In this document: piece after piece, positions 1 to 64,000 of the stretch | How positions within the stretch are numbered: the first letter of the stretch is position 1 | Layout of the letters: each line of letters opens with the position of its first letter | Assembly: GCF_000226255.1 (NCBI RefSeq) | Contig: NZ_AGFG01000060.1 | Coordinates: forward strand, 62,001-126,000 | Reading direction: 5' to 3' | DNA from: Desulfovibrio sp. A2 | GTDB lineage: Bacteria > Desulfobacterota > Desulfovibrionia > Desulfovibrionales > Desulfovibrionaceae | Length of the DNA: 64,000 bases | Notes under the pieces: model-generated | Seen by the model: the letters and a program-made list of their open reading frames with translations, nothing else | Databases searched by the model: none | What the model was told of the DNA's origin: nothing | Translations under genes and position numbers: made by a program

Positions 1-1
1 C

Positions 2-817
2 GAAAACGCGGCCGAGACGGACCGCATCGCCCTGCGCTCGGCCGAGGACGCCCGCGAGGGCGGCACGGCCGTGGCCCAGACGGTGCGGGCCATGAAGACC
101 ATCGCGGAAAAGATTTCCATCGTGCAGGAGATCGCCCGGCAGACCAACCTGCTGGCCCTCAACGCCGCCATCGAGGCGGCCCGCGCGGGCGAGCACGGCA
201 AGGGCTTTGCCGTGGTGGCCTCCGAGGTGCGCAAGCTGGCCGAGCGCAGCGGCGCGGCGGCGGCGGAGATTGGCGAGCTGTCGTCGTCCAGCGTGGCCCT
301 GGCCGAACGGGCGGGCAGCATGCTGGGCACGCTGGTGCCCAGCATCCAGAAGACGGCGGAACTGGTGCAGGAGATCGCGGCGGGCAGCAAGGAGCAGAGC
401 GTGGGCGCGGAGCAGATCAACAAGGCCGTGCAGCAGCTCGATTCGGTCATCCAGCAGAATGCCTCGGCCTCCGAGACCATGGCGGCCACGTCGGAAGAAC
501 TGGCCGGGCAGGCCACGCAACTGGCCCGCACCGTGGCGTTCTTCCGGCTGCCGGGGGGCGCGCCGGGGGCATACGGAACACCGGCGGCTTCGCCGCCGAT
601 CCTGTCGCCAATGCTGCCGCCGGTCGTGCCCGCGCCTTCGGGCGGGCTGGAAATCCGCCGGTCCGCGCGGGTGGGCGTGCCCGCCGACGGCGGGGCGCTG
701 CACGGCGGGCGGGAGGAGCCCGCCCCTGCCGGAAAGACCGGCAAGGCCGGCCGGGCCGGTGTGACCCTGAATCTTGACGACGCGGCCGTGTCCGACGCCG
801 ACTTCGAGCGGTACTGA
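2..817 (+). CDS. Methyl-accepting chemotaxis protein, C-terminal part (5' end outside window)
   Basis: The reading frame is open from base 2, so only the last 271 residues are visible. They hold the cytoplasmic signalling hairpin of a chemoreceptor, with the conserved tip [18 protein letters not shown] and the following [15 protein letters not shown]. This tip contacts CheA and CheW in the chemosensory array. After the coiled coil there is a Pro/Gly/Ala-rich linker of about 90 residues ending in [16 protein letters not shown]. No classical CheR/CheB tether pentapeptide is evident. The sensor and membrane parts lie outside the window, so the ligand cannot be inferred. A receiver/kinase pair follows on the same strand after 66 bases. 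Confidence 0.95.
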
Positions 818-883
818 TGCGCCGGTGGCGTCGCGCCACCGGCACGTGCTCCCGATCATGCCGTCACGCAAGGGGAATGCGCC

Positions 884-1249
884 ATGAAACGAATACTCAT
901 CGCCGAAGACCAGTACGAGGTGCGCGAACTGGTGCAGGCTACCCTGCGCATCGGCAACTATCAGATATTGCAGGCTGAAAACGGCTTGCAGGCCGTGGAA
1001 ATGGCTCGCCTGCACCGGCCGGACCTGATCCTGATGGACGTGATGATGCCCGGCGAGATCGACGGGTTGGAAGCCACCCGGCGCATCCGGGCCGATCCGG
1101 CCACGGCGGCGTGCCGGATCATCATGCTGACCGCCAAGGGACAGACCCAGGACCGCGAGGAGGGGCTGCGCGCCGGAGCCGACGACTACTTTCCGAAGCC
1201 ATTCAGCCCATTGGCGCTGATCCGCAAGATAGAGGAGTTTCTGGGATGA
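884..1249 (+). CDS. Single-domain response regulator (CheY-like receiver)
   Basis: This 121-residue protein is a stand-alone receiver domain. It has the acidic pair E8/D9, phospho-acceptor D52 in LILMDVMMPGE, the switch Thr in MLTAKG and Lys in FPKPFSP. It has no output domain, so it probably passes phosphate to or from a partner or acts by protein contact. It ends in a stop-start overlap (ATGA) with the histidine kinase that follows, which points to translational coupling and a cognate pair. The start at 884 is the first ATG before the conserved RILIAED strand. Confidence 0.93.
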   Translation: MKRILIAEDQYEVRELVQATLRIGNYQILQAENGLQAVEMARLHRPDLILMDVMMPGEIDGLEATRRIRADPATAACRIIMLTAKGQTQDREEGLRAGADDYFPKPFSPLALIRKIEEFLG

Positions 1250-2583
1250 CCCACGCGCCGGATGAACCCCGCGCGGACGCCACCGCCGCCGAATGCGGCG
1301 AAGTGTCCATGCAGACGGTGCGCTACGCCCAGGATCTGGCGGAACTGTACACCGTGGAGCGGGCCCAGCGCGCGGAGTTGCAGGCCGTCAACGAACGGCT
1401 GCGCGCGGTCATCGATTCCATGGCCGACGGCATGCTCACCGTGGATGCGGCGGGCGTGGCCGTTACCGTCAACAGGGCGGCGTGCGCCATGCTGGAGCGC
1501 CCCCGGTCGGGCGTGGAGGGCAGGCCGCTGGCGGAATTGCTGGGCGGGGCCGGGGCCGCCGCCGTGTTGCCGGGCCCGGCTGGCGGGGTCGGAGAGGGCG
1601 TCGAGGGTGGAATGCCGCCGGGCGGGCAGGGCGGGGCGCGGCCCCATGAGGGCGGGCCGGACATGGACGGGACGCGGGTGGTGGAACTGGAACTGCCTGC
1701 GCCCGAAGGCGTGGCGCGGCGCGTGGTGCGGGTGGCCACCTCGCCCATGCGCGACGGCGGCCGGGTGCTGGTGTTGCACGACATCAGCATGCAGCGCCGG
1801 GTGCAGCACCTGAAGCAGGATTTCCTGGCCATCATCTCGCACGAGATGCGCACCCCGCTCAACGGCATCCTTGGGCTGGGCGATGTGCTTCTGGACGAGG
1901 CGCGCCGCCGGGGCGACGCCGACGCCGAGGAACTGCTGGGGCACCTGTTGCAGGCCGCGCGGCGCATGCACGCCATGGTGCGCGAGGTGGTGCGTTTTGC
2001 AGAGGTGCAGGGCGGGCGCGTGGAGGCGGCCGACGCGCCGGTGGACGTGCGCCGGGTGCTGGGCGATGTGCGGGAAGAGCTTTCCGCCCTGGCCGCCGCG
2101 CACGGCGTGGTGCTGGGGCCGACGCCCCTGGGCGTCGTGCCGGTGACGGTGCGCGGCAACGCCGCGCTGCTGCGGGAGATGTTCCTGCATGTGGTGCACA
2201 ACGCCATCCGTTTCAACCGGAAGGGAGGCATGGTGACCGTGCGCTGCCAGCCGCCGCGCGGCGCGGCCGGGGACGGGGATGCGTTTGGCGAGGTGGGGTG
2301 CGCTGGCCGCGCGGTGCTGGTGGAGGTGGCGGACACCGGCATCGGCATCGGGGCGCAGGAGCGCGAGCGTGTGTTCGAGAGTTTTTATCAGGCGCAGGGC
2401 TACCTGACGCGTAACCGCGAAGGTTTGGGCATCGGGCTTACCCTGGCGCGGGCCATCGCCCGGCTGCACGGGGGAGAGGTGACCCTTGCCAGCGAGGTGG
2501 GCCGTGGCACCACGGTGACCGTGCACCTGCCAGCCTGCCTTGAAAGGGCCGGGGCGGACACGGGGGAATTCGCCGCACGCTGA
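1246..2583 (+). CDS. PAS-domain sensor histidine kinase
   Basis: The 445-residue product has a short coiled coil (about residues 22-52), a PAS-like region (about 53-180, interrupted by a Gly-rich insertion) and a HisKA domain with phospho-acceptor H199 in ISHEMRTPLNG. The HATPase domain shows the N box (HNAIRFN), DTGIGIG and GLGIGLTLARA. No membrane segment is visible, so it should be cytoplasmic. The ATG at 1246 overlaps the stop of the upstream receiver gene. The frame stays open further upstream, but that extension only overlaps the receiver gene out of frame and is not believable as protein. Confidence 0.92.
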   Translation: MTHAPDEPRADATAAECGEVSMQTVRYAQDLAELYTVERAQRAELQAVNERLRAVIDSMADGMLTVDAAGVAVTVNRAACAMLERPRSGVEGRPLAELLGGAGAAAVLPGPAGGVGEGVEGGMPPGGQGGARPHEGGPDMDGTRVVELELPAPEGVARRVVRVATSPMRDGGRVLVLHDISMQRRVQHLKQDFLAIISHEMRTPLNGILGLGDVLLDEARRRGDADAEELLGHLLQAARRMHAMVREVVRFAEVQGGRVEAADAPVDVRRVLGDVREELSALAAAHGVVLGPTPLGVVPVTVRGNAALLREMFLHVVHNAIRFNRKGGMVTVRCQPPRGAAGDGDAFGEVGCAGRAVLVEVADTGIGIGAQERERVFESFYQAQGYLTRNREGLGIGLTLARAIARLHGGEVTLASEVGRGTTVTVHLPACLERAGADTGEFAAR

Positions 2584-2713
2584 ATCTCCGGGCTCGGCGC
2601 GCCGCGCATGGGTTCCATGCGCGCGGGCCGATGGCCCACTCCGGGGCAGGACGGCGGATTGGGGGAGCCCCGTGCGGCCCACCTGCTCCGGAGCTGTCCC
2701 CACCCCCAGGCCG

Positions 2714-2897
2714 CGCCGGGCCCCGCACGGGCGCAAGCCCGATACCGGCGCGGCCCCGGGATGGGCGCGCGGAGCTGTTTTCCTGGCCCGGCGCGGCCGT
2801 CATGCCATGTCACGCCGGGCCCCGTACGGGCGCAAGCCCGATACCGGCGCGGCCCCGGGATGGGCGCACGGGGCTGTTTCCAAGGTCCGGCGCGGCC
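2714..2897. repeat. Direct repeat of about 85 bp (two copies, 99-bp period)
   Basis: Two near-identical segments, 2714-2798 and 2813-2897, lie in the 433-bp gap between the kinase and HD-GYP genes. The shared core reads GGGCGCAAGCCCGATACCGG and continues through CGGCCCCGGGATGGGCGC. Only a few positions differ. Neither copy has a plausible coding role. The rest of the gap is GC-rich and holds nothing else I recognise apart from the ribosome binding site of the next gene. Confidence 0.9.
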
Positions 2898-3016
2898 CTG
2901 GCGGAAGGGGGCGGTCCGGTTCCTGCCTTGTTCTTGCCTGTTCTGGCCAGGTTCCGGCCCGGTATGGCCGGTTTTTTTCGCCCCTGCGGCGGGTCCGCAA
3001 TGTACGGGAGAACCAC

Positions 3017-3826
3017 ATGACGCACGACGCCACTCGCGACAACAGGAATCCCGCCGCCAGCCGCCTCGACGAGGCGGCGGACGCGGCCTGCTCCGCCATG
3101 GAGGAAACGCGCGAACAATTGCGGATGGCCCACGGGCAGTTGCGCGCATTCGCAGACGATCTGGGGCGCACCGTGCTCGACCTGCGTGCCTCGCGCGCGG
3201 AACTGGAGCGGTCGTACCTCGACACCCTGAACCGGCTCACCCTTGCCGCCGCCTACAAGGACGACGACACCGGCGACCACATCCTGCGCATGGCCTTCTA
3301 CAGCGAGGGCATAGCCGCCGCCCTCGGCATGCACGCCGATGGGCTGCGCGACCTGCGCGTGGCCGCGCCCATGCACGACGTGGGCAAGATCGGCACGCCG
3401 GACGCCATATTGCTCAAGCCCGGCAGGCTGACGCCCGAGGAATTCGCCGTCATGAAGCACCACACCACCATCGGCGAGAAGATACTGACGGCTTCTTCGT
3501 CGCGGGTGGTGCGCATTGCCGCCACCATCGCGGGCACCCATCACGAGCGCTGGGACGGGTCCGGCTATCCGCGCGGCCTGTCGTCCGAGGGCATTCCCCT
3601 GGAGGGGCGCATCGTGGCCGTGGCCGACGTGTTCGACGCCCTGACCAGCAAGCGGCCCTACAAGCCCGCCTTCGAGTTCGACAAGGCTCTCGGCATCATG
3701 CGCGAGGGGCGGGGCACCCAGTTCGATCCCCGGCCCCTGGACGCCTTTTTCGAAATCGCCGGGGAACTCTGGGCGGCACGGGACGAGGTGAGCTCTGGCC
3801 TGCGCACCGGCGAGAACACACGCTGA
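3017..3826 (+). CDS. HD-GYP domain protein, probable cyclic-di-GMP phosphodiesterase
   Basis: This 269-residue cytoplasmic protein has an N-terminal coiled-coil segment (about residues 20-80) and a C-terminal HD-GYP domain. The metal-binding HD is at residues 120-121 (MHDVGKIG). HHE is at 175-177, followed by DGSGYP and then ADVFDALTSKRPYK. Proteins of this family hydrolyse c-di-GMP. No receiver or sensor domain is attached, so the input is unknown. ATG 3017 has GGGAG about seven bases upstream. The frame stays open upstream through the direct repeat, but that stretch is low-complexity and should not be counted as protein. Confidence 0.92.
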   Translation: MTHDATRDNRNPAASRLDEAADAACSAMEETREQLRMAHGQLRAFADDLGRTVLDLRASRAELERSYLDTLNRLTLAAAYKDDDTGDHILRMAFYSEGIAAALGMHADGLRDLRVAAPMHDVGKIGTPDAILLKPGRLTPEEFAVMKHHTTIGEKILTASSSRVVRIAATIAGTHHERWDGSGYPRGLSSEGIPLEGRIVAVADVFDALTSKRPYKPAFEFDKALGIMREGRGTQFDPRPLDAFFEIAGELWAARDEVSSGLRTGENTR

Positions 3827-3892
3827 CGCAACTCCGGGCGATGGGCTTTCGACGGCGCGGCGCATGGGATGGGTCTGCCGCTGGCACGATGG

Positions 3893-3925
3893 GGAAGCAT
3901 TGTTGGATGTTTCAGAAATGCTTCC
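3893..3925. terminator. Inverted repeat after the HD-GYP gene
   Basis: A 9-bp perfect stem (GGAAGCATT pairing with AATGCTTCC) encloses a 15-nt loop, 67 bases after the HD-GYP stop. No T-run follows, so it could be a terminator or an operator for the Rrf2-type gene downstream. The remainder of the 300-bp gap (3827-4126) is less GC-rich than its surroundings and probably holds the promoter of that gene. Confidence 0.4.
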
Positions 3926-4126
3926 TTGGTGAAACGCTGTTCCGGAGTAAAGACATCCTAGATGAATGCACTCCGATACGAAGAGGGGGGTGGTGCATGC
4001 CCTCCGGAACAGGAGCGTTCCATTTCCGACTAATGCGGTTGAATGCCGTGCGGGCATGGTGTAGGTGTACCGCAGTGGACGGCGCGCACTCTCGCGCGCC
4101 GCCGCAACGGGAGACCACGAAACGGC

Positions 4127-4603
4127 ATGAAGCTCACCGCCAGAACACGCTATGCGGCACGGGTGTTGGTTGCCCTTGCGGTGCATGGTACCGAGGGGCC
4201 GCTGACCACCACCACGTTGTCGCGACACACGGACATCAGCGTCCAGTTTCTGGAGCAGATACTCAAGGATCTGCGCCGTGCCGGGCTTACGGCCAGCGCG
4301 CGGGGCGCCATGGGCGGGCATCGCCTTGCCCTGCCGCCCGGCAAGATCACCCTGGGCGCGGTGGTGCGGCTCATGGAAGGGGGCATCCGCATCGCGGAGC
4401 ACTGCACCCTTGCCGATACGCCCGGCGACAAATTGACCTGCCTTGGCTGGACCCGCGCGGCCGATGCCGTGGAATCGGCCCTTGACGCCATTACCCTGGA
4501 CGACCTCGCCAAGGGTCTGCCCGACGCGACGGAACTCGACCCGCACCCTGACGGGGGCATGACGTCCGACATGGCCGACAGGTCAGGCAGGCCGGGCGTC
4601 TAG
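4127..4603 (+). CDS. Rrf2-family transcriptional regulator
   Basis: The 158-residue protein begins with the Rrf2-type winged helix-turn-helix (MKLTARTRYAARVLVAL, then QFLEQILKDLRRAGL and the wing GAMGGHRLAL). Rrf2 proteins are dimeric DNA-binding regulators, many of which sense redox state or nitric oxide through an Fe-S cluster. This one has only two cysteines in the usual cluster region (HCTLADTPGDKLTCLGW). A three-Cys IscR/NsrR-type cluster is therefore not obvious. ATG 4127 was chosen because family proteins start with MKLT or MRLT. An A/G-rich stretch (ACGGGAGA) lies about 14 bases upstream. Confidence 0.9.
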   Translation: MKLTARTRYAARVLVALAVHGTEGPLTTTTLSRHTDISVQFLEQILKDLRRAGLTASARGAMGGHRLALPPGKITLGAVVRLMEGGIRIAEHCTLADTPGDKLTCLGWTRAADAVESALDAITLDDLAKGLPDATELDPHPDGGMTSDMADRSGRPGV

Positions 4604-4763
4604 CCGGGCTGCCTTCCGCTTCCCGTCGGTTCCCTGTCCCTCGCTCCTTCCCGCCCCGCCCCGGCCCCACAGGCCAGTCCGCCCGCCGAGCCTTTTGCGA
4701 CTCGGAAGCCTTGTGCTGCACCTTCAGGACGCGTCCCTGGCCGTACCTTTTCATGCCCGCTCC

Positions 4764-4800
4764 GGCGTCCCTTTCATGCAGGAAGGGACGCCTTCTGTTT
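4764..4800 (+). terminator. Rho-independent terminator after the first Rrf2-type gene
   Basis: GGCGTCCCTT pairs with AAGGGACGCC across a 9-nt loop, followed by TTCTGTTT. It separates the two Rrf2-family genes into different transcription units. Between here and 5106 the only other clear signal is the palindrome at 4944. Confidence 0.7.
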
Positions 4801-4943
4801 CATGGCGCCACGACGGGTGCGGCATGAGCCATTTCTTGTAGTGCCTCTCCCTTTTATGAAAAGTGTATTCGCAACGTGGAAACAGTTTAATCCAGATTGG
4901 AATGATGTGGAGTGAACATGTTAGGTGGCTGGTGTTGTTGAAT

Positions 4944-4958
4944 ATACCAATGCGGTAT
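4944..4958. promoter_or_regulatory. Palindromic operator ATACC-N5-GGTAT upstream of an Rrf2-type gene
   Basis: This is a perfect inverted repeat, ATACC AATGC GGTAT, about 150 bases upstream of the Rrf2-type start at 5106. It lies where a -35/-10 pair would fall (GTGTTG and TATGGT, 18 apart). The same palindrome class recurs as phased sites upstream of hmcA (63613-63652) and tmcD (19394-19458). Autoregulation of the adjacent gene is the likeliest reading, but that is inference. Confidence 0.6.
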
Positions 4959-5105
4959 GGTATGGTGTGGAGAAGTGCATGAAATGTCCGTTGCTGGAGA
5001 CGGCATGTGGAGATGGCGGATGCTTCCTGCATGGGCACGGCAGGGCGCGGGGGTGTGGGTTTCCGTCCCTTGCCATGGCATGACCGTCAACCGAGGGGGC
5101 AGGGC

Positions 5106-5849
5106 ATGCGATTGCTGACCAACAGCCGCTACGGCACGCGGATGATGCTGGACATCGCCCAGCACAGCCGTCTGGGGCCGGTGCTGATGCGCGACGTGGC
5201 GCGTCGGCTGGATGTCTCGCAGAAGTATCTGGAAAAGATCAGCCGGTCGCTGAAAGAGGCGGGTCTGCTGGTGAGCCAGCGCGGGCCCAACGGCGGTCAC
5301 CGTCTGGGACGCTCGCCCGACGACATTTCCGTGGGCGACGTGGTGCGCGTGCTGGAAGGCGGGGCGGAAATGGTGGGTTGCGGCCGCGACGAGGAAAACT
5401 GCACCCATGCCCCCGGCTGCCTCACGCGCATGGTCTGGAAGGAATGCAGCAGGGCCATGTTCGCCCGGCTGGACGCCATTACCTTTGGTGAACTGTTGCG
5501 CTACGTGGATCAGGGGGTGAAGTTCGGCGATTGGTGCCCGGGCACCGTGGCCGAGCACCGCCAGGAGGCCGAACGGGAACTGCGCGCGCTGGCCGGGCTT
5601 GCGGAAGCATCCGGTTATGCGGAACCGGCGGGATTCCATGGGCCCGGAAAATCCGCGCCCGCCAGCGGCACGCCATCGGGTGGCTGCCCATCCCGCATGA
5701 TCCCCGCGCCGCCCCGCGTCCCGCCGCCCGTATCGGAACCGTGCGAACCGGAAGGCCCAGTGGGATTGGACGGACTGGACGGACGGGACGGGCCTGACGA
5801 TGCGGAAGGCATCGGCTCGCCGCGTACCCGCCCGGCCCGCGTGTCCTGA
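5106..5849 (+). CDS. Rrf2-family regulator with Fe-S cysteines and a long C-terminal tail
   Basis: The first 150 or so of 247 residues are a typical Rrf2 regulator. They comprise a winged helix (MRLLTNSRYGTRMMLDIA, YLEKISRSLKEAGL, GPNGGHRLG) and three clustered cysteines, C-x6-C-x5-C, in GCGRDEENCTHAPGCL, close to the spacing that binds [Fe-S] in IscR/NsrR. The remaining residues form a Pro/Gly/Asp-rich tail beyond the usual length of about 150. It includes a 9-bp tandem array that encodes a DGLDGRDG-like run. ATG 5106 is preceded by GAGGGGGCAGGGC. In-frame ATGs further upstream lack the family start. The haem-sensor kinase gene begins 53 bases downstream, so a shared operon is likely. Confidence 0.92.
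   Translation: MRLLTNSRYGTRMMLDIAQHSRLGPVLMRDVARRLDVSQKYLEKISRSLKEAGLLVSQRGPNGGHRLGRSPDDISVGDVVRVLEGGAEMVGCGRDEENCTHAPGCLTRMVWKECSRAMFARLDAITFGELLRYVDQGVKFGDWCPGTVAEHRQEAERELRALAGLAEASGYAEPAGFHGPGKSAPASGTPSGGCPSRMIPAPPRVPPPVSEPCEPEGPVGLDGLDGRDGPDDAEGIGSPRTRPARVS
5763..5798. repeat. 9-bp tandem array (4 units, GGACTGGAC-like)
   Basis: Four consecutive 9-bp units related to GGACTGGAC lie inside the C-terminal tail of the Rrf2-type gene and encode an Asp/Gly-rich stretch. Related arrays of 9-bp units occur at 12531-12584 and 23752-23778. Confidence 0.7.
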
Positions 5850-5902
5850 CCGTGGGCGGCCCGGTGTGTGGGGCGCGCGGGGCGGCGGCACGGGAGGTTG
5901 CC

Positions 5903-8419
5903 ATGACCGCAATGACCGCCGGGGCGGGCGGTACATCTCCCCCGGACACGGGCACGGGAGCCGGCGGCGGTACGGGCGCAAGACCCGGTTCCGCCCATGC
6001 CGGGCGACCCGGCAAGCCCGGATGGGGGCGCCGCCTGCGCCTCCTGTCGGGCGCCAGCCTGGCCGCCAAGGTGGTGGCGGGCAGCGGCGCGGCGCTGTTC
6101 CTGGGGGTGCTGGTGCTGTCGCTGGGCAGCATCCGCTACCAGCGCGAGCACCTGCACGAGGAACTGGCCGCCGGGGGCGACCGCCTGGGCACCACCATTC
6201 GCCTGGGCGCGCGCTACGCCATGATGCTGAACGCCCGCGACGAAATCAACCAGATCATCAGCGACGTGGCCCGCCAGAAGGACATCGTCTCCATCCGCAT
6301 CTACAACAAGGAAGGCGTCATCAAGTTCTCGGGCGACCCGGATGAGGTGGAGCGCCGCACCAACATCCGCGACGAGGCCTGCGCCGCCTGCCACCGCACG
6401 GCAGAACCCCGCAAGTGGCTGGCCCTGCACGAACGCACCCGCGTGTTCACCGACGAGGGCGGACGCCGTCTGCTGGGCAGCCTTACCCCCATCATGAACG
6501 AGCCCGGCTGCTCGGGCGAGCCCTGCCACTTCCACCCGGCGGACAAGCTGGTGTTGGGCGCGCTGGAGGTGGGGCTTTCGCTGGAAGCCGCCGAAGCCGA
6601 GGTGCTGTCCTTTCAAACCCGCGTGGTCACCCTGGCGGCGGCGGTGTTCCTGCTGGGGGCCACGGCGGTGCACCTGTTCCTGCGGCGCTTTCTGACGCGG
6701 CCGGTGGCCCGGCTTATCGAGGGCACCCGTGCCGTGGCGCGCGGCGGCACGGTGGACCTATCCGACGTGCGCCAGCAGGACGAGATCGGCGAACTGGCCG
6801 GGGCCATCACCCGCATGGCCCGCGACATCAGCGGCAAGCAGGCGGAGCTGAACCGCCAGCGCGATGAATACCAGCGCCTGTTCGACCAGGTGCCCTGTTC
6901 CATCACCGTGCAGGACAAGAATCTGCGGCTGCTGAAGTACAACCGCATGTTCCGCGAGAACTTCACCCCGAAGCCGGGGGACTTCTGCTTTCAGGCCTAC
7001 AAGGGCCGCACCGGCAAGTGCCCCAACTGCGCGGTGGAAATGACCATGCAGACCGGCCTTGCCCATTGCAGCGAGGAAAGCGGCTTTCACACCGACGGCA
7101 GCCGGGCGCACTGGATCGTGCATACCTCGCCGGTGTTCGACGCCGAAGGCCGGGTGACGGCGGCCATGGAAATGACCCTGGACATCACCGACCGCAAGGA
7201 GCTGGAAGAAAAGCTGCGCCGCTCCGAACTGAAGTACCACGCCATCTTCAACCACATTCCCAGCGCGGTGTTCGTGCTGGACCAGCAGACGCTGGAGGTG
7301 GTGGACTGCAATTCAACGGCGGAAAAGGTGTACGGCTGGCCGCGCGAGGAAATGAAGGGCCGCTCGTTCCTGGACCTGTTCCCCCCGGACGAGCGCGAGC
7401 GCTACGCCTCGCAGTTGCGGGCCTTCACCGTGCTGAACCGCGCCCGCAACGTGGCGCGCGACGGCAGGCCCTTTCACGTGGACATCATGCTTTCCCCGGC
7501 GGAATACCTGGCCCGGCAGGTGCTGCTGGTGACAACCACCGACATCACCGAACGGCTGGAGGCCGAGCAGAAGGTGATCCAGGCGGGCAAGATGGCCACG
7601 CTGGGCGAGATGGCCACGGGCGTCGCCCACGAATTGAACCAGCCGCTGACCGTCATCAAGACCGCCGGGGGCTTTCTGCTGCGCAAGGTGACGCGCGGCG
7701 AACCCATCGACCCGGAAATCCTGGCCACCATGGCCCGCGAGATAGACGGCCACGTGGACCGGGCCAGCCGCATCATCGGGCACATGCGCGACTTCGGCCG
7801 CCGGTCGGATCTTGCGCTGGAGCGGGTGGACCTGAACGCGGTGCTGCGCAGCGCCACGGAATTCTTCAGCCGCCAGCTTTCGCTGCGCGGCATCGACATC
7901 GACTGGCGGCTGGCCGAGCCTCTGCCCCCGGTCATGGCCGTGGCCAACAGGCTGGAGCAGGTGTTCATCAACCTGCTGCTCAACGCGCGCGACGCCATAG
8001 AGGAGCGCAGCGAGAAGGAGCCGGGCGCGCCGCGCCGCATCAGCGTGGAAACGTCCGCCGACGACCGGCGGGTGACGGTGGCGGTGTGCGACACCGGCGG
8101 CGGCATACCCCCGGCGCTTTTGCCGCGCATCTTCGAGCCGTTCTTCACCACCAAGAAGGTGGGCAAGGGCACGGGGCTCGGGCTTTCCATAAGCTACGGG
8201 CTGGTGCGGGAATTCGGCGGGTCCATCCAGGCGTCCAACCTGCCGGAGGGCGGGGCCTGCTTCACCCTGCGCTTTCCGGTGACCTCCGGAACGGTGGGGG
8301 CAGCGCCAACGACGGCCGGGGATGCGGGGAGCGCCCCGTCCGCCGCGCCGGGCGCGTCGGGATCGAACGGTGCCCCTGGCGTGGTCGCTGACGCTGGCGG
8401 CGAAGGAGACGCGGCATGA
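5903..8419 (+). CDS. Membrane sensor histidine kinase with periplasmic c-type haem motifs
   Basis: The 838-residue protein has transmembrane helices near residues 53-75 and 240-260 bounding a periplasmic domain. That loop carries a CAACH haem-attachment motif (C160-C163-H164) and CSGEPCH (C203-x4-C208-H209), a spacing like the CX4CH variant of c-type haem sites. HAMP follows, then a PAS with a CxxC pair (GKCPNCAVE), a second PAS, HisKA with H576 (GVAHELNQPLTVIKT) and an HATPase (NLLLNARDA, GKGTGLGLS). It is probably a redox or gas sensor. ATG 5903 follows GGGAGG. The stop overlaps the next start (ATGA), coupling it to a receiver-kinase partner. Confidence 0.93.
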   Translation: MTAMTAGAGGTSPPDTGTGAGGGTGARPGSAHAGRPGKPGWGRRLRLLSGASLAAKVVAGSGAALFLGVLVLSLGSIRYQREHLHEELAAGGDRLGTTIRLGARYAMMLNARDEINQIISDVARQKDIVSIRIYNKEGVIKFSGDPDEVERRTNIRDEACAACHRTAEPRKWLALHERTRVFTDEGGRRLLGSLTPIMNEPGCSGEPCHFHPADKLVLGALEVGLSLEAAEAEVLSFQTRVVTLAAAVFLLGATAVHLFLRRFLTRPVARLIEGTRAVARGGTVDLSDVRQQDEIGELAGAITRMARDISGKQAELNRQRDEYQRLFDQVPCSITVQDKNLRLLKYNRMFRENFTPKPGDFCFQAYKGRTGKCPNCAVEMTMQTGLAHCSEESGFHTDGSRAHWIVHTSPVFDAEGRVTAAMEMTLDITDRKELEEKLRRSELKYHAIFNHIPSAVFVLDQQTLEVVDCNSTAEKVYGWPREEMKGRSFLDLFPPDERERYASQLRAFTVLNRARNVARDGRPFHVDIMLSPAEYLARQVLLVTTTDITERLEAEQKVIQAGKMATLGEMATGVAHELNQPLTVIKTAGGFLLRKVTRGEPIDPEILATMAREIDGHVDRASRIIGHMRDFGRRSDLALERVDLNAVLRSATEFFSRQLSLRGIDIDWRLAEPLPPVMAVANRLEQVFINLLLNARDAIEERSEKEPGAPRRISVETSADDRRVTVAVCDTGGGIPPALLPRIFEPFFTTKKVGKGTGLGLSISYGLVREFGGSIQASNLPEGGACFTLRFPVTSGTVGAAPTTAGDAGSAPSAAPGASGSNGAPGVVADAGGEGDAA

Positions 8420-9663
8420 ACGCGCCTCTGCCCTTGCTTCTGGTGGACGACGAGGAAGGCATCCGCACCGTGCTGTCGCTGCTGCTGGCCGACATGGGCT
8501 GCGCGGTGCGCACGGCGGCCTCCGGGGCCGAGGCGCTGGCCATGGTCCGCGAAAGCCCGCCCGCCGTGCTGCTGACCGATGTGCGCATGCCCGGCATGGA
8601 CGGCATCGACCTGCTGCGCGCGGTGAAGGCGGAATTTCCCGGCGTGGAGGTGCTGGTGCTTACCGGCCATGGCGACATGGAACTTGCCGTGTCCAGCCTG
8701 CGCCATGGCGCGGGCGATTTTCTGACCAAGCCGGTGGCCCCGGAGGCGCTGGAAGTGGCGCTGGACCGGGCCCGCCAACGCATGGCCCTGCGCGAGGCCC
8801 TGCGCCGCCATACCGAGGAACTGGAACAACTGGTGGCCCAGCGCACCCGAGAACTGCTGCACGCCGAGCGCCTGGCGGCCGTGGGCGAGACGGTGGCGGG
8901 GCTGGCCCACGCCATCAAGAACGTGGCGGGCGGGCTGGAAGGGGCCATGTTCGTGCTGGAAAAGGGGCTGGAGCTGGACCGGCGCGACTACCTGGAGCAG
9001 GGCTGGCGCATGGTGCGCGACGACGTGGGGCGGGTGCGCGACCTGGCCATGCGCCTGCTGGACATGGGGCGGGCAGCGGACCTTGCCCCGCGCCCGTGCG
9101 ACCCCGACGCCCCCCTGCGCGACGTGGTTCGCCTGCTGGCCCCGCGCGCGGCGGCGGCAGGGGTGACGCTGGCGGTGCAGGCCGGGGCCGGGCCGGAACC
9201 GGTGTCGATTGATCCGGACGCGGTGCATCGCTGCCTGATGGATCTGGCCGTCAACGCCATTGAGGCGTTCGAGGGACAAGGGCAGGGCGGAGGGGCAATG
9301 GATGCCGACGCGGGCGGAACGAGCACCGGCGGCGCGGACGAACCCCGCCGGGTGATCCTGCGCAGCCGCCGCGTGGCGCTGCCCGGCCCCGCGGGCGAGG
9401 AGGCGGAATCCTCAGGCGTGTCCGGCATCGAATACGTGGTGGAGGACAATGGCCCCGGTCTGCCGGAGCAGGCCGGACAGGTCGAGCAGGGCGTCCATGC
9501 GGGCGCGGACGGCTTTGCCGCCTTCGTCTCCGCCAAGCCGGGCGGCAGCGGCGTGGGCCTGATGGCCTCGCGCAAGCTGGCCCGCGAGATGGGCGGCGAA
9601 CTGGAACTGGAGGCGGGATCGCAGGGGCGCGGCGTGCGGGCCGTGCTGCGGGTGCGGGGGTAA
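8416..9663 (+). CDS. Receiver-histidine kinase hybrid (response regulator plus kinase core)
   Basis: The 415-residue cytoplasmic protein has an N-terminal receiver (acidic D11/D12, phospho-acceptor D55 in LLTDVRMPGMDG, Lys in LTKPVAPE) and a coiled coil. A kinase core follows, with a likely phospho-acceptor His at 165 in GLAHAIKNVAGG and an HATPase region (LAVNAIEAF, EDNGPGLPE, GGSGVGLMASRKL). It is stop-start coupled to the haem-motif kinase and probably receives phosphate from it. The domain order matches the larger protein at 10282-12291, which suggests a related signalling family. A weak hairpin follows the stop. Confidence 0.92.
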   Translation: MNAPLPLLLVDDEEGIRTVLSLLLADMGCAVRTAASGAEALAMVRESPPAVLLTDVRMPGMDGIDLLRAVKAEFPGVEVLVLTGHGDMELAVSSLRHGAGDFLTKPVAPEALEVALDRARQRMALREALRRHTEELEQLVAQRTRELLHAERLAAVGETVAGLAHAIKNVAGGLEGAMFVLEKGLELDRRDYLEQGWRMVRDDVGRVRDLAMRLLDMGRAADLAPRPCDPDAPLRDVVRLLAPRAAAAGVTLAVQAGAGPEPVSIDPDAVHRCLMDLAVNAIEAFEGQGQGGGAMDADAGGTSTGGADEPRRVILRSRRVALPGPAGEEAESSGVSGIEYVVEDNGPGLPEQAGQVEQGVHAGADGFAAFVSAKPGGSGVGLMASRKLAREMGGELELEAGSQGRGVRAVLRVRG

Positions 9664-9681
9664 GCTTCAGGTGCAACCAAG

Positions 9682-9708
9682 GCGTAGTGTGGAAATATTA
9701 CACGACGC
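9682..9708 (+). terminator. Weak hairpin terminator after the two-component operon
   Basis: GCGTaGTGT pairs with ACACgACGC across ggaaatatt, followed by TTTAG and an AT-rich stretch. The stem has one internal mismatch. The position just after the stop of the hybrid kinase gene fits a terminator. Confidence 0.45.
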
Positions 9709-9731
9709 TTTAGATGCGAATTTATTTGATA

Positions 9732-10178
9732 TTATTTTAGATTTCTGAATTCTGAAAGTCCCTTGATTTCGGATCCGAAATCCTCCAATAGTGCTTTGAT
9801 GGATTTTTTTATTAATTTCCAGCATGGGATGAAAGATTTCTTTCTGTTTAATTCTGCAATGTCCATCAACGGGATATATATGAAATTTTCTTTTTTGCGT
9901 TTGTCGCAAAATTCGTATCCGCGCAAGTGTTTCTTGTCATCGAGTATACAACGTGCTTTTTGATGGAGTTTATTTGACTTCCCGTACTTCAATTCAATCC
10001 TCAAGTCGCCGGACAAGGCGGTGTTGTCCTTCGACCTCACAACAATAAAGAGAGAAAACCCATTGGAAACGCTAATGTGAATGTTTGTTCCTGATGATTT
10101 GAAGGCAAAACCCTGTTCAAGAAACAACCTTTTTAATTCTTCACGGTATGCGCGGGCCTGTGGGAAATTATCAGCCAT
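9732..10178 (-). CDS. Hypothetical protein, AT-rich island gene
   Basis: I do not recognise this 148-residue Lys-rich protein. It looks soluble, with alternating strands (NIHISVSNGFSLFIVV, LRIELKYGK) and no signal peptide or membrane helix. ATG 10178 has GAGGAG about eight bases upstream, so it is probably translated. Base composition and codon use are strikingly AT-rich compared with the surrounding genes, and it lies alone between two regulatory gene clusters. Recent acquisition is likely, although no integrase or repeat borders it. It could be a remnant of a phage or defence island. The function is unknown. Confidence 0.75.
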   Translation of the reverse strand: MADNFPQARAYREELKRLFLEQGFAFKSSGTNIHISVSNGFSLFIVVRSKDNTALSGDLRIELKYGKSNKLHQKARCILDDKKHLRGYEFCDKRKKENFIYIPLMDIAELNRKKSFIPCWKLIKKSIKALLEDFGSEIKGLSEFRNLK

Positions 10179-10281
10179 GATGCACTCCTCTGGTTGAAGG
10201 GAAGTTGGGATTCATCCCCATTATACCCGGAGCCTTCGGAGACCATGGGATTACATAAAGCGCGTTAAGCTTAACATCGCG

Positions 10282-12291
10282 TCAGGGAAGATTATTCCCG
10301 CCATCAAGGGCGGACTCGTGTTCCGCATCCCCCCTCCTCACCGCTTCCGGCAGGCGGCGCGGCAACGACACGGTGAAGGTGCTGCCTTCGCCCCTTTCCG
10401 AGGCCACGGCGATGTGCCCGCCGTGTTGCTGCACCACCCGGCTGGCCACGAACAGGCCGATGCCCGTCCCGGCGGTGCCCTTGGACGAGAAGAACAGGGT
10501 GAACAGCTTTTCGCGGGTCTCGCGGTCCATGCCGGTGCCGTTGTCGATGATGGTGAAGGTAACTTCGTCCGGCGCGCCTCGCACCCGGAAGGTGACCACG
10601 TGGTCCTGCTTGCCGGTGTCCGCCGCGCAGGCCTCCACCGCGTTTTCCAGCAGATTCACCAGCGCGGAGGACAGCGCCCCGGCGTCGGCCTCGAAGGTGC
10701 CGAGGTCGGCCGCGCCGCCGTCGCCCCCCGTCGCCGTCCCCGCCTCCGCGAAGTCACGCACGAAGCGCACCCCGCGTTCCGTGGCCTTGGCTTCCACCAG
10801 CGCCGCCGTGTCCTCGGCAAAGGCGCGGGCGACCACCACTTCCCAGTTCAGATCGCGGTTCTTGGCGTAGTACAAAAGGTCCAGCACCATCTTGCGCAGC
10901 CGGTCCACCAGGTGCCGGATGTCCTGGTGGCTGTCCTGCACGCGCGCCGCGTCCCCGCGCGCGATGCCGCTGCCCAGGCGGTACACCCCGCCGTCCAGCG
11001 CGGTGAGCAGCCCCTTGATGCCGTGGGCCGTGGAGCCCAGCAGCAGCCCCAGTTGCGAAAGCCGGTCCTGCAACCGGCGCAGTTCGGTGATGTCCGTGGA
11101 CATCTCCATGACCTCGGCGATTTCGCCCGCCGCGTCGCGCAGGGGGGCCGTCCACACCAGCACGTTCACCTGCCGCCCGTCGCGCGCGGTGACCACGGTT
11201 TCCGCCTGGTGCGGCCGCCCGTCCTCGAAGGTGCGCTCGGCCGGGCAGCCGGAGCAGGGGGCCATGCGGTGGGCGAAGGCGTCGTGGCAGCGGCGGCCGG
11301 TGGGGTCGCCGAAATCTTCCCGGTACCGCCGGTTGGCCTCCACCACGCCGAAGTCGCGGTCTATGACGGCCACGTAGCAGGGCGATTCGTCGAACAACTG
11401 GCGGAACCGCTCGCGGGTCAGGCGCAGGTCTTCGCGCAGGCGGCGCACCTCGGAAACGTCCACCGAAAGTTCCAGCACCAGTTCCACTTCGCCGTCGTTG
11501 CCGTAGATGGGCGCGGTGTTCACGATGACCGGGATTTCCTGGCCGTTCCTGCCCAGCAGCACCTCGTTGGAGCGGAAGCCCTCGCCCGTTTCCAGCACGC
11601 GCACCACCGGGCACAGCCTGTCGCCCGGCCCGCGCCCGGCGTAGGCCTCCCAGCTGCGGCTGCCGATGCGGTGCCCCAGGCGTTCCTTGTACAACTGGTT
11701 GGTGGAAACGATCTCAAGGTCGGCGTTGTGCACGGCCACGAAGCAGGGCAGCTCGTTGAACAGCCCGCCATCGTCCAGGGCGCTGCACAGCGAACGGATG
11801 CCGCTGGCGATGCCGTCCATGGTCTGCAGGGCGGCAAGCTGGCGCTCGGCCTCCACCAGGCGGCTGGACTGGTCGCGCACCATCTGTTCCAGATTTTCGG
11901 TGTAGCCGCGCAGGCGGCGGCGCATGTCGATGCGTTCTCGCGCGCGGCGCAGGGCCACTTCGAGCATGTCGTCGTTGACGGGCTTGGTGAGAAAGTCGGT
12001 GGCGTCGCGCTTCAGGCTCTGGATGGCCAGGTCCATGTCGCCGTGGCCGGTGAGCATGATCACCTCCACCTCCGGATCGGCGGCCTTCAGGCGCTCCAGC
12101 AGGTCCAGCCCGGAGAGGCCGGGCATCTTGATGTCGGTGAGCACGATGTCGGGCTTGTGTTCGGCGAACCGGGCAAGGGCCTCTTCGCCGCTGGCGGCGG
12201 TGGTCACGTGGTAGCCCGCGTCGGCAAGCGCAATGCCGAGCACGGTGCGGATGCCTTCCTCGTCGTCCACCAGCAGGATGGATTCGCCCAT
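10282..12291 (-). CDS. Receiver-PAS-PAS-histidine kinase, last gene of the Tmc cluster
   Basis: The 669-residue protein starts with a receiver (D53 in IVLTDIKMPGLSG) and a coiled coil. Two PAS domains follow (about 160-280 and 285-410), the second with a C-x2-C pair (APCSGCPAE). Then come a HisKA-like segment (GSTAHGIKGLLTALDGG) and an HATPase (NLLENAVEACA, DNGTGMD, GTGIGLFVASR). No membrane helix is visible. ATG 12291 has GAGGAG upstream. The open frame before it is a Gly/Pro-rich artefact of the 9-bp repeat. From memory of D. vulgaris, a similar kinase sits beside tmc, so it may govern or monitor that complex. Confidence 0.9.
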   Translation of the reverse strand: MGESILLVDDEEGIRTVLGIALADAGYHVTTAASGEEALARFAEHKPDIVLTDIKMPGLSGLDLLERLKAADPEVEVIMLTGHGDMDLAIQSLKRDATDFLTKPVNDDMLEVALRRARERIDMRRRLRGYTENLEQMVRDQSSRLVEAERQLAALQTMDGIASGIRSLCSALDDGGLFNELPCFVAVHNADLEIVSTNQLYKERLGHRIGSRSWEAYAGRGPGDRLCPVVRVLETGEGFRSNEVLLGRNGQEIPVIVNTAPIYGNDGEVELVLELSVDVSEVRRLREDLRLTRERFRQLFDESPCYVAVIDRDFGVVEANRRYREDFGDPTGRRCHDAFAHRMAPCSGCPAERTFEDGRPHQAETVVTARDGRQVNVLVWTAPLRDAAGEIAEVMEMSTDITELRRLQDRLSQLGLLLGSTAHGIKGLLTALDGGVYRLGSGIARGDAARVQDSHQDIRHLVDRLRKMVLDLLYYAKNRDLNWEVVVARAFAEDTAALVEAKATERGVRFVRDFAEAGTATGGDGGAADLGTFEADAGALSSALVNLLENAVEACAADTGKQDHVVTFRVRGAPDEVTFTIIDNGTGMDRETREKLFTLFFSSKGTAGTGIGLFVASRVVQQHGGHIAVASERGEGSTFTVSLPRRLPEAVRRGDAEHESALDGGNNLP

Positions 12292-12530
12292 GCGCGGCTC
12301 CTCGCGGTCCGTTTCGCGGCTCCGGCGTTGCGCGGGGCATGCCGGGCCGACCATCGGGGGATGGGGCGGGGCGGCTGGCCGGACGCCTGTTGCGCGTCGT
12401 CCGGATGCCGCCCGAATGGGCGCATTGTTCCATGCGGCGCGGCGCACGGCAAGGGCGGGCCGCCGGGGAGGGTATTGCCCGCCCCGGTGCGGGGTGCCCT
12501 GCCCGGCGTCATGCCCGCCGCGGATGGCCG

Positions 12531-12584
12531 GTCCGCCAGGACCGCCAAGTCCGTCAGACCCGTCAGGTCCGTCAGGCCCGCCAT
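12531..12584. repeat. 9-bp tandem array (6 units, GTCCGTCAG-like)
   Basis: Six consecutive 9-bp units with consensus GTCCGTCAG lie in the 380-bp gap between the receiver and kinase genes of the Tmc cluster. Read on the minus strand they spell a Gly-Pro-Asp-rich peptide, but no start or ribosome binding site supports translation. Nothing else is recognisable in the gap. Confidence 0.75.
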
Positions 12585-12671
12585 CCGGAAGTATGCGCGG
12601 TCGGTCTCCGTCCGCATGATGCGGAAGCCCGCCGTTCCGCAAGTCCGGGGGCATGCCCGCCGTGCGCAGGG

Positions 12672-13067
12672 TTATTGCACGGCTTCGGGCGCGCCCGCCG
12701 CCAGTTCCCCGCGCTTTTCCAGGGTTTCGCGGATGATTTCCAGCAGGCGGTTGGGGTCGAAGGGCTTTTTCAGCGAGGCCACGGCGTTACGGATGGCCAG
12801 GTGAATGCCCGACAGGCCGCTGATGACGATGACCGGGGTGTCGCGGAAGGCGTCTTCCTTGGTCATCTTGCGGTAGAAACGCGGCCCCCATTCGTTGGGC
12901 ATTTCCAGGTCCAGCGTCACGAGGTCGGGCCGTTCGCGCTTCAGCACCTCCAGCGCCTCAGAGCCATCGGACGCGGAACAGGTGGCGTACCCGTTGTCCG
13001 ACAGGATATCCACCATGTACTTCACGATGTAGGGGTCGTCGTCGACGACCAGTATCTTGTACGGCAT
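12672..13067 (-). CDS. Single-domain response regulator from internal start (Rrf1-like receiver)
   Basis: Translation from ATG 13067 would give a 131-residue receiver beginning MPYKILVVDDDPY. It has the phospho-acceptor in LVTLDLEMPNEWGPRFYR and a conserved tail NAVASLKKPFDPNRLLEIIR. The same unusual signature (LDLEMPxxWGPRxYR, NAVxxxxKPFDP) occurs in the receiver encoded with the hmc operon. The two redox-complex clusters therefore carry paralogous single-domain regulators. Whether this short product is made in addition to the 304-residue form is inferred from the ribosome binding site only. Confidence 0.6.
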   Translation of the reverse strand: MPYKILVVDDDPYIVKYMVDILSDNGYATCSASDGSEALEVLKRERPDLVTLDLEMPNEWGPRFYRKMTKEDAFRDTPVIVISGLSGIHLAIRNAVASLKKPFDPNRLLEIIRETLEKRGELAAGAPEAVQ

Positions 13068-13586
13068 GCGCTCATTCTCCTTGGCGTCGTTCGTGGCGGC
13101 GCGTGCCGCCGCTCCTGTCCGCCCCGTCCTATGGAATCGTGCATCCGGGCCTTCTGGCCCGGTCTGTTTTCTTTCTGTCGCTCCGTTGCCCGCGCGGGCC
13201 CCGCCAAGGGCCGCATGCGCCAGTTCCAGCAGCCGATCCGGCCTGGGAGGCTTTTCCACGTAGGCGAAGGGCTCGTCCACGTCCTCTCCCGCCGCCGCGC
13301 ACAGGGACAGCCCGTGCGCGAAGGTGCCGCCCCCCACGCCGGACAGCATGATCACCGGCACCGTCCGCAGGGCGGGGTCGGCCTGCATGGCGCGGTACAT
13401 AGGCAGCCCGCCGCCGCCCGGCATCATCACGTCCAGCACCACCAGGTCGGGGCGACGCCTGCGCGCGGTCGCAAGGCCTTCGGTCCCGTTGCGGGCGGCC
13501 ACGGCCTCGTGCCCGTCGGTTTCGAACAGGGCTTTCAGGAAGAACCGGAACGACAGTTCGTCGTCCACCACCAGCACCAGCGCCAT
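12672..13586 (-). CDS. Two receiver domains in one open frame (tandem response regulator or two fused genes)
   Basis: One uninterrupted frame of 304 residues encodes two complete receivers. The first (residues 1-120) has VVDDE and D-acceptor motif LVVLDVMMPG. The second (from residue 174) has VVDDDPY and LVTLDLEMPNEWGP. The linker between them (about residues 128-173) looks like translated intergenic DNA. A strong internal ribosome binding site precedes the second receiver. In D. vulgaris, as I recall, two separate receiver genes sit here. This could therefore be two overlapping products or a recent stop-codon loss. The second receiver resembles Rrf1 at 56439-56840. Confidence 0.7.
   Translation of the reverse strand: MALVLVVDDELSFRFFLKALFETDGHEAVAARNGTEGLATARRRRPDLVVLDVMMPGGGGLPMYRAMQADPALRTVPVIMLSGVGGGTFAHGLSLCAAAGEDVDEPFAYVEKPPRPDRLLELAHAALGGARAGNGATERKQTGPEGPDARFHRTGRTGAAARAATNDAKENERMPYKILVVDDDPYIVKYMVDILSDNGYATCSASDGSEALEVLKRERPDLVTLDLEMPNEWGPRFYRKMTKEDAFRDTPVIVISGLSGIHLAIRNAVASLKKPFDPNRLLEIIRETLEKRGELAAGAPEAVQ
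13077..13082 (-). promoter_or_regulatory. Internal ribosome binding site (AAGGAG) before the second receiver
   Basis: On the minus strand AAGGAG lies nine bases before ATG 13067, inside the longer open frame. It is as good as any Shine-Dalgarno in this cluster. This is the main reason to believe the second receiver is also made as a separate protein. Confidence 0.65.
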
Positions 13587-13755
13587 GTCGTGCCCCGTCC
13601 TTGATCGTCACCCGGGATAGTCACCCGTCGTGTGCCAGTAGCGCGCCGGTCATGTCCCGGCCGTGCCCCCGGCTGCGGGGCAGCGTGCGTGCCGCCCCGC
13701 GCCGTCACTGTCGCGATGGTTGTCGTCCCGCATGCCCGCGGCGCGGGCGGGGGCG

Positions 13756-14673
13756 TCAGGCCACCTTTTCCGCATGGGTCACGCTGGCCACCGGGCAGGC
13801 CGAGCGCAACACCACCTGCTCCACGGTGGAGCCGATTTCCGCCTCCTCGGTGGGCACGTCCCTGGCGTGGTGGGCCATGACGATGAGGTCGGCCTTGCGG
13901 TCGCGGGCGTACTTCAGGATTTCCACATACGGCGTGCCTTCCCAGATTTCCACCTGGTAGTTGTCGTAATCGGTCATCTTGCTCACGTACTTGTCCTGCA
14001 TCTGCTTGCGCGCCCGCTCCAACTGGCGTTCGATTTCGGCCTGGCTGGGGTACAGCCCCGTGCCGCCAAGGTCGCAGGCGTGGAAGAGATACAGCTTGGC
14101 CCCCACCTCGCGCGCGGTACGGTAGGCGAACTGGAACGCCGCGTCGGCGGGCTTGGAAAAGTCGGTGCTGAAGATGATGTTCGAGAACATGTGCCAGCAG
14201 GTGTTGCACGGCCGGTTCACGATCAGCACCGGGCAGCGGGCGGACTTGGCCACCTTCTGCATGGTGTTGCCGATGATGGAGCGCACCCGCGACGAGGCGG
14301 CGTCCTCCTCGCGCCCGTGCGCGCCCATGACGATCAGGTCCACCCCTTCCTGCCGGGCAAAGCGCAGGATTTCGGTGTGCGGTACCCCGACGGCCAGTTG
14401 CAGGGCGGCGTTGGGCGGGCCGAATTCCTTGAACTGGGCCTCGTAGACCTGCTTCAGTTCATCGGTGACCCATTCGCGGTAGTCCGCGTCGGCCACTTCT
14501 TCCTCGCCCGACTTCAGGTCGCGCACGTAGTGGCCGAAGCCCCGCGTGGGCACCCCCAGCACGTGGAAGACGTACAGGCGCGCTTCGTTGCGCCGGGCCA
14601 GTTCGAAGGCCACCTTGGCCGCGTTGTCGCATGCCGGCGAGGCCGACGTTGCAAAGAGGATCTTACCGAACAT
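13756..14673 (-). CDS. Tandem universal stress protein (two UspA domains)
   Basis: The 305-residue protein has two UspA domains. The first (1-150) has the nucleotide-loop motif VMGAHGREEDAASSRVRSIIGNT, a G-x2-G-x9-G(S/T)-like arrangement. The second (about 165-305) has VMAHHARD and IGSTVEQVVLRSACPV. Usp proteins bind ATP or act as stress-linked switches in the cytoplasm. The domains are joined by a short Cys-containing linker (NRPCNTCWHM). ATG 14673 is preceded by GGAGGT. The gene lies between the receiver(s) and the hypothetical gene of the Tmc cluster, and all are co-directional. Confidence 0.92.
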   Translation of the reverse strand: MFGKILFATSASPACDNAAKVAFELARRNEARLYVFHVLGVPTRGFGHYVRDLKSGEEEVADADYREWVTDELKQVYEAQFKEFGPPNAALQLAVGVPHTEILRFARQEGVDLIVMGAHGREEDAASSRVRSIIGNTMQKVAKSARCPVLIVNRPCNTCWHMFSNIIFSTDFSKPADAAFQFAYRTAREVGAKLYLFHACDLGGTGLYPSQAEIERQLERARKQMQDKYVSKMTDYDNYQVEIWEGTPYVEILKYARDRKADLIVMAHHARDVPTEEAEIGSTVEQVVLRSACPVASVTHAEKVA

Positions 14674-14678
14674 GGCGT

Positions 14679-15245
14679 TTACCTCCGTAGGCTGCAGTGT
14701 CTGGCGCCGCCCTGGAAGCCGAGCTCCCATGCGAGGCCTTCGATGACTTCGAACAGGCTGAAGGTGGTCTCGCAATCGAGCACCCGCGTCCTGTCCCCGA
14801 ACACAACATGTCGCAGGCCGCCCAGCGAGAGCGGCAAATCCAGCAGGGCATCGAGCGGTATGAATCTGATTTCGTGTTCCGTTTCTCCGTCGCGGCCGCA
14901 GGGGCTGTTTGCCCCCGGCGCCAGCGCCCGCAGCGAAAGGTAGATTTCCGCGCGCGGGCCGCCGGGGTAGCCGATGAGGTCCACGGTCTTGCGCAGCGCA
15001 AGGCCGGTCAGCCCGTCCGCCCGGCAGCCTTCGCCGGGGCAGCGGGCCGCCTCTGCCACGGCGGCGGGCAGGAACGGTCCAAGGCGCTGCAGTTCGGCGT
15101 ACCGGGTCAGCAGGGCGAAAAACGAGCGCAGCGTGCAGCCCGCGTCCAGCACCGCCGCCAGGCGCAGGCAGGGCAGCGGGTCGGCGTGGGTGGTTCCGTC
15201 GGGGGCGCGAAGCGTTCCGTCGGGGGCAAGGTGCACGCTGTCCAT
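14679..15245 (-). CDS. Conserved hypothetical protein of the Tmc cluster
   Basis: This 188-residue protein has no motif I can assign to a family. It is soluble-looking, with no signal peptide, and has a few scattered cysteines (PLPCLRLAA, ARCPGEGCRADG, SPCGRDGE). It lies 5 bases before the Usp gene and follows tmcA on the same strand, so it is almost certainly co-transcribed with them. ATG 15245 (MDSVHLAPDG) has CGGAGAA upstream. A protein at this position is present beside tmcA in D. vulgaris as I recall. The function is unknown. Confidence 0.8.
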   Translation of the reverse strand: MDSVHLAPDGTLRAPDGTTHADPLPCLRLAAVLDAGCTLRSFFALLTRYAELQRLGPFLPAAVAEAARCPGEGCRADGLTGLALRKTVDLIGYPGGPRAEIYLSLRALAPGANSPCGRDGETEHEIRFIPLDALLDLPLSLGGLRHVVFGDRTRVLDCETTFSLFEVIEGLAWELGFQGGARHCSLRR

Positions 15246-15330
15246 GAGTTCTCCGGGGTGTTCTCCGTCCGGTGCAACGCGGGATGCCGCAGTGGGCCGG
15301 TTGCCGTTGTTGCCGTTTCGCCGTCTGGCC

Positions 15331-15768
15331 TCAGGCCTTGGCGTGGCAGCCGCCGCACGCCGTGGGGCCTTTGGCCTGCTGCTTGTGGCAGCCCATGCAC
15401 TGGCGGTGGTAGGCCCGCTCCAGCGGCGTGCCCTTGCCCCTCGAGCCATTGTCGGCGGCGTGACAGTCGGCGCAGGGCGTGCCCTCGGAACTGGGGGCGG
15501 CCGGATCGCGCCGTCCGTCCTCGGTGGTGCCGTGGTGGCACACGCCGCAATCCTCGATCCTGGCCTTTTCGTTGTGCGTATCGTGGACGAAGCTGGCGGC
15601 GGGCCGTGAATGCGGGGCCAGCGCCTCGGGCGCGAGCGTGGTCATGTCTTCCTGGGCCGGGGCCGTTGCCACGGGCGGCAACAGCAGGAGCAGCAGCGCG
15701 GCCGCCAGGGTCGCCAGCAGGACCGCCATTTGGGCCGCAGCCACCGGCAGGGAACGTCGTGCCTTCAT
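15331..15768 (-). CDS. tmcA: TmcA, acidic tetrahaem cytochrome c3
   Basis: The 145-residue precursor starts with a basic N-terminus and a long hydrophobic leader (about residues 10-38) for Sec export. It has four haem c motifs: CGVCH, CADCH, CMGCH and CGGCH. The extra distal His ligands (VHDTHNEK, YHRQC) fit bis-His cytochrome c3. TmcA is the periplasmic subunit of the Tmc complex. It accepts electrons from hydrogenase-reduced type I cytochrome c3 and passes them to the membrane subunits. It lies directly after tmcB on the same strand, 22 bases apart. Confidence 0.93.
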   Translation of the reverse strand: MKARRSLPVAAAQMAVLLATLAAALLLLLLPPVATAPAQEDMTTLAPEALAPHSRPAASFVHDTHNEKARIEDCGVCHHGTTEDGRRDPAAPSSEGTPCADCHAADNGSRGKGTPLERAYHRQCMGCHKQQAKGPTACGGCHAKA

Positions 15769-15790
15769 ACGGGGTGCTCCTTGTCGTCGC

Positions 15791-17128
15791 CTACGCGGCG
15801 CCGGGCTTTTCCATGCAGTCGTAGATCAGGTCGCCCAGGAACTTGGTGTGCATGCCGAGCTTGTAGTGGTGGATGATGTCTTCGAGCCCGCCGTGGCAGT
15901 TGTGGCAGGGGGCCACCACCGTGTGCACGCCCGTGGCGGCCAGTTGATCGGCCTTGGCCTTGTTGCCCGCCAGGCGCACGCCCTTGAAGGGCGGGCCGCA
16001 GTTGATCACCCCGCCGCCCGCGCAGCAGCACAGGTTGTGTTCGCGCGTGGGGGACATCTCCACCACGTTGGAACACAGGGCGTGGGTGACCTCGCGCAGC
16101 TTGTCCATCAGGCCGCGCCCCCGGATGATGTTGCACGGGTCGTGGATGGTCACCGGTTCGTCGAACTTCCTGGCCAGCTTTATCTTGCCCTCGGTCAGCA
16201 GTTCCCAGAAGAACTCCACCGAATGCACGATGGGCACGGGGTGGAACTTCCAGCCCAGCCAGCGGTTGCCCACGTCGTACACCGAGCGGAAGGCGTGGCC
16301 GCACTCTCCCATGACGATGCGCTTGACCTTCAGCTTCTGGGCCATCTCGAAGTGGCAGCGCTTGAGCCGCCCCATCATTTCATAGTCGCCGGTGAACATG
16401 CACATGTCGCTGTTGTCCCAGCCGGGGGAGGAAGGCATGGTCCAGTCCACCCCGGCCTGGTCGAAGATCACCGCCGCCTGGTAGATGAGCTGGGTGCGGA
16501 ACTTGGGCTCGGGCGCGATGACCGAGTACAGGAAGTCCGCCCCTTCCTTGTCGAAGGGGATGCGCAGCGAGGGAATCTCGCCGCGCGCTTCGTCTTCCTG
16601 CCACACCAGGCTGTCGATCCATTCGTCGTCCTTGACCCACATCTGGTTCATGGTGCCGGAATGGCTGTGCGCCGTATCCTGGATGTACAGGGGCACCACG
16701 CCCAAGCGATGGCAGATGCGGCGCACCATGCTCATGACGTAGCCGGTGTCGATGCCCACGGGACAGTAGTGCACGCAGCGGCGGCACAGGTTGCATTCAG
16801 TGTAGGCGATCTGGGCCATGCCGTAGATGTCGTCCGGATCCACCTTGCCGCCGGTGCGCAGCAGCTTCCACATGGTCTGTTCCATCTTGCCCACGGGGGA
16901 ATAGGTGGGGTCGCCGCCGTGCGAGAGGCAGTAGTGGCAGGCGTCGGCGCACATGCCGCAGCGCATGCAGGTTTCGTGGTACACGGCAAGGCGCGCCCCG
17001 GCCTCGCCCTTGGTCACGGCCTTGACCACGCGTTCGATGCGTTCACGCGTCAGCGCGGCCACGCCCCGGATGAGGTTGGCGTCTTCTATGCGGCGTTCCG
17101 CGATGCCCGAAAATTCCGTTGCGCTCAT
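15791..17128 (-). CDS. tmcB: TmcB, cytoplasmic iron-sulfur protein with CCG domains (HdrD-like)
   Basis: The 445-residue protein has two ferredoxin-type 4Fe-4S motifs near the N-terminus (CMRCGMCADACHYC and CNLCRRCVHYCPVG). Two Cys-rich CCG-type regions follow, ending in HNLCCCAGGG and APCHNCHGG. This resembles the heterodisulfide-reductase subunit HdrD. It lacks a signal peptide and should sit on the cytoplasmic face of the Tmc complex, taking electrons from TmcC. It is paralogous to HmcF at 57040-58431. ATG 17128 has GGGAGACAACC upstream. Confidence 0.93.
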   Translation of the reverse strand: MSATEFSGIAERRIEDANLIRGVAALTRERIERVVKAVTKGEAGARLAVYHETCMRCGMCADACHYCLSHGGDPTYSPVGKMEQTMWKLLRTGGKVDPDDIYGMAQIAYTECNLCRRCVHYCPVGIDTGYVMSMVRRICHRLGVVPLYIQDTAHSHSGTMNQMWVKDDEWIDSLVWQEDEARGEIPSLRIPFDKEGADFLYSVIAPEPKFRTQLIYQAAVIFDQAGVDWTMPSSPGWDNSDMCMFTGDYEMMGRLKRCHFEMAQKLKVKRIVMGECGHAFRSVYDVGNRWLGWKFHPVPIVHSVEFFWELLTEGKIKLARKFDEPVTIHDPCNIIRGRGLMDKLREVTHALCSNVVEMSPTREHNLCCCAGGGVINCGPPFKGVRLAGNKAKADQLAATGVHTVVAPCHNCHGGLEDIIHHYKLGMHTKFLGDLIYDCMEKPGAA

Positions 17129-17218
17129 GTGGTTGTCTCCCGTGGGATGGCGTCGTGCGCCCTTCCGATGGATTGATCCGCCTGTGGCCTGCCTGCCGCG
17201 CCGTGTCGCGGGCCGCGT

Positions 17219-17878
17219 CTACCAGTCGGGGCAGTGGCGCACCCCGCCGAATTCCGAGCCCATGTAGGCCCGGGTGAAGGGCGAGAACAGCGCATGCGAC
17301 AAGCGGGTGAAGGGCAGCGCCATCAGCGTGGCCTCGCCCGAGAGCACGTGCAGGGTGCTCATCAGCAGGTTGTCGCCGATCTGCTGCTTGGCGAGAAACG
17401 CGGTGGCGACCGGCACGGCCACCAGCGCCAGCACCAGCCAATCCATGGGCCGGGTGACGTAGCGGACCGTGGGCAATTGCAGCCTTCTCCATGCGAAGAA
17501 CCCGCACAGCAGGATGACCAGCACGGTCAGCACGTCGGCGATGCCTTCGGGCAGGGACCAGACGTTGACGCCGAAGGCGTAGTCCCACAGCACCGCATGC
17601 CCCGGCGCGAAAAGCAGCAGCAGGACGAGGGCGGTGTGGAAGGAGAAGGTGGCCACGGTGACGGCGGGGTTGGCCCGCCAGCCCAGGGTGGCGAAGGGGG
17701 TGGCCCAGCGCGCCATGGAGCGCGCGGCGAAGCGGACGTCCATGTAGGCCACGGCGTTCATGTCCTTCTTGCGGGCCAGCGCCCACATGGAGGCGATGCG
17801 CCAGGCAGACCCGCCCAGAAACACGGCCCAGGCGACCCAGGCCAGGGGGCCGACGGCGAAGTTGTAAAGTTGTTGCAT
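17219..17878 (-). CDS. tmcC: TmcC, membrane cytochrome b-type subunit
   Basis: The 219-residue protein has five or six hydrophobic helices (for example GPLAWVAWAVFLGGS, TALVLLLLFAP, VLTVLVILLCGFF and LVLALVAVPVATAFL). Histidines in FSFHTAL and STLHVLSGE are candidate haem b ligands, as in NarI-like subunits. It links periplasmic TmcA to cytoplasmic TmcB across the membrane and is paralogous to HmcE. I chose ATG 17878 (MQQLYNF) because GGGGAGG is eight bases upstream. The in-frame GTG at 17887 would have no spacer. Confidence 0.92.
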   Translation of the reverse strand: MQQLYNFAVGPLAWVAWAVFLGGSAWRIASMWALARKKDMNAVAYMDVRFAARSMARWATPFATLGWRANPAVTVATFSFHTALVLLLLFAPGHAVLWDYAFGVNVWSLPEGIADVLTVLVILLCGFFAWRRLQLPTVRYVTRPMDWLVLALVAVPVATAFLAKQQIGDNLLMSTLHVLSGEATLMALPFTRLSHALFSPFTRAYMGSEFGGVRHCPDW

Positions 17879-17904
17879 GGCTGTCACCTCCCCTGATCAG
17901 GTGA

Positions 17905-19242
17905 TCAGGCCTTGAAGTCGTCAATGGTGGCCACCCACCGCTCGCACGCGCCGTCGCGCACGCCGCGCAGCAGCACCGCGCCGCCTGGTCCGAAGGTCGG
18001 GTCCCATGCCGTGGTGAACGCGTCACGCCAGGGCTTGCCGTCCACCAGCACCGTTTCGCGGGCCCGATCCCGCACGCGCACCGCCACGTGTTGCCCGCAC
18101 GGGCTGAACACGGGCCGCCAGGCCATTTCCCACCGGCCGGGCCAGGGCACGCCGTCCACCACCACCTGCCAGTCGCTGTTGTCGTTGCTGACAAGGGCCG
18201 CGGCACGCGTGCCGTCGGACGAGAGGACAAGATCGGTGACCACGGGGGCGGTGAAAGACCACGGCGCGGCGTCGCGGGCCACGGTGAACCGTCCGTACTG
18301 CGGGGCCACGATGGCCCACAGGTGCCGTCCGTCCCGGCTCCATGCGGGCGACCAGCACTGGAAGAAGCGGGCGTCCCACAGCAGGGTGCCGTCCAGCGCC
18401 ATGCCCCAGCGGCCCTCCTTGCGCACGGGCGCGGCCACGGCCCCGGTGGCCGGGTCGAAGCAGGGCTCCCACACGCAGGGGAAGGTGGCTGGCCACGGCG
18501 CGCCGTTGACGGCCACGGTGTACTCGGCGTGGGAAAGGCGCACCTGCGCGGCCACCCGGTCGTTGCGGTTGTCGAACACGGGCGTCCAGACGTTCATGAA
18601 ATTCTGTTCCCATGCCTCGCCGTCCACGGCCACGCTGTACACGCCCCGCATGAAGGTCTCTATGTCTGCCTGGCCCAGCGGCACGGTCTGCACCACGGCG
18701 GCGGTGCGGCGGCCGTCGGGGCTCAACGCGAAGTTGTTGGCGTTCTCGTACAGCGTTTCCCAGACTTCGCCGTCCATGATCATGCCGTAGCGCGTGTCCT
18801 GCTGCACGGCGGCGGCCAGCCGCCCGGCGGGGCCGGAGCACAGCGACCATATGAACCCGTAGGTTTCCGGCCATGCCTCGCCGTCCACGGCCACGGTCCA
18901 TTCCCCGTCCTGCTGCACGATGGCCGCCAGGCGTCCGTCAGCCAGGAAGCGCGGCGACCACACCTTGTCGAAGCTGGCATCCCAGACGCCGTCGTCCACC
19001 CGCATGGTGAAGCTGTCGTCCTCCTGCCGGACCACGGCGGCCACGTGCATGCCGTCGGGCGACATGTGCGGTTCTTCCTGCCACTGGTGGCCGGGCAGCG
19101 GCGCAAGGGAAGGCGCGATCACCCGTCTGCCCGGTTCCCAGTCGCCGGGGGTGGAATGCGGTGGGGCTGCTGCGGCGTTCGCGGCAAACGGCGTTTCCGG
19201 CAGACCGGAAGGGGCTAGCCGGGTGGCTGCGGAAGTGGACAT
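17905..19242 (-). CDS. tmcD: TmcD, tryptophan-rich repeat protein
   Basis: The 445-residue soluble protein is built from about eight repeats of 45-50 residues, each ending near a VDGxxW element (VDGEAWPETYGFIW, MDGEVWETLYEN, VDGEAWEQNFMNVW, VNGAPWPATFPCVW, VDGVPWPGRWEMAW, VDGKPWRDAFTTAW). The pattern suggests a beta-propeller with one W-rich blade motif per repeat. No signal peptide is visible. TmcD of D. vulgaris is known as the tryptophan-rich cytoplasmic subunit of unknown role. It is the first gene of the operon, behind three phased operator-like sites. ATG 19242 has AGGAGGT upstream. Confidence 0.9.
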   Translation of the reverse strand: MSTSAATRLAPSGLPETPFAANAAAAPPHSTPGDWEPGRRVIAPSLAPLPGHQWQEEPHMSPDGMHVAAVVRQEDDSFTMRVDDGVWDASFDKVWSPRFLADGRLAAIVQQDGEWTVAVDGEAWPETYGFIWSLCSGPAGRLAAAVQQDTRYGMIMDGEVWETLYENANNFALSPDGRRTAAVVQTVPLGQADIETFMRGVYSVAVDGEAWEQNFMNVWTPVFDNRNDRVAAQVRLSHAEYTVAVNGAPWPATFPCVWEPCFDPATGAVAAPVRKEGRWGMALDGTLLWDARFFQCWSPAWSRDGRHLWAIVAPQYGRFTVARDAAPWSFTAPVVTDLVLSSDGTRAAALVSNDNSDWQVVVDGVPWPGRWEMAWRPVFSPCGQHVAVRVRDRARETVLVDGKPWRDAFTTAWDPTFGPGGAVLLRGVRDGACERWVATIDDFKA

Positions 19243-19390
19243 GCTGACCTCCTGTTCTGCGGCGGCATGTTGGATGTCGTGCGCAGGAGAATGAGCGTTG
19301 CACTGTGCGATTATGTCGCAACTGCGGATGTATTTGAAGAAGATGTAACACAGAAAAGACTACCATGGAAGTGGTGTTGTAAAAAATAGT

Positions 19391-19421
19391 AGTATACTCG
19401 TGCGGTAGAATTGATTGTCTA
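19391..19421 (-). promoter_or_regulatory. Candidate tmc promoter
   Basis: On the minus strand TAGACA (19421-19416) and TATACT (19396-19391) form a -35/-10 pair with a 19-base spacer. They lie about 150 bases upstream of tmcD in AT-rich DNA. Two of the CTACC-type palindromes overlap these hexamers, as expected for repression. Confidence 0.45.
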
Positions 19422-19458
19422 CCGTAGTGGTGTAGTATTAATGCTACCGCGAAGGTAG
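19394..19458. promoter_or_regulatory. Three phased palindromic operators upstream of tmcD (25-bp period)
   Basis: Sites at 19394 (ATACT CGTGC GGTAG), 19419 (CTACC GTAGT GGTGT) and 19444 (CTACC GCGAA GGTAG) share the form YTACC-N5-GGTAG. They start exactly 25 bases apart. The same motif and spacing occur at 63613/63638 before hmcA. Binding by an Rrf2-family protein is inferred, not shown. Confidence 0.65.
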
Positions 19459-19675
19459 AAAATTCATGATGCAACAGATGTATCTTATTGAAGCAAGATT
19501 GCACTAAAGGGAGAGTGGCTGGTGCCGTGTGTCATGGTGGGGCGGTGTGTTTCGTGCGTGTTGCGGTATCGAAACAATGCCGAAGGGCATCACGCCCGTC
19601 GGCATGAGCAGGGAGGGACAGCAGGGCGGAAGGGGGCGGTGTAGAGCCGGGAAAAATCCAATATGATATTGACTA

Positions 19676-19690
19676 TGAAAATCGTTTTCA
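19676..19690. promoter_or_regulatory. Fur-box-like site upstream of the porin gene
   Basis: TGAAAAT-C-GTTTTCA is a 7-1-7 inverted repeat with one mismatch. It closely matches the TGAAAATnATTTTCA form of Fur box described for Desulfovibrio. It lies 114-128 bases before the porin start, next to AT-rich promoter-like DNA. Confidence 0.6.
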
Positions 19691-19803
19691 GTATTCGACA
19701 CGGAAACGTCCGCCGCCCCCTGCGCGGCGCGACGCAGCACGGGACCGCGGGGCGCACTGCCGCCTGGTCCGCATACTTTCCCGCAAGGAAGGAAGGAGAA
19801 CAC

Positions 19804-21219
19804 ATGAAACGTCTGATCACGCTGCTGCTGGGCGCGGCACTGTTGTGCGGCGCTGCTTCCCCGGCCGCAGCCGCGACCATCGAAGCCAAGGGCGAGTGGG
19901 CCTTCGACTTTTCGTGGGCCGATGGCATGAACTACCGCTCCGCCGATGACGGCGGCGAAAGCGAAGACGACTTCGCGGCCCACCAGCGACTGCGCACCCA
20001 GATCGACATCGTCGCCAGCGAAGCGCTGCGCGGCGTGGTGTTCCTGGAAATGGGCACCACCACCTGGGGCCAGGAAGACGGCGCGCTGGGCACGGACGGC
20101 AAGTCGGTGAAGGTGCGCCGGTCGTACATCGATTGGGTGGTGCCCAATACCGAACTGCAGGTGCGCATGGGCCTGCAGGGCATGGACCTGCCCGGCGCGA
20201 CCTTTGGCGCCAGCCCGATCCTGAGCGACGAGGACGTGGCCGCCCTGGTGCTGAGCTACGCCGTCAGCGAGAACCTGGGCCTTACCGCCTTCTGGGCGCG
20301 CCCGTATGACACCTCGGCCGGGGAATCGTCCGGCGACAACTCGTTCGACGAAGTGGACGTGTTCGGCCTGACCGCCCCGGTGACCCTGGACGGCGTCAGC
20401 GTGACGCCGTACCTGGTCTACGCCTCGGTGGGCAAGGACGCGGACGGCAGCGGCGCCACCTACAACACCGATTCGTTCGACACCTTCACCGACGGCATGC
20501 AGAGCCTTGGCCAGCGCATGGGCCTGACCGGCGACGACACCACCGCCAATGACGCGTGGTGGGGCGGCGTGGCCCTGGAACTGTCCATGTTCGACCCGTT
20601 CACTGTGAAGATGGACGCCACCTACGGCCGCAAGGACGCCGACGAGGACTATGCCACCCGCGAAGGCTGGCTGGTTTCGGCCATGGTGGAATACAAGATG
20701 GAAGCCGCCACCCCCGGCGTGTTCGTCTGGTACGGCAGCGGTGAAGACGACGACATCGACAACGGCTCCGAACGCATGCCGTCCATCTCGCCCAACGCCT
20801 GGGCGCCCACCAGCTTCGGCTTCCCTGGTTCGGCGTTCAACCAGGACAGCCAGTTCGCCCTCAACGGCGCGGGCCTGTGGGCCGTCGGCGTGCAGGTGGC
20901 GGACATCTCGTTCGTCGAGAACCTGTCGCACCTCGTGCGCGTCACCTACATGCGCGGCACCAACGATTCCGAACTGGTCAAGGACACCGCCGGCCTCTCC
21001 GACGAACTGGCCCCGGCCAGCGGCGGCGTGTTCCTGACCGACGAGGACAGCGCCTGGGAAGTGAACGTCGACCACACCTACCAGATCTACGAAAACCTCG
21101 CCCTCATCGTGGAGATGGGCTACATCCGCCTCGACCTGGACGAAGATGTCTGGGGTGCCGCGGGCGAAGACCTGACCGCCGCCAAGAAGCTGACCTTCAA
21201 CCTGGTGTACGAGTTCTAG
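19804..21219 (+). CDS. Outer-membrane porin of the Desulfovibrio type
   Basis: The 471-residue precursor has a Sec signal peptide (MKRLITLLLGAALLCGAA, cleavage near residues 22-24 after AAA). The rest is an acidic, Gly/Asp-rich sequence of alternating amphipathic strands ending in an aromatic residue (LTFNLVYEF), the signature of an outer-membrane beta-barrel. It resembles the abundant homotrimeric porins of Desulfovibrio. ATG 19804 follows GGAAGGAGAACAC. The upstream Fur-box-like site suggests iron-dependent expression, and a strong hairpin terminator follows. Substrate specificity cannot be told from sequence. Confidence 0.9.
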   Translation: MKRLITLLLGAALLCGAASPAAAATIEAKGEWAFDFSWADGMNYRSADDGGESEDDFAAHQRLRTQIDIVASEALRGVVFLEMGTTTWGQEDGALGTDGKSVKVRRSYIDWVVPNTELQVRMGLQGMDLPGATFGASPILSDEDVAALVLSYAVSENLGLTAFWARPYDTSAGESSGDNSFDEVDVFGLTAPVTLDGVSVTPYLVYASVGKDADGSGATYNTDSFDTFTDGMQSLGQRMGLTGDDTTANDAWWGGVALELSMFDPFTVKMDATYGRKDADEDYATREGWLVSAMVEYKMEAATPGVFVWYGSGEDDDIDNGSERMPSISPNAWAPTSFGFPGSAFNQDSQFALNGAGLWAVGVQVADISFVENLSHLVRVTYMRGTNDSELVKDTAGLSDELAPASGGVFLTDEDSAWEVNVDHTYQIYENLALIVEMGYIRLDLDEDVWGAAGEDLTAAKKLTFNLVYEF

Positions 21220-21311
21220 CGGCTTCGCCCATCTCGCCGCGCGGCGTGACCGACGCAGGGACGCGGCCGGAGGGGGTGGCGCGCACCGGGCTGCCGGTGC
21301 GGAATGCAACG

Positions 21312-21339
21312 GAGGGCATGGCCTTTGGGCCATGCCCTC
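21312..21339 (+). terminator. Rho-independent terminator of the porin gene
   Basis: A perfect 12-bp stem (GAGGGCATGGCC pairing with GGCCATGCCCTC) with a TTTG loop is followed by TTTG. It ends the porin transcript about 100 bases after the stop. Confidence 0.85.
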
Positions 21340-21691
21340 TTTGTGCGTGCGCGTGCGGAGAGATACCGAAGACGATGTGCCGTGCCACGGCATCACGATG
21401 TGGTGGCGCATCATGCTGCGAGTGCGGGTGGCGGTGGCGCGGAGGCAAAAGGAATAGTACTCATGCGCTTTCGCAGCAAGATTGCTGTGTACACCATGTG
21501 AAGCGCCGTGTTAGGCGTGGGTGCAGTATTCTCGGCAGAAGGCGTCGCACGCTGCGTGGAGCATCGGGCGTCGCCCTGCCGTCGTGCTGTCCGATGCTTG
21601 CGGATGCAGGTAGGCCAGTGCGTTCCCGGAACCGTCGCCAGATGCCTTCCCCCTGCCCTTCCATGTCCCGCCATCCGCAAGGTGCTTCTAC
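21340..21691. other. Intergenic region without recognised feature
   Basis: I see no gene or clear regulatory element between the porin terminator and the Cys-rich hypothetical gene. Short open frames here have neither ribosome binding sites nor convincing composition. The promoter of the next gene is presumably within it. Confidence 0.5.
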
Positions 21692-22384
21692 ATGCCCATC
21701 GAAGGGTGGCTCAATGCGCTGCCGGGTCCGGAGACCGGCGGCGTGGACCGTGACTTGGCCCTGCTTGCCGGGCTGGACTACCCCCTGCTTTCCCCCCGTG
21801 CCGTGCGCCGCCAGGTCACCCGGCTCAGCGCGTACCTGGGCGTCATGGACGACGCGTTGCGCCGCGCGCTCATCGGGTATTCCCTGTACACCCGCCAGCT
21901 GGACATGGTGCAGGACCGCGCCACCAAGCACATCTGCCGCGACGGCTGCGGGCGGCAGCCCCTGGGCTGCTGCAACCGCAGCCACAACGTGGTGTTCAGC
22001 CTGTCCGACATCATGATGCGGCAGCCCACGGGGCTTGCCCTGCGCATGGGCGACGCGCTGGCGCGCCTGCAGGCCGACGAGGGCGCGCATCACGCCGGGG
22101 GCGCGGTCATGGGCGAGCGGGGCTGTCCATACCTGACGGCCACCGGCTGTCCGCTGCACCTCTTCAAGTCGCCGCTGTGCGCGCACTATCTGTGCGCCAC
22201 GGTGACCGACACCCTGGGGGGCGCGCATGGCGACGCCGCCGCGCCTTTCGTGGCGGGCATGCGCCGGGCTGCGGAGCGGCAGATCGGGCGCAGCGCGGAT
22301 TTTACGGAGCCCGGCCTCATCGAGGCGGCGGTGGAGATGTTCGCGGCGGATGGGGATGGGGAGGCGGACGGCGGCACCGCGTGA
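21692..22384 (+). CDS. Cys-rich conserved hypothetical protein
   Basis: The 230-residue protein is soluble and Cys-rich. Its two clusters are CRDGCGRQPLGCC (about residues 88-100) and a second group, ERGCPYLTATGCPLH followed by SPLCAHYLCA. This arrangement could hold zinc or an Fe-S cluster, but I cannot name a family. The N-terminal half is helical (LIGYSLYTRQLDMVQDRATK). ATG 21692 has only a weak AAGGTG upstream. It stands alone between the porin terminator and the AraC-type regulator gene. Confidence 0.75.
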   Translation: MPIEGWLNALPGPETGGVDRDLALLAGLDYPLLSPRAVRRQVTRLSAYLGVMDDALRRALIGYSLYTRQLDMVQDRATKHICRDGCGRQPLGCCNRSHNVVFSLSDIMMRQPTGLALRMGDALARLQADEGAHHAGGAVMGERGCPYLTATGCPLHLFKSPLCAHYLCATVTDTLGGAHGDAAAPFVAGMRRAAERQIGRSADFTEPGLIEAAVEMFAADGDGEADGGTA

Positions 22385-22529
22385 CGGCGGCCGTGGCAAA
22401 CTGAGTGCGCCTGGCGGAAAATGCAGGTTGCGGGGCATTGCCGCCATGGCCGGGTGCGGCTAGGCTGGCAGTCCGTGCGGTGGCGAACAGCTCGCGAACC
22501 TCACGGCAATGCCACGCCAGGGAGTCTTC

Positions 22530-23552
22530 ATGCCGCAGTCCGCGCGTACCGTCGTGTTCGTGCTCTATCCCGGTTTCGTGTCGCTGGACCTTGCCGGTCC
22601 GCTCGACGTGTTTTCCTGCGCCACCCGGCTGGCCGAACGGCAGGGCCGCCCCGCGCCGTACCGCTGCCGCTTCGTGGCGCGGGAGGCGGGGCCGGTGGTT
22701 GCGTCGTCCGGGATGTCCGTGCTGGCGGATGCGATCCTGGACGCGATCCCGGATGTTATCTCGGACGCCTTCGACGGGGCCGCCGGGGCTGAAACGGCCG
22801 CTCCGCACACCCTGATCGTGCCCGGCGGCGTTACGCCGGGGCAGGAAGGGGACGACCCGGACCTGCGCCACATGGTGGCCCGGCTGGCCGCCCGGTCGCG
22901 GCGGGTGGTCTCCGTCTGCACCGGCGCGCTGCTGCTGGCCGCCTGCGGGTTGCTGGACGGGCGGCGGGCCACCACCCACTGGCAGGCCTGCGCCCGGCTG
23001 GCCGCCGCCTACCCGGCGGTGCGGGTGGAGCCGGACGCCATCTTCGTGCGCGACGGCGGGGTGGTGACCAGCGCCGGAGTGACGGCGGGCATCGACCTTG
23101 CGTTGCACTTGGTGGAAGAGGACCTTGGTCCGGCCATGGCCATGGAGGTGGCCCGGCTGCTGGTGGTGTACCGGCGGCGGGTGGGCAACCAGAGCCAGTT
23201 CAGCGCGCCGCTGCGGGCGCAGGCGCGGGCCGGGGCGCGGTTCGGCGCGCTGCATGCGTGGATGGAGGCTCGCCTTGGCGAGGACCTGGGCGTGGAGCGG
23301 CTGGCCGGGCAGGCCCACATGAGCCCACGCCACTTCGCACGGGTGTTTCCGCAGGAGACGGGCATGAGCCCGGCCCGCTACGTGGAGCAGCTGCGCCTGG
23401 ACCGGGCGCGCGAACTGCTGGAATCGGGCGAGGCGCACATGCAGACCGTGGCCGTTCAGGCCGGGTTCGGCAGCGAGGAGCGGTTGCGCCGGGCCTTCCA
23501 GCGGCGCATGGGGGTCACCCCCACCCAGTACCTGGAGCATTTCAGCGGCTGA
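22530..23552 (+). CDS. DJ-1/PfpI-AraC fusion transcriptional regulator (FtrA-like)
   Basis: The 340-residue protein joins an N-terminal DJ-1/PfpI domain (1-200), whose nucleophile-elbow Cys is C130 in VSVCTGALLLAA, to a C-terminal AraC-type DNA-binding domain. That domain has two helix-turn-helices (LGVERLAGQAHMSPRHFARV and MQTVAVQAGFGSEERLRR, ending GVTPTQYLEHF). Members regulate catabolic or stress genes, with the DJ-1 part probably binding a small ligand. I chose ATG 22530 because GGGAG lies six bases upstream. An in-frame ATG at 22509 lacks this. A stand-alone DJ-1 protein follows on the same strand and is a likely target. Confidence 0.92.
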   Translation: MPQSARTVVFVLYPGFVSLDLAGPLDVFSCATRLAERQGRPAPYRCRFVAREAGPVVASSGMSVLADAILDAIPDVISDAFDGAAGAETAAPHTLIVPGGVTPGQEGDDPDLRHMVARLAARSRRVVSVCTGALLLAACGLLDGRRATTHWQACARLAAAYPAVRVEPDAIFVRDGGVVTSAGVTAGIDLALHLVEEDLGPAMAMEVARLLVVYRRRVGNQSQFSAPLRAQARAGARFGALHAWMEARLGEDLGVERLAGQAHMSPRHFARVFPQETGMSPARYVEQLRLDRARELLESGEAHMQTVAVQAGFGSEERLRRAFQRRMGVTPTQYLEHFSG

Positions 23553-23751
23553 TGCGGCGCACTGCCGCAGGCATGGCCATCCCTTTTCCGGACGTGGCGA
23601 CGCCCCGCATTTTCCGCCCATGGCGCGAACTGCGGGGCGTGCGTCGTTGTGGCGGCCGGACGCGCGGGTGCATGCTGGCGGGGTCCGCCACGCCGTCCGC
23701 AACCTCATTCGGCGCTCTTCGGCGGACGCCGGGCCAGGCCTGGCCCACCAT

Positions 23752-23778
23752 GAACCGCATCAACCGTATCAATCGCAT
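23752..23778. repeat. 9-bp tandem array (3 units, CAACCGCAT-like)
   Basis: Three 9-bp units (GAACCGCAT, CAACCGTAT, CAATCGCAT) directly precede the ribosome binding site of the DJ-1 gene at 23791. Confidence 0.7.
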
Positions 23779-23790
23779 CAGGGAGCACCC

Positions 23791-24387
23791 ATGACCACGT
23801 ATGGCCTGTACATCTACGAACAGGTGGCGGAACAGGACTTCGTCGGCCCCCAGCAGGTGTTCGCCGCCTCGCGTCACATCGCGGGCACGGGCGACACCAT
23901 CGTGACCATCGCTGCACGGCCGGAGCCGCTGCGGGGCGCGGGCGGCCTGCGCATGATCCCCGACCACACCTTTGCCGACGCGCCCCCGCTGGACGTGCTG
24001 GTGCTGCCCGGCACGGCCGAGGTGGCCCGCCATGCCCTGTCCGACCCCGGCCTGCTGGACTGGGTGAGGGCGCAGGCGGCCACGGTGCGCTGGATGACCG
24101 CCGTGTGCACCGGCACGCTGATCCTGCACGCGGCGGGTCTGCTGCGCGGGCGCAAGGCCACCACTCACTGGGCTTACGTGGAGGAGTTGGGGCGCGACCC
24201 GCAGGTGACCCTGCTGCCCGACATGCGCTACGTGCGCGACGGCAACATCGTCACCTCGCAGGGGGTGTCGGCGGGCATCGACATGGCCTTGTGGCTGGTG
24301 GGGCAGATCCATGGTCCGGACCATGCCCGCGCCGTGCGCAGACTGATCCAGTACGACCCGGCCCCGCCGTACACGGCGGAAGTGTAG
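23791..24387 (+). CDS. DJ-1/PfpI family protein (isonitrile hydratase-like)
   Basis: The 198-residue protein is a single DJ-1/PfpI domain with nucleophile-elbow Cys C106 in TAVCTGTLILHAAGLL, followed by RGRKATTHW. The VCTGxLxLxAxGLLxGRxATTHW signature is also present in the regulator upstream, so the two DJ-1 domains are close relatives. Enzymes of this subgroup include isonitrile hydratases, but the substrate here cannot be fixed. ATG 23791 has GGGAG upstream. Co-regulation with the AraC fusion protein is likely from position. Confidence 0.88.
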   Translation: MTTYGLYIYEQVAEQDFVGPQQVFAASRHIAGTGDTIVTIAARPEPLRGAGGLRMIPDHTFADAPPLDVLVLPGTAEVARHALSDPGLLDWVRAQAATVRWMTAVCTGTLILHAAGLLRGRKATTHWAYVEELGRDPQVTLLPDMRYVRDGNIVTSQGVSAGIDMALWLVGQIHGPDHARAVRRLIQYDPAPPYTAEV

Positions 24388-24450
24388 GGAAGGGCGGAGA
24401 AGACGCGCGCGTATACGTGCGGCCATGCCGTAACTATGCGGACAAACAGA

Positions 24451-24480
24451 AAAAGGCGTACGCGGTTGCGTACGCCTTTT
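24451..24480 (-). terminator. Rho-independent terminator downstream of tRNA-Glu
   Basis: AAAAGGCGTACGC pairs perfectly with GCGTACGCCTTTT across a 4-nt loop. On the minus strand it is followed by TTTTTC and ends the tRNA-Glu transcript. It can also serve the converging DJ-1 gene. Confidence 0.9.
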
Positions 24481-24489
24481 GGCTTGCGG

Positions 24490-24566
24490 TGGCGTCCCCA
24501 AGGGGATTTGAACCCCTGTCGACGGCGTGAAAGGCCGTTGTCCTGGGCCAGCTAGACGATGGGGAC
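24490..24566 (-). tRNA. tRNA-Glu (anticodon UUC), CCA encoded
   Basis: The minus strand folds as a complete cloverleaf. The acceptor GTCCCCA pairs with TGGGGAC. The anticodon loop is CTTTCAC with anticodon TTC. The T-arm is AGGGGTTCAAATCCCCT, the discriminator is G, and 3' CCA is encoded. Confidence 0.97.
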
Positions 24567-24595
24567 ACCCTGTGCGCCTTGCGGCGCGGAAGAGA

Positions 24596-24625
24596 CGGAT
24601 ACTCCGAAGGCGCGTTGTGCGTCAA
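24596..24625 (-). promoter_or_regulatory. Candidate promoter of tRNA-Glu
   Basis: On the minus strand TTGACG (24625-24620) and TATCCG (24601-24596) are separated by 18 bases. Transcription would start about 20 bases before the mature tRNA 5' end. Confidence 0.45.
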
Positions 24626-24678
24626 GCGAAAAAGATGGCGGCGCGGCAGGATGATGCCGGGCCCGGTGGCGCGGCGGC

Positions 24679-25182
24679 TCAATTCCGGCGGCCGGGCTTG
24701 GCGTCCTTCGGCCTGGCGGCGTCGTCGTCCAGTTCGCGGAACATGCGCACGTAGCTGGCGTAGGCGCGGCCCACGGGCGATTCCGGGTCGAACGCGCCCA
24801 GCAGGCCGCCCAGCTTTTCCGGCCTGGGGGGCACGCGGGGCGGGGGCGCGCTGCGTTCCACGCGTACCTGGTCCAGCGGGGTGCGGCGTTGCAGCAGGTG
24901 CACCTCCACCCGCTCGAAGTACGGCCCGTCGGACACGTCGGCCATGAAGGCGTTGACCCGTTCCAGGATTTCCGGCGTCAGGAAGGTCAGGTCCTGCATG
25001 GCCATGTTGTCCTCGGCCCCCACCAGCAGGATGCGCTTGCGGTGCCCCAGCGGGTAGGCCAGCACGGCGATGTCCACCCCCATGACCATGTCCCAGTTCT
25101 CCCACAGGCGGACAAGGCGCATGCGCTCGGGCGCGCCGCGCTGCTCCAGGAAGCCGCGCAGGGCGTCGCCGATGGCCTTCAC
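24679..25182 (-). CDS. DUF721 (DciA-like) domain protein
   Basis: The 167-residue protein resembles the DUF721/DciA family. It has a start like MKAIGDALRGFLEQRGAPE, then LVRLWENWDMVMG and a hydrophobic strand ILLVGAEDNMAMQDLTFL. Some DUF721 proteins (DciA) load or partner the replicative helicase, and others have unknown roles. The tail is Pro/Arg-rich. I chose GTG 25182 because GGAGG lies five bases upstream. An in-frame ATG at 25254 would add 24 residues with no ribosome binding site and no family resemblance. It lies upstream of tRNA-Glu on the same strand. Confidence 0.75.
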   Translation of the reverse strand: MKAIGDALRGFLEQRGAPERMRLVRLWENWDMVMGVDIAVLAYPLGHRKRILLVGAEDNMAMQDLTFLTPEILERVNAFMADVSDGPYFERVEVHLLQRRTPLDQVRVERSAPPPRVPPRPEKLGGLLGAFDPESPVGRAYASYVRMFRELDDDAARPKDAKPGRRN

Positions 25183-25537
25183 AGGGGCCTCCGGCGGGCG
25201 GCCGCAGGGTGGGGTGGATGGGAGGTCATGCGCGTCATGCGGGCCATTTAGCATGCCCGGCCGGGAAACGCACCGTGCCCGCGCGGGGGGCGGCTGGTGG
25301 GATGTGCGCTGCCCATTCGTGCGTCCATGCGGTTCACGCGGTCCGAGCGGTCCGTGCTTCAGGCGGTCGCCTTTCCCCTCCCCCGCGCTGCCGGGTTCCC
25401 TGCGTTGGCCCCCCGTGCCGTGGCAGCCCCACGCGGAAAGCACACATGCGCTCCCATGCCCACCGTCACGGGCGCACCGGATCGCCACGCAATCGCCATG
25501 TCCGCCAACACGCCGGGACAGCGCATGAACCGCCGCG

Positions 25538-25577
25538 CGTTACGGAAACGTGACGCCATCGTAACCTGTTCTTTATC
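25538..25577 (+). promoter_or_regulatory. Candidate Pho box upstream of the chemoreceptor gene
   Basis: CGTTACG, CGTGACG and CGTAACC start at 25538, 25549 and 25560, each followed by a 4-base spacer. This gives an exact 11-bp period, the geometry of PhoB half-sites. A -10-like TTTATC follows at 25572. The rest of the 617-bp gap (25183-25799) shows nothing I recognise. A similar array precedes pstS. Confidence 0.5.
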
Positions 25578-25799
25578 CGCGTGCCCCATGAATACGCCAG
25601 CCGCCGGGGAGGGTGGCGCGCCCGGCCCCCGCCATGGGGGAGTGCGGGGCATCCGGACGCTTTCGCGTTCCGGAGGAGCGGGGCGTCCGTCGCACGGGCG
25701 TGCCGCCGCGCGTGTCCCGTGCCTTTCAACCGCATTCGTCCGCTCCTTCCCGGCCCGCACCCCACGCCATACAGACAACGCCACAAGGACGGGCCACGC

Positions 25800-28301
25800 A
25801 TGTTCACCACCCTTTCGTTCCGCACCAAGCTCATCGCGGGGTCGCTGCTGATGGTGCTGGTCACCATGTCGGGCATGCTGGTCACCAGCCTCGTGGACGC
25901 ACGGCGCGGCTACCTTGCGCAAGGGCGCGCATCGCTGCGCAACGTTTCGCAGATACTCATGGAATCCGCGAAGTTCCAGGATACGCTGAACCGCAACAAG
26001 ATCGGTTCGGACCTCAAGCTGATGCAGTTGCAGTTCGGCCTGGCCGGGTTTCCCATCCCCGAAATATTCATGGAAGTGGAGGCCGAACTGCGCGACGCCG
26101 ACACTGGCCAGCGGGTGAAGGCCACCCTGCCCGGCTTCAAACTGGGGCCGGTGTACCTGCACGAAAGCACCGACCTCGTGGACCGCATCCGCGACCTGGC
26201 CGGGGTGGGGGCGTCCGTGCTGCAACTGCACGAAGGGCGGCTGGTGCGGGTCAGCTCCAGCGTGGTCGACCCCACCGGCAGCGCCCGCTGGACCTTTCTG
26301 GGCAAGGAGAACCCGGTGGCGGCGGCGTTGCTGTCCGGCAACGGGTTCACCGGCATCCTCAAGGTGGGCGGCGAGTGGAACCTTGCCGCCTACGCCCCGG
26401 TAAAGGGCATGGACGGCAGCGAGATTCTGGGTGCCGTGGAAGTGGCCCGCCCCCTGCTGACCCCGGAATTCGCCGCCGCCGTGGTGCGCCACAACGTGGG
26501 CGGCAAGGGCTATTCCTTCGCCTTCGACGGCGCGGGCGCCATCCTGATGCATCCGGACCCGGCCATGGTGGGGCGCAACGTGCACGACCTGCCGTGGGGC
26601 GCGGCCTTCGGGCAGGGCGATGTCGCCAATGCGGATGCGCCATCTTCCGCAGGCGGCTCCCGCGCCATCGTGTATACGCATGGCGGCGAGGAGTACGAAG
26701 CCTGCGTGGATCGCTACGCCCCCTGGGACGTCACCTTCGTCACCACCGTCAGCCGCGCCGACCTGATGGAGGGCGTGGGCGCGCGGCTGTGGCGCGGGGC
26801 GGTCATCGCCGCCGCCGTGGCCCTGCCCGTGGCCGCGCTGATCATCTGGCTGATGGTGCGCCAGCTCATGGTGCCCATGCAACGGCTGGCCACCCTGGCC
26901 CAGCAGGTGGCGCGCGGCAACTTCGACTACACCTTCGACTACGCGGCCGACGACACCATCGGGGCCACCGTGCGCGCGGTGCAGGCCATGGTGGGGGAAA
27001 TCCGCATGCGGCTCGGCTTCAGCCAGGGGGTGCTGGGCGGGGTGGTGGTGCCCTGCGTGGTGGTGGACCTTGGCAACAACATTACTCACGTCAACGCCGA
27101 GGCCCTGACCGTGCTGCGCCGCGAAGGGGCCCCGGCGGACTGGAACGGCCGTCAACTGGGCGAACTGGTGCACGGCGGCGGGGCCGACGCCGCCCGCCCG
27201 GTGCTGACTCGGCGCAGCATGGAGCGGCGCGGCCGGGTGGCTGAGGACGTCACCCTCGACCCGCAGCGCGACGGGTGCGAGGTGGTGCTGCACATGGTGG
27301 CCACGCCCATCTACGACCTGGACGGCGAGTTGATGGGTGCCATCTCCATGTGGGTGGACCTGACCCATGAACGTGCCCAGCACGCCCGGCTGGACGCCCA
27401 GAACGCGGTCATCGCCGCCACGGCCCGCGAGGCGGAGGGCATCGCCCGGCGCGTGGCGTCCTCCGCGCATGAACTGGCCGAGCAGGTGGCCCATTCCAGC
27501 GACGGGGCCGCCCGCCAGTTGGTCCGCGTGGACGAGGTGACCGCCGCCATGAACCGCATGAACGACGCCGTGGCCGAAGTGGGCCGCCGCGCCGCGCTGG
27601 CCGTGGACATGGCCGCCTCCACCATGAAGGTGGCCGAGGATGGCCGCGACGTGGTGCGCGCATCCATAGACGTCATGCACCGGGTGCACGGCCAGGTGGG
27701 ACGGTTGCAGGAAAACGTGGCGGAACTGGGCCGCGAGGCCGATTCCATCGGCCAGATCATGGGCGTCATCAGCGACATCGCCGACCAGACCAACCTGCTG
27801 GCCCTGAACGCCGCCATCGAGGCCGCGCGCGCCGGTGACGCGGGGCGCGGGTTCGCCGTGGTGGCAGACGAGGTGCGCAAGCTGGCGGAAAAGACCATGA
27901 GCGCCACCAGCCAGGTGGGCGAGCGCATCCGGGGCATCCAGCGGGCCACGCGCGGCTTCGTGGAAAGCACCGATTCCGTGGCCGGTGCGGTGCGCGAAAG
28001 CGACGCGCTGGCCACCCGCTCCGGCGGGGCGCTGGACGACATCCTGGCCCGCATCGGCGAATCCGGCGGCGAGGTGCGGGCCATCGCGGCCATGGCAGAG
28101 GAGCAGACACGCGGCGGGGCCGACGTTGGCCGCGCCGTGGCGGAAGTGGACGCCATAGCGCGCGAGACGGCACAGGGCATGGCCGAATCGGCCGGGGCAG
28201 TGGCCGGTCTTTCGCGGCTTGCCGGAGAACTGCAACATGCCATCGACGGCATGGCGTCCGGCACGGATGACGCAGCCTGCCGTGATGACAGGGAATCGTA
28301 G
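25800..28301 (+). CDS. Methyl-accepting chemotaxis protein with Cache-like sensor and PAS
   Basis: The 833-residue chemoreceptor has a first membrane helix near residues 12-32 ([20 protein letters not shown]). A large periplasmic sensor of about 280 residues (Cache-like, with [18 protein letters not shown]) is closed by a second helix ([17 protein letters not shown]). HAMP, a PAS-like segment ([20 protein letters not shown]) and the signalling domain with tip [19 protein letters not shown] follow. ATG 25800 follows AAGGA. It lies just upstream of pstSCA, and both have phased Pho-box-like arrays, so a role in phosphate taxis is plausible but unproven. Confidence 0.93.
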
Positions 28302-28348
28302 AATGCGGAAATGCGCTGGACGCGGCCCGGCCACCGGCTATACTGCGA

Positions 28349-28401
28349 TGACACAGGATTGTAACGGTTGGCACAACTGGCCGTAACCTGCCGTGGATAG
28401 T
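28349..28401 (+). promoter_or_regulatory. Candidate Pho box and -10 upstream of pstS
   Basis: Four half-site-like words at 11-bp steps (TGACACA at 28349, TGTAACG at 28360, GCACAAC at 28371 and CGTAACC at 28382) precede a -10-like GATAGT at 28396-28401. Pho boxes replace the -35 element in PhoB-activated promoters, and this layout fits that. The third word is the weakest match. Confidence 0.5.
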
Positions 28402-28470
28402 TCTTGTGGCGCGTTGACGCTGACATCGAACACAACCATTCCCGAGAGGGAACCGTCAGGGAGGTCCTAC

Positions 28471-29505
28471 ATGAAGTCTCTCAAGAAAGTGGCGCTGGCC
28501 GCCGCGCTCGTGCTGTCGCTGGCCGGTGTGGCCGAAGCCCGCGACCAGATCCGCATCGTGGGTTCCAGCACCGTGTATCCCTTCTCCAGCGCCGTGGCCG
28601 AAGAATTCGGCGCCACCAACAAGCAGTTCAAGTCGCCCGTGGTCGAATCCACCGGTTCCGGCGGCGGCCACAAGCTGTTCTACGCGGGCGTCGGCCCCGA
28701 CACCCCGGACATCACCAACTCCTCCCGCCGCATGAAGGTCGAGGAACTGGAAGCCAACATCAAGAACGGCGTCACCGAGATCACCGAAGCCAAGATCGGC
28801 TTCGACGGCATCGTCATCGCCCAGAACATCGGCAACGCCGACATGGATCTTTCGCTGAAGGACCTGGCCCTGGCCGTGCTGGAAGAAGTGCCCGTGGACG
28901 GCAAGCTGGCGCCCAACCCCTACAAGACCTGGAAGCAGCTGAACCCGGCCCTGCCCGATCGCAAGATCGTCATCTACGGCCCGCCCGCTACCTCCGGCAC
29001 CCGCGACGCCTTCGTGGAAATGGTGGTCGAAAAGTTCACCGGCAAGGACGAGACCTTCAAGGCCGTGCTGGGCAAGGACGCCGCTTCGTACAAGAAGATT
29101 CGCCAGGACGGCCCCTACGTGCCCGCCGGTGAAAACGACAACCTCATCGTGCAGAAGCTGACCAAGGACACCGAGGCCGTGGGCATCTTCGGCTACAGCT
29201 TCCTGGCCGAGAACAAGGACCGCATCAAGGGCTGCACCGTGGGCGGCAATCCTCCCACCTTCGAGAACATCTCCTCGGGCAAGTACCCCATCTCCCGTGC
29301 GCTGTTCTTCTACGTGAAGGACGCCCACATCGGGAAGATCGCGGGCCTGAAGGAATACGTGGAACTGTTCATGTCCGAGAAGATGATCGGCGATGCCGGC
29401 TACCTGAAGACCATCGGCCTCATCCCGCTGCCCGCCGCCGAACGCGAGAAGGTGCGCAAGGATGTGACCGGCTTCAAGAAGCTGACCGCCGAAGACCTGA
29501 AGTAG
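28471..29505 (+). CDS. pstS: PstS, periplasmic phosphate-binding protein
   Basis: The 344-residue precursor has a Sec signal peptide (about residues 1-24, ending VAEA) and a PBP-like fold opening with RIVGSSTVYPFSSAVAEEF. This segment and TGSGGGHKLF, NSSRRM and GPPATSGTRDAF carry the conserved Ser/Thr/Arg phosphate ligands. PstS captures phosphate in the periplasm for the PstCAB transporter. GGGAGG precedes ATG 28471. Two strong hairpins separate it from pstC, a common way to keep the binding protein more abundant than the permease. Confidence 0.95.
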   Translation: MKSLKKVALAAALVLSLAGVAEARDQIRIVGSSTVYPFSSAVAEEFGATNKQFKSPVVESTGSGGGHKLFYAGVGPDTPDITNSSRRMKVEELEANIKNGVTEITEAKIGFDGIVIAQNIGNADMDLSLKDLALAVLEEVPVDGKLAPNPYKTWKQLNPALPDRKIVIYGPPATSGTRDAFVEMVVEKFTGKDETFKAVLGKDAASYKKIRQDGPYVPAGENDNLIVQKLTKDTEAVGIFGYSFLAENKDRIKGCTVGGNPPTFENISSGKYPISRALFFYVKDAHIGKIAGLKEYVELFMSEKMIGDAGYLKTIGLIPLPAAEREKVRKDVTGFKKLTAEDLK

Positions 29506-29520
29506 CAACAAGCCGCACGC

Positions 29521-29581
29521 GCCGGGGAAGGAATTCGCCTTCCCCGGCCTTCACCATTTCCGGGGGGTGCGCGCCCCCCGG
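29521..29581 (+). terminator. Two consecutive hairpins between pstS and pstC
   Basis: The first is GCCGGGGAAGG/CCTTCCCCGGC (29521-29548), a perfect 11-bp stem with loop AATTCG. The second is CCGGGGGG/CCCCCCGG (29560-29581) with loop TGCGCG. Neither has a T-run, so partial termination or mRNA 3'-end protection of pstS is more likely than a full stop. Confidence 0.65.
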
Positions 29582-29596
29582 CCAACGGGATAGCAC

Positions 29597-30841
29597 ATGA
29601 CCATGGGAAGCGCGTTGCAGATGGCCCTGATGGCCATATTGCCGCTTTCGGTGCTGGCGTACATGGCGGCCCGCCGCAGGGCGGGGGCCGACAATGCCCG
29701 CGGCACGGAATTTCATTCGCCGCTCGTGTACTACGGGTGGTATTCGTGCCTGTGGGTGGCCCTGCCGTCCATGGGCCTGTTCGTGCTGGCGGGGCTGCTG
29801 CACGTGCTGCGCATCGCCACCGTGCCCGGCCCGGTGCTGGCGGGCGGGGGCGTGGCGCTGGCCGCGTTCGGCCTGGTGTGGTCGCAGCGGGCCATAGGCC
29901 GGGATTTCCGCGCCATCCACAGCGTGGAGGGCGCGGTGCGCTGGGCGCTCATCGGGGCCTCGTGCATCTCCATCCTCATCACCATCGGCATCGTGGTCTC
30001 GGTGGTGGTGGAGGCCATGCAGTTCTTCCGGCTGGTAAGCCTGTGGGACTTTCTGACCGGCACCAAGTGGAGCCCGGAGACGGCCTTTCTCATTTCCACA
30101 GGCCGGGCCGACGGCAACGTGGCCACGCCGGAATTCGGCTCGCTGCCGCTGTTCGCGGGCACCTTCTACATCACCGCCGTGGCCATGCTGGTGGCCGTGC
30201 CCATGGGGCTGTTCGCGGCGGTGTACATGGCCGAATACGCCAGCCAGCCGGTGCGGCGCATCGCCAAGCCCGCGCTGGAAATCCTGGCGGGCATACCCAC
30301 CGTGGTCTACGGGTTCTTCGCGGCCATCACCGTCAGCCCGTTCATCGTGCACCTGGCCGAGGCGCTGGGGCTGGAGGCGGAATACACCAACGCCCTTGCT
30401 CCCGGTCTGGTCATGGGCGTGATGATCATCCCCCTTGTCTCCTCGCTGTCGGACGACGTGATCAACGCCGTGCCGCAGGCCATGCGCGAGGGCTCCTACG
30501 CGCTGGGGGCCACCACGTCCGAAACCATCTGCAAGGTGGTGCTGCCCGCGGCCCTGCCGGGGGTCGTTTCCGCCGTGCTGCTGGCCGTTTCACGCGCGGT
30601 GGGCGAGACCATGATCGTGGTCATGGCCGCCGGGCTCATGCCCAACCTGACGTGGAACCCGCTGAAGAGCATGACCACCGTCACCGTGAGCATCGTGGAT
30701 TCGCTCACCGGCGACCAGGCCTTCGACAGCCCGCAGACCCTTTCGGCCTTCGGCCTCGGCCTCGTGCTGCTGGTGCTGACGCTGGTGCTCAACGTGGTCT
30801 CGCTGGTGGTCATCCGCAAATTCCGCGAACAGTACGAGTAG
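29597..30841 (+). CDS. pstC: PstC, phosphate ABC transporter permease
   Basis: The 414-residue integral membrane protein has extra N-terminal helices (about 1-120) before the usual ABC permease core. The core has the coupling-loop signature EGSYALGATTSETICKVVLPAALPGV (read in parts: REGSYALGAT and VVLPAALPGVVSA). It forms the channel with PstA for phosphate uptake. PstC proteins are often near 300 residues, so this is a long form. It overlaps nothing, and pstA begins 12 bases later. The gene encoding the ATPase PstB does not follow in this window. Confidence 0.93.
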   Translation: MTMGSALQMALMAILPLSVLAYMAARRRAGADNARGTEFHSPLVYYGWYSCLWVALPSMGLFVLAGLLHVLRIATVPGPVLAGGGVALAAFGLVWSQRAIGRDFRAIHSVEGAVRWALIGASCISILITIGIVVSVVVEAMQFFRLVSLWDFLTGTKWSPETAFLISTGRADGNVATPEFGSLPLFAGTFYITAVAMLVAVPMGLFAAVYMAEYASQPVRRIAKPALEILAGIPTVVYGFFAAITVSPFIVHLAEALGLEAEYTNALAPGLVMGVMIIPLVSSLSDDVINAVPQAMREGSYALGATTSETICKVVLPAALPGVVSAVLLAVSRAVGETMIVVMAAGLMPNLTWNPLKSMTTVTVSIVDSLTGDQAFDSPQTLSAFGLGLVLLVLTLVLNVVSLVVIRKFREQYE

Positions 30842-30853
30842 GGGGGCATCGGC

Positions 30854-32023
30854 ATGGCATCGCTGTTCGGCATTGACGAAAAGAAGCTGCTGCGCAAGCG
30901 GCGCGCGGCCGAAAAACGCTTTCGCCTGTGCGCCATTTTCGCGCTGTTTTTGGCCGGGGCGTTTCTGGTGTTCTTTCTGTTCAACATCAGCATGAAGGGC
31001 TACCCCGCCTTCCAGCAGGCGGAACTGCTGGTGACCGTGAACTACACGGCCGAGGCGCACGACAACCCCTACGCCGCCCTGGACGCGGACACCGTGCAGA
31101 TCGTTTCGCGCAGCTTCACCCGGCTCATCCCGTCCATGATGGCCGAGAACAGTCGGCTCATCGGCACCACGCAAGAGCAGTGGGTGCTGGCCAGCGCGGA
31201 CACCGACCAGTACATGAAGGGCAGACCCAACCGCCTGAAGCCCAGGCACCAGGCGCTGGTGGACACCATGCGCCAGGAAGGCAAGGCCCGTCTGGCCTTC
31301 AACACCGGGTTCTTCGAGGCGGGCGATTCAAAGTTGCCGGAACTGGCGGGCATTCGCGCGGCGGCCGTGGGGTCGGTGTACGTGCTGCTGATCACCCTGG
31401 CCATCAGCTTTCCCGTGGGGGTGATGTGCGCGGTGTATCTGGAGGAATTCGCGCCGGACAACCGGCTGACCCAGATCATCGAGGTGAACATCAACAACCT
31501 GGCGGCCATCCCGTCCATCCTGTACGGGTTGCTGGGGCTGGCCATCTTCATCAACTTCATGGGCGTGGCCCGTTCGTCGGCCCTGGTGGGCGGGCTTACC
31601 CTGTCGCTGATGACCCTGCCCGCCATCATCATCAGCACGCGGGCGGCCATCCGGTCCATTCCGCCGTCCATCCGCGAGGCGGCGCTGGCCCTGGGCGCAA
31701 CGCCGTTGCAGGTGGTGTGGCACCACACCCTGCCCCTGTCGCTGCCGGGCATCCTTACCGGCACCATCATCGGCCTGGCCCGCGCCATGGGCGAAACCGC
31801 GCCCCTGCTCATCGTGGGCATGATGGCCTATATTCCCGAAGCGCCGGAAAACTTCAGCAGCGCGGCCACGGTGCTGCCCGCCCAGATATTCACCTGGGCC
31901 TCCGATTCGCAGCGGGCCTTTTCCGAGCGCACCGCGGCGGGCATCATGGTGCTGCTGGTGTTTTTGCTGGGCATGAACGGCACGGCCATCTGGCTGCGCA
32001 ACAAGTATGAGCGCAAGTGGTAG
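30854..32023 (+). CDS. pstA: PstA, phosphate ABC transporter permease
   Basis: The 389-residue permease has an N-terminal helix (CAIFALFLAGAFLVFFLF) and a periplasmic segment of about 130 residues. The ABC permease core follows (FPVGVMCAVYLEEFAPDN, IPSILYGLLGLAIF, then REAALALGATPLQVVWHHTLPL split by the coupling loop, and GLARAMGETAPLLIVG). It pairs with PstC. A terminator hairpin follows at 32068. Converging minus-strand genes begin after that, so pstB and phoU must be elsewhere. Confidence 0.93.
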   Translation: MASLFGIDEKKLLRKRRAAEKRFRLCAIFALFLAGAFLVFFLFNISMKGYPAFQQAELLVTVNYTAEAHDNPYAALDADTVQIVSRSFTRLIPSMMAENSRLIGTTQEQWVLASADTDQYMKGRPNRLKPRHQALVDTMRQEGKARLAFNTGFFEAGDSKLPELAGIRAAAVGSVYVLLITLAISFPVGVMCAVYLEEFAPDNRLTQIIEVNINNLAAIPSILYGLLGLAIFINFMGVARSSALVGGLTLSLMTLPAIIISTRAAIRSIPPSIREAALALGATPLQVVWHHTLPLSLPGILTGTIIGLARAMGETAPLLIVGMMAYIPEAPENFSSAATVLPAQIFTWASDSQRAFSERTAAGIMVLLVFLLGMNGTAIWLRNKYERKW

Positions 32024-32067
32024 GGGCGCGGCAGGCGCTGCGTTGCACGACCGCTGCATGAATAAAG

Positions 32068-32098
32068 AAACGGCGGCTCCGCAGGGGGCCGCCGTTTT
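32068..32098 (+). terminator. Rho-independent terminator of pstSCA
   Basis: AAACGGCGGC pairs with GCCGCCGTTT and is followed by a T. It lies 45 bases after the pstA stop and converges with the end of the kdp operon. The remaining bases up to 32310 show nothing recognisable. Confidence 0.8.
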
Positions 32099-32310
32099 CG
32101 CATGCGGAGGGGCGGGCTCTGTTGCCGGAAGCGGGCTGCCCGGCACATGCTTTCCCCGCATGGAGTCCGTCGATATGCCTCGCTGCGGAATCCGCCGGGT
32201 GGCCCCGCTCGCAGCGAGACGTCGCTTCGCCCGACGCTGCGGGCAGGACCGGATGAAGCGGGCGAAAGTTCTGCCCTGGCTTCGGCTCCCGGATCAGGGG
32301 CGGGTCGCGT

Positions 32311-33825
<1,515 letters not shown>

Positions 33826-33890
33826 GGCGTCCTTCATGAGTATGGCGCGGCGGCTGCGCCGCTGGCGCGAGTTGTCGCCGATGGTCCGGG

Positions 33891-35888
33891 CTATGCGTTG
33901 GGGGCGTCATCGTTGACCGGGCCGTCCAGCGGGGGCAGCGGCAGGGACACGGTGAAGCGCGAGCCGCGCGGCTCGCGTCGCTCGTAGGCGATGTGCCCGC
34001 CGTGGGCATCCACGATGGACCGGGTGATGGCAAGGCCCAGGCCGAACAGCCCGCCGCGCACCCCGGCCGTGCGTCCGTGCGAGAAGGGCTCGAACAGCCG
34101 GGCTTCCACGGCTTCGGGCAGGCCCGCGCCGTCGTCCTCCACCTCGATGACCGCGCGGCCCTGGCGTTCGGTCACCCGCACGCGCACCTCGCCGCCGGGC
34201 GGGCTGGCGCGCAGGGCGTTGGCCACCAGGTTGGAGACCACCCAGGCAAAGCGCTCGGCGTCCAGGCGCACCCTTTCGGGCGCGGCGCGCGTGTCCACGG
34301 CAAGACGCACCTCGGTCTCGCGGGCCAGCAGCACGAAGGGCGTCAGCCAGCGGGCCAGCAGGGTGGGCAGGTCCGCCTCGTCCCGCGCCAGAAGCAGGGC
34401 CGAGGGCGTCATGCGGGCAATGTCCATGAACTGCTGGGCCAGGGTGCGCAGGCGGGCGGCGTCCTCGCGCACCGTTTCCACCAGCAGCCGCCCCTCGGCA
34501 TCCAGCCCGTCCTTGCGCCGGTCCAGCAGGTCAGCCGCGAGGCACAGCGACTGCATGGGGGTCTTCAGTTCGTGCGACACCCAGTCCATCATTTCCGAGC
34601 GCAGCCCCTCGCGCCGCCGGGCCTCGGTGACATCGCCCAGCAGGAACACCTGGCCGACCACGGGATTGTGCAGGCCGGGGGGCAGCCCGCCCCCCTCTCT
34701 CGTGCCGCGCCCGCCGCCGTCAGCATCCAGGATTTCGCGGGCATCGCCCCCCACCAGGTCGCGCCGCCGGGCCACGAACACCCTGTCCTCGCCGCCCTCG
34801 GCCAGGGTGACGTCGCGCTTGCCGTGCAGGGTCGTGTCCAGCGCCGCGCGCAGGGCCAGGTAGTTGGGCGCGGCGGTGGAAAGGTCGGCCCAGGGCATGC
34901 CCAGCACCTGCTCGCGCGCAAGGCCCAGCAGCGGCAGCATCCGTTCGCTGACGTGGGCCACCGCGCCCGTGCCGTCCAGCACCAGGATGGCGTCGTCCGC
35001 CGATTCCAGGATGACTTCCAGCTTGCGCTTCTCGGCCGTCAGGCTGCCCACGTTCAGGGCGTCCAGTTCGCTCAGCCGTCCCCACAGCCGCACCAACTCG
35101 TCGAACAGGATGCGCACCTCCAGCGTCTGCGGCGAGGGCAGGTGCAGCGGCGCGCCCAGGCGGGGGCGTTCCTTGAACACTTCCGCCGCGCGGCGCAGCG
35201 GGTGCGAAACGCGGGCCGCGATGGAGTCCGCCAGCAGCACCGCCCACAGCGTGCCCAGCGCGAACAGCGCCGCAGCACCCAGCACGGTGGCGTCGCGGAG
35301 CAGGGTGTTGCGGTCCAGCCGTCGGAACATGCCGCGCTCGTTCACCGCCACCAGACCGGCCAGGGAGGCGCGCAGTCGCCCATAGGCGGCGTCGGCGTCG
35401 GGCGCGGCATGCGGGTGGACAGCCCGGAAGGCCTCCCACGCGGCACGGATGTCGGCCAGGGCCTGCGGTTCGTCGGGTTCGGTGATGTTGCGCTCCGCCC
35501 GGTCCAGCGCGGACTCGAACGCGGCTGCCCAGCCCGCGCCGTCCCGTTCCGGGTACTGGGCGGGAAAGCGCAGGCCGTTCATGGCGGTTTCCATCTCGCG
35601 CACCCAGGCGATGGAATCGTAGTTCATGCGCACCAGCAGGTTGGGCATGCGCCCGGCGGCGAACACCGCGCCCACCAGCACGATGCCCAGCACGCCGAAC
35701 AGCCCCACCAGCCGCAGAAAGTCGCGCCGGACGCGCTTTTGCAGGGTGGGCAGGGGCAACACGCGCGGCCCGGCCTGATCCGGCGGCGGCTGGTGGCCAC
35801 CTGCCGCTCCATGCCCGGACGTGGAGCCGCCAGCGGGACCTTCCGCCGCGTTATCCTTGGGAAAGGACGAGTACGCGCTGGCGCTCAT
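33891..35888 (-). CDS. Membrane sensor histidine kinase of the split KdpD system
   Basis: The 665-residue protein has transmembrane helices near residues 60-80 and 190-215 with a four-helix-type periplasmic domain between them. A linker, a PAS region (ESADDAILVLDGTGAVAHVSE), HisKA with H439 (DWVSHELKTPMQSLC) and HATPase (NLVANALRAS, GGLFGLGLAITRS) follow. Its start (ATG 35888, after GGGAGG) overlaps the stop of the KdpD-like sensor gene (ATGA). The two polypeptides together correspond to the sensor and kinase parts of KdpD. Open frame upstream of the ATG is only a shadow of that gene. Confidence 0.92.
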   Translation of the reverse strand: MSASAYSSFPKDNAAEGPAGGSTSGHGAAGGHQPPPDQAGPRVLPLPTLQKRVRRDFLRLVGLFGVLGIVLVGAVFAAGRMPNLLVRMNYDSIAWVREMETAMNGLRFPAQYPERDGAGWAAAFESALDRAERNITEPDEPQALADIRAAWEAFRAVHPHAAPDADAAYGRLRASLAGLVAVNERGMFRRLDRNTLLRDATVLGAAALFALGTLWAVLLADSIAARVSHPLRRAAEVFKERPRLGAPLHLPSPQTLEVRILFDELVRLWGRLSELDALNVGSLTAEKRKLEVILESADDAILVLDGTGAVAHVSERMLPLLGLAREQVLGMPWADLSTAAPNYLALRAALDTTLHGKRDVTLAEGGEDRVFVARRRDLVGGDAREILDADGGGRGTREGGGLPPGLHNPVVGQVFLLGDVTEARRREGLRSEMMDWVSHELKTPMQSLCLAADLLDRRKDGLDAEGRLLVETVREDAARLRTLAQQFMDIARMTPSALLLARDEADLPTLLARWLTPFVLLARETEVRLAVDTRAAPERVRLDAERFAWVVSNLVANALRASPPGGEVRVRVTERQGRAVIEVEDDGAGLPEAVEARLFEPFSHGRTAGVRGGLFGLGLAITRSIVDAHGGHIAYERREPRGSRFTVSLPLPPLDGPVNDDAPNA

Positions 35889-37012
35889 GGGGCCTCCCGG
35901 GGGGTGGTGTTGACGATGTGCACGTCCACCCCCACCGCATCGTGCAGGAAATCGAGGATGAACGACCCGCGCAGCCGTTCGCGCAGCGGCGACAGGCGCG
36001 ACTTGCCGAACACCGCGTGGCGCACGTTGCGTTCGCTGGCGAAGTTCACCAGCGCCTCGGGCACGTCGTGGCCTTCCAGTTGCACCACCTCGGCCCCCAG
36101 CAGCGCGGCCAGGCGCAGGTTGTTCTGCAGCACCCGTTGCAGCCCGGCGTCGATGCGGGTGGGGGTTTCGCTGGGGCGGCGCACGTACACCACGTAGCAC
36201 GGCGAGCCGAACTGGCTGGCCATGCGCATGCCCTTGCGGATGAGCGTTTCCGCGTCGGTGGGGTCGGAACTCAGGGCCACCATCACCGCCTCCACGGCAT
36301 CCCCTGCCGCCTCGCGCGACAACAGGCCCTGTTCGGTGATCTTGCGCACCTGGTCGCCCGATGCCTCGCGCAGGCACAGTTCGCGCAGCAGCGAAAGGTT
36401 CTGGTAGGTGAAGAACCCCACCAGCGCCCGTTCGGCCTGTTCCGGCCCGTAGATCTTGCCAAGGCGCAGCCGCTCGCGCAGTTCCTCCTTGGTCACGTCC
36501 ACGTTCACCACCTGGTCGGCGCGGTGCAGCACCGCATCGGGCAGCCGTTCGCGCACCGGGATGCCGGTCACCGTCTCCACCCGCTCGGCCACCGCCTCCA
36601 GGTGCTGGACGTTCAGCGTGGTGATGACGTTGATGCCCGCCTCCATGATGTCCAGCACGTCGCGGTAGCGCTTGGGGTTGGGCGAACCCGCCGCGTTGGT
36701 GTGGGCCAGTTCGTCCACCAGGGCCACCTGCGGGCGGCGGGCCAGCACGGCGGGCACGTCCACCTCGGGGAACAGGGCGTCGCCCACCCGGCACAGGCGC
36801 GGGGGCACGGTTTCCAGCCCCTCCATGAGGGCGGCGGTTTCCGGGCGGCGGTGCGGCTCCACGTAGCCGATGACCACGTCGAACCCCGCCTGCCGCAGCC
36901 GGTGGCCTTCCTGGAGCATGGCGTAGGTCTTGCCCACGCCCGCCGCGTAGCCAAGGTAGACCTTCAGCGAGCCTTGCCGCTTGCGGGCCAGGAGTTCCGC
37001 GAAACCTTCCAT
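35885..37012 (-). CDS. kdpD: KdpD N-terminal sensor protein (KdpD plus Usp domains, no kinase)
   Basis: The 375-residue cytoplasmic protein contains the KdpD N-terminal domain (Walker A-like GYAAGVGKT, ALVDELAHTN and TTLNVQHLEAV) followed by a Usp domain (about 245-375). It stops before any membrane or kinase part. E. coli KdpD has these modules and the kinase in one chain of about 890 residues. Here the kinase is the next gene, translationally coupled. It should regulate kdpFABC in response to potassium or turgor. ATG 37012 has AGGAGA upstream. Confidence 0.92.
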   Translation of the reverse strand: MEGFAELLARKRQGSLKVYLGYAAGVGKTYAMLQEGHRLRQAGFDVVIGYVEPHRRPETAALMEGLETVPPRLCRVGDALFPEVDVPAVLARRPQVALVDELAHTNAAGSPNPKRYRDVLDIMEAGINVITTLNVQHLEAVAERVETVTGIPVRERLPDAVLHRADQVVNVDVTKEELRERLRLGKIYGPEQAERALVGFFTYQNLSLLRELCLREASGDQVRKITEQGLLSREAAGDAVEAVMVALSSDPTDAETLIRKGMRMASQFGSPCYVVYVRRPSETPTRIDAGLQRVLQNNLRLAALLGAEVVQLEGHDVPEALVNFASERNVRHAVFGKSRLSPLRERLRGSFILDFLHDAVGVDVHIVNTTPREAP

Positions 37013-37049
37013 AGTCTCCTCTTCGACCGCGCGACGGCCGCGCGCTCCG

Positions 37050-37157
37050 GGGTTTCGCCCTCCGGCTGCGTCAGATTCGCCTTTTACTCCGGTCACGCTC
37101 CATCAGAGTGCGCTCGCCTTCGTAAAAGGCGCATCTTTCTTGCCGGAGAACGAAAGC
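37050..37157 (+). repeat. Structured intercistronic repeat, copy A (between kdpC and kdpD)
   Basis: The inner arms CGCCTTTTAC (37078-37087) and GTAAAAGGCG (37122-37131) flank a 34-nt loop that begins TCCGGTCACG and ends CTCGCCTTC. The stem resumes outward as AGAT/ATCT and CTCCGGC/GCCGGAG. The loop matches those of copies B (47684-47815) and C (41849-41938), while the arms differ. The orientation given is that of the loop sequence. Confidence 0.75.
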
Positions 37158-37243
37158 CCTGTCGCGCGGGGAAGGGCGCGGTGCGCCTGACTGTGGTGTC
37201 GGCGGTCCTTCGGTTTTTTGAAAGACCTGCCGCACGGCGCGTC

Positions 37244-37852
37244 CTAGTTGCCTTCTGCCCGTCCGCCCGCCAGCGCGTCCAGGGCCAGGTTCAGGCGCAG
37301 CACGTTGACGCGCGGCCCGCCGAACAGGGCCAGTTCCGGTCCTTCCACGTGCGTTTCCACCAGCGCGGCCACGGTTGTGACGGGCAGTCCGCGCGCGGCG
37401 GCCACCCGGGCCACCTGCATGCGCGCCCCGTCCGGGCTGATGTGCGGGTCCAGCCCGCTGGCCGAGGCGGTAACCATGTCGGGCGGCAGGGGGGCCTTCC
37501 AGTCCGGGTTTTCCGCGCGCAGGGCGGCGGCGCGGGCCACCATGGACTCCGCCAGGGCACGGCTGGTGGGGCCAAGGTTGGACCCGCCGGAGGCCGAGGC
37601 GTCGTAGCCGTTTTCCCCGGCGGCGGACGGCCTGCCGTGGAAGTACCCGGCCCCGGCGAAGGCCTGCCCGATCAGTTCGGAACCGACCACCCGGCCACCC
37701 GCTGGCCGGTCATCCACCAGCACGGGCGATCCGTTGGCCCTGTGGGGCATGAGTGCCTGCGCCGCACCTGTCACCAGTATAGGGTACGCGCCGCACAGCA
37801 CGGCCGCAAGCAGCAGGGTGACCACAAGGGATTGTCTGACGAGGGTGAGCAT
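37244..37852 (-). CDS. kdpC: KdpC, potassium-transporting ATPase subunit C
   Basis: The 202-residue protein has one N-terminal transmembrane helix (SLVVTLLLAAVLCGAYPIL) and the KdpC periplasmic domain. That domain has the conserved GSELIGQAF, YFHGRPSA, GGSNLGPTS, LDPHISPDGA and VNVLRLNLALD. KdpC stabilises the KdpFABC complex and aids potassium binding. I chose ATG 37852 because AAAGGAG lies six bases upstream. The ATG at 37858 would overlap that site. It lies 21 bases after kdpB. Confidence 0.95.
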   Translation of the reverse strand: MLTLVRQSLVVTLLLAAVLCGAYPILVTGAAQALMPHRANGSPVLVDDRPAGGRVVGSELIGQAFAGAGYFHGRPSAAGENGYDASASGGSNLGPTSRALAESMVARAAALRAENPDWKAPLPPDMVTASASGLDPHISPDGARMQVARVAAARGLPVTTVAALVETHVEGPELALFGGPRVNVLRLNLALDALAGGRAEGN

Positions 37853-37873
37853 GAACATCTCCTTTGCCTGCCG

Positions 37874-39961
37874 CTACACCAGCCCAAGGGCGGTGATGAG
37901 CAGGTCGATGCACTTGATGCCGACGAACGGGGCCACCAGCCCGCCAAGGCCGTACACCAGCAGGTTGGCGCGCAGGGCATGGGCCGTCCCGCGCGGGCGG
38001 TAGCGCACCCCGCGCAGGGCCAGCGGGATGAGCGCCACGATGATCAGCGCGTTGAAGATCACGGCCGAGAGCACCGCGCTTTCCGGGCTGGTCAGGCGCA
38101 TCAGGTCCAGCGCGCCCAGTTGCGGCAGCGAGGCGGCGAACAGCGCGGGAATGATGGCGAAGTACTTGGCCACGTCGTTGGACACGCTGAAGGTGGTCAG
38201 CGCCCCGCGCGTGATCAGCAGTTGCTTGCCGATCTCCACGATTTCGATGAGCTTGGTGGGGTCGGAGTCGAGGTCGATCATGTTGCCCGCCTCGCGCGCG
38301 GCCTGGGTGCCGGTGTTCATCACCAGCCCCACGTCCGACTGGGCCAGCGCGGGGGCGTCGTTGGTGCCGTCGCCGGACATGGCCACCAGTCGCCCCCCCT
38401 TTTGCAGGTCTACGATGAGGTGCAGTTTGTCCTCGGGTTTGGCTTCGGCCAGGAAGTCGTCCACGCCCGCCTCGGCGGCGATGGCCTTGGCCGTCAGGCG
38501 GTTGTCGCCGGTGATCATCACCGTGCGGATGCCCATGGCCCGGATGCGCTCGAAGCGGTCGCGCATGCCCGGCTTCACCACGTCCTTCAGGTGGATGACG
38601 CCCAGCACGCCCGAGGCGGAGCAGGCCACCACCAGCGGGGTGCCGCCCTGGGTGGCGATGGCGTCGGCCAGTCGATGGGCCTCGTCCCTGCGGGCGGCGC
38701 GCTGGTTCTCCATCCCTGTTTCGCCCGGCAGGTCCAGGCCATCCACCCAGGCCAGCACCGCGTCGGCCGCGCCCTTGCGCAACTGGCGGCCGGGCAGGTC
38801 GATGCCGCTCATGCGGGTCTGCGCGGTGAAGGGGATGCGTCGCGCGTCCCCGTGGTGCGCGTGGTCGCCGTGCCCCTCGGCCTCGCCGCCCTGCGCGCGG
38901 GCCAGTTCCACGATGGAGCGGCCCTCCGGGGTTTCGTCGCCGGACGAGGCCAGCAGTGCGGCGTGCACCAGTTCCGCGCGGTCCACGCCATCCAGCGGCG
39001 CGAAGTCGGCGGCCATGCGGTTGCCAAGGGTGATGGTGCCGGTCTTGTCCAGCAGCAGCACGTCCACGTCGCCCGCCGCCTCCACCGCGCGGCCAGACAT
39101 GGCCAGCACGTTGCGCCGCAGCAGGCGGTCCATGCCCGCGATGCCGATGGCCGCCAGCAGCCCGCCGATGGTGGTGGGGATCAGGCACACCAGCAGGGCG
39201 ATCAGCACCACCACGCTCACGTTGGCCCCGTGGAACAGGGCGAAGGGCTTCAGGGTGACCACCGCCAGCAGGAAGACCAGGGTAAGCCCGGCCAGCAGGA
39301 TGTTCAGGGCGATCTCGTTGGGGGTCTTCTGGCGCTCCGCGCCCTCCACCAGGGCGATCATCCGGTCCAGGAACGACTTGCCCGGCTCCTGCGTCACGCG
39401 GATCACCAGCCGGTCGGACAGCACCGTGGTGCCGCCGGTGACCGCGCTGCGGTCGCCGCCGGATTCGCGCACCACCGGGGCCGATTCGCCGGTGATGGCC
39501 GATTCGTCCACGGCGGCGGCCCCTTCCACCACGGTGCCGTCGGCGGGTATCACCTGGCCCGCCTTCACCACCACCAGGTCGGCGGGGACAAGGGCCGAGG
39601 CGGACACCTCTTCGGTGGTTCCGCCGTCACGCAGGCGAAAGGCCGGGGTGTCGCGCCTGGCGTTGCGCAGGGTGTCGGCCTGGGCCTTGCCGCGCCCTTC
39701 GGCCAGGGCCTCGGCGAAGTTGGCGAACAGCACCGTGGCCCACAGCCACAGGCTGATCTGCCCGCCAAAGGCCGCGCGGGCCGACCATCCGTCAAGGGCC
39801 AGGTCGTGCAGGAAGGCGGCGGTGGTCAGCAGGCTGCCCGCGCCCACCACGAACATGACGGGGTTTCTGGCCAGCACGCGCGGGGCCAGCTTGCGGAAGG
39901 CGTCCGCCGTGGCGCGGCGGTACAGGGCGGGGTCGTGCGAGAGGGGGCGTGTGCGTTTCAT
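37874..39961 (-). CDS. kdpB: KdpB, potassium-transporting P-type ATPase
   Basis: The 695-residue P-type ATPase has the phosphorylation motif DKTGT (in [15 protein letters not shown]). It also has GESAPV in the actuator domain (AITGESAPV) and the hinge motif [13 protein letters not shown] with MITGDN before it. It energises K+ uptake through KdpA. The length matches the family (about 680). It is in a tight operon, with kdpA upstream by 21 bases and kdpC downstream by 21. ATG 39961 has GAAGG upstream. Confidence 0.97.
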
Positions 39962-39982
39962 GGCGTTGGTACCTTCATCCGG

Positions 39983-41764
39983 CTAGTACAGCCGACCTTC
40001 GAGCATTTGCAGATGTTCCACGATGGGGCCCAGCGACAGGGCGGGCAGGTAGGTGAGCGCGCCCACGATGAGGATGACGGCGGTCAGCAGCAGGGCGAAG
40101 GTTGCCCCTTCCACGGGGAACGAGGCGTCGGTGATGGGGCGCGGCCTGCGCGCGGCCAGCGAACCGGCCACGGCCAGCATGGGCAGCATGACGCCGAAGC
40201 GCCCGATAAGCATGGCCGCCGCCGTGGTCAGGTTGAATGCCGGGCTGTTCGCGGCAAGCCCGGCGAAGGCGCTGCCGTTGTTCTGCGAGGCCGAGCTGTA
40301 GGCGTAGAGCAGTTCGGAGAAGCCGTGCGCGCCCGCATTGGCCAGGGCCTGCGGCCCCCAGCCCACGGCGGCCAGCGCGGTGAAGCCCAGCAGCGGCAGG
40401 GCGGGCAGCAGCAGGGCCGCCACGGCCAGGGTCACCTCGCGCCCTTCGATGCGCTTGCCGAGGTAGTCCGGCGTGCGGCCCACCATCAGCCCGGCCAGGA
40501 ACACGGTAAGGATGATGAACAGCACCATGCCGTACAGGCCGGAGCCCACGCCGCCGAAGATGATTTCACCCAGTTGCATGTTCAGCAGGGTCACCAGCCC
40601 GCCCAGCGGGGTCAGGCTGTCGTGCATGGCGTTCACCGCGCCGCACGAGGCGTCGGTGGTGATGGTGGCGAACAGGGAAGAGGCGAACACGCCGAAGCGC
40701 ACTTCCTTGCCTTCCATGTTCGGGACGGGCGGGGGCGTGCTGGCGGGCATGGAGGCAGGGGTCGGGCTGACGCCGGGCGCGGCAATGGAGGCGGACGGGG
40801 CGGTGGTGGCGGCCCCGGCCTGCGCCATGGCCGGGGTGCCCCGATATTCGAAGTGGGCGGTCAGCAACACGCCCGCCAGGAACACACCGGCCATCACGCC
40901 CCACACCGTCCAGGCATGGCGGGGACGGCGCACGGCGGTGCCCAGTGTGAACACCAGCGCGCTGGGCAGCAGGAAGATGGCCAGCATCTGGATGAAGTTC
41001 GAAACGGCCGTGGGGTTCTCGAAGGGGTGCGCCGCGTTGGCGTTGAAGAACCCACCCCCGTTGGTGCCCAGCATCTTGATGATCACCTGCGAGGCCACCG
41101 GGCCCACGGCAATGGTCTGGGTCGCTCCTTCCGGCGTGACGGCGGTGAACGAGGCGGCGAAGGTCTGCACCATGCCCTGGCCCGCCAGCAGCAGCGCGCC
41201 GGGCACGCACAGCGGCAGCAGCACGTACAGCGTGGCGCGCACGAGGTCGGTCCAGAAGTTGCCGATGCCCTGTGCCTCCGCCCGGGCGATGCCCCGCGCC
41301 ACGGCCATGCATGCGGCCATGCCCACGGCGGCGGAGACGAAGTTCTGGTAGGTCAGCGCCACTGTCTGCGAAAGGTGGCTCATGGCGGTTTCGCCGCCAT
41401 AGGCCTGCCAGTTGGTGTTGGTGACGAAGCTGACGGCGGTGTTCAGGGCAAGGTCCCACGAGGGGGCCGGAAAGTTTTGCGGGTTCAGCGGCAGCACGTC
41501 CTGGAACAGCAGCACGCCGAAGGTCAGGCAGAAGCCCGTCAGGGTAAAGCCCAGCACGCAGGCTGCGTAGCGCTGCCAGGTGTGGTCGCGGGTGGGGTCC
41601 ACGCCCGCCGCCGCGTAGATCAGGCGTTCCACGGGGCCGAGCAGGGGGTGCAGCCAGGTGCGGCCGCCTTCCAGCACGCGGTGGATGTAGCGGCCCAACG
41701 GCGGCGAGACGGCGGCCAGTATGCCGAGGAACAGGGCCAGTTGCAGGTAGTCGCGCGGGGTCAT
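39983..41764 (-). CDS. kdpA: KdpA, potassium-binding channel-like subunit
   Basis: The 593-residue protein has about ten transmembrane helices and the four pseudo-repeats of KdpA. Selectivity-filter-like segments include TNTNWQAYGGE, GTNGGGFFNANAAHP and AYSSASQNNGSAFAG. KdpA selects and carries potassium within KdpFABC. ATG 41764 has CGGAGA upstream. The 281-bp gap to kdpF contains repeat copy C. Confidence 0.97.
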   Translation of the reverse strand: MTPRDYLQLALFLGILAAVSPPLGRYIHRVLEGGRTWLHPLLGPVERLIYAAAGVDPTRDHTWQRYAACVLGFTLTGFCLTFGVLLFQDVLPLNPQNFPAPSWDLALNTAVSFVTNTNWQAYGGETAMSHLSQTVALTYQNFVSAAVGMAACMAVARGIARAEAQGIGNFWTDLVRATLYVLLPLCVPGALLLAGQGMVQTFAASFTAVTPEGATQTIAVGPVASQVIIKMLGTNGGGFFNANAAHPFENPTAVSNFIQMLAIFLLPSALVFTLGTAVRRPRHAWTVWGVMAGVFLAGVLLTAHFEYRGTPAMAQAGAATTAPSASIAAPGVSPTPASMPASTPPPVPNMEGKEVRFGVFASSLFATITTDASCGAVNAMHDSLTPLGGLVTLLNMQLGEIIFGGVGSGLYGMVLFIILTVFLAGLMVGRTPDYLGKRIEGREVTLAVAALLLPALPLLGFTALAAVGWGPQALANAGAHGFSELLYAYSSASQNNGSAFAGLAANSPAFNLTTAAAMLIGRFGVMLPMLAVAGSLAARRPRPITDASFPVEGATFALLLTAVILIVGALTYLPALSLGPIVEHLQMLEGRLY

Positions 41765-41848
41765 GATGGTCTCCGGTATGGGGGCGGGTCCGACAGGGAT
41801 GGGGAGCCGGTCCGGAAGTGGGCGGCTTGGAGGGTGTCGTCACGAGTA

Positions 41849-41938
41849 GGATTTTTGTTCTCTGCCTTCGTCAGAACTGCTTTTTATGGAGGGAGTATGC
41901 TTTGATGGTATTTGACCGGAATAAAAAGCAGTTCTGAC
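41849..41938 (-). repeat. Structured intercistronic repeat, copy C (between kdpF and kdpA)
   Basis: The perfect 17-bp arms are TCAGAACTGCTTTTTAT (41871-41887) and its complement at 41921-41937, flanking a 33-nt loop (41888-41920). Read on the minus strand, the loop begins TCCGGTCA and ends CTCCCTCC, as in copies A and B. The flank GGATTTTTGTTC with CTGCC is also shared with copy B. Confidence 0.8.
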
Positions 41939-42045
41939 CTCTTTGCGCACGATGTCCGTAAGGCTCGCAAGCTCGCCCAACGGCCACGCTTCGCGCCCTT
42001 CGGGTCGGAAGGCAGTGGGCAAAAAGACATTCGTGGCGGCACCCT

Positions 42046-42135
42046 CTAGAATTTGTCGGGTCGAAACAACGCATACACAAGGTAGACGAACAGGCCCGCC
42101 GCGAAGGCGATGCCGATGGCGTCGTACAATTCCAT
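42046..42135 (-). CDS. kdpF: KdpF, small stabilising subunit
   Basis: The 29-codon frame encodes MELYDAIGIAFAAG, then LFVYLVYALFRPDKF, a single transmembrane helix ending in the basic/Pro RPDKF typical of KdpF. KdpF stabilises the KdpABC complex. It is the first gene of the operon, downstream of a sigma-54-like promoter. The distance to kdpA (281 bp) is larger than usual because of an inserted repeat element. Confidence 0.9.
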   Translation of the reverse strand: MELYDAIGIAFAAGLFVYLVYALFRPDKF

Positions 42136-42250
42136 GGTGCGCTCCGGCGCGCCCTGCCGGGCGCGGATGGGAGGTGCGCGGGGGCCGTTCCTGCATGTGG
42201 CAGCGGAGGAAGGCGAACCCGGCCCGGCGGGTGCCGGACGTCACCGGTAA

Positions 42251-42266
42251 AGCACGCGGCGTGCCA
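42251..42266 (-). promoter_or_regulatory. Sigma-54-type (-24/-12) promoter upstream of kdpF
   Basis: The minus strand reads TGGCACG-CCGC-GTGCT, a perfect -24 element. The invariant GG and GC are exactly ten bases apart. Transcription would begin about 105 bases before kdpF. The operon encodes its own sigma-54 activator, which supports this call. Confidence 0.65.
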
Positions 42267-42351
42267 AGGAAGGGCTGCGCGAGAAAAGCTTGCCGTGGCA
42301 GTGTGTTGCGCGTGCCGGTGCGAGGGGGAGAGGGCGGCGGGAAGGGGGCGC

Positions 42352-42393
42352 GGGATTACCTTTTGCAACGGGGATATTTCATTTTGTAATCCC
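42352..42393. promoter_or_regulatory. Inverted repeat between the kdp and sahR promoters
   Basis: GGGATTAC and GTAATCCC are separated by 26 AT-richer bases. It lies upstream of the kdp -24/-12 element at about activator-site distance, and upstream of sahR. It could be a binding site for the kdp activator, but this is conjecture. Confidence 0.35.
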
Positions 42394-42529
42394 GTGGCCG
42401 TGTCCCGGCAATGAAAATGCGCGGGGCCGGAATGAATGCCGCAGCCGCGTGGCGTGGGGGCATTCCCGCATCCGCCTGGGCCGTGCCGTGTCCTTTGGGC
42501 GCTGGGGAAGGCGCTGTATGCGCCATAGC

Positions 42530-42577
42530 GGATGCTTGCAAATCAAGTTTTCTTGATGTATGGATATCAAGGCATCC
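42530..42577 (+). promoter_or_regulatory. SahR-type operator (tandem palindromes) upstream of sahR
   Basis: ATCAAGTTTTCTTGAT (42542-42557) is a perfect palindrome. A second partial one (GATATCAAGGCATCC) follows, and the outer GGATGCTTG/CAAGGCATCC arms enclose both. SahR of Desulfovibrio is reported to bind tandem imperfect palindromes. Autoregulation of sahR, with control of ahcY downstream, is likely. Confidence 0.65.
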
Positions 42578-42642
42578 GGAAACGGTGCCCGGCGTGTGGA
42601 AAACCATGCGTCATAGTTCAAGAAATCCTGCGCGGGAATCTC

Positions 42643-43569
42643 ATGTCGGCAGCACTCGACTACTTCAAGGCCCTTTCCGACGACACCCGAATGCGGCTCA
42701 TGCACGTGCTGAACCGGCACGAGCTGAACGTGAACGAGTTGGTCTCCATTCTCGAAATGGGCCAGTCGCGCGTGTCGCGCCATCTCAAGATACTGACCGG
42801 GGCGGGGCTGCTGGTCTCGCGCCGCGACGGGCTGTGGGTGTTCTACGCCGCCCCGGCGGAGGGCGAGGGCCGCGACTTTCTGGACGCGGTGGCCCCGTTC
42901 ATCGCCGAGGACATGACCCTGCAGGGCGACATGGCCATGGCCGAGAAGATCATCGAGGAGCGGGCGCTGAAGACGCGCCAGTTCTTCAACGCCATTGCCG
43001 AGGACTGGGACGAGCTGAACCGCGAGGTGCTGGGCGAGTTCGACCTGGCCGGGGCGGTGGCCGAGGCCATGCCGCAGGCCCCGCGCTGCCGCGTGGCCGT
43101 GGACCTTGGCTGCGGCACCGGCACCGTGCTGGAACGCATGCTGCCCCGCGCCGAAGAGGTCATCGGCGTGGACGGTTCGCCGCGCATGCTGGAAATGGCC
43201 CGCCGTCGCATGGCCGACGCCGGGGCGCGCGTATCCCTGCGCATCGGCGAGCTGGACCACCTGCCCCTGCGCGATGGCGAGGCCGACTTCGCGTCCATCA
43301 ACATGGTGCTGCACCACCTGTCGGAGCCGGTGGCGGCCCTGCGCGAGATAGGCCGCACCCTGCGCACCGGGGGCTTGCTGTTTCTCAGCGATTTCGACCA
43401 CCACGACAACGAGCGCATGCGCAGCGACTACGGCGACCGCTGGCTTGGTTTCGACCGGGCCGCGCTGACGGCCCGCCTTTCCGAGGCGGGCTTTGCCGTG
43501 CGCAAGGCAGACCTGCGCGAAGTGCGCAACGGCTTGTCGCTGCACCTGATTTTGGCCGAGAAGGAATAA
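42643..43569 (+). CDS. sahR: SahR, ArsR-family regulator fused to a SAM-dependent methyltransferase domain
   Basis: The 308-residue protein has an ArsR-type winged helix (residues 1-95: [37 protein letters not shown]). A class I methyltransferase domain follows (motif [16 protein letters not shown], motif [13 protein letters not shown]). This architecture is that of SahR, which senses S-adenosylhomocysteine and represses methyl-cycle genes. The adjacent ahcY and the upstream palindromes support the assignment. ATG 42643 has a modest GGGAA upstream. In-frame start codons further upstream would run through the operator. Confidence 0.88.
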
Positions 43570-43760
43570 CTTCCTTCCGGCATGCGCAACTATACTCCCG
43601 TAACCACGGCGACCGGGGTATGTCTTTCGGGGCAGGGGCGCGGCCGCGCCCTTTCCCGCACCACCCGTCCGGGGGCGCGGCGCGCCATGCGCCGCCCGCA
43701 GCCGCGCGGGCCCCTGTCCGCATCACCACAGCAACCAAATCCTTCCCTACGGAGGCACAC

Positions 43761-45200
43761 ATGACCGATGCCAAGCGGGCGCAAGCCCTGGACCTTTCCC
43801 TTGCCAACAAGGTGGCCGACATGGCCCTGGCCGACTTCGGCCACAAGGAAATGCAGCTTTCCGAGCGCGAAGTGCCGGGGCTGATGGAACTCATCCGCAT
43901 GTACGGCGTCAGCAAGCCGCTGAAGGGCCTGCGCGTCACCGGCTCCCTGCACATGACCATCCAGACGGCCATGCTCATCAAGACGCTGTACGAACTGGGC
44001 GCGGACATCCGCTGGGCCTCGTGCAACATCTTCTCCACCCAGGACCACGCGGCGGCGGCCATTGCCGATTCCGGCATGGCCAAGGTGTTCGCCTGGAAGG
44101 GCGAGACGCTGGAAGACTACTGGTGGTGCACCGAAATGGCACTGACCTGGCCCGACGGCAGCGGCCCCGACCTGCTGGTTGACGACGGCGGCGACGCCAC
44201 CCTGATGATCCACAAGGGCGTCGAGGTGGAAAACAACCCCGAACTGCTCAAGCAGGCCTACGACAACAAGGAATTCCAGATCATCATGGACCGCCTTGCC
44301 CTGGCCTACCAGAACGATCCGGGCCGCTGGCAGCGCGTGGCCGCCCGCGTGCGCGGCGTTTCTGAAGAAACCACCACGGGCGTGCACCGCCTGTACCAGC
44401 TGGAGCAGGAAGGCAAGCTGCTGTTCCCGGCCATCAACGTCAACGACTCGGTGACCAAGTCGAAGTTCGACAACCTGTACGGCTGCCGCGAATCGCTGGC
44501 CGACGGCATCAAGCGCGCCACCGACGTGATGGTGGCGGGCAAGGTGGTGGTGGTTGCGGGCTACGGCGACGTGGGCAAGGGCTGCGCCCAGTCCATGCGC
44601 GGCTTTGGCGCGCGCGTGCTGGTGACCGAAATCGACCCCATCTGCGCCCTGCAGGCGGCCATGGAAGGCTACGAAGTGACCACCATGGAAAAGGCCGTGG
44701 AAGAAGGCGACATCTTCGTCACCGCCACCGGCAACTACAAGGTCATCACCGGCGCGCACATGGAGGCCATGAAGGACGAGGCCATCGTCTGCAACATCGG
44801 CCACTTCGATAACGAAATCGACATGCACTACCTGGAAACCACCCCCGGCTGCACCTGCCTGAACATCAAGCCGCAGGTGGACAAGTGGACCCTGAAGTCG
44901 GGCCGCTCCATCATCGTGCTGGCCGAAGGCCGCCTGGTGAACCTGGGCTGCGCCACCGGCCACCCCAGCTTCGTCATGTCCAACAGCTTCACCAACCAGA
45001 CCCTGGCCCAGATCGAACTGGCCACCAACCCCGACCTGGAACGCAAGGTGTACATCCTGCCCAAGAAGCTGGATGAACAGGTGGCCCGCCTGCACCTGGC
45101 CCGCCTTGGCGTTACCCTGACCACCCTGTCCAAGGAGCAGGCCGACTACATCGGCGTGCCCGTGGACGGGCCGTACAAGCCGGGGCATTACCGGTACTAG
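43761..45200 (+). CDS. ahcY: Adenosylhomocysteinase (S-adenosylhomocysteine hydrolase)
   Basis: The 479-residue enzyme hydrolyses S-adenosylhomocysteine to adenosine and homocysteine, relieving product inhibition of methyltransferases. Diagnostic segments include [16 protein letters not shown], the NAD-binding [28 protein letters not shown] and the C-terminal [11 protein letters not shown]. The NAD-dependent fold and length match the family. CGGAGG precedes ATG 43761. It follows sahR by 191 bp and ends at a strong terminator. I looked for a SAH riboswitch in the gap and found no convincing one. Confidence 0.97.
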
Positions 45201-45221
45201 CCGGAGCCGGACGAATGATTG

Positions 45222-45256
45222 GAACGCCCCCGGGCCACGCGCCTGGGGGCGTTCTT
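45222..45256 (+). terminator. Rho-independent terminator of ahcY
   Basis: GAACGCCCCC pairs with GGGGGCGTTC (one bulge near the loop) and is followed by TTTCGTT. Confidence 0.85.
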
Positions 45257-45286
45257 TCGTTGTTGCCCTGGGGGATGCCGGTCTGG

Positions 45287-46264
45287 CTAGGCGTCGTGGC
45301 TGCCTTCCGGCCGCGCGGAAGGGGATGGGGATTCCGCGTGGCCATTCCGGCATCGGGCTGCATGACGGCAGGTGCGGCATTGCGTGTCATTGCAGACTTC
45401 CAGCTTCAGATGCACCCCCGCCACGTCCGGGTTGTCCCGGCGCAGGACGCCTTCAAGCCGCGCCGTGCATTGCTGGGCCTCGGCAAGGGATAGCCCGCGC
45501 GGCAGCACCACGTGCATGTCCACATAGATGTCGCGGCCTGACATCCACGCCCGTACGGCATGGACCGAAAGGCAATCTTCCGAGGTCGCGTGCCGCAGCG
45601 AGTTGTTCAGGCGCTGGAGCAGCGCGGCATCCGCTTCGTTCATGAGTCCCTTCACGGCATTGCGCACCAGCCCGTAGCCCGTGCGCACGATGTGCAGGGC
45701 CACGGCGCAGGCGATGGCGCCGTCCATCCACAGCCAGCCGGTCAGGCGGACGGCGGTCAGCCCGGCCAGCACCCCGGCGGTGGTATACACATCGGTAAGG
45801 ATGTGCCTGCCGTCGGCGATGAGGGTCATTGTGTTGGTGCTCCTGCCCACCCGAAGAAGGTGAAGCGCCAACACCAGATTGGCCGATGACGCCAGCACCG
45901 AGATGGCCAGCCCCATGTCGAGGCGGGTAAGGGGCAGTGGGTTGATGATGCGGGGCGCGGCCGTGATGATGATGCCGATGGCCGCCGCCAGGATGAGCGT
46001 TCCTTCGAAGAGCACGGAAAAGTATTCGATGCGGCCGTGCCCGTACGGGTGATCCTCGTCCGGAGGGGTTTGCGCCACATGTATGCTCCACATGGCGAAC
46101 CCGCTGGCAAGCACGTTGATGGTCGATTCCAGGGCGTCTGTGAGCAGGGCGGCTGAACCTGTCACCAGAAAGGCCAGCGATTTGAGCAACAGCACCAGGA
46201 TGCCGCCTGTGAATGCAGCCGCGATCGCCTTGCGGGGCGCGTTTCCGGTGTCGTTTTGTCTCAT
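45287..46264 (-). CDS. Cation diffusion facilitator (CDF) metal efflux protein
   Basis: The 325-residue protein has six predicted transmembrane helices (for example ILVLLLKSLAFLVTG, SVLASSANLVLALHLL) with metal-site motifs in helix II (LLTDALES) and helix V (HILTDVYTT). A cytoplasmic CDF C-terminal domain follows. The family exports Zn, Fe, Co or Mn in exchange for protons. The tail is unusual, with four cysteines in VCNDTQCRTCRHAARC, which may bind metal. I chose ATG 46264 (MRQND) because GGAGG lies six bases upstream. ATG 46276 overlaps that site. Confidence 0.9.
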   Translation of the reverse strand: MRQNDTGNAPRKAIAAAFTGGILVLLLKSLAFLVTGSAALLTDALESTINVLASGFAMWSIHVAQTPPDEDHPYGHGRIEYFSVLFEGTLILAAAIGIIITAAPRIINPLPLTRLDMGLAISVLASSANLVLALHLLRVGRSTNTMTLIADGRHILTDVYTTAGVLAGLTAVRLTGWLWMDGAIACAVALHIVRTGYGLVRNAVKGLMNEADAALLQRLNNSLRHATSEDCLSVHAVRAWMSGRDIYVDMHVVLPRGLSLAEAQQCTARLEGVLRRDNPDVAGVHLKLEVCNDTQCRTCRHAARCRNGHAESPSPSARPEGSHDA

Positions 46265-46616
46265 CGTCGCCTCCATGGGAAATGGGCCGATCTCCGGAGG
46301 ATGGTGTGAACAGGCTATGTTGCCGTTGCCCGAAAATCCATGAGTATTCGCATCCGGGATGGTGGCGCGGTGGCGGCGTGCGGCAGCCGATCTGCGGCGC
46401 GTGTGGAGGCATCGCTAGGCCCCTTGCACTACAAGGGCGCAGAAGTACAACGGGGCAGGGCGGCAAAGAGAGTGTCCCGCCACATCCTCATTGTGTCCAC
46501 GCCCTGACGTTACCTTGCCCGCCACCTTCTTCGCCCCGCCCCGTTCCCACCGCTTCGGAAATCGCGTATTGTCCAGCGTGACTGTCCCTAACGAGCAAAA
46601 CCCACGAGGCATGACC
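46265..46616. other. Divergent intergenic region (CDF gene and dhaK)
   Basis: This 352-bp region must hold promoters for both flanking operons. The only symmetric element I see is CCCTTG-CACTA-CAAGGG at 46421-46437, a 17-bp palindrome that could be an operator. No gene is evident. Confidence 0.4.
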
Positions 46617-47681
46617 ATGAAGAAATTGATCAATGCAGTGGAAAACGTGGTACGCGAACAGTTGCAGGGCATGGCGGCGGCGCATCCGGAACTGCGGGTG
46701 AACATCGACCCGCACTTCGTCTGCCGCAAGGAAATACCGCAGGGCAAGGTGGCCATCGTCTCCGGCGGCGGCAGCGGGCACGAACCCATGCACGGCGGCT
46801 TCGTCGGCCACGGCATGCTGGACGGAGCCTGCCCCGGCGAGGTGTTCACCTCGCCCACGCCCGACCAGATGTACGAGTGCGCAAAGGCCGTGGATCGCGG
46901 CGCGGGCGTGCTGTTCATTGTCAAGAACTACACCGGCGACGTGATGAACTTCGAAACAGCCGCAGAACTGTGCCACGCCGACGGCGTGAAGGTGCAGAAC
47001 ATCCTCATCGACGACGACGTGGCCGTGAAGGACAGCCTGTACACGGCCGGGCGGCGCGGCGTGGGCACCACCGTGCTGGCGGAAAAGATCGTGGGTGCGG
47101 CGGCGGAAGCCGGGTACGACCTGGACAAGTGCGCCGACCTGTGCCGCAAGGTGAACCAGTACGGCCGCTCCATGGGCATGGCGCTGACCCCGTGCACCGT
47201 GCCCGCCGCAGGCAAGCCCACCTTCGAACTGGCCGAGAACGAGATAGAGATCGGCATCGGCATCCACGGTGAGCCGGGCACCCAGCGCGCCCCCATGAAG
47301 CCCGTGGACGAACTGGTGCAGATCATGGCCACCACCATCATCGACGACCCGGCCTACACCCGCACCGTGCGCGAGTTCGACCGCGCCAGCGGCCAGTGGG
47401 TGGACAAGTCCCTGACCGATGCCCCCTTCGCCAAGGGCGACAAGGTCATCGCCTTCGTCAACAGCATGGGCGGCACCCCGGTCAGCGAACTGTACGCCGT
47501 ATACCGCAAGCTGGCCGAAATCTGCGGGGCGCGCGGCATCTCCATCGTGCGCAACCTGATCGGCCCGTACATCACCTCTCTGGAAATGCAGGGCTTTTCC
47601 ATCACCCTGCTGAAGGTGGACGACGAGATCCTGAAGTTCTGGGATGCGAAGGCTATCACCCCTGGCCTGCGCATGGGCTAG
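46617..47681 (+). CDS. dhaK: DhaK, dihydroxyacetone kinase subunit (PTS-dependent)
   Basis: The 354-residue protein aligns along its length with E. coli DhaK as I remember it, including [40 protein letters not shown] and GRRGVG. The substrate-binding His is in [10 protein letters not shown]. It binds dihydroxyacetone covalently and passes it to DhaL-ADP for phosphorylation. I chose ATG 46617 (MKKLINAV) because GAGG lies seven bases upstream. The ATG six bases earlier is too close. dhaL and dhaM follow. Confidence 0.95.
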
Positions 47682-47683
47682 GG

Positions 47684-47815
47684 GCGGGTTGTGGTCCTTT
47701 TGTCCGCTGCCTTCGTCAGCAGGTTTTTTCATTCCGGTCACGTACGATAAGAGTACGCTCCCTTCATGAAAAATCCCTGCTTCCTTGGCAGCGAACAAAA
47801 ATCCTCACAACCCGC
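47684..47815 (+). repeat. Structured intercistronic repeat, copy B (between dhaK and dhaL)
   Basis: A 132-bp element that folds end to end. The outer arms are GCGGGTTGTG/CACAACCCGC, then TTTTGTCCGCTGCC/GGCAGCGAACAAAA, then the inner GCAGGTTTTTTCAT/ATGAAAAATCCCTGC. They enclose a 33-nt loop beginning TCCGGTCACG and ending CTCCCTTC. It starts three bases after the dhaK stop. The loop is shared with copies A and C. Confidence 0.85.
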
Positions 47816-47939
47816 GCAGATGCGGTAGCGCAGCGCACGGCGATTGCTAGCGGCGTAGCGTAGCAAAAGCCCAGAGCGCACCAGTCAGGCGCAAAGCTAG
47901 CGTATTTCGCCAGAGTCAAACTCCCTTTGAATGTGAATC

Positions 47940-47978
47940 CCGGTCCGGCCGGTGGCCATGCGCCGCCCGCCGGACCGG
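47940..47978 (+). terminator. Hairpin in the dhaL leader
   Basis: CCGGTCCGGC pairs perfectly with GCCGGACCGG across a 19-nt loop, about 70 bases before dhaL. No T-run follows, so it is more likely an mRNA processing or attenuation structure than a full terminator. Confidence 0.45.
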
Positions 47979-48049
47979 AATCCGTACACGCGGATGGCGG
48001 TTCACGCCATTTTCACCAATTCACCGCAGCCTCCCACAAGGATGCCCCC

Positions 48050-48682
48050 ATGCAGATCACCCGCGACCACATCCTCACATGGCTCGCCAAGCTGGGCGAT
48101 ATCATGCGCGACAACCGCTCGTATCTCACCGATCTCGACGCCGCCATCGGCGACGCCGACCACGGCATCAACATGGACCGGGGCTTCAGCAAGGTGCAGG
48201 AAAAGCTGCCTACCTTCGCGGACAAGGACATCGGCGCGATTCTGAAGGACACCGGCATGCTGCTGCTGTCCACCGTGGGCGGGGCCAGCGGCCCCCTGTA
48301 CGGCACCTTTTTCATGAAGGCCGGGCTTGCCGTGGCGGGCAAGGAAGCCCTGGACGCCCCCGACGTGCAGGCCCTGCTGGACGCCGGGGTAGAGGGCGTG
48401 GTCTCGCGCGGGCGGCCCGTGCTGCACGACAAGACCATGTTCGACGCCTGGAAGCCCGCCATCGACGCCTACCGCAGCGCCGTGGCGGGCGGAGGCGACC
48501 TGTCCGCCGGGCTGGATGCCGCCGTTGCTGCGGCGGAAGAAGGCATGCGCGCCACCATACCGATGCAGGCCCGCAAGGGCCGCGCCAGCTACCTTGGCGA
48601 GCGCAGCATCGGCCATCAGGACCCCGGGGCTACCTCCACGGTGTTGTTGCTGGCCGCCCTGCGCGACGTGGTGCGGGGATAG
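48050..48682 (+). CDS. dhaL: DhaL, ADP-binding dihydroxyacetone kinase subunit
   Basis: The 210-residue protein has the DhaL hallmarks. The magnesium-binding Asp residues are in TDLDAAIGDADHGINMDRGF. The nucleotide loop is TVGGASGPLYG, and the C-terminal SYLGERSIGHQDPGATST is also present. It carries the ADP coenzyme that DhaM rephosphorylates. AAGGA precedes ATG 48050. dhaM begins 3 bases after its stop. Confidence 0.95.
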   Translation: MQITRDHILTWLAKLGDIMRDNRSYLTDLDAAIGDADHGINMDRGFSKVQEKLPTFADKDIGAILKDTGMLLLSTVGGASGPLYGTFFMKAGLAVAGKEALDAPDVQALLDAGVEGVVSRGRPVLHDKTMFDAWKPAIDAYRSAVAGGGDLSAGLDAAVAAAEEGMRATIPMQARKGRASYLGERSIGHQDPGATSTVLLLAALRDVVRG

Positions 48683-48685
48683 CCC

Positions 48686-51190
48686 ATGGTCGGCATCGTC
48701 GTCGTCACGCACAGCGCCGTGCTTGGGCAGGGCGTGAAGGAACTGGCGGATCAGATGACGCAGGGCCGCGTGCCGCTGGCCGTGGCGGGCGGCATCGACG
48801 ACCCGGAACACCCCATCGGCACCGACCCCGTACGGGTCATGGCCGCCATAGAAGAGGTGCAGCAGGGCGACGGCGTGCTGGTGCTGATGGACCTTGGCAG
48901 CGCGCTGATGAGCGCGGAAACCGCTCTGGATCTGCTACCACCGGAAGTGGCGGCGCAGGTGCGGCTGTGCGCGGCTCCGCTGGTGGAAGGCGTCATGGCC
49001 GCCGCCGTGCAGGCGTCCATCGGGGCGGATCTGGACACGGTTGCCCGCGAGGCGGAATCCGCCCTTGCGGTAAAGGCGGAACTGCTGGGCATGGCCCCGC
49101 CGCAGAGCGAGCCAGCGCCGGATGCCACGCCTGCCGCACCGGCCACAGCGGGCGGCCAGGAATTGACCCTGATGGTGCCCAATCGCCTTGGGCTGCACGC
49201 CCGGCCCGCCGCGCGCATCGTCACCGCCCTTGGCCCCTTCGTGGCCGAGGTGCAGCTGGTGCGGGGCGACCGGGTGGTTTCCGCCCGCTCGGTGAACCGC
49301 ATCGCCACGCTGGCCGTGCGCGGCGGCGACACGGTAACCTTCCGGGCCACCGGGGCCGACGCCGCGCAAGCCCTGAAGGCACTGGCCGATCTTGCGGCGG
49401 AGAACTTCGGCGATTTGCCCGATGTGGTAGGCACCTCTGCCCCGGCGGCGCAGGGCAAACCCGCTGCGGCGGGTGCGCCCGTCGCCAGGGGGGGCGTGCC
49501 CGCTTCCCCGGGCATTGCCATGGGACCAGCCGTCTGGCACCGCCCGGAGTTCGATGCGCCGCCGCCTAGCCTCGTGGCGGGCGATCCGGACAGCGAGGCC
49601 GCCCGGCTGGAAGCGGCGCTGGACGCCGCCCGCAAGGAACTGGCCGCGCTGGAGCGGCGCACCGCCGCCATGGCGGGCAAGCAGGAGGCGGAAATCTTCG
49701 TCATGCACCGCCTGCTGCTGGATGACGCCACCATCGCCGGGGATGCGCGCCAGCGCATCGCAGAGCGGCACGAACCCGCCGAGGCGGCATGGTATGCGGT
49801 GATCGACCAGGCGGCGGAAAGTTTCCGGCAACTGCCGGAAGGCTACATGCGCGAACGCGCGGCCGATCTCGTGGACGTGGGCGCGCGCGTGCTGCGTCTG
49901 CTGACCGGCGCGCCGCCTTCCGGCCCGCGACTGGACCGGCCCTCGGTGCTGCTGGCCGCCGACCTTGGCCCCTCGGACATGGCCCATCTGGACCCCGCGC
50001 TGGTGCTGGGCATCGTCACCGCGCAGGGCGGGGCCACCTCGCACGCTGCCATCCTGGCCCGGTCCATGGGCATTCCGGCTGTGGCAGGCGCGGGCGCGCT
50101 GGCCGCCAACGTGGCCGACGGCGTCACCGTGGCGCTGGACGGGTCCACCGGAGAGGTGTGGATTGCCCCCGCGCCCGACGTGCGGGCGTCCATCGAATCC
50201 CGCCGCGCCGCGTGGCTGGCCGCGCGCGAGGCCGCGCTGGCCGGGGCCGCCCGCCCCGCCGTGACCACGGACGGCCGCCACGTGCACGTGCATGCCAACA
50301 TCGGCTCCCCGGCCGACGCCCCCCCCGCCCTGAAAAACGGCGCGGAAGGCGTGGGCCTGTTCCGCACCGAATTCCTGTTCCTGGACCGCGCCGCCGCACC
50401 GGACGAGGAGGAGCAGCGCGCCGCCTACGTGGCCGCCGCCGTCGCCATGCCCGGCCTGCCGGTGGTGGTGCGCACCCTGGACATTGGCGGCGACAAGCCG
50501 GTGCCCTACCTGGGCGACTTCGCGGCGGGAGAGGACAACCCCTTCCTGGGGCTGCGCGGCATCCGCTTCTGCCTGGCCCGGCGCGAACTGTTCCTGACCC
50601 AGTTGCGCGCCCTGCTGCGCGCCGCGGCGGAACACCCCCTGCGGGTCATGTTCCCCATGGTGGCCCACCCCGGCGAACTGGCCGCCGCAAAGGCCATGCT
50701 GGAAGAGGCCCGCGCCGCGCTGACGACGCAAGGCCTGCCCCACGGTCCGGTGGAGGTGGGCATCATGGTCGAGGTGCCCGCCGCCGTGGCCCTGGCCGAT
50801 CAGCTGGCCCGCGAGTCGGCGTTCTTCAGCATCGGCACCAACGACCTGGCCCAGTACGTCATGGCCGCGGACAGGGGCAACGCCGCCGTGGCCGACCTGT
50901 CGGACGCCCTGCACCCTGCCGTGCTCCGCATGGTGCGCGACACCGTGGCGGCGGGCAACGCAGCGGGCATTCCCGTGGCTATGTGCGGCGAACTAGCGGG
51001 CAGCGCGGAGGCCATCCCGCTGCTGGTGGGGCTGGGGCTGGATGAACTGAGCATGAACGGCCCGGCCATTCCGCGCGCCAAGGACGTGGTGCGCGGGTGC
51101 GACATGGCGGCCTGCGCCGCGCTTGCGGAACGGGCGCTGGAACTGCCCGATGCCGCCGCCGTGCGCCGGTTGCTGAAAGGCGGCGGGTAG
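48686..51190 (+). CDS. dhaM: DhaM, PTS EIIA-HPr-Enzyme I fusion protein
   Basis: The 834-residue protein has three modules. The first is a DhaM/EIIA-Man domain (1-135, active H9 in VVVTHSAVLGQG). The second is HPr (about 155-245, active H171 in RLGLHARPAARIV). The third is a full-length Enzyme I (about 265-834, active H453 in GGATSHAAILARSMG, PEP-binding RTEFLFL and GTNDLAQYVMAADRG). It transfers phosphate from PEP to DhaL-bound ADP. E. coli DhaM carries only a truncated Enzyme I, so this version may be self-sufficient. A terminator follows. Confidence 0.93.
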   Translation: MVGIVVVTHSAVLGQGVKELADQMTQGRVPLAVAGGIDDPEHPIGTDPVRVMAAIEEVQQGDGVLVLMDLGSALMSAETALDLLPPEVAAQVRLCAAPLVEGVMAAAVQASIGADLDTVAREAESALAVKAELLGMAPPQSEPAPDATPAAPATAGGQELTLMVPNRLGLHARPAARIVTALGPFVAEVQLVRGDRVVSARSVNRIATLAVRGGDTVTFRATGADAAQALKALADLAAENFGDLPDVVGTSAPAAQGKPAAAGAPVARGGVPASPGIAMGPAVWHRPEFDAPPPSLVAGDPDSEAARLEAALDAARKELAALERRTAAMAGKQEAEIFVMHRLLLDDATIAGDARQRIAERHEPAEAAWYAVIDQAAESFRQLPEGYMRERAADLVDVGARVLRLLTGAPPSGPRLDRPSVLLAADLGPSDMAHLDPALVLGIVTAQGGATSHAAILARSMGIPAVAGAGALAANVADGVTVALDGSTGEVWIAPAPDVRASIESRRAAWLAAREAALAGAARPAVTTDGRHVHVHANIGSPADAPPALKNGAEGVGLFRTEFLFLDRAAAPDEEEQRAAYVAAAVAMPGLPVVVRTLDIGGDKPVPYLGDFAAGEDNPFLGLRGIRFCLARRELFLTQLRALLRAAAEHPLRVMFPMVAHPGELAAAKAMLEEARAALTTQGLPHGPVEVGIMVEVPAAVALADQLARESAFFSIGTNDLAQYVMAADRGNAAVADLSDALHPAVLRMVRDTVAAGNAAGIPVAMCGELAGSAEAIPLLVGLGLDELSMNGPAIPRAKDVVRGCDMAACAALAERALELPDAAAVRRLLKGGG

Positions 51191-51220
51191 ACGGGCGGGC
51201 AGGTTGTGACCACGAAATGA

Positions 51221-51255
51221 AAAGGGCCGCGCGGTGGAGCATCGCGCGGCCCTTT
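51221..51255 (+). terminator. Terminator after dhaM
   Basis: AAAGGGCCGCGCG pairs perfectly with CGCGCGGCCCTTT across a 9-nt loop. The T-run is short, but the stem is strong and well placed, 30 bases after the stop. Confidence 0.75.
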
Positions 51256-51466
51256 CGCGTGGGGTACGGGCGCAAACGCGGCAAGGCGGAACCGTCTGGT
51301 GACAGTGCCGCCTTGCCGTTGCATTCAAAGGCCGTGCGCAAGCACACGGCCGAAAAGCCGTACGCGCCGTGCCCGCAACCATCCTTTCCCGGAACCGACC
51401 CACGCCGGAAGAACACCCGGCGCGACGCGGAACATCACGGGAGAGGGGCGGGCATGCCCGAAGCCG

Positions 51467-51778
51467 CTAGCCGAACAGGTCCTGTTCTTCCTTGAGCAGC
51501 TTTTCGGCCACGGCGCGCGAGTCCACCTGGTACTCGCCGGATTCCACCTTGCTCTTCAGCGCGTCCACCTTTTCCTGCCGCACGTCTGGCGCGGCAAGGG
51601 CGGCGGAATACGCCTCGGTGCGCAGCTTGGCCTCGTCGGAAAGGCTTACCCGGTCCCCCTGCGCGGAGGACGCGGCGTCACCTTCCTTGCGGGCGGCGTT
51701 GCGCTTGGTCTGGAGCTCGGACTGTTCCAGCTTGGCCCTGTATGGGTCCAGGTTCTTGAGATAGTTCTTGATTTCCAT
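51467..51778 (-). CDS. flgM: FlgM, anti-sigma-28 factor
   Basis: The 103-residue protein has the FlgM C-terminal sigma-28-binding region (DRVSLSDEAKLRTEAYSAAL, then VDALKSKVESGEYQVDSRAV and AEKLLKEEQDLF). FlgM holds FliA inactive until the flagellar hook is complete and is then exported. The N-terminal 35 residues are Lys-rich and probably unfolded. GGGGAGG precedes ATG 51778. It follows a co-directional hypothetical gene whose promoter looks sigma-28-dependent, giving feedback control. Confidence 0.9.
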   Translation of the reverse strand: MEIKNYLKNLDPYRAKLEQSELQTKRNAARKEGDAASSAQGDRVSLSDEAKLRTEAYSAALAAPDVRQEKVDALKSKVESGEYQVDSRAVAEKLLKEEQDLFG

Positions 51779-51826
51779 GGTAACCTCCCCGGGGGAGCAT
51801 ACCGTTTATCGGTTCGCGCTGACCGC

Positions 51827-52243
51827 CTAGAGCATGGTGTCGTCCACTGTTTCGAGAGCTATGTGCCACAGCCGGTCCAGGATTCTCGCCTTCTCCGCTG
51901 GCGCTACCTCGACGGGGCCTGCTGGCCCGGAGCGGAACACCTGAATGTCCAGCTGCGTCGGAGGATACGTGAAGGTGAGCGTTTCTCCCAGTTCCTTTTC
52001 CAGCTTCTGGCGAATCTCTCGTACGACGGGGTTGTCACTTCCCGCAAGCAGAAGGTTTTCCATGATCTCGCGAGCTACGCGTTCCACCATGAACCTGCGC
52101 TTCACCTCGGGAGGAATGGCGCTTTCCTCCTCGCCCGCCGCCAGACGCATGGCCTGCCGATAGCGGGCCAGCCTGCGTGCGGTTACAAGCTGCTTGTCGT
52201 AGTTCAGCAGCATGTTGCGAAGGTAAAACGAGTTCGTGGTCAC
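51827..52243 (-). CDS. Conserved hypothetical protein, flagellar operon partner of flgM
   Basis: The 138-residue protein is helical and charged (MTTNSFYLRNMLLNYDKQLV, EEESAIPPEVKRRFMVERVA, then REIMENLLLAG) with no signal peptide or known motif. It lies 48 bases upstream of flgM on the same strand behind a sigma-28-like promoter, so a late flagellar role is likely. A protein at this position accompanies flgM in D. vulgaris as I recall. The start is GTG 52243, six bases after GGGGAG. Confidence 0.85.
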   Translation of the reverse strand: MTTNSFYLRNMLLNYDKQLVTARRLARYRQAMRLAAGEEESAIPPEVKRRFMVERVAREIMENLLLAGSDNPVVREIRQKLEKELGETLTFTYPPTQLDIQVFRSGPAGPVEVAPAEKARILDRLWHIALETVDDTML

Positions 52244-52264
52244 GGTAGTCTCCCCTCGTATCGC

Positions 52265-52292
52265 CTATCGGCATCCCCGAGGGGGAACTTTA
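52265..52292 (-). promoter_or_regulatory. Sigma-28 (FliA)-type promoter of the flgM operon
   Basis: The minus strand carries TAAAGTT (from 52292) and GCCGATAG (52272-52265), with 16 bases between TAAA and GCCGATAG. The enteric FliA consensus is TAAA-N15-GCCGATAA. The start codon lies about 22 bases downstream of the -10 element. Confidence 0.7.
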
Positions 52293-52440
52293 GGGGGCGG
52301 ACGCATCTTTTCCGAAAAAATTTTTCGGGCAATGCGGTGAGGGAAGACCCGCCCATGCACTCACACCTCCTATCGGCGGCTGGCGCGGAAACATTAGGTG
52401 GTTTTGGGGTGCGACTGCATTCTTCTGGGGTAGGTAGGGT

Positions 52441-52486
52441 TATCCCCCGGTGTGCATTGGGTGTTTCGCATGCACATGGGGGGATA
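52441..52486. promoter_or_regulatory. Long imperfect hairpin upstream of maf
   Basis: TATCCCCC and TGTGCAT on the left pair with ATGCACA and GGGGGATA on the right, a 17-bp stem with two mismatches and a 12-nt loop. The gap between the flgM operon and maf also holds a short palindrome, CCGAAAAA-A-TTTTTCGG (52312-52328). Either could be a regulatory or boundary element. Confidence 0.45.
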
Positions 52487-52686
52487 TGAATGCACTGTCA
52501 CATGGTGGAGTGGGTACATGCATGCGGTATGGCGGAAAGCGGGCGTGCTTGCGCCCGGCGTCGCCATGGGGCATGACACGCGAAACGCGCCGCACGTCGG
52601 GCCGCCCGACCCGCAAAGGGGCCACGGATAGTGCGCCCCCCGGATTGGGGCGCGGACGCCGCATTTCTTCCCGGAGCAATGAACGC

Positions 52687-53385
52687 ATGACCGATGTGCT
52701 TTCGATGATGCAAGACCGTTCGGCGGATTGCGCCGATGTTTCCGACAGCGCCGCGCCCGCCCTGTCCGCCCTGTCAGGCGGACCTTTCCGGGTGCTGGCC
52801 CCCGTGGTGCTGGCCTCCGCTTCGCCCCGCCGCCGCGAGTTTCTGGAGTCTCTGGGCCTTGCCTTCGAGGTCTACGGTAACGGAGCGGCCGAGCCCGATC
52901 CCCTGCCCGGCGAACCCCCGGCGGACTATGCCCGCCGCGCGGCCGAGGCCAAGGCAGCCTCGGTGGCCGCGTCCCGCCCCGGGTGCCCCGGTTCCGTGGT
53001 CATCGCGGCGGACACGGTGGTGGCCCTGCACGGCGAGATCATGGGCAAGCCGCAGGACCGCGCCGACGCGGTGCGCATGCTCACGCGGCTGGCCGGGCAC
53101 ACCCACGAGGTGGTCAGCGCCTGCTGCGTGGCCCTGCCCGGCGGCACGCGCGAAACCTTTCACGCCGTCACCCGGGTGACCATGTGGAATGCCCCACCCG
53201 CCGCGCTGGCCGCCTATGCCGCCACGGGCGAACCCGACGACAAGGCCGGGGCCTACGGCATTCAGGGCGTGGGCGCGTTTCTGGTGGAATCCATCGACGG
53301 TTCGTGGAGCAACGTGGTGGGGCTGCCGGTGGCGGAACTGGTCCGGCTGCTGCTGCATCACGGGGCCATCGAGCCGGTGGCGTAG
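52687..53385 (+). CDS. maf: Maf family nucleotide pyrophosphatase
   Basis: The 232-residue protein has the Maf signature VVLASASPRRREFLESLG near residue 40. It also has VIAADTVVALHGEIMGKPQD, then GAYGIQGVGAFLVESIDGSW and SNVVGLPVAEL. Maf proteins hydrolyse non-canonical or canonical nucleoside triphosphates to monophosphates and were linked to septum inhibition. The first 36 residues extend beyond the usual start. ATG 52687 is preceded by GGAG. A start nearer residue 36 is conceivable but has no better ribosome binding site. pgpA follows 58 bases later. Confidence 0.92.
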   Translation: MTDVLSMMQDRSADCADVSDSAAPALSALSGGPFRVLAPVVLASASPRRREFLESLGLAFEVYGNGAAEPDPLPGEPPADYARRAAEAKAASVAASRPGCPGSVVIAADTVVALHGEIMGKPQDRADAVRMLTRLAGHTHEVVSACCVALPGGTRETFHAVTRVTMWNAPPAALAAYAATGEPDDKAGAYGIQGVGAFLVESIDGSWSNVVGLPVAELVRLLLHHGAIEPVA

Positions 53386-53443
53386 CAGGCGGCGGAAAAC
53401 GACGACGGGGACGCCCCCGATACGCAGGACAGGGAGCACACGC

Positions 53444-53968
53444 ATGAGCGCGACGAACGACAACGGGACGGAATGCCGCACCCCGCCGGATGACCTTCAG
53501 GGACTGGCCAGGCTGGCGCTGGAGGTTGCCCGCGTGTGGTACGCCGGGCGCAGCCCGGTGGCCCCCGGCACCGTGGGGTCCGCCGTGGCCGCGCTGCTGG
53601 CCCCGTGGCTGTTCCTGCCGCTGTCCTTCGGCTGGCGTGTGGCGGCGTTGCTGGTGGTGTTTTGCGCCGGGGCCTGGGCTGCTGGCCGCGCGGCGCGGCT
53701 GCTTGGCCGGTGCGACCCCGGTAGCGTGGTCATCGACGAGGTGGCCGGGCAGTGGACGGCCATGCTGCCCTTCGCCACGCTGTCGCCGCTGGGGGTGCTG
53801 GCCGCCTTCGTGCTGTTCCGCGTGTTCGATATCCTGAAGCCGGGCCCCGTGGGGGCGTCGGAGTCATGGTTTGAAGGCGGCCCCGGCATCATGATCGACG
53901 ACGTGGTGGCCGGGGTGTGCGCGGCGGCCGTGCTGGCCGTGCTGTCGTGGCTGGGGCTGCCGGTCTGA
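53444..53968 (+). CDS. pgpA: PgpA, phosphatidylglycerophosphatase A
   Basis: The 174-residue membrane protein has the PgpA motifs (SPVAPGTVGSAVAAL, GSVVIDEVAGQW, FRVFDILKPGPVG and GGPGIMIDDVVAGV) and three or four hydrophobic helices. It dephosphorylates phosphatidylglycerol phosphate in phospholipid synthesis. The N-terminal 20 residues are hydrophilic. GGGAG precedes ATG 53444. A converging LysE-type gene lies beyond a strong shared hairpin. Confidence 0.92.
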   Translation: MSATNDNGTECRTPPDDLQGLARLALEVARVWYAGRSPVAPGTVGSAVAALLAPWLFLPLSFGWRVAALLVVFCAGAWAAGRAARLLGRCDPGSVVIDEVAGQWTAMLPFATLSPLGVLAAFVLFRVFDILKPGPVGASESWFEGGPGIMIDDVVAGVCAAAVLAVLSWLGLPV

Positions 53969-54000
53969 CGGCAGGGCAGGGCGGCAGGGCAGGGCGGCAG
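53969..54000. repeat. 13-bp tandem repeat (2.5 units) after pgpA
   Basis: CGGCAGGGCAGGG is repeated exactly at 53969 and 53982 and partly at 53995, directly after the pgpA stop. Confidence 0.85.
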
Positions 54001-54059
54001 CGAAGCGCAGGCGGCGTTGTCCGCCGGGTCTTGAGAGCTTTTTGGGGCACAGCCTTGCG

Positions 54060-54108
54060 GCACGACGGCCCGCGCACCCGAAATCAGCGGGTACGCGGGC
54101 CGTCGTGC
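54060..54108. terminator. Bidirectional terminator between pgpA and the LysE gene
   Basis: A perfect 15-bp stem (GCACGACGGCCCGCG/CGCGGGCCGTCGTGC) with a further inner CCCG/CGGG pairing lies between convergent genes. It lacks a T-run but is the strongest hairpin in the region. Confidence 0.65.
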
Positions 54109-54182
54109 GTTGACCGCGAGACTTCCGTCAGGGGGGATGGGGCGGGTATCCGCCCGGCGGAGCATCCGTGTTCCGTGCGAAC

Positions 54183-54884
54183 TCAGCCCCGCTCGGCCTG
54201 CGCCAGGCGGATGCCCAGGAACAGGAACAGCGCGCCAAGGCAGCGGTCGCCCCAGCGCGCGAACCGGCCCGCATGCCCTCCGGCCTGGAAGAGGCTGCCC
54301 ACGCGGGCCGCGCCCCACGCCACCAGCAGGTTCACCACGGTGCTGTTGACGGTGAAGATGCACCCCAGCAGCAGAAAGGCCAGGGGCGACGGCGGCGCGC
54401 CCGCCCTGCCACCGTCCACGAACTGCGGCAGGAAGGCCAGGAAGAACAACGCCACCTTGGGGTTCAGGGCGTTGGTCAGAAAGCCCTGCGCGAACACCGC
54501 GCGCAGGGTGGTTCGTGGCGCGCGTTCCTGGTCTGGTTGCCCGCGCCGGTCAGACGCGGCGGGTGATGCGGCGGCCTTCGCCGTGCCTTTGCGGGCCAGC
54601 AGCAGGGTGGCCCCCATGTACAGCAGATAGGCCGCACCCAGCATCTTCACCACGCTGAAGGCCGTGGCCGAGGTGGCCAGCACAGCGGACAGGCCGAAGG
54701 CCGTCGCTGCGATGTGCACGGAACATCCCGCGCCGATGCCGAGCGCTGCCGCCACGCCCGCGCGCAGACCGCGCGTGCCGCACGTAGTAGACCGGGCGAT
54801 GATGTACAGCATGTTCGGGCCGGGGGTGATGTGCAGCAGCAGGCCAGAGGCCACGAACAGCCAGATGTCGTGCACGCCGTGCAT
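54183..54884 (-). CDS. LysE/RhtB family amino-acid exporter
   Basis: The 233-residue protein has six predicted transmembrane helices and the LysE N-terminal signature SGLLLHITPGPNMLYIIARS, followed by GVAAALGIGAGCSVHI. A cytoplasmic loop (about residues 108-130) is hydrophilic. The conserved FLTNALNPKVALFFLAFLP precedes the C-terminal helices. Members export amino acids or related metabolites, but the substrate here is unknown. ATG 54884 has GGAGGA upstream. The candidate promoter lies among repeated ATGTGCGTTG words. Confidence 0.92.
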   Translation of the reverse strand: MHGVHDIWLFVASGLLLHITPGPNMLYIIARSTTCGTRGLRAGVAAALGIGAGCSVHIAATAFGLSAVLATSATAFSVVKMLGAAYLLYMGATLLLARKGTAKAAASPAASDRRGQPDQERAPRTTLRAVFAQGFLTNALNPKVALFFLAFLPQFVDGGRAGAPPSPLAFLLLGCIFTVNSTVVNLLVAWGAARVGSLFQAGGHAGRFARWGDRCLGALFLFLGIRLAQAERG

Positions 54885-54969
54885 GGGATGTCCTCCGATG
54901 TTTCCGCCCTCATGCGCCCCGGCCTTGCGGGCGTCAAGCCGATATCCGGGGGGGGGACCGCTGGCCAGC

Positions 54970-55058
54970 AATGTGCGTTGTGTGCCTGTGGAAAATGTGC
55001 GTTGTTCAGGTAATATGTCAAATTCAAAAGGATTAATGGGAACGCCGCATGTGCGTTG
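54970..55058. promoter_or_regulatory. LysE-gene promoter region with three ATGTGCGTTG direct repeats
   Basis: ATGTGCGTTG occurs at 54971, 54995 and 55049, the first two as the longer AATGTGCGTTGT. A -35-like TTGACA on the minus strand (55021-55016), with a weak ACATTT 17 bases on, overlaps the second copy. Repeats may be operator sites for the exporter. The rest of the 394-bp gap is less GC-rich but holds no gene. Confidence 0.45.
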
Positions 55059-55278
55059 CGTGGCGCGGAAGCTGGCAGGGGGCGTCCCGCGCAGCCGTCT
55101 GGACCAGCTCCGGGACATCTCCAGCCACGCGTCAGGAACACCGTGTGCGCAACGGTGTGCGTATCTTTGGTATCTTAGCGATATGGTATAGCTTTTTAAA
55201 AAGACAGAAGGCGGTGGGGCGCAGGGGGGGGCGTCGCCCGGCGGCCAGGCAGGATGGATAGGGAACAGCCGTCCGGGC

Positions 55279-55674
55279 CTACTCTGGCGGCAGCAGACCC
55301 AGGGTGCGCAGTTCCGTGTACAGGCGGTCAAAGTCCAGCGGCTTGACCAGATAGGCGGCAATGTGCCCCTGCTCGAAGGCGCGCAACGCGATGTTGATGT
55401 CGGTGACGGCGGTGGTGACCAGCACGGGCACCTGGGGCAGGCCGCGCTCCGCTTCCACGGTGCGGATGCGTTCCAGCACGGTCAGCCCGCTTTCGCCGGG
55501 CAGCATCAGGTCCAGCAGCACCACGCCGAAGGGGGTGTCGAGGTCCAGCGCCTGCATGTAGGCCGCCAGGGCGCGTTCCGCGTCGTCCGCGCGGTGGGTG
55601 TCGAAATACCGGTTCAGCGCAAGGTTAAGGACGCGGGCGCTGAGGGCGTCGTCTTCTACGATGAGGGCTCGCAT
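55279..55674 (-). CDS. Single-domain response regulator
   Basis: The 131-residue receiver has IVEDDALSARV, the phospho-acceptor Asp in VVLLDLMLPGESG, the switch region VTTAVTD and the Lys of LVKPLDFDRL. It has no output domain. It lies between the rrf2 gene and the LysE gene on the minus strand. It is separated from rrf2 by a hairpin at 55838, so it may be a separate unit. GGAGG precedes ATG 55674. Partner kinase unknown. Confidence 0.92.
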   Translation of the reverse strand: MRALIVEDDALSARVLNLALNRYFDTHRADDAERALAAYMQALDLDTPFGVVLLDLMLPGESGLTVLERIRTVEAERGLPQVPVLVTTAVTDINIALRAFEQGHIAAYLVKPLDFDRLYTELRTLGLLPPE

Positions 55675-55837
55675 GGGGCCTCCGGGCGGTCCGCCGTGGC
55701 CGCCGGTGGGCGGTTGCATGGCGCAGTGGGATGATGCGCCGCGCAATGTAGCCCGGAATGCCCGGAGAAAGGAAGAATAGATTTGAGAGGCTCGTGCTGG
55801 CGGGCATCCAGGAACGTGGGGGCGCGGGGGCGCGTGG

Positions 55838-55865
55838 CCGGGCCGCACCCTGAAGAAAGGCCCGG
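55838..55865 (-). terminator. Hairpin after the hmc operon
   Basis: CCGGGCC pairs with GGCCCGG across a 14-nt loop, just after the rrf2 stop on the minus strand. The stem is short and lacks a T-run. Confidence 0.35.
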
Positions 55866-55870
55866 CGGCG

Positions 55871-56323
55871 TCAGTCCTGGGCGTGGGGCGAGATGTGGCA
55901 GGCGTTCTTGGGGCACAGGCTGGCGTCGCGCATCAGGTCGGCCAGGGTGAAACTGTTGAGCTTCTTGTACATGGCGCGCGAGGCCTCGTCCCAGATGGTG
56001 CGCGTCAGGCACACGGCCATGCGCGGGCAGCAGGGGTTTTCCTCGTCGCAGGTGTAGGGGGCCAGCGATTCTTCCAGCGCGAACACCACGTCGCCCACGG
56101 GAATTTCCGCGGCGGGCTGGGTAAGCTGGTAGCCGCCGTGCGCGCCCAGCGTGCTGCGGATGTAGCCAGCCTTGCGCAGTACCCGGATGAGTTTTTCCAG
56201 GTACTTGACGGAAATACCCTGGCGCTTGGCGATATCGCGGATGGACACGGGGGCTTCCGTGCCGTGCATGGCGATGTCGAGCAGCATGCGGGTGCCGTAT
56301 CGGCTGCGGGTGGTCAGTTTCAT
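55871..56323 (-). CDS. rrf2: Rrf2, regulator of the hmc operon (founding Rrf2-family type)
   Basis: The 150-residue protein has the Rrf2 winged helix (MKLTTRSRYGTRMLLDIA, ISVKYLEKLIRVLRKAGYI and GAHGGYQL). Its cysteine cluster is CDEENPCCPRMAVC (C-x6-CC-x5-C), suited to an Fe-S cofactor, with two more Cys near the C-terminus (LCPKNACHI). As I recall, loss of rrf1/rrf2 in D. vulgaris raises hmc expression. Palindromes of IscR-like size lie upstream of hmcA. ATG 56323 has no strong ribosome binding site. The upstream spacer is an 11-bp tandem array. Confidence 0.93.
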   Translation of the reverse strand: MKLTTRSRYGTRMLLDIAMHGTEAPVSIRDIAKRQGISVKYLEKLIRVLRKAGYIRSTLGAHGGYQLTQPAAEIPVGDVVFALEESLAPYTCDEENPCCPRMAVCLTRTIWDEASRAMYKKLNSFTLADLMRDASLCPKNACHISPHAQD

Positions 56324-56352
56324 GCGTGTGTCGTTATGGTTTCGGCTCGCCC

Positions 56353-56428
56353 AGTCGTCTGCCAGTCGTCTGCCTGTCGTCTGCCTGTTGTCGCTTGTCG
56401 TCCGGCTATCGTTCGCCTGTCGTCCGGC
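56353..56428. repeat. 11-bp tandem array between rrf1 and rrf2 (7 units)
   Basis: Seven consecutive units related to TGTCGTCTGCC (one of 10 bases, the rest 11) fill the space between rrf1 and rrf2. The first three are nearly identical. They replace a normal ribosome-binding region for rrf2. Confidence 0.8.
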
Positions 56429-56438
56429 TGTTGGCGGG

Positions 56439-56840
56439 CTATTCGCCCAGCGCCCGCCGCACGATGCCCAGCATCAGGTCCGGGTCGAACGGCTTGTCCA
56501 CGGTGCCCACGGCGTTGGGCACCATCAGGTGCAGGCCGCCAAGGCCGGTCACCAGCACCACGGGTATGTGCGCGCCGCCGGGCAGGTCCATCAGTTCGCG
56601 GTACACGCGGGGGCCCCACTGGCGGGGCATTTCCAGGTCCAGGGTCACCAGGTCGGGCCGCCGGGCCCGGGCCATTTCCACGGCGTCGGGGCCTTCGGTG
56701 GCCGCGTCGGCCCGGTAGCCGTTGGTCCTGAACAGCGAGACGAGGTAGGCGGCGATGTCCGGGTCGTCCTCTACCACCAGGATGGACTTAGCCAGAGTGT
56801 TCCGGGCCGGGGTGTTCCGGTCCTGGGTGGCGTTGGCCAT
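56439..56840 (-). CDS. rrf1: Rrf1, single-domain response regulator of the hmc operon
   Basis: The 133-residue protein is a receiver (VVEDDPDIAAYL, phospho-acceptor in LVTLDLEMPRQWGPRVYREL, VTGLGG, Lys in VDKPFDPDLMLGIVRRAL) with a short N-terminal extension. It has no DNA-binding domain. It closely resembles the second receiver of the Tmc cluster. ATG 56840 has GGAG upstream. It lies between hmcF and rrf2, the arrangement known in D. vulgaris, and a hairpin separates it from hmcF. Confidence 0.92.
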   Translation of the reverse strand: MANATQDRNTPARNTLAKSILVVEDDPDIAAYLVSLFRTNGYRADAATEGPDAVEMARARRPDLVTLDLEMPRQWGPRVYRELMDLPGGAHIPVVLVTGLGGLHLMVPNAVGTVDKPFDPDLMLGIVRRALGE

Positions 56841-56989
56841 GCGTCGCTCCGGGCCTCCGTTTGCGGGCCGGGCCGGGGCCGCCGGTTCCACCTTGCGAGC
56901 GGAAGGGGCGGCGGTCCGGCGGGCCGGGCGGGGGGCGGCTCTCCCCGCCAGGCGGCCGTGAACATGCGGCCTTGGGCCGTCGCGTGGGG

Positions 56990-57026
56990 GCGCGGGCCTT
57001 GCCATGTTGTCGTGCAAGGCCCGCGC
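56990..57026 (-). terminator. Strong hairpin between hmcF and rrf1
   Basis: GCGCGGGCCTTGC pairs perfectly over 13 bp with GCAAGGCCCGCGC, loop of 11. No T-run follows. It may attenuate transcription into rrf1-rrf2 or protect the hmc mRNA 3' end. Confidence 0.6.
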
Positions 57027-57039
57027 TCCCCGGCGCGCT

Positions 57040-58431
57040 CTATTCGTCCTCTTCCTGCGGCTTCAGGTGCTCGGGCACGATGACCATGCTGATGAGCAGC
57101 GGCTTCAGGAACGACCAGCGGATGCCGATCTCGTATTCTTCTTCCAGGTCGCGGATGGCGTCCCAGCAGTTGTGGCAGGGCGCCACCACAAGCTTGCAGC
57201 CGGTGGCCAGGATCTGGTCGCGCTTGGTCTTCAGGGCCACGTTGCGCTGGTGCCGGTAACGGCCGATGCCGTTGAACCCGCCCCCACCGCCGCAGCAGTA
57301 GTTGTGTTCTCGGTTGGGAGCCATTTCGTGGAAGTCTTCCGCGATGTAACTCATGATGATGCGGGTGTGCTTGGCAAGGCCGTGGTTGCGCACGTAGTTG
57401 CAGGAATCCTGCAAGGTCACGGGTTCCTTGATGCGCTTTTCCGGGTCGATCTTCAGCTTGCCGGTGGTCAGCGCCTCGGACACCCATTCCACGTAGTGCA
57501 GGAAGGGCACCGGGGTCCGGCCGTCGGCACGGCCTGCCCAGTAGGGACCCTCGATGACCGTGGCGCGGTGGGCGTGGCCGCATTCGGTGCCGACGACGCG
57601 CTTGGGCCGCAGCTTGTCCACGGCGGCGTAAACGCGCTCCACCTGCATCTTGCAACCCGCCCAGTCGCCGGCGAACATGGTCAGCGAGGTCTGCTCCCAG
57701 CCTTCGCTGGGCACGGTCCAGTTCTCGCCCGCCAGGTGGAACAGGATGGCGGCCTCGGCCAGGTCTTCGGGGTAGTGCTTGGGCTCGCGGGCGTTCAGCA
57801 CGTACATGGTGTCCGCGTCTTCCTTGTCGACGGGGATCTCAAGGCCCGGCCATTCTTCCTGCTGTTCCTCGGCCATCCATTCGCAGGTTTCCACCCAGTC
57901 TTCGGTGGTCACGTCCATCTGCGCCCCGTACACGCGGTGCATGCCGGAGCCGATCTTCAGTTCCCACGGCACGAAGCCCTGGGAGAAGAGCAGGCCGCGC
58001 AGGTAGCTGAACATGACGCCCATGTCGATGCCGTGGGGGCAGTACATGCCGCAGCGGTTGCAGCAGGTGCACTGCGACCAGGCCACCTCCATGGTGCGCA
58101 TCATGAACGCGGTGTCCACCTCGCCCTTCTTGCGCACGATTTCGCCGAGGGTGGACTGGATCTTGTAGGCGGGCACCTGCTTGGGGTCGCGCTCGTTGAC
58201 CCGGTACAGGAAGCAGCTGTCGGCGCACATGCCGCAGTGGGCGCAGATTTCCAGCCACGTCTTGGTGCGCGACTGCAAGGTTTTCTGCAGGGTGGCCTTA
58301 AGGGCCTCCACGTCAACCTCAAGCTCCGCCATTTCCTTGTAGTATTGCGCTCCGCCCTTGTCGCCGAGCAGGGCCTTGAGGTCCTCTTCGGTGTTGACGG
58401 GGCGTCTGTTGCAGAACGTTCCTTCAGGCAT
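57040..58431 (-). CDS. hmcF: HmcF, cytoplasmic iron-sulfur protein with CCG domains (HdrD-like)
   Basis: The 463-residue protein has two ferredoxin-like motifs ([14 protein letters not shown] and [14 protein letters not shown]). Two CCG regions follow ([17 protein letters not shown], and YCCGGGGG with [10 protein letters not shown]). It forms the cytoplasmic end of the Hmc complex, exchanging electrons with soluble partners. It is paralogous to TmcB. The start [10 protein letters not shown] at 58431 has GGAGCATCCC upstream. Confidence 0.95.
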
Positions 58432-58489
58432 GGGATGCTCCTTTCGTGTCCGTCACTCGCATGGCACGATCATGGAACGGCCGGGGCCG

Positions 58490-59170
58490 CTACCAGGGGA
58501 AGGCCGCCCCGCGGCTGTACCCGCCGCGCTTGATGGCATAGTCCATGCCTATCTGGCCGCGCGACATGAAGAACAGCACGATGTGGGACAGCTTGGTGAA
58601 CGGGGCCACGATGAGCATCAGCTCGCCCGTGATGATGTGGGCGAGCAGCCACGCCTCGTAGTTGCCCACGTGCAGCCGGGCCACGAACCCGGTGACGAAC
58701 GGCGCCGCCGAAACGGCGAGGATGAACCAGTCGTAGGCGGTGGTGAGGATGCGCACCTCGGTCAGGGCGATGCGCCGCAGCGCGATCATGACCAGGCCGA
58801 TGATGGCGGCGACGGTCAGCGCGTCGGCGATGCCCATGGGCAGCGCAGGCAGGCTGAAGCCGAACCGCTCGGCCAGGATGATGTTGTGCCCGGCGAGGAA
58901 CAGCGGCACCAGCACCGCGCCGATGTGGAACAGGAAGAACGCCACGGCGAAGTAAGGCTGTTCGCGCCAGCTCTGGGTGCCGAACGGCAGCATCCACTTC
59001 AGGGCGGAATGGATGCCGCCCTTCAGGCCGTGGGCAAGGTGCGGGCCGTAGGCCACGCGGTCGAGCTGCCAGCTCAGGCCGCGCACGTACCAGACCACGC
59101 GCGCCGTGAGGCCGCCGAAGAAGACCAGCAGCGCCACCCACAGCATGGGACCGGTGAGGAATGCGTACAT
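58490..59170 (-). CDS. hmcE: HmcE, membrane cytochrome b-like subunit
   Basis: The 226-residue protein has about five transmembrane helices (GPMLWVALLVFFGGLTARVV, FAVAFFLFHIGAVLVPLFL, ALTVAAIIGLVMIAL). Histidines FLFHIGA and LAHIITGEL are candidate haem b ligands, as in NarI. It parallels TmcC in position next to the CCG protein gene. GGAGCATACC lies upstream of ATG 59170, and hmcD is 17 bases upstream. Confidence 0.93.
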   Translation of the reverse strand: MYAFLTGPMLWVALLVFFGGLTARVVWYVRGLSWQLDRVAYGPHLAHGLKGGIHSALKWMLPFGTQSWREQPYFAVAFFLFHIGAVLVPLFLAGHNIILAERFGFSLPALPMGIADALTVAAIIGLVMIALRRIALTEVRILTTAYDWFILAVSAAPFVTGFVARLHVGNYEAWLLAHIITGELMLIVAPFTKLSHIVLFFMSRGQIGMDYAIKRGGYSRGAAFPW

Positions 59171-59186
59171 GGTATGCTCCTATGGC

Positions 59187-59324
59187 CTAGTATTTGCGGA
59201 TCTTTTCGTCGCGCCCGGTAAGGAACAGCCAGTAGCACACGAAGCCCACCAGGGTGGCACCCATCAGCAGATAGGTGATGTTCTTGGTGTGCAGCATGAA
59301 CTCGTGCAGGGTATGGATTTCCAT
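59187..59324 (-). CDS. hmcD: HmcD, small single-helix membrane subunit
   Basis: A 45-residue frame, MEIHTLHEFMLHTKNI, then TYLLMGATLVGFVCYWLFLT and GRDEKIRKY, has one transmembrane helix and a basic C-terminus. AAGGAG precedes ATG 59324. Its place between hmcC and hmcE identifies it as HmcD, a small integral subunit of unknown specific role. Confidence 0.9.
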   Translation of the reverse strand: MEIHTLHEFMLHTKNITYLLMGATLVGFVCYWLFLTGRDEKIRKY

Positions 59325-59343
59325 AGCTTGCTCCTTGGCACCC

Positions 59344-60510
59344 TTAGTGGGCGTCCTTGTATTCGGGATGCTCGTACAGCACCGGCATGCGCGTGGCGAT
59401 GAACCGGTAGACCGTGATGATGAGCGTCACGATGAACACCGAAACGCCGATCTCCATCCAGTGCGGGAAGTAGCGGTCGGCGGCGGGCAGATTCCAGTTG
59501 AAGGCGATGAGCGAGACGTTGAAGCGGTTCACCACGATGCCGAGCACCGCGAAGATGGACGCCACGCGCACCAGCGTCATGTTTCTTTCGCGCACGCCAA
59601 GGGCGTACAGGAACGAGGGCAGCGCCACGAAGCCGAACATCTCGACCAGGAACCACGCCCCGTATCCGGTGGCGAGGTAGGCCCAGTCGTTGTCCATGGC
59701 GATGTCCATGGTCTTGATGAAGAAATACCCGGCAAGCACGAACGAGGCCGCCTTGCCGAAGCCGAAGACCACGCCCTCGGCTTCCTTCAGGTGGGTTTCG
59801 TCCATCTTGTGGTGCAGCCCGGCGTGGGCCAGGGTGCCCTCGAAGATGACCATCGAAAGGCCCGCCACCATGGACGAGATGAAGAAGAACACCGGCAGGA
59901 AGCTGGAGTACCACAGGGGGTGCAGCTTGCCCGGGGCGATGAGGAACAGCGCGCCCAGCGAGGACTGGTGCAGGGTGGACAGCACCACGCCGAAGATGGT
60001 CAGCATAAGGGTGAGCTTGACCACCACGTTGCGGATCTTGCGCAGGCCCAGCCACTCCAGCGCCGCCGGGGACCATTCCACGAACAGCACGGTGAGGTAG
60101 GTGGCCACGCACAGGCCCACTTCGAACAACAGCGAGGTGGTGCCCTGCGAGTACACCAGCGGGTAGGGCAGGCGCAGCGGATGCCCCAGGTCGTAATGCA
60201 GCGCCACGACCACGAAGAAGTAGCCGAGGAACGCCGTGGTGATGGCCGGGCGCACCGCCGAGTGGTAGCGCTTCATCCCGAACAGGTAGCATGAGGCCGA
60301 GGTGACGTAGCCGCCAGCGGCCAGAGCCACGCCGCACAAGAGGTCGAACCCGATCCAGATGCCCCACGGGTTGTTGTCCGACAGGTTGGTGACGGCCCCG
60401 ATGCCCTGGGTGAAGCGGATGAAGGTGATCACCGCGCCCACGGCAAGGATGATGGCCGTTATGATGTTGCCGGGCGTGAACAGGCCGTTTTTGGTGTTCG
60501 CGTCGTGCAT
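59344..60510 (-). CDS. hmcC: HmcC, NrfD/DsrP-type integral membrane subunit
   Basis: The 388-residue protein has about ten transmembrane helices (for example IITAIILAVGAVITFIRF, LLCGVALAAGGYVTSAS and FFFISSMVAGLSMVIF). It belongs to the NrfD/PsrC family, which exchanges electrons with quinones or partner haem and Fe-S subunits. It works with the ferredoxin HmcB, encoded directly upstream with one base between the genes. I chose ATG 60510 because AGGAGG lies upstream. Open frame before it lies inside hmcB. Confidence 0.95.
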   Translation of the reverse strand: MHDANTKNGLFTPGNIITAIILAVGAVITFIRFTQGIGAVTNLSDNNPWGIWIGFDLLCGVALAAGGYVTSASCYLFGMKRYHSAVRPAITTAFLGYFFVVVALHYDLGHPLRLPYPLVYSQGTTSLLFEVGLCVATYLTVLFVEWSPAALEWLGLRKIRNVVVKLTLMLTIFGVVLSTLHQSSLGALFLIAPGKLHPLWYSSFLPVFFFISSMVAGLSMVIFEGTLAHAGLHHKMDETHLKEAEGVVFGFGKAASFVLAGYFFIKTMDIAMDNDWAYLATGYGAWFLVEMFGFVALPSFLYALGVRERNMTLVRVASIFAVLGIVVNRFNVSLIAFNWNLPAADRYFPHWMEIGVSVFIVTLIITVYRFIATRMPVLYEHPEYKDAH

Positions 60511-60511
60511 G

Positions 60512-61630
60512 TTATGCGTCCTCCTTGCCTTCGCCGCCGGCATCGGGCGGGGTGTCCTGCCCTTCGGCGCGCAGCGCGGCGAACTTCTCTTCGAACGCCT
60601 GCTCGGCCTGCTCGATGGCCTTCTTGACCTCGCGGGTCACGGCGGCGTCCTTTTCCTTGGCCGCCTTGGCCAGCGCCGAGTTCATGGCGGTTTCGGCATC
60701 GGCCTTGGCCTTGGCCAGCGCGGCCTGGACGGCCTCTTCGCGTTCTTCGGCCGCAACCTTTTCCTTGCGCTTGGAGATGGCGTAGGCCCCGGTCAGCAGC
60801 ACCGGCCAGATGCCCACCACCATGGGCACGGAGCCAAGGGCCCCGGCCGTGTATTCCGGCGCGGACTTGGTGCCCATCTCCTGCTGGCCCACGGCCTCGA
60901 ACGGCGCGCCGGACACGTACATCCACGCCGTGCCGCCCATTTCCAGTTCACCGTAGATGTGATCCTGGTAGCGGCCGGGGTTTGAGCGGATGCGGTCGCG
61001 CGCGATGCGCACGAGGTCCTCGCGCTTGCCGAAGGTCAGGGCCTCCTTGGGGCAGGCCTCGACACAGCCGGGCAGCTTGCCTTCCTGCAGGCGCGGGTGA
61101 CACATGGTGCACTTCTGGATCAGCGGGTCGAAGGGCTCGTCGTACTGGAAGGCGGGCACGTTGAACGGGCACGCCACCATGCAGTACCGGCAGCCCACGC
61201 ACAGGCTGCCGTCGTAGGTGACGGAGCCGTCGGGGTTCTTGGTGAACGCCTTGACGAAGCAGGCCGAGGCGCAGGCGGGTTCCAGGCAGTGGTTGCACTG
61301 CTGCTTGCGGAACACCGGGTGCTCCAGCCCCGCCACGTTGTACTTGTTGACCACCGTCCAGTTGTTCGCGTCGGTGCGGCGCGACTTTTCAAGCACCGTC
61401 AGGTCGTCGAACTTCACCTTGGGCGCGGGCAGCTTGTTCACCTCGTTGCAGCCCTGCTCGCACTTCCGGCAGCCGATGCAGCGGGTGGTGTCGTGCAGCA
61501 CCCCGTAACTGTCCTTGTAGCCCTTGAAGCTCTGGTTGCCCGCCGCGACGGCCTGTTTCGCGCCTACAGCGCTCATGGCCGTGGAAACACCGGCGGTGCC
61601 CAGCAGGGTCAGGAATCTTCTCCTGTTCAT
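60512..61630 (-). CDS. hmcB: HmcB, periplasmic 4Fe-4S ferredoxin-type subunit with C-terminal membrane anchor
   Basis: The 372-residue protein starts with a twin-arginine-like signal ([15 protein letters not shown]). It has four 4Fe-4S motif groups ([37 protein letters not shown] and CTMCHPRL with [12 protein letters not shown]). A hydrophobic helix ([15 protein letters not shown]) follows, then an Ala/Lys/Glu-rich coiled-coil tail of about 90 residues. HmcB links the haem subunit HmcA to HmcC. AAGGAG precedes ATG 61630. Confidence 0.94.
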
Positions 61631-61651
61631 GGATAACTCCTTACCGGTTTC

Positions 61652-63313
61652 CTATTTCGCGCGTTCCTTGTGACACTCGGCGCAGGCCGTGGCGGCGGGC
61701 TTCTCGATCTTCATCCGATCGTGGCAGCCCATGCACTGCTGGTGGTAGGCAGCCTTCAGGCCGGGGCGGTCGCCCTTGGCGGCGTCGAAGGGCTTGCCGT
61801 GGCAGCTGGCGCACTTGGGGGGCGTCTTGCTGAGGGGGCTGTTGTGATGGCAGCCCGCGCAGACGGTGGCCTTGTCGGTGTGGAACGTGGCGGCCAGCTT
61901 GTCGTCGCCGATGCCCGCCATCAGGGTGTTCACGATCTTGCGGTGCGGCAGCTTGGAGGCTTCGTACTTGTCGGACAGCACGCCGATGGTCACGAACTCG
62001 GGGATGTCGTCGGCGGGCAGGGTGCCCTTGGTGGTGCGGCGGGCGGCCAGGGTGGCGGCGGCCACTTCGGCGCGCTGCTCCTTGGTGGCCTTCAGCAGGC
62101 CGCCGTCGGCCACGGCCTTGGCGTCCATACCCACCGGATCGGCGTGGCACACCGCACAGGCGGTTTCGGACTGGGGCTTGGCCCCGGTCTTCATGAAGCC
62201 GTGGCAACCAGCGCACACCGGGGTTTCCACCCGGTTGTTGTGGCAGCCCACGCAGCTCTTCATGGAGTCGGGCTGGTGCATGGCCTTCTCGACCTGCACG
62301 AAGCTGCCGTCCTTCACGCCTTCCAGCGTGTGGCAGGTGGTGCAGTTGTCGATCTTCACGTGGTGGCAGGCGCGGCAGGTGTTGCTGGCCGCTTCGTGCA
62401 CCTTGTGGTTGAAGGCCACGGGCTTCATGGTGCCCTTCATGCCCTTGGGCGCGTTCTTGCCCACCTCGGGCAGGACCATGGCGGCGTCGGCCTGGCCGCG
62501 TTCCAGGCGGGGCACGTCGCGCACCACCTTGAACTTGGCCTGCATGGCCGGGTCATGGCAGCCGGCGCAGGAGACGGGGCCGCTGTCGGCCTTGGCCGGG
62601 GCGGCGGCCACGCTGCGGTGGCAGGTCACGCACTGGGTGTGCGCGGCCTCGCGCAGCGAGGGCTTCTTCTCCACGCGCGCGTCGCCGTGGCAGGCGCGGC
62701 AGGAGTCTTCCTTGTTCTTGCCCCACGAAAGCTTCTTGGCGGCTTCGTCGTACACGTGGTGGCACGCGCCGCAGTTCTTCTGCGGGTCGTTCACGGGCGC
62801 GATGGCCTTGGAGGCCACGTGCCGGTAGTGCAGCGACTTGTCGAGGCCGATTTCCTTCCACGAGGAGGCAACCGGCTTCGGGTTGTGGCACGAGCGGCAT
62901 TCGCCGTCCTGCGGGCCGGTCTTCTTGCCCGCCTTGGCCTGCTCGGTGTGACAGCCGATACAGTTCTCGTGGTAGATCTTCTTGAGGTCGGCGGCGGAGG
63001 TGTCCTCAAGGCGCATGAACCTGAGCGACATCTTGCCCTTGTCGTCGTTCTTGTGGCAGGTGGCGCATTCCTTGCCGGGCGCGGCGACCTTGACCACGGC
63101 TTCGGTGTGTCGATCGTGCGGGAAGGTGACCTTCGGCAATTCCAGATCGCCGAATTTCGCCATGACGCCGATCTCCACCAGGTCGGCGCGCTGCTCGCCC
63201 GTGGAGCCGGGAAGGGGCTTCGTCGTGCCCCGCGCATCCAGCCCGAAAACCGTGACCGCGGCCACGGCGACCAGAGCTCCCGCCCATCGCAGCAGTGATT
63301 TCGCGTTCATCAT
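61652..63313 (-). CDS. hmcA: HmcA, high-molecular-weight cytochrome c with sixteen haems
   Basis: The 553-residue precursor has a Sec signal (MMNAKSLLRWAGALVAVAAV). I count exactly sixteen CxxCH haem motifs, from CATCH near residue 85 to CAECH at the C-terminus, with many adjacent or distal His ligands (for example CGACHHVYD, CRACHHVK). HmcA takes electrons from periplasmic cytochrome c3 or hydrogenase and feeds the transmembrane Hmc complex. AAGGA precedes ATG 63313. It is the first gene of the operon. Two phased palindromes lie about 300 bases upstream. Confidence 0.97.
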   Translation of the reverse strand: MMNAKSLLRWAGALVAVAAVTVFGLDARGTTKPLPGSTGEQRADLVEIGVMAKFGDLELPKVTFPHDRHTEAVVKVAAPGKECATCHKNDDKGKMSLRFMRLEDTSAADLKKIYHENCIGCHTEQAKAGKKTGPQDGECRSCHNPKPVASSWKEIGLDKSLHYRHVASKAIAPVNDPQKNCGACHHVYDEAAKKLSWGKNKEDSCRACHGDARVEKKPSLREAAHTQCVTCHRSVAAAPAKADSGPVSCAGCHDPAMQAKFKVVRDVPRLERGQADAAMVLPEVGKNAPKGMKGTMKPVAFNHKVHEAASNTCRACHHVKIDNCTTCHTLEGVKDGSFVQVEKAMHQPDSMKSCVGCHNNRVETPVCAGCHGFMKTGAKPQSETACAVCHADPVGMDAKAVADGGLLKATKEQRAEVAAATLAARRTTKGTLPADDIPEFVTIGVLSDKYEASKLPHRKIVNTLMAGIGDDKLAATFHTDKATVCAGCHHNSPLSKTPPKCASCHGKPFDAAKGDRPGLKAAYHQQCMGCHDRMKIEKPAATACAECHKERAK

Positions 63314-63612
63314 AGTGGCAGTCCTTTGAAATGAGTGAAACGCTTCCTCTGACAACCCTCAGTCGTCGTGCCGCCAGCCGGTTCCCTGCGGCTTGCGCGG
63401 CGGCACGGTCGGACAGAGCCCTGCCACGAAGCCGAACTGCGCCGGCGCCCCCCATGCCGGGGCGCCCGCGTGGTCCGGGTCGTGGTTTCTCCCTGTGGCG
63501 TTCGCGGTTCCCGATGTGTGTCCTGTGATACCGCATGGTTGTGCGATGCTCGCAGGGCCCGTCATCGGGGCGTTTTCGGCCGTTGGCGTCGGCCGGAGCG
63601 CGCGCGAATACC

Positions 63613-63652
63613 CTACCTCTAGGGTATGGAATAATTCCTACCGGAGGGGTAT
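63613..63652. promoter_or_regulatory. Two phased palindromic operators upstream of hmcA (25-bp period)
   Basis: CTACC TCTAG GGTAT (63613-63627) and CTACC GGAGG GGTAT (63638-63652) are exactly 25 bases apart. They match the three sites upstream of tmcD and the one upstream of the Rrf2-type gene at 5106. The surrounding DNA is AT-rich and contains promoter-like hexamers on the minus strand (TTGATT at 63663-63658). Confidence 0.65.
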
Positions 63653-63659
63653 GCGATAA

Positions 63660-64000
63660 TCAAGGGTGCGTCAAGCACATTCTGCGAAAAATCGAGGTTA
63701 CTCGATGGTGTCTGGGGTGTGTTGTTACATGTTGAAATAAAAACATAAAATTTGGTATGTGAGCGGTTGCAAACTGGCCTTTTTCAGTCCGGATTAAGGT
63801 GGTACGCGGGGTGGCGGCGGGGCGTCTTTCCGGGGTGCGCGAAAAAAGAGGCGGAGTGCGTCAAAACGGGCTCCGGATGGCCGGAAAAGGGGGTGCGCCT
63901 GCCGGGGATCGGGTGAAGGTGGTCAAAAACGGGGGCAAGGCCGTTCTGCAGGGGCCACGCCAGGCGCGGCCGGGCCGGCGTTGCGCGGTTGGCCCCAGTT
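63660..64000. other. Region upstream of the hmc operator, no gene recognised
   Basis: The part up to about 63770 is AT-rich, with runs such as AATAAAAACATAAAATTTGG that could include a more distal promoter. The remainder is GC-rich, with no convincing start, ribosome binding site or protein motif. A gene entering from beyond 64000 cannot be excluded. Confidence 0.4.

Follow-up and report, generated by a model that had tools for sequence, protein, structure and literature searches.

Introduction

According to PMC9338935, which cites the hmc deletion paper, the Rrf2 family of regulators was first described in Desulfovibrio vulgaris Hildenborough, and Rrf1 and Rrf2 are named as regulators of hmc expression in D. 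vulgaris in a legend of PMC10924467. For IscR, two reports (PMC6599224, PMC3899308) give GACT-N5-AGTC as the core of a 25-bp type-1 motif, which is N5-centred in E. coli; in P. aeruginosa, two contiguous 25-bp IscR sites (-67 to -43 and -42 to -18) lie over the iscR promoter, where they were footprinted and are repressive. In the IscR-DNA structure as summarized in PMC9338935, Glu43 contacts the C at -8, and contacts reach ±8 to ±10. RisR of Myxococcus xanthus, as described in PMC9973013, is an Rrf2-family repressor that recognizes the imperfect palindrome GAC-N7-GTC and gives a footprint of approximately 30 bp overlapping the -10 element. No description of an operator for the hmc Rrf2, or of a joint hmc-tmc regulon, was found in the open literature searched; as far as these searches show, the connection with tmc is new.

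Here we analyzed palindromes in a stretch of 64,000 nucleotides from Desulfovibrio sp. A2 (the window; C25:62001-126000 of the 4.15-Mb assembly that served for genome-wide scans). The HmcF protein of the window is 99% identical to those of N. liaohensis and N. oxamicus, and by this likeness the genome was assigned to the genus Nitratidesulfovibrio.

Results

The hmc operon lies on the minus strand and runs from position 63313 through hmcA (61652..63313; hexadecaheme cytochrome, NCBIfam NF045713), hmcB (60512-61630), hmcC (59344-60543), hmcE (58490-59170), and hmcF (57040-58431), the last four each identified by an NCBIfam equivalog, to rrf1 (56439..57017) and rrf2 (55871..56323). Before hmcA, an initial annotation had read CTACC-N5-GGTAT twice, and both copies were exact for the core TACC-N5-GGTA: candidate operator 1 (CTACC-GGAGG-GGTAT, 63638..63652) and candidate operator 2 (CTACC-TCTAG-GGTAT, 63613..63627), neither assigned to a strand, are 25 bp apart, and the hmcA start codon is located approximately 300-340 bp downstream of them. 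A predicted -35 element, TTGACG (63669..63674, minus strand), stands 17 bp upstream of the TACC of operator 1. On this predicted promoter, site 1 covers the -10 element and site 2, downstream of it, covers about +13 to +25, which is the geometry of a repressor, and the overlap with the core promoter is that of an Rrf2/IscR-type operator. The implied hmc leader is very roughly 110 to 450 nt long. TTGAC precedes the TACC of site 1 by 17 bp (20 loci) or 18 bp (4 loci) in 24 of the 26 hmc loci that carry a pair, L061 and L141 being the exceptions. Among 26 distinct TACC-type 25-mers, many of them from related species, a C was present at -8 in 20 and a G at +8 in 21, and these two positions had played no part in picking the sites. 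The resulting profile consists of half-sites at ±3 to ±6, C/G at ±8, A/T-rich positions at ±10 to ±12, and a variable 5-bp centre, a dyad contained within about 23-30 bp, as expected of an Rrf2/IscR-type operator.

The tmc genes, also on the minus strand, comprise tmcD (17905..19143; NCBIfam NF045725, with the start taken from the family model since the reading frame is open to 19242), tmcC (17219-17887), tmcB (15791-17128), and tmcA (15331-15768), the last three again NCBIfam equivalogs. The annotation of three YTACC-N5-GGTAG sites before tmcD was borne out in part: the site at 19444..19458 (CTACC-GCGAA-GGTAG) is exact and the spacing is 25 twice, but the sites at 19419..19433 (CTACC-GTAGT-GGTGT) and 19394..19408 (ATACT-CGTGC-GGTAG) each carry one core mismatch. 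These candidate operators occupy the intergenic region that separates tmcD from a divergently transcribed DESULF_POR1 porin gene (19663-21219). No convincing promoter was found for tmc; TAGACA-N19-TATACT was present in two of six. A further candidate operator, ATACC-AATGC-GGTAT (4944..4958), is exact and single, as had been annotated, and lies 162 bp before the start codon of a second rrf2 gene at 5106. Read in this way, two of the six palindromes claimed in the window have an imperfect half; none of the tmc or rrf2 sites was assigned to a strand. Every adjacent pair in the window is spaced by 25 bases, as the annotation had it, but across the 26 hmc loci with a pair the spacing was 25 (16 loci), 24 (7), or 26 (3). 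The annotation took this spacing to hold bound dimers at a constant helical angle; 25 bp correspond by arithmetic to approximately 2.4 turns, so that neighbouring sites do not share a helical face.

How often such sites arise by chance depended on whether they were counted singly or in pairs. In the window, YTACCN5GGTAK was matched four times (three places, one counted on both strands) versus 0.05 on average over 100 shuffles, and the bare core with one mismatch allowed was matched 13 times versus a mean of 5.9. Across the genome, the exact core TACC-N5-GGTA occurred at 11 places, compared with 8-17 (mean about 11) in ten simulated genomes, and the reversed pattern, a commoner word in these genomes, at 51. 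Single sites thus occur at random frequency, an outcome that the initial annotation had itself named as refuting; a lone site is not significant, and the genome-wide single count was not used as evidence. Pairs, however, exceeded the simulations: with at most one mismatch in 16 positions, 25-bp pairs were found at three places (hmc, tmc, and C65:73323) versus none in the ten simulated genomes, and with at most two mismatches at four places versus a mean of 0.1, confined to hmc, tmc, and that one further locus. The reversed pattern gave two 25-bp pairs in this genome at the two-mismatch cut. In eight genus genomes, spacing 25 yielded 28 places for TACC pairs (the tmc triple being counted twice) versus 6 for the reversed pattern, and the control spacing of 27 yielded 0 versus 22. 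Over the whole family, pairs with up to two mismatches were unspecific (51 of 199 genomes), and outside the genus the reversed pattern was about as common. Significance therefore belongs to the pairs together with their conservation.

The 25-bp phasing was retained in relatives, the hmc pair being present in all eight genus genomes. In 6/6 genus genomes with upstream DNA, tmcD was preceded by two or three sites that each have no more than one mismatch (three sites in four of these genomes); the contig ends there in two genus genomes, and L155, whose contig ends 50 bases before the gene, was left out. The site before the rrf2 gene at 5106 was exact, with its distance preserved within 1 bp, in 6/6 genus genomes that have an orthologue. 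At hmc and tmc, the N5 centres vary among genus genomes while the half-sites stay. Among the matches listed in the family search, six exact pairs lay outside the genus, all upstream of hmcA genes whose products are 45-56% identical to the HmcA of the window; judged from named HmcF loci, their genera appear to be Halodesulfovibrio and Pseudodesulfovibrio. In Halodesulfovibrio-type genomes, a single site with at most one mismatch preceded the tmc-linked rrf2 in 5/6. Operators before tmc itself were found in Nitratidesulfovibrio and, in weaker form, as single sites and one pair with two mismatches, in Halodesulfovibrio-type genomes only; within 450 bp upstream of tmcD in 18 tmc loci of other genera, the sole site with at most one mismatch was one in L214. 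In L115, L121, and L131, a conserved AACC-N5-GGTA palindrome stands before tmcD, just ahead of a GGAGG stretch at the start of the gene.

Other conserved sites were observed elsewhere in the genome. The pair at C65:73323 (L017:7324-7361), a third conserved 25-bp pair, lies about 257-295 bp before a Sel1-repeat gene and is kept in 7/8 genus genomes. Two more rrf2 genes were seen at L017:1583-4760, beside a selenoprotein-type sulfide:quinone reductase gene. A single TACC-N5-GGTA at C41:37099 (L020:3100-3112), before a Pyr_redox/rhodanese gene, falls in a block that is highly conserved and contains a hairpin-like repeat; it is kept in 6/6 matched genomes of the eight in the genus, exactly in four. 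Rfam gave no match at the C41 site and one tRNA in the window.

We then compared the presence of pairs with the position of rrf2 across hmc loci. Of 216 HmcF loci, the best 80, all named, were taken, and together with the window and seven further stretches they made up a sample of 88, of which 78 were kept; nine lacked a usable hmcA start or upstream region, and one (L065) had an upstream region identical to another. A pair was defined by at most four mismatches of 16 at a spacing of 24-26, and the downstream class by a same-strand rrf2 within 4.5 kb of hmcF. These thresholds were chosen after a first look at the data, in which a narrower cut (rrf2 within 3 kb, spacing 25, at most two mismatches, 700 bp) had given 12/30, 0/42, and 1/7. 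L068, whose stretch ends inside hmcF, was assigned by hand to the downstream class, the rrf2 then being seen in L197. A pair was present within 450 bp in 25/34 loci with rrf2 downstream, in 0/15 with rrf2 upstream only, in 0/21 with none, and in 0/8 undecided. Within 700 bp, the downstream count rose to 26/34 and that of the others to 1/44, through a locus without rrf2 (L143) whose four-mismatch pair lies 697 bp away and has no -35 element. The eight misses at 700 bp were L121, where the sites are visible with five mismatches, and seven loci of Humidesulfovibrio type, the majority of which retain, as judged by eye, TTGAC-N17 and a decayed pair or degenerate halves at the same place. On the HmcF tree, there were three contrasts on supported branches and six on all branches, with agreement in 2.6 on average, opposition in none, and a median p of 0.25; with so few independent contrasts, phylogeny alone is not decisive.

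The window encodes three Rrf2 proteins, two of them with Fe-S-type cysteines, just as annotated. All three carry the PF02082/TIGR00738 domain above cut-off. The hmc-linked protein (55871..56323) has the recognition helix S-V-K-Y-L-E-K and cysteines in the arrangement C-x5-C-C-x5-C; the tmc-linked protein (5106..5849, plus strand) has S-Q-K-Y-L-E-K and C-x6-C-x5-C. The three cysteines in the C-x5/6-C-x5-C region would allow both to hold an Fe-S cluster. Neither reached the cut-off of the IscR equivalog TIGR02010 in NCBIfam (115.8 and 93.2 bits, respectively, versus 207.55). The third protein (4043..4603, plus strand) lacks these cysteines, having few altogether, and with its different helix, S-V-Q-F-L-E-Q, is a poor candidate binder. 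Rrf1 was likewise rejected as a binder, since Pfam finds a receiver domain only and operons that have an Rrf1-like receiver but no downstream rrf2 have no pairs. Across loci, downstream and tmc-linked Rrf2 proteins share the helix S-x-K-Y-[LMI]-E-[KR], and Glu43 is kept in the Rrf2 proteins compared. In the Rrf2 tree, 18/19 upstream-type proteins formed one supported clade (the L082 protein fell outside) with the helix P-x-R-F-L-E-V, from which L113 and L139 depart slightly. The downstream proteins were not one clade on the best tree (five changes), and they may still have a single origin. The signature S-x-K-Y-L-E-K is an insufficient predictor, for it is shared by L082, L195, L196, L201, L202, and L206, which have no TACC pair in the stretches examined. 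The Pseudodesulfovibrio-type loci L195 and L196 each encode another Rrf2 that is nearer to the hmc-linked Rrf2 of the window (about 56%) than their own hmc-linked protein is (about 52%), with no TACC pair before it.

Beside tmc, the genes form a regulatory cassette. Genes for a universal stress protein (13756-14775), a double receiver of the DVU0259 family (12672-13586), and a sensor kinase (10282-12654) follow tmc on the minus strand, and this series is convergent with a unit consisting of rrf2 (5106), a sensor kinase (5852-8419), and a receiver-HATPase protein (8416-9663) on the plus strand, the latter two identified by domain search and synteny. In six Halodesulfovibrio-type genomes, tmc is again accompanied by the tmc-linked rrf2 and the cassette (stress protein, receivers, and kinases), and parts of the cassette adjoin tmc in further genera, among them L202 and L206, which have rrf2 there without a TACC site. 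In loci named Pseudodesulfovibrio (L114 and L122) and their relatives, a cassette of this kind, rrf2 included, follows hmcF. The Desulfomicrobium-type loci L115, L121, and L131 have tmc next to hmc, with cassette genes and rrf2 after the two, and in L135 an operator lies between divergent tmcD and hmcA. From the recurrence of the cassette and the presence of tmc operators in two genera, the coupling of hmc and tmc is well supported as a cassette and, at the level of the operator, in two genera; it is not a rule for the whole family.

Fourteen hmc operons, mostly from Desulfobacterales-type genomes, start with rrf2. IscR type-1-like sites, mostly in 25-bp tandem, were observed there in L084, L086, L104, L127, L138, L140, L147, and others. 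Within 250 bp before the first rrf2, GACT-N5-AGTC with at most one mismatch was present in 13/14 and TACC-N5-GGTA with one mismatch in 1/14; the GACT figures leave out L082, whose rrf2 lies on the opposite strand. GACT-type sites with at most two mismatches were 25 bp apart in 10/14 of these operons, and the distances between neighbouring sites were 25 (thirteen times) and 10, 24, 50, 81, 122, and 138 (once each). Exact GACT-N5-AGTC was the commonest dyad (9/14 loci), compared with 2-3 loci for the commonest dyad in 20 letter shuffles. With one mismatch, and in 480-bp stretches, it also occurred in 12/34 promoters with downstream rrf2 and in 1/21 without rrf2.

Discussion

The sites are best explained as tandem operators of Rrf2-family, IscR-like repressors, a reading to which we give a probability of roughly 0.8. 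The results support one conserved operator class common to hmc, tmc, and an rrf2 gene, and no other candidate for its binder comes close to an Rrf2-type regulator. The initial annotation had proposed a single common regulator. The shared operator class and the Rrf2 type of the candidate agree with it. One regulator may act on both operons or each may have its own, as separate rrf2 genes are linked to hmc (55871) and tmc (5106) and their products have the helix signature S-x-K-Y-L-E-K in common.

An unlinked transcription factor could bind the sites instead, with rrf2 linked simply through operon membership; one example would be a sigma-54 enhancer-binding protein, apparently encoded beyond hmc. 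Tandem N5-centred palindromes are known for other families too, and a gene near hmc (L019:8970-9968) resembles, by eye, that of an AAA+ activator. We regard this as unlikely, given that the sites overlap a TTGAC-N17 promoter-like element rather than lying 100 bp or more upstream, that hmc operons without downstream rrf2 have no TACC pairs, and that loci with another type of Rrf2 have another half-site. In the main text of the D. vulgaris sigma-54 regulome and response-regulator papers, moreover, the words hmc and tmc do not appear, and DVU0539, by position the likely orthologue of the AAA+ neighbour, is listed for lactate operons.

It is more doubtful still that the true dimer site is GGTA-N12-TACC, with its dyad between neighbours and TACC-N5-GGTA as just the gap. 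The same letters allow this, the IscR contacts out to ±8 to ±10 reported in PMC9338935 would accommodate it, and as a shared dyad it was found in 10/34 promoters, compared with 16/34 for TACC-N5. Yet the single TACC-N5-GGTA before the tmc-linked rrf2 is conserved (exact in 6/6 of the genus and within one mismatch in 5/6 Halodesulfovibrio-type genomes), neighbouring sites are 24 to 26 bp apart rather than at one fixed spacing, and the type-1 motif of E. coli IscR is N5-centred; N5 was built into our search pattern, so the N5 evidence is not fully independent. Least credible of all, and very improbable, is that the palindromes arose by chance or are maintained for some other purpose, leader RNA structure for instance. 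Single-site counts do equal chance, but the pairs exceed all ten simulations and recur in the same position in other genera, their halves are retained around changing N5 centres, and site 1, covering the predicted -10, would not be transcribed.

With tandem Rrf2 operators as the preferred reading, each TACC-N5-GGTA would be the core of one dimer site approximately 25 bp long, and such sites would lie head to tail on the promoter. The binders would be the hmc-linked Rrf2, its tmc-linked paralogue, or both. At tmc, three sites upstream of tmcD would serve, and the site in the likely promoter of the tmc-linked rrf2 suggests autoregulation. While its cluster is intact, Rrf2 would most probably obstruct RNA polymerase; hmc and tmc may then be released jointly by a signal from redox state, iron, or the cluster. 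With the half-site TACC in place of YYGACT, the element in the window is not an IscR type-1 site, although it would work like an Rrf2 operator. GACT-type sites are also in tandem at 25 bp, as in IscR type-1 operators, so the 25-bp period most simply reflects how long a single operator is. Head-to-tail tiling of such Rrf2 operators thus accounts better for the phasing, with a half-site that would differ with the type of Rrf2. We lean slightly towards a wider proposal, in which Hmc and Tmc, as transmembrane electron conduits working in parallel, form one regulon under a pair of Fe-S Rrf2 paralogues, the cassette moves between operons, and the 25-bp tandem geometry is kept across orders while half-site and helix change together.

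These sites provide a concrete, testable operator for the hmc Rrf2, the first described member of its family, and they link two electron conduits of sulfate respiration so far studied apart. They also form a natural series in which promoter architecture is constant and Rrf2 helix and half-site differ, useful for working out the recognition code of Fe-S regulators.

Among described systems, the operon is of the same kind as the hmc operon of Desulfovibrio vulgaris with its Rrf1/Rrf2. RisR of the delta-proteobacterium Myxococcus xanthus resembles our case as an Rrf2-family protein with an imperfect palindrome that overlaps the -10, and differs in its half-site, in one protected region per promoter, and in its isc and suf targets. 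With the IscR type-1 operators of E. coli and P. aeruginosa, the sites share an N5-centred dyad within a 25-bp operator and a tandem arrangement over the promoter. Unlike the half-site YYGACT..AGTCRR, whose GACT core was found only in the Rrf2-first hmc operons, the half-site in the window is TACC..GGTA, and its targets are transmembrane redox complexes rather than isc genes.
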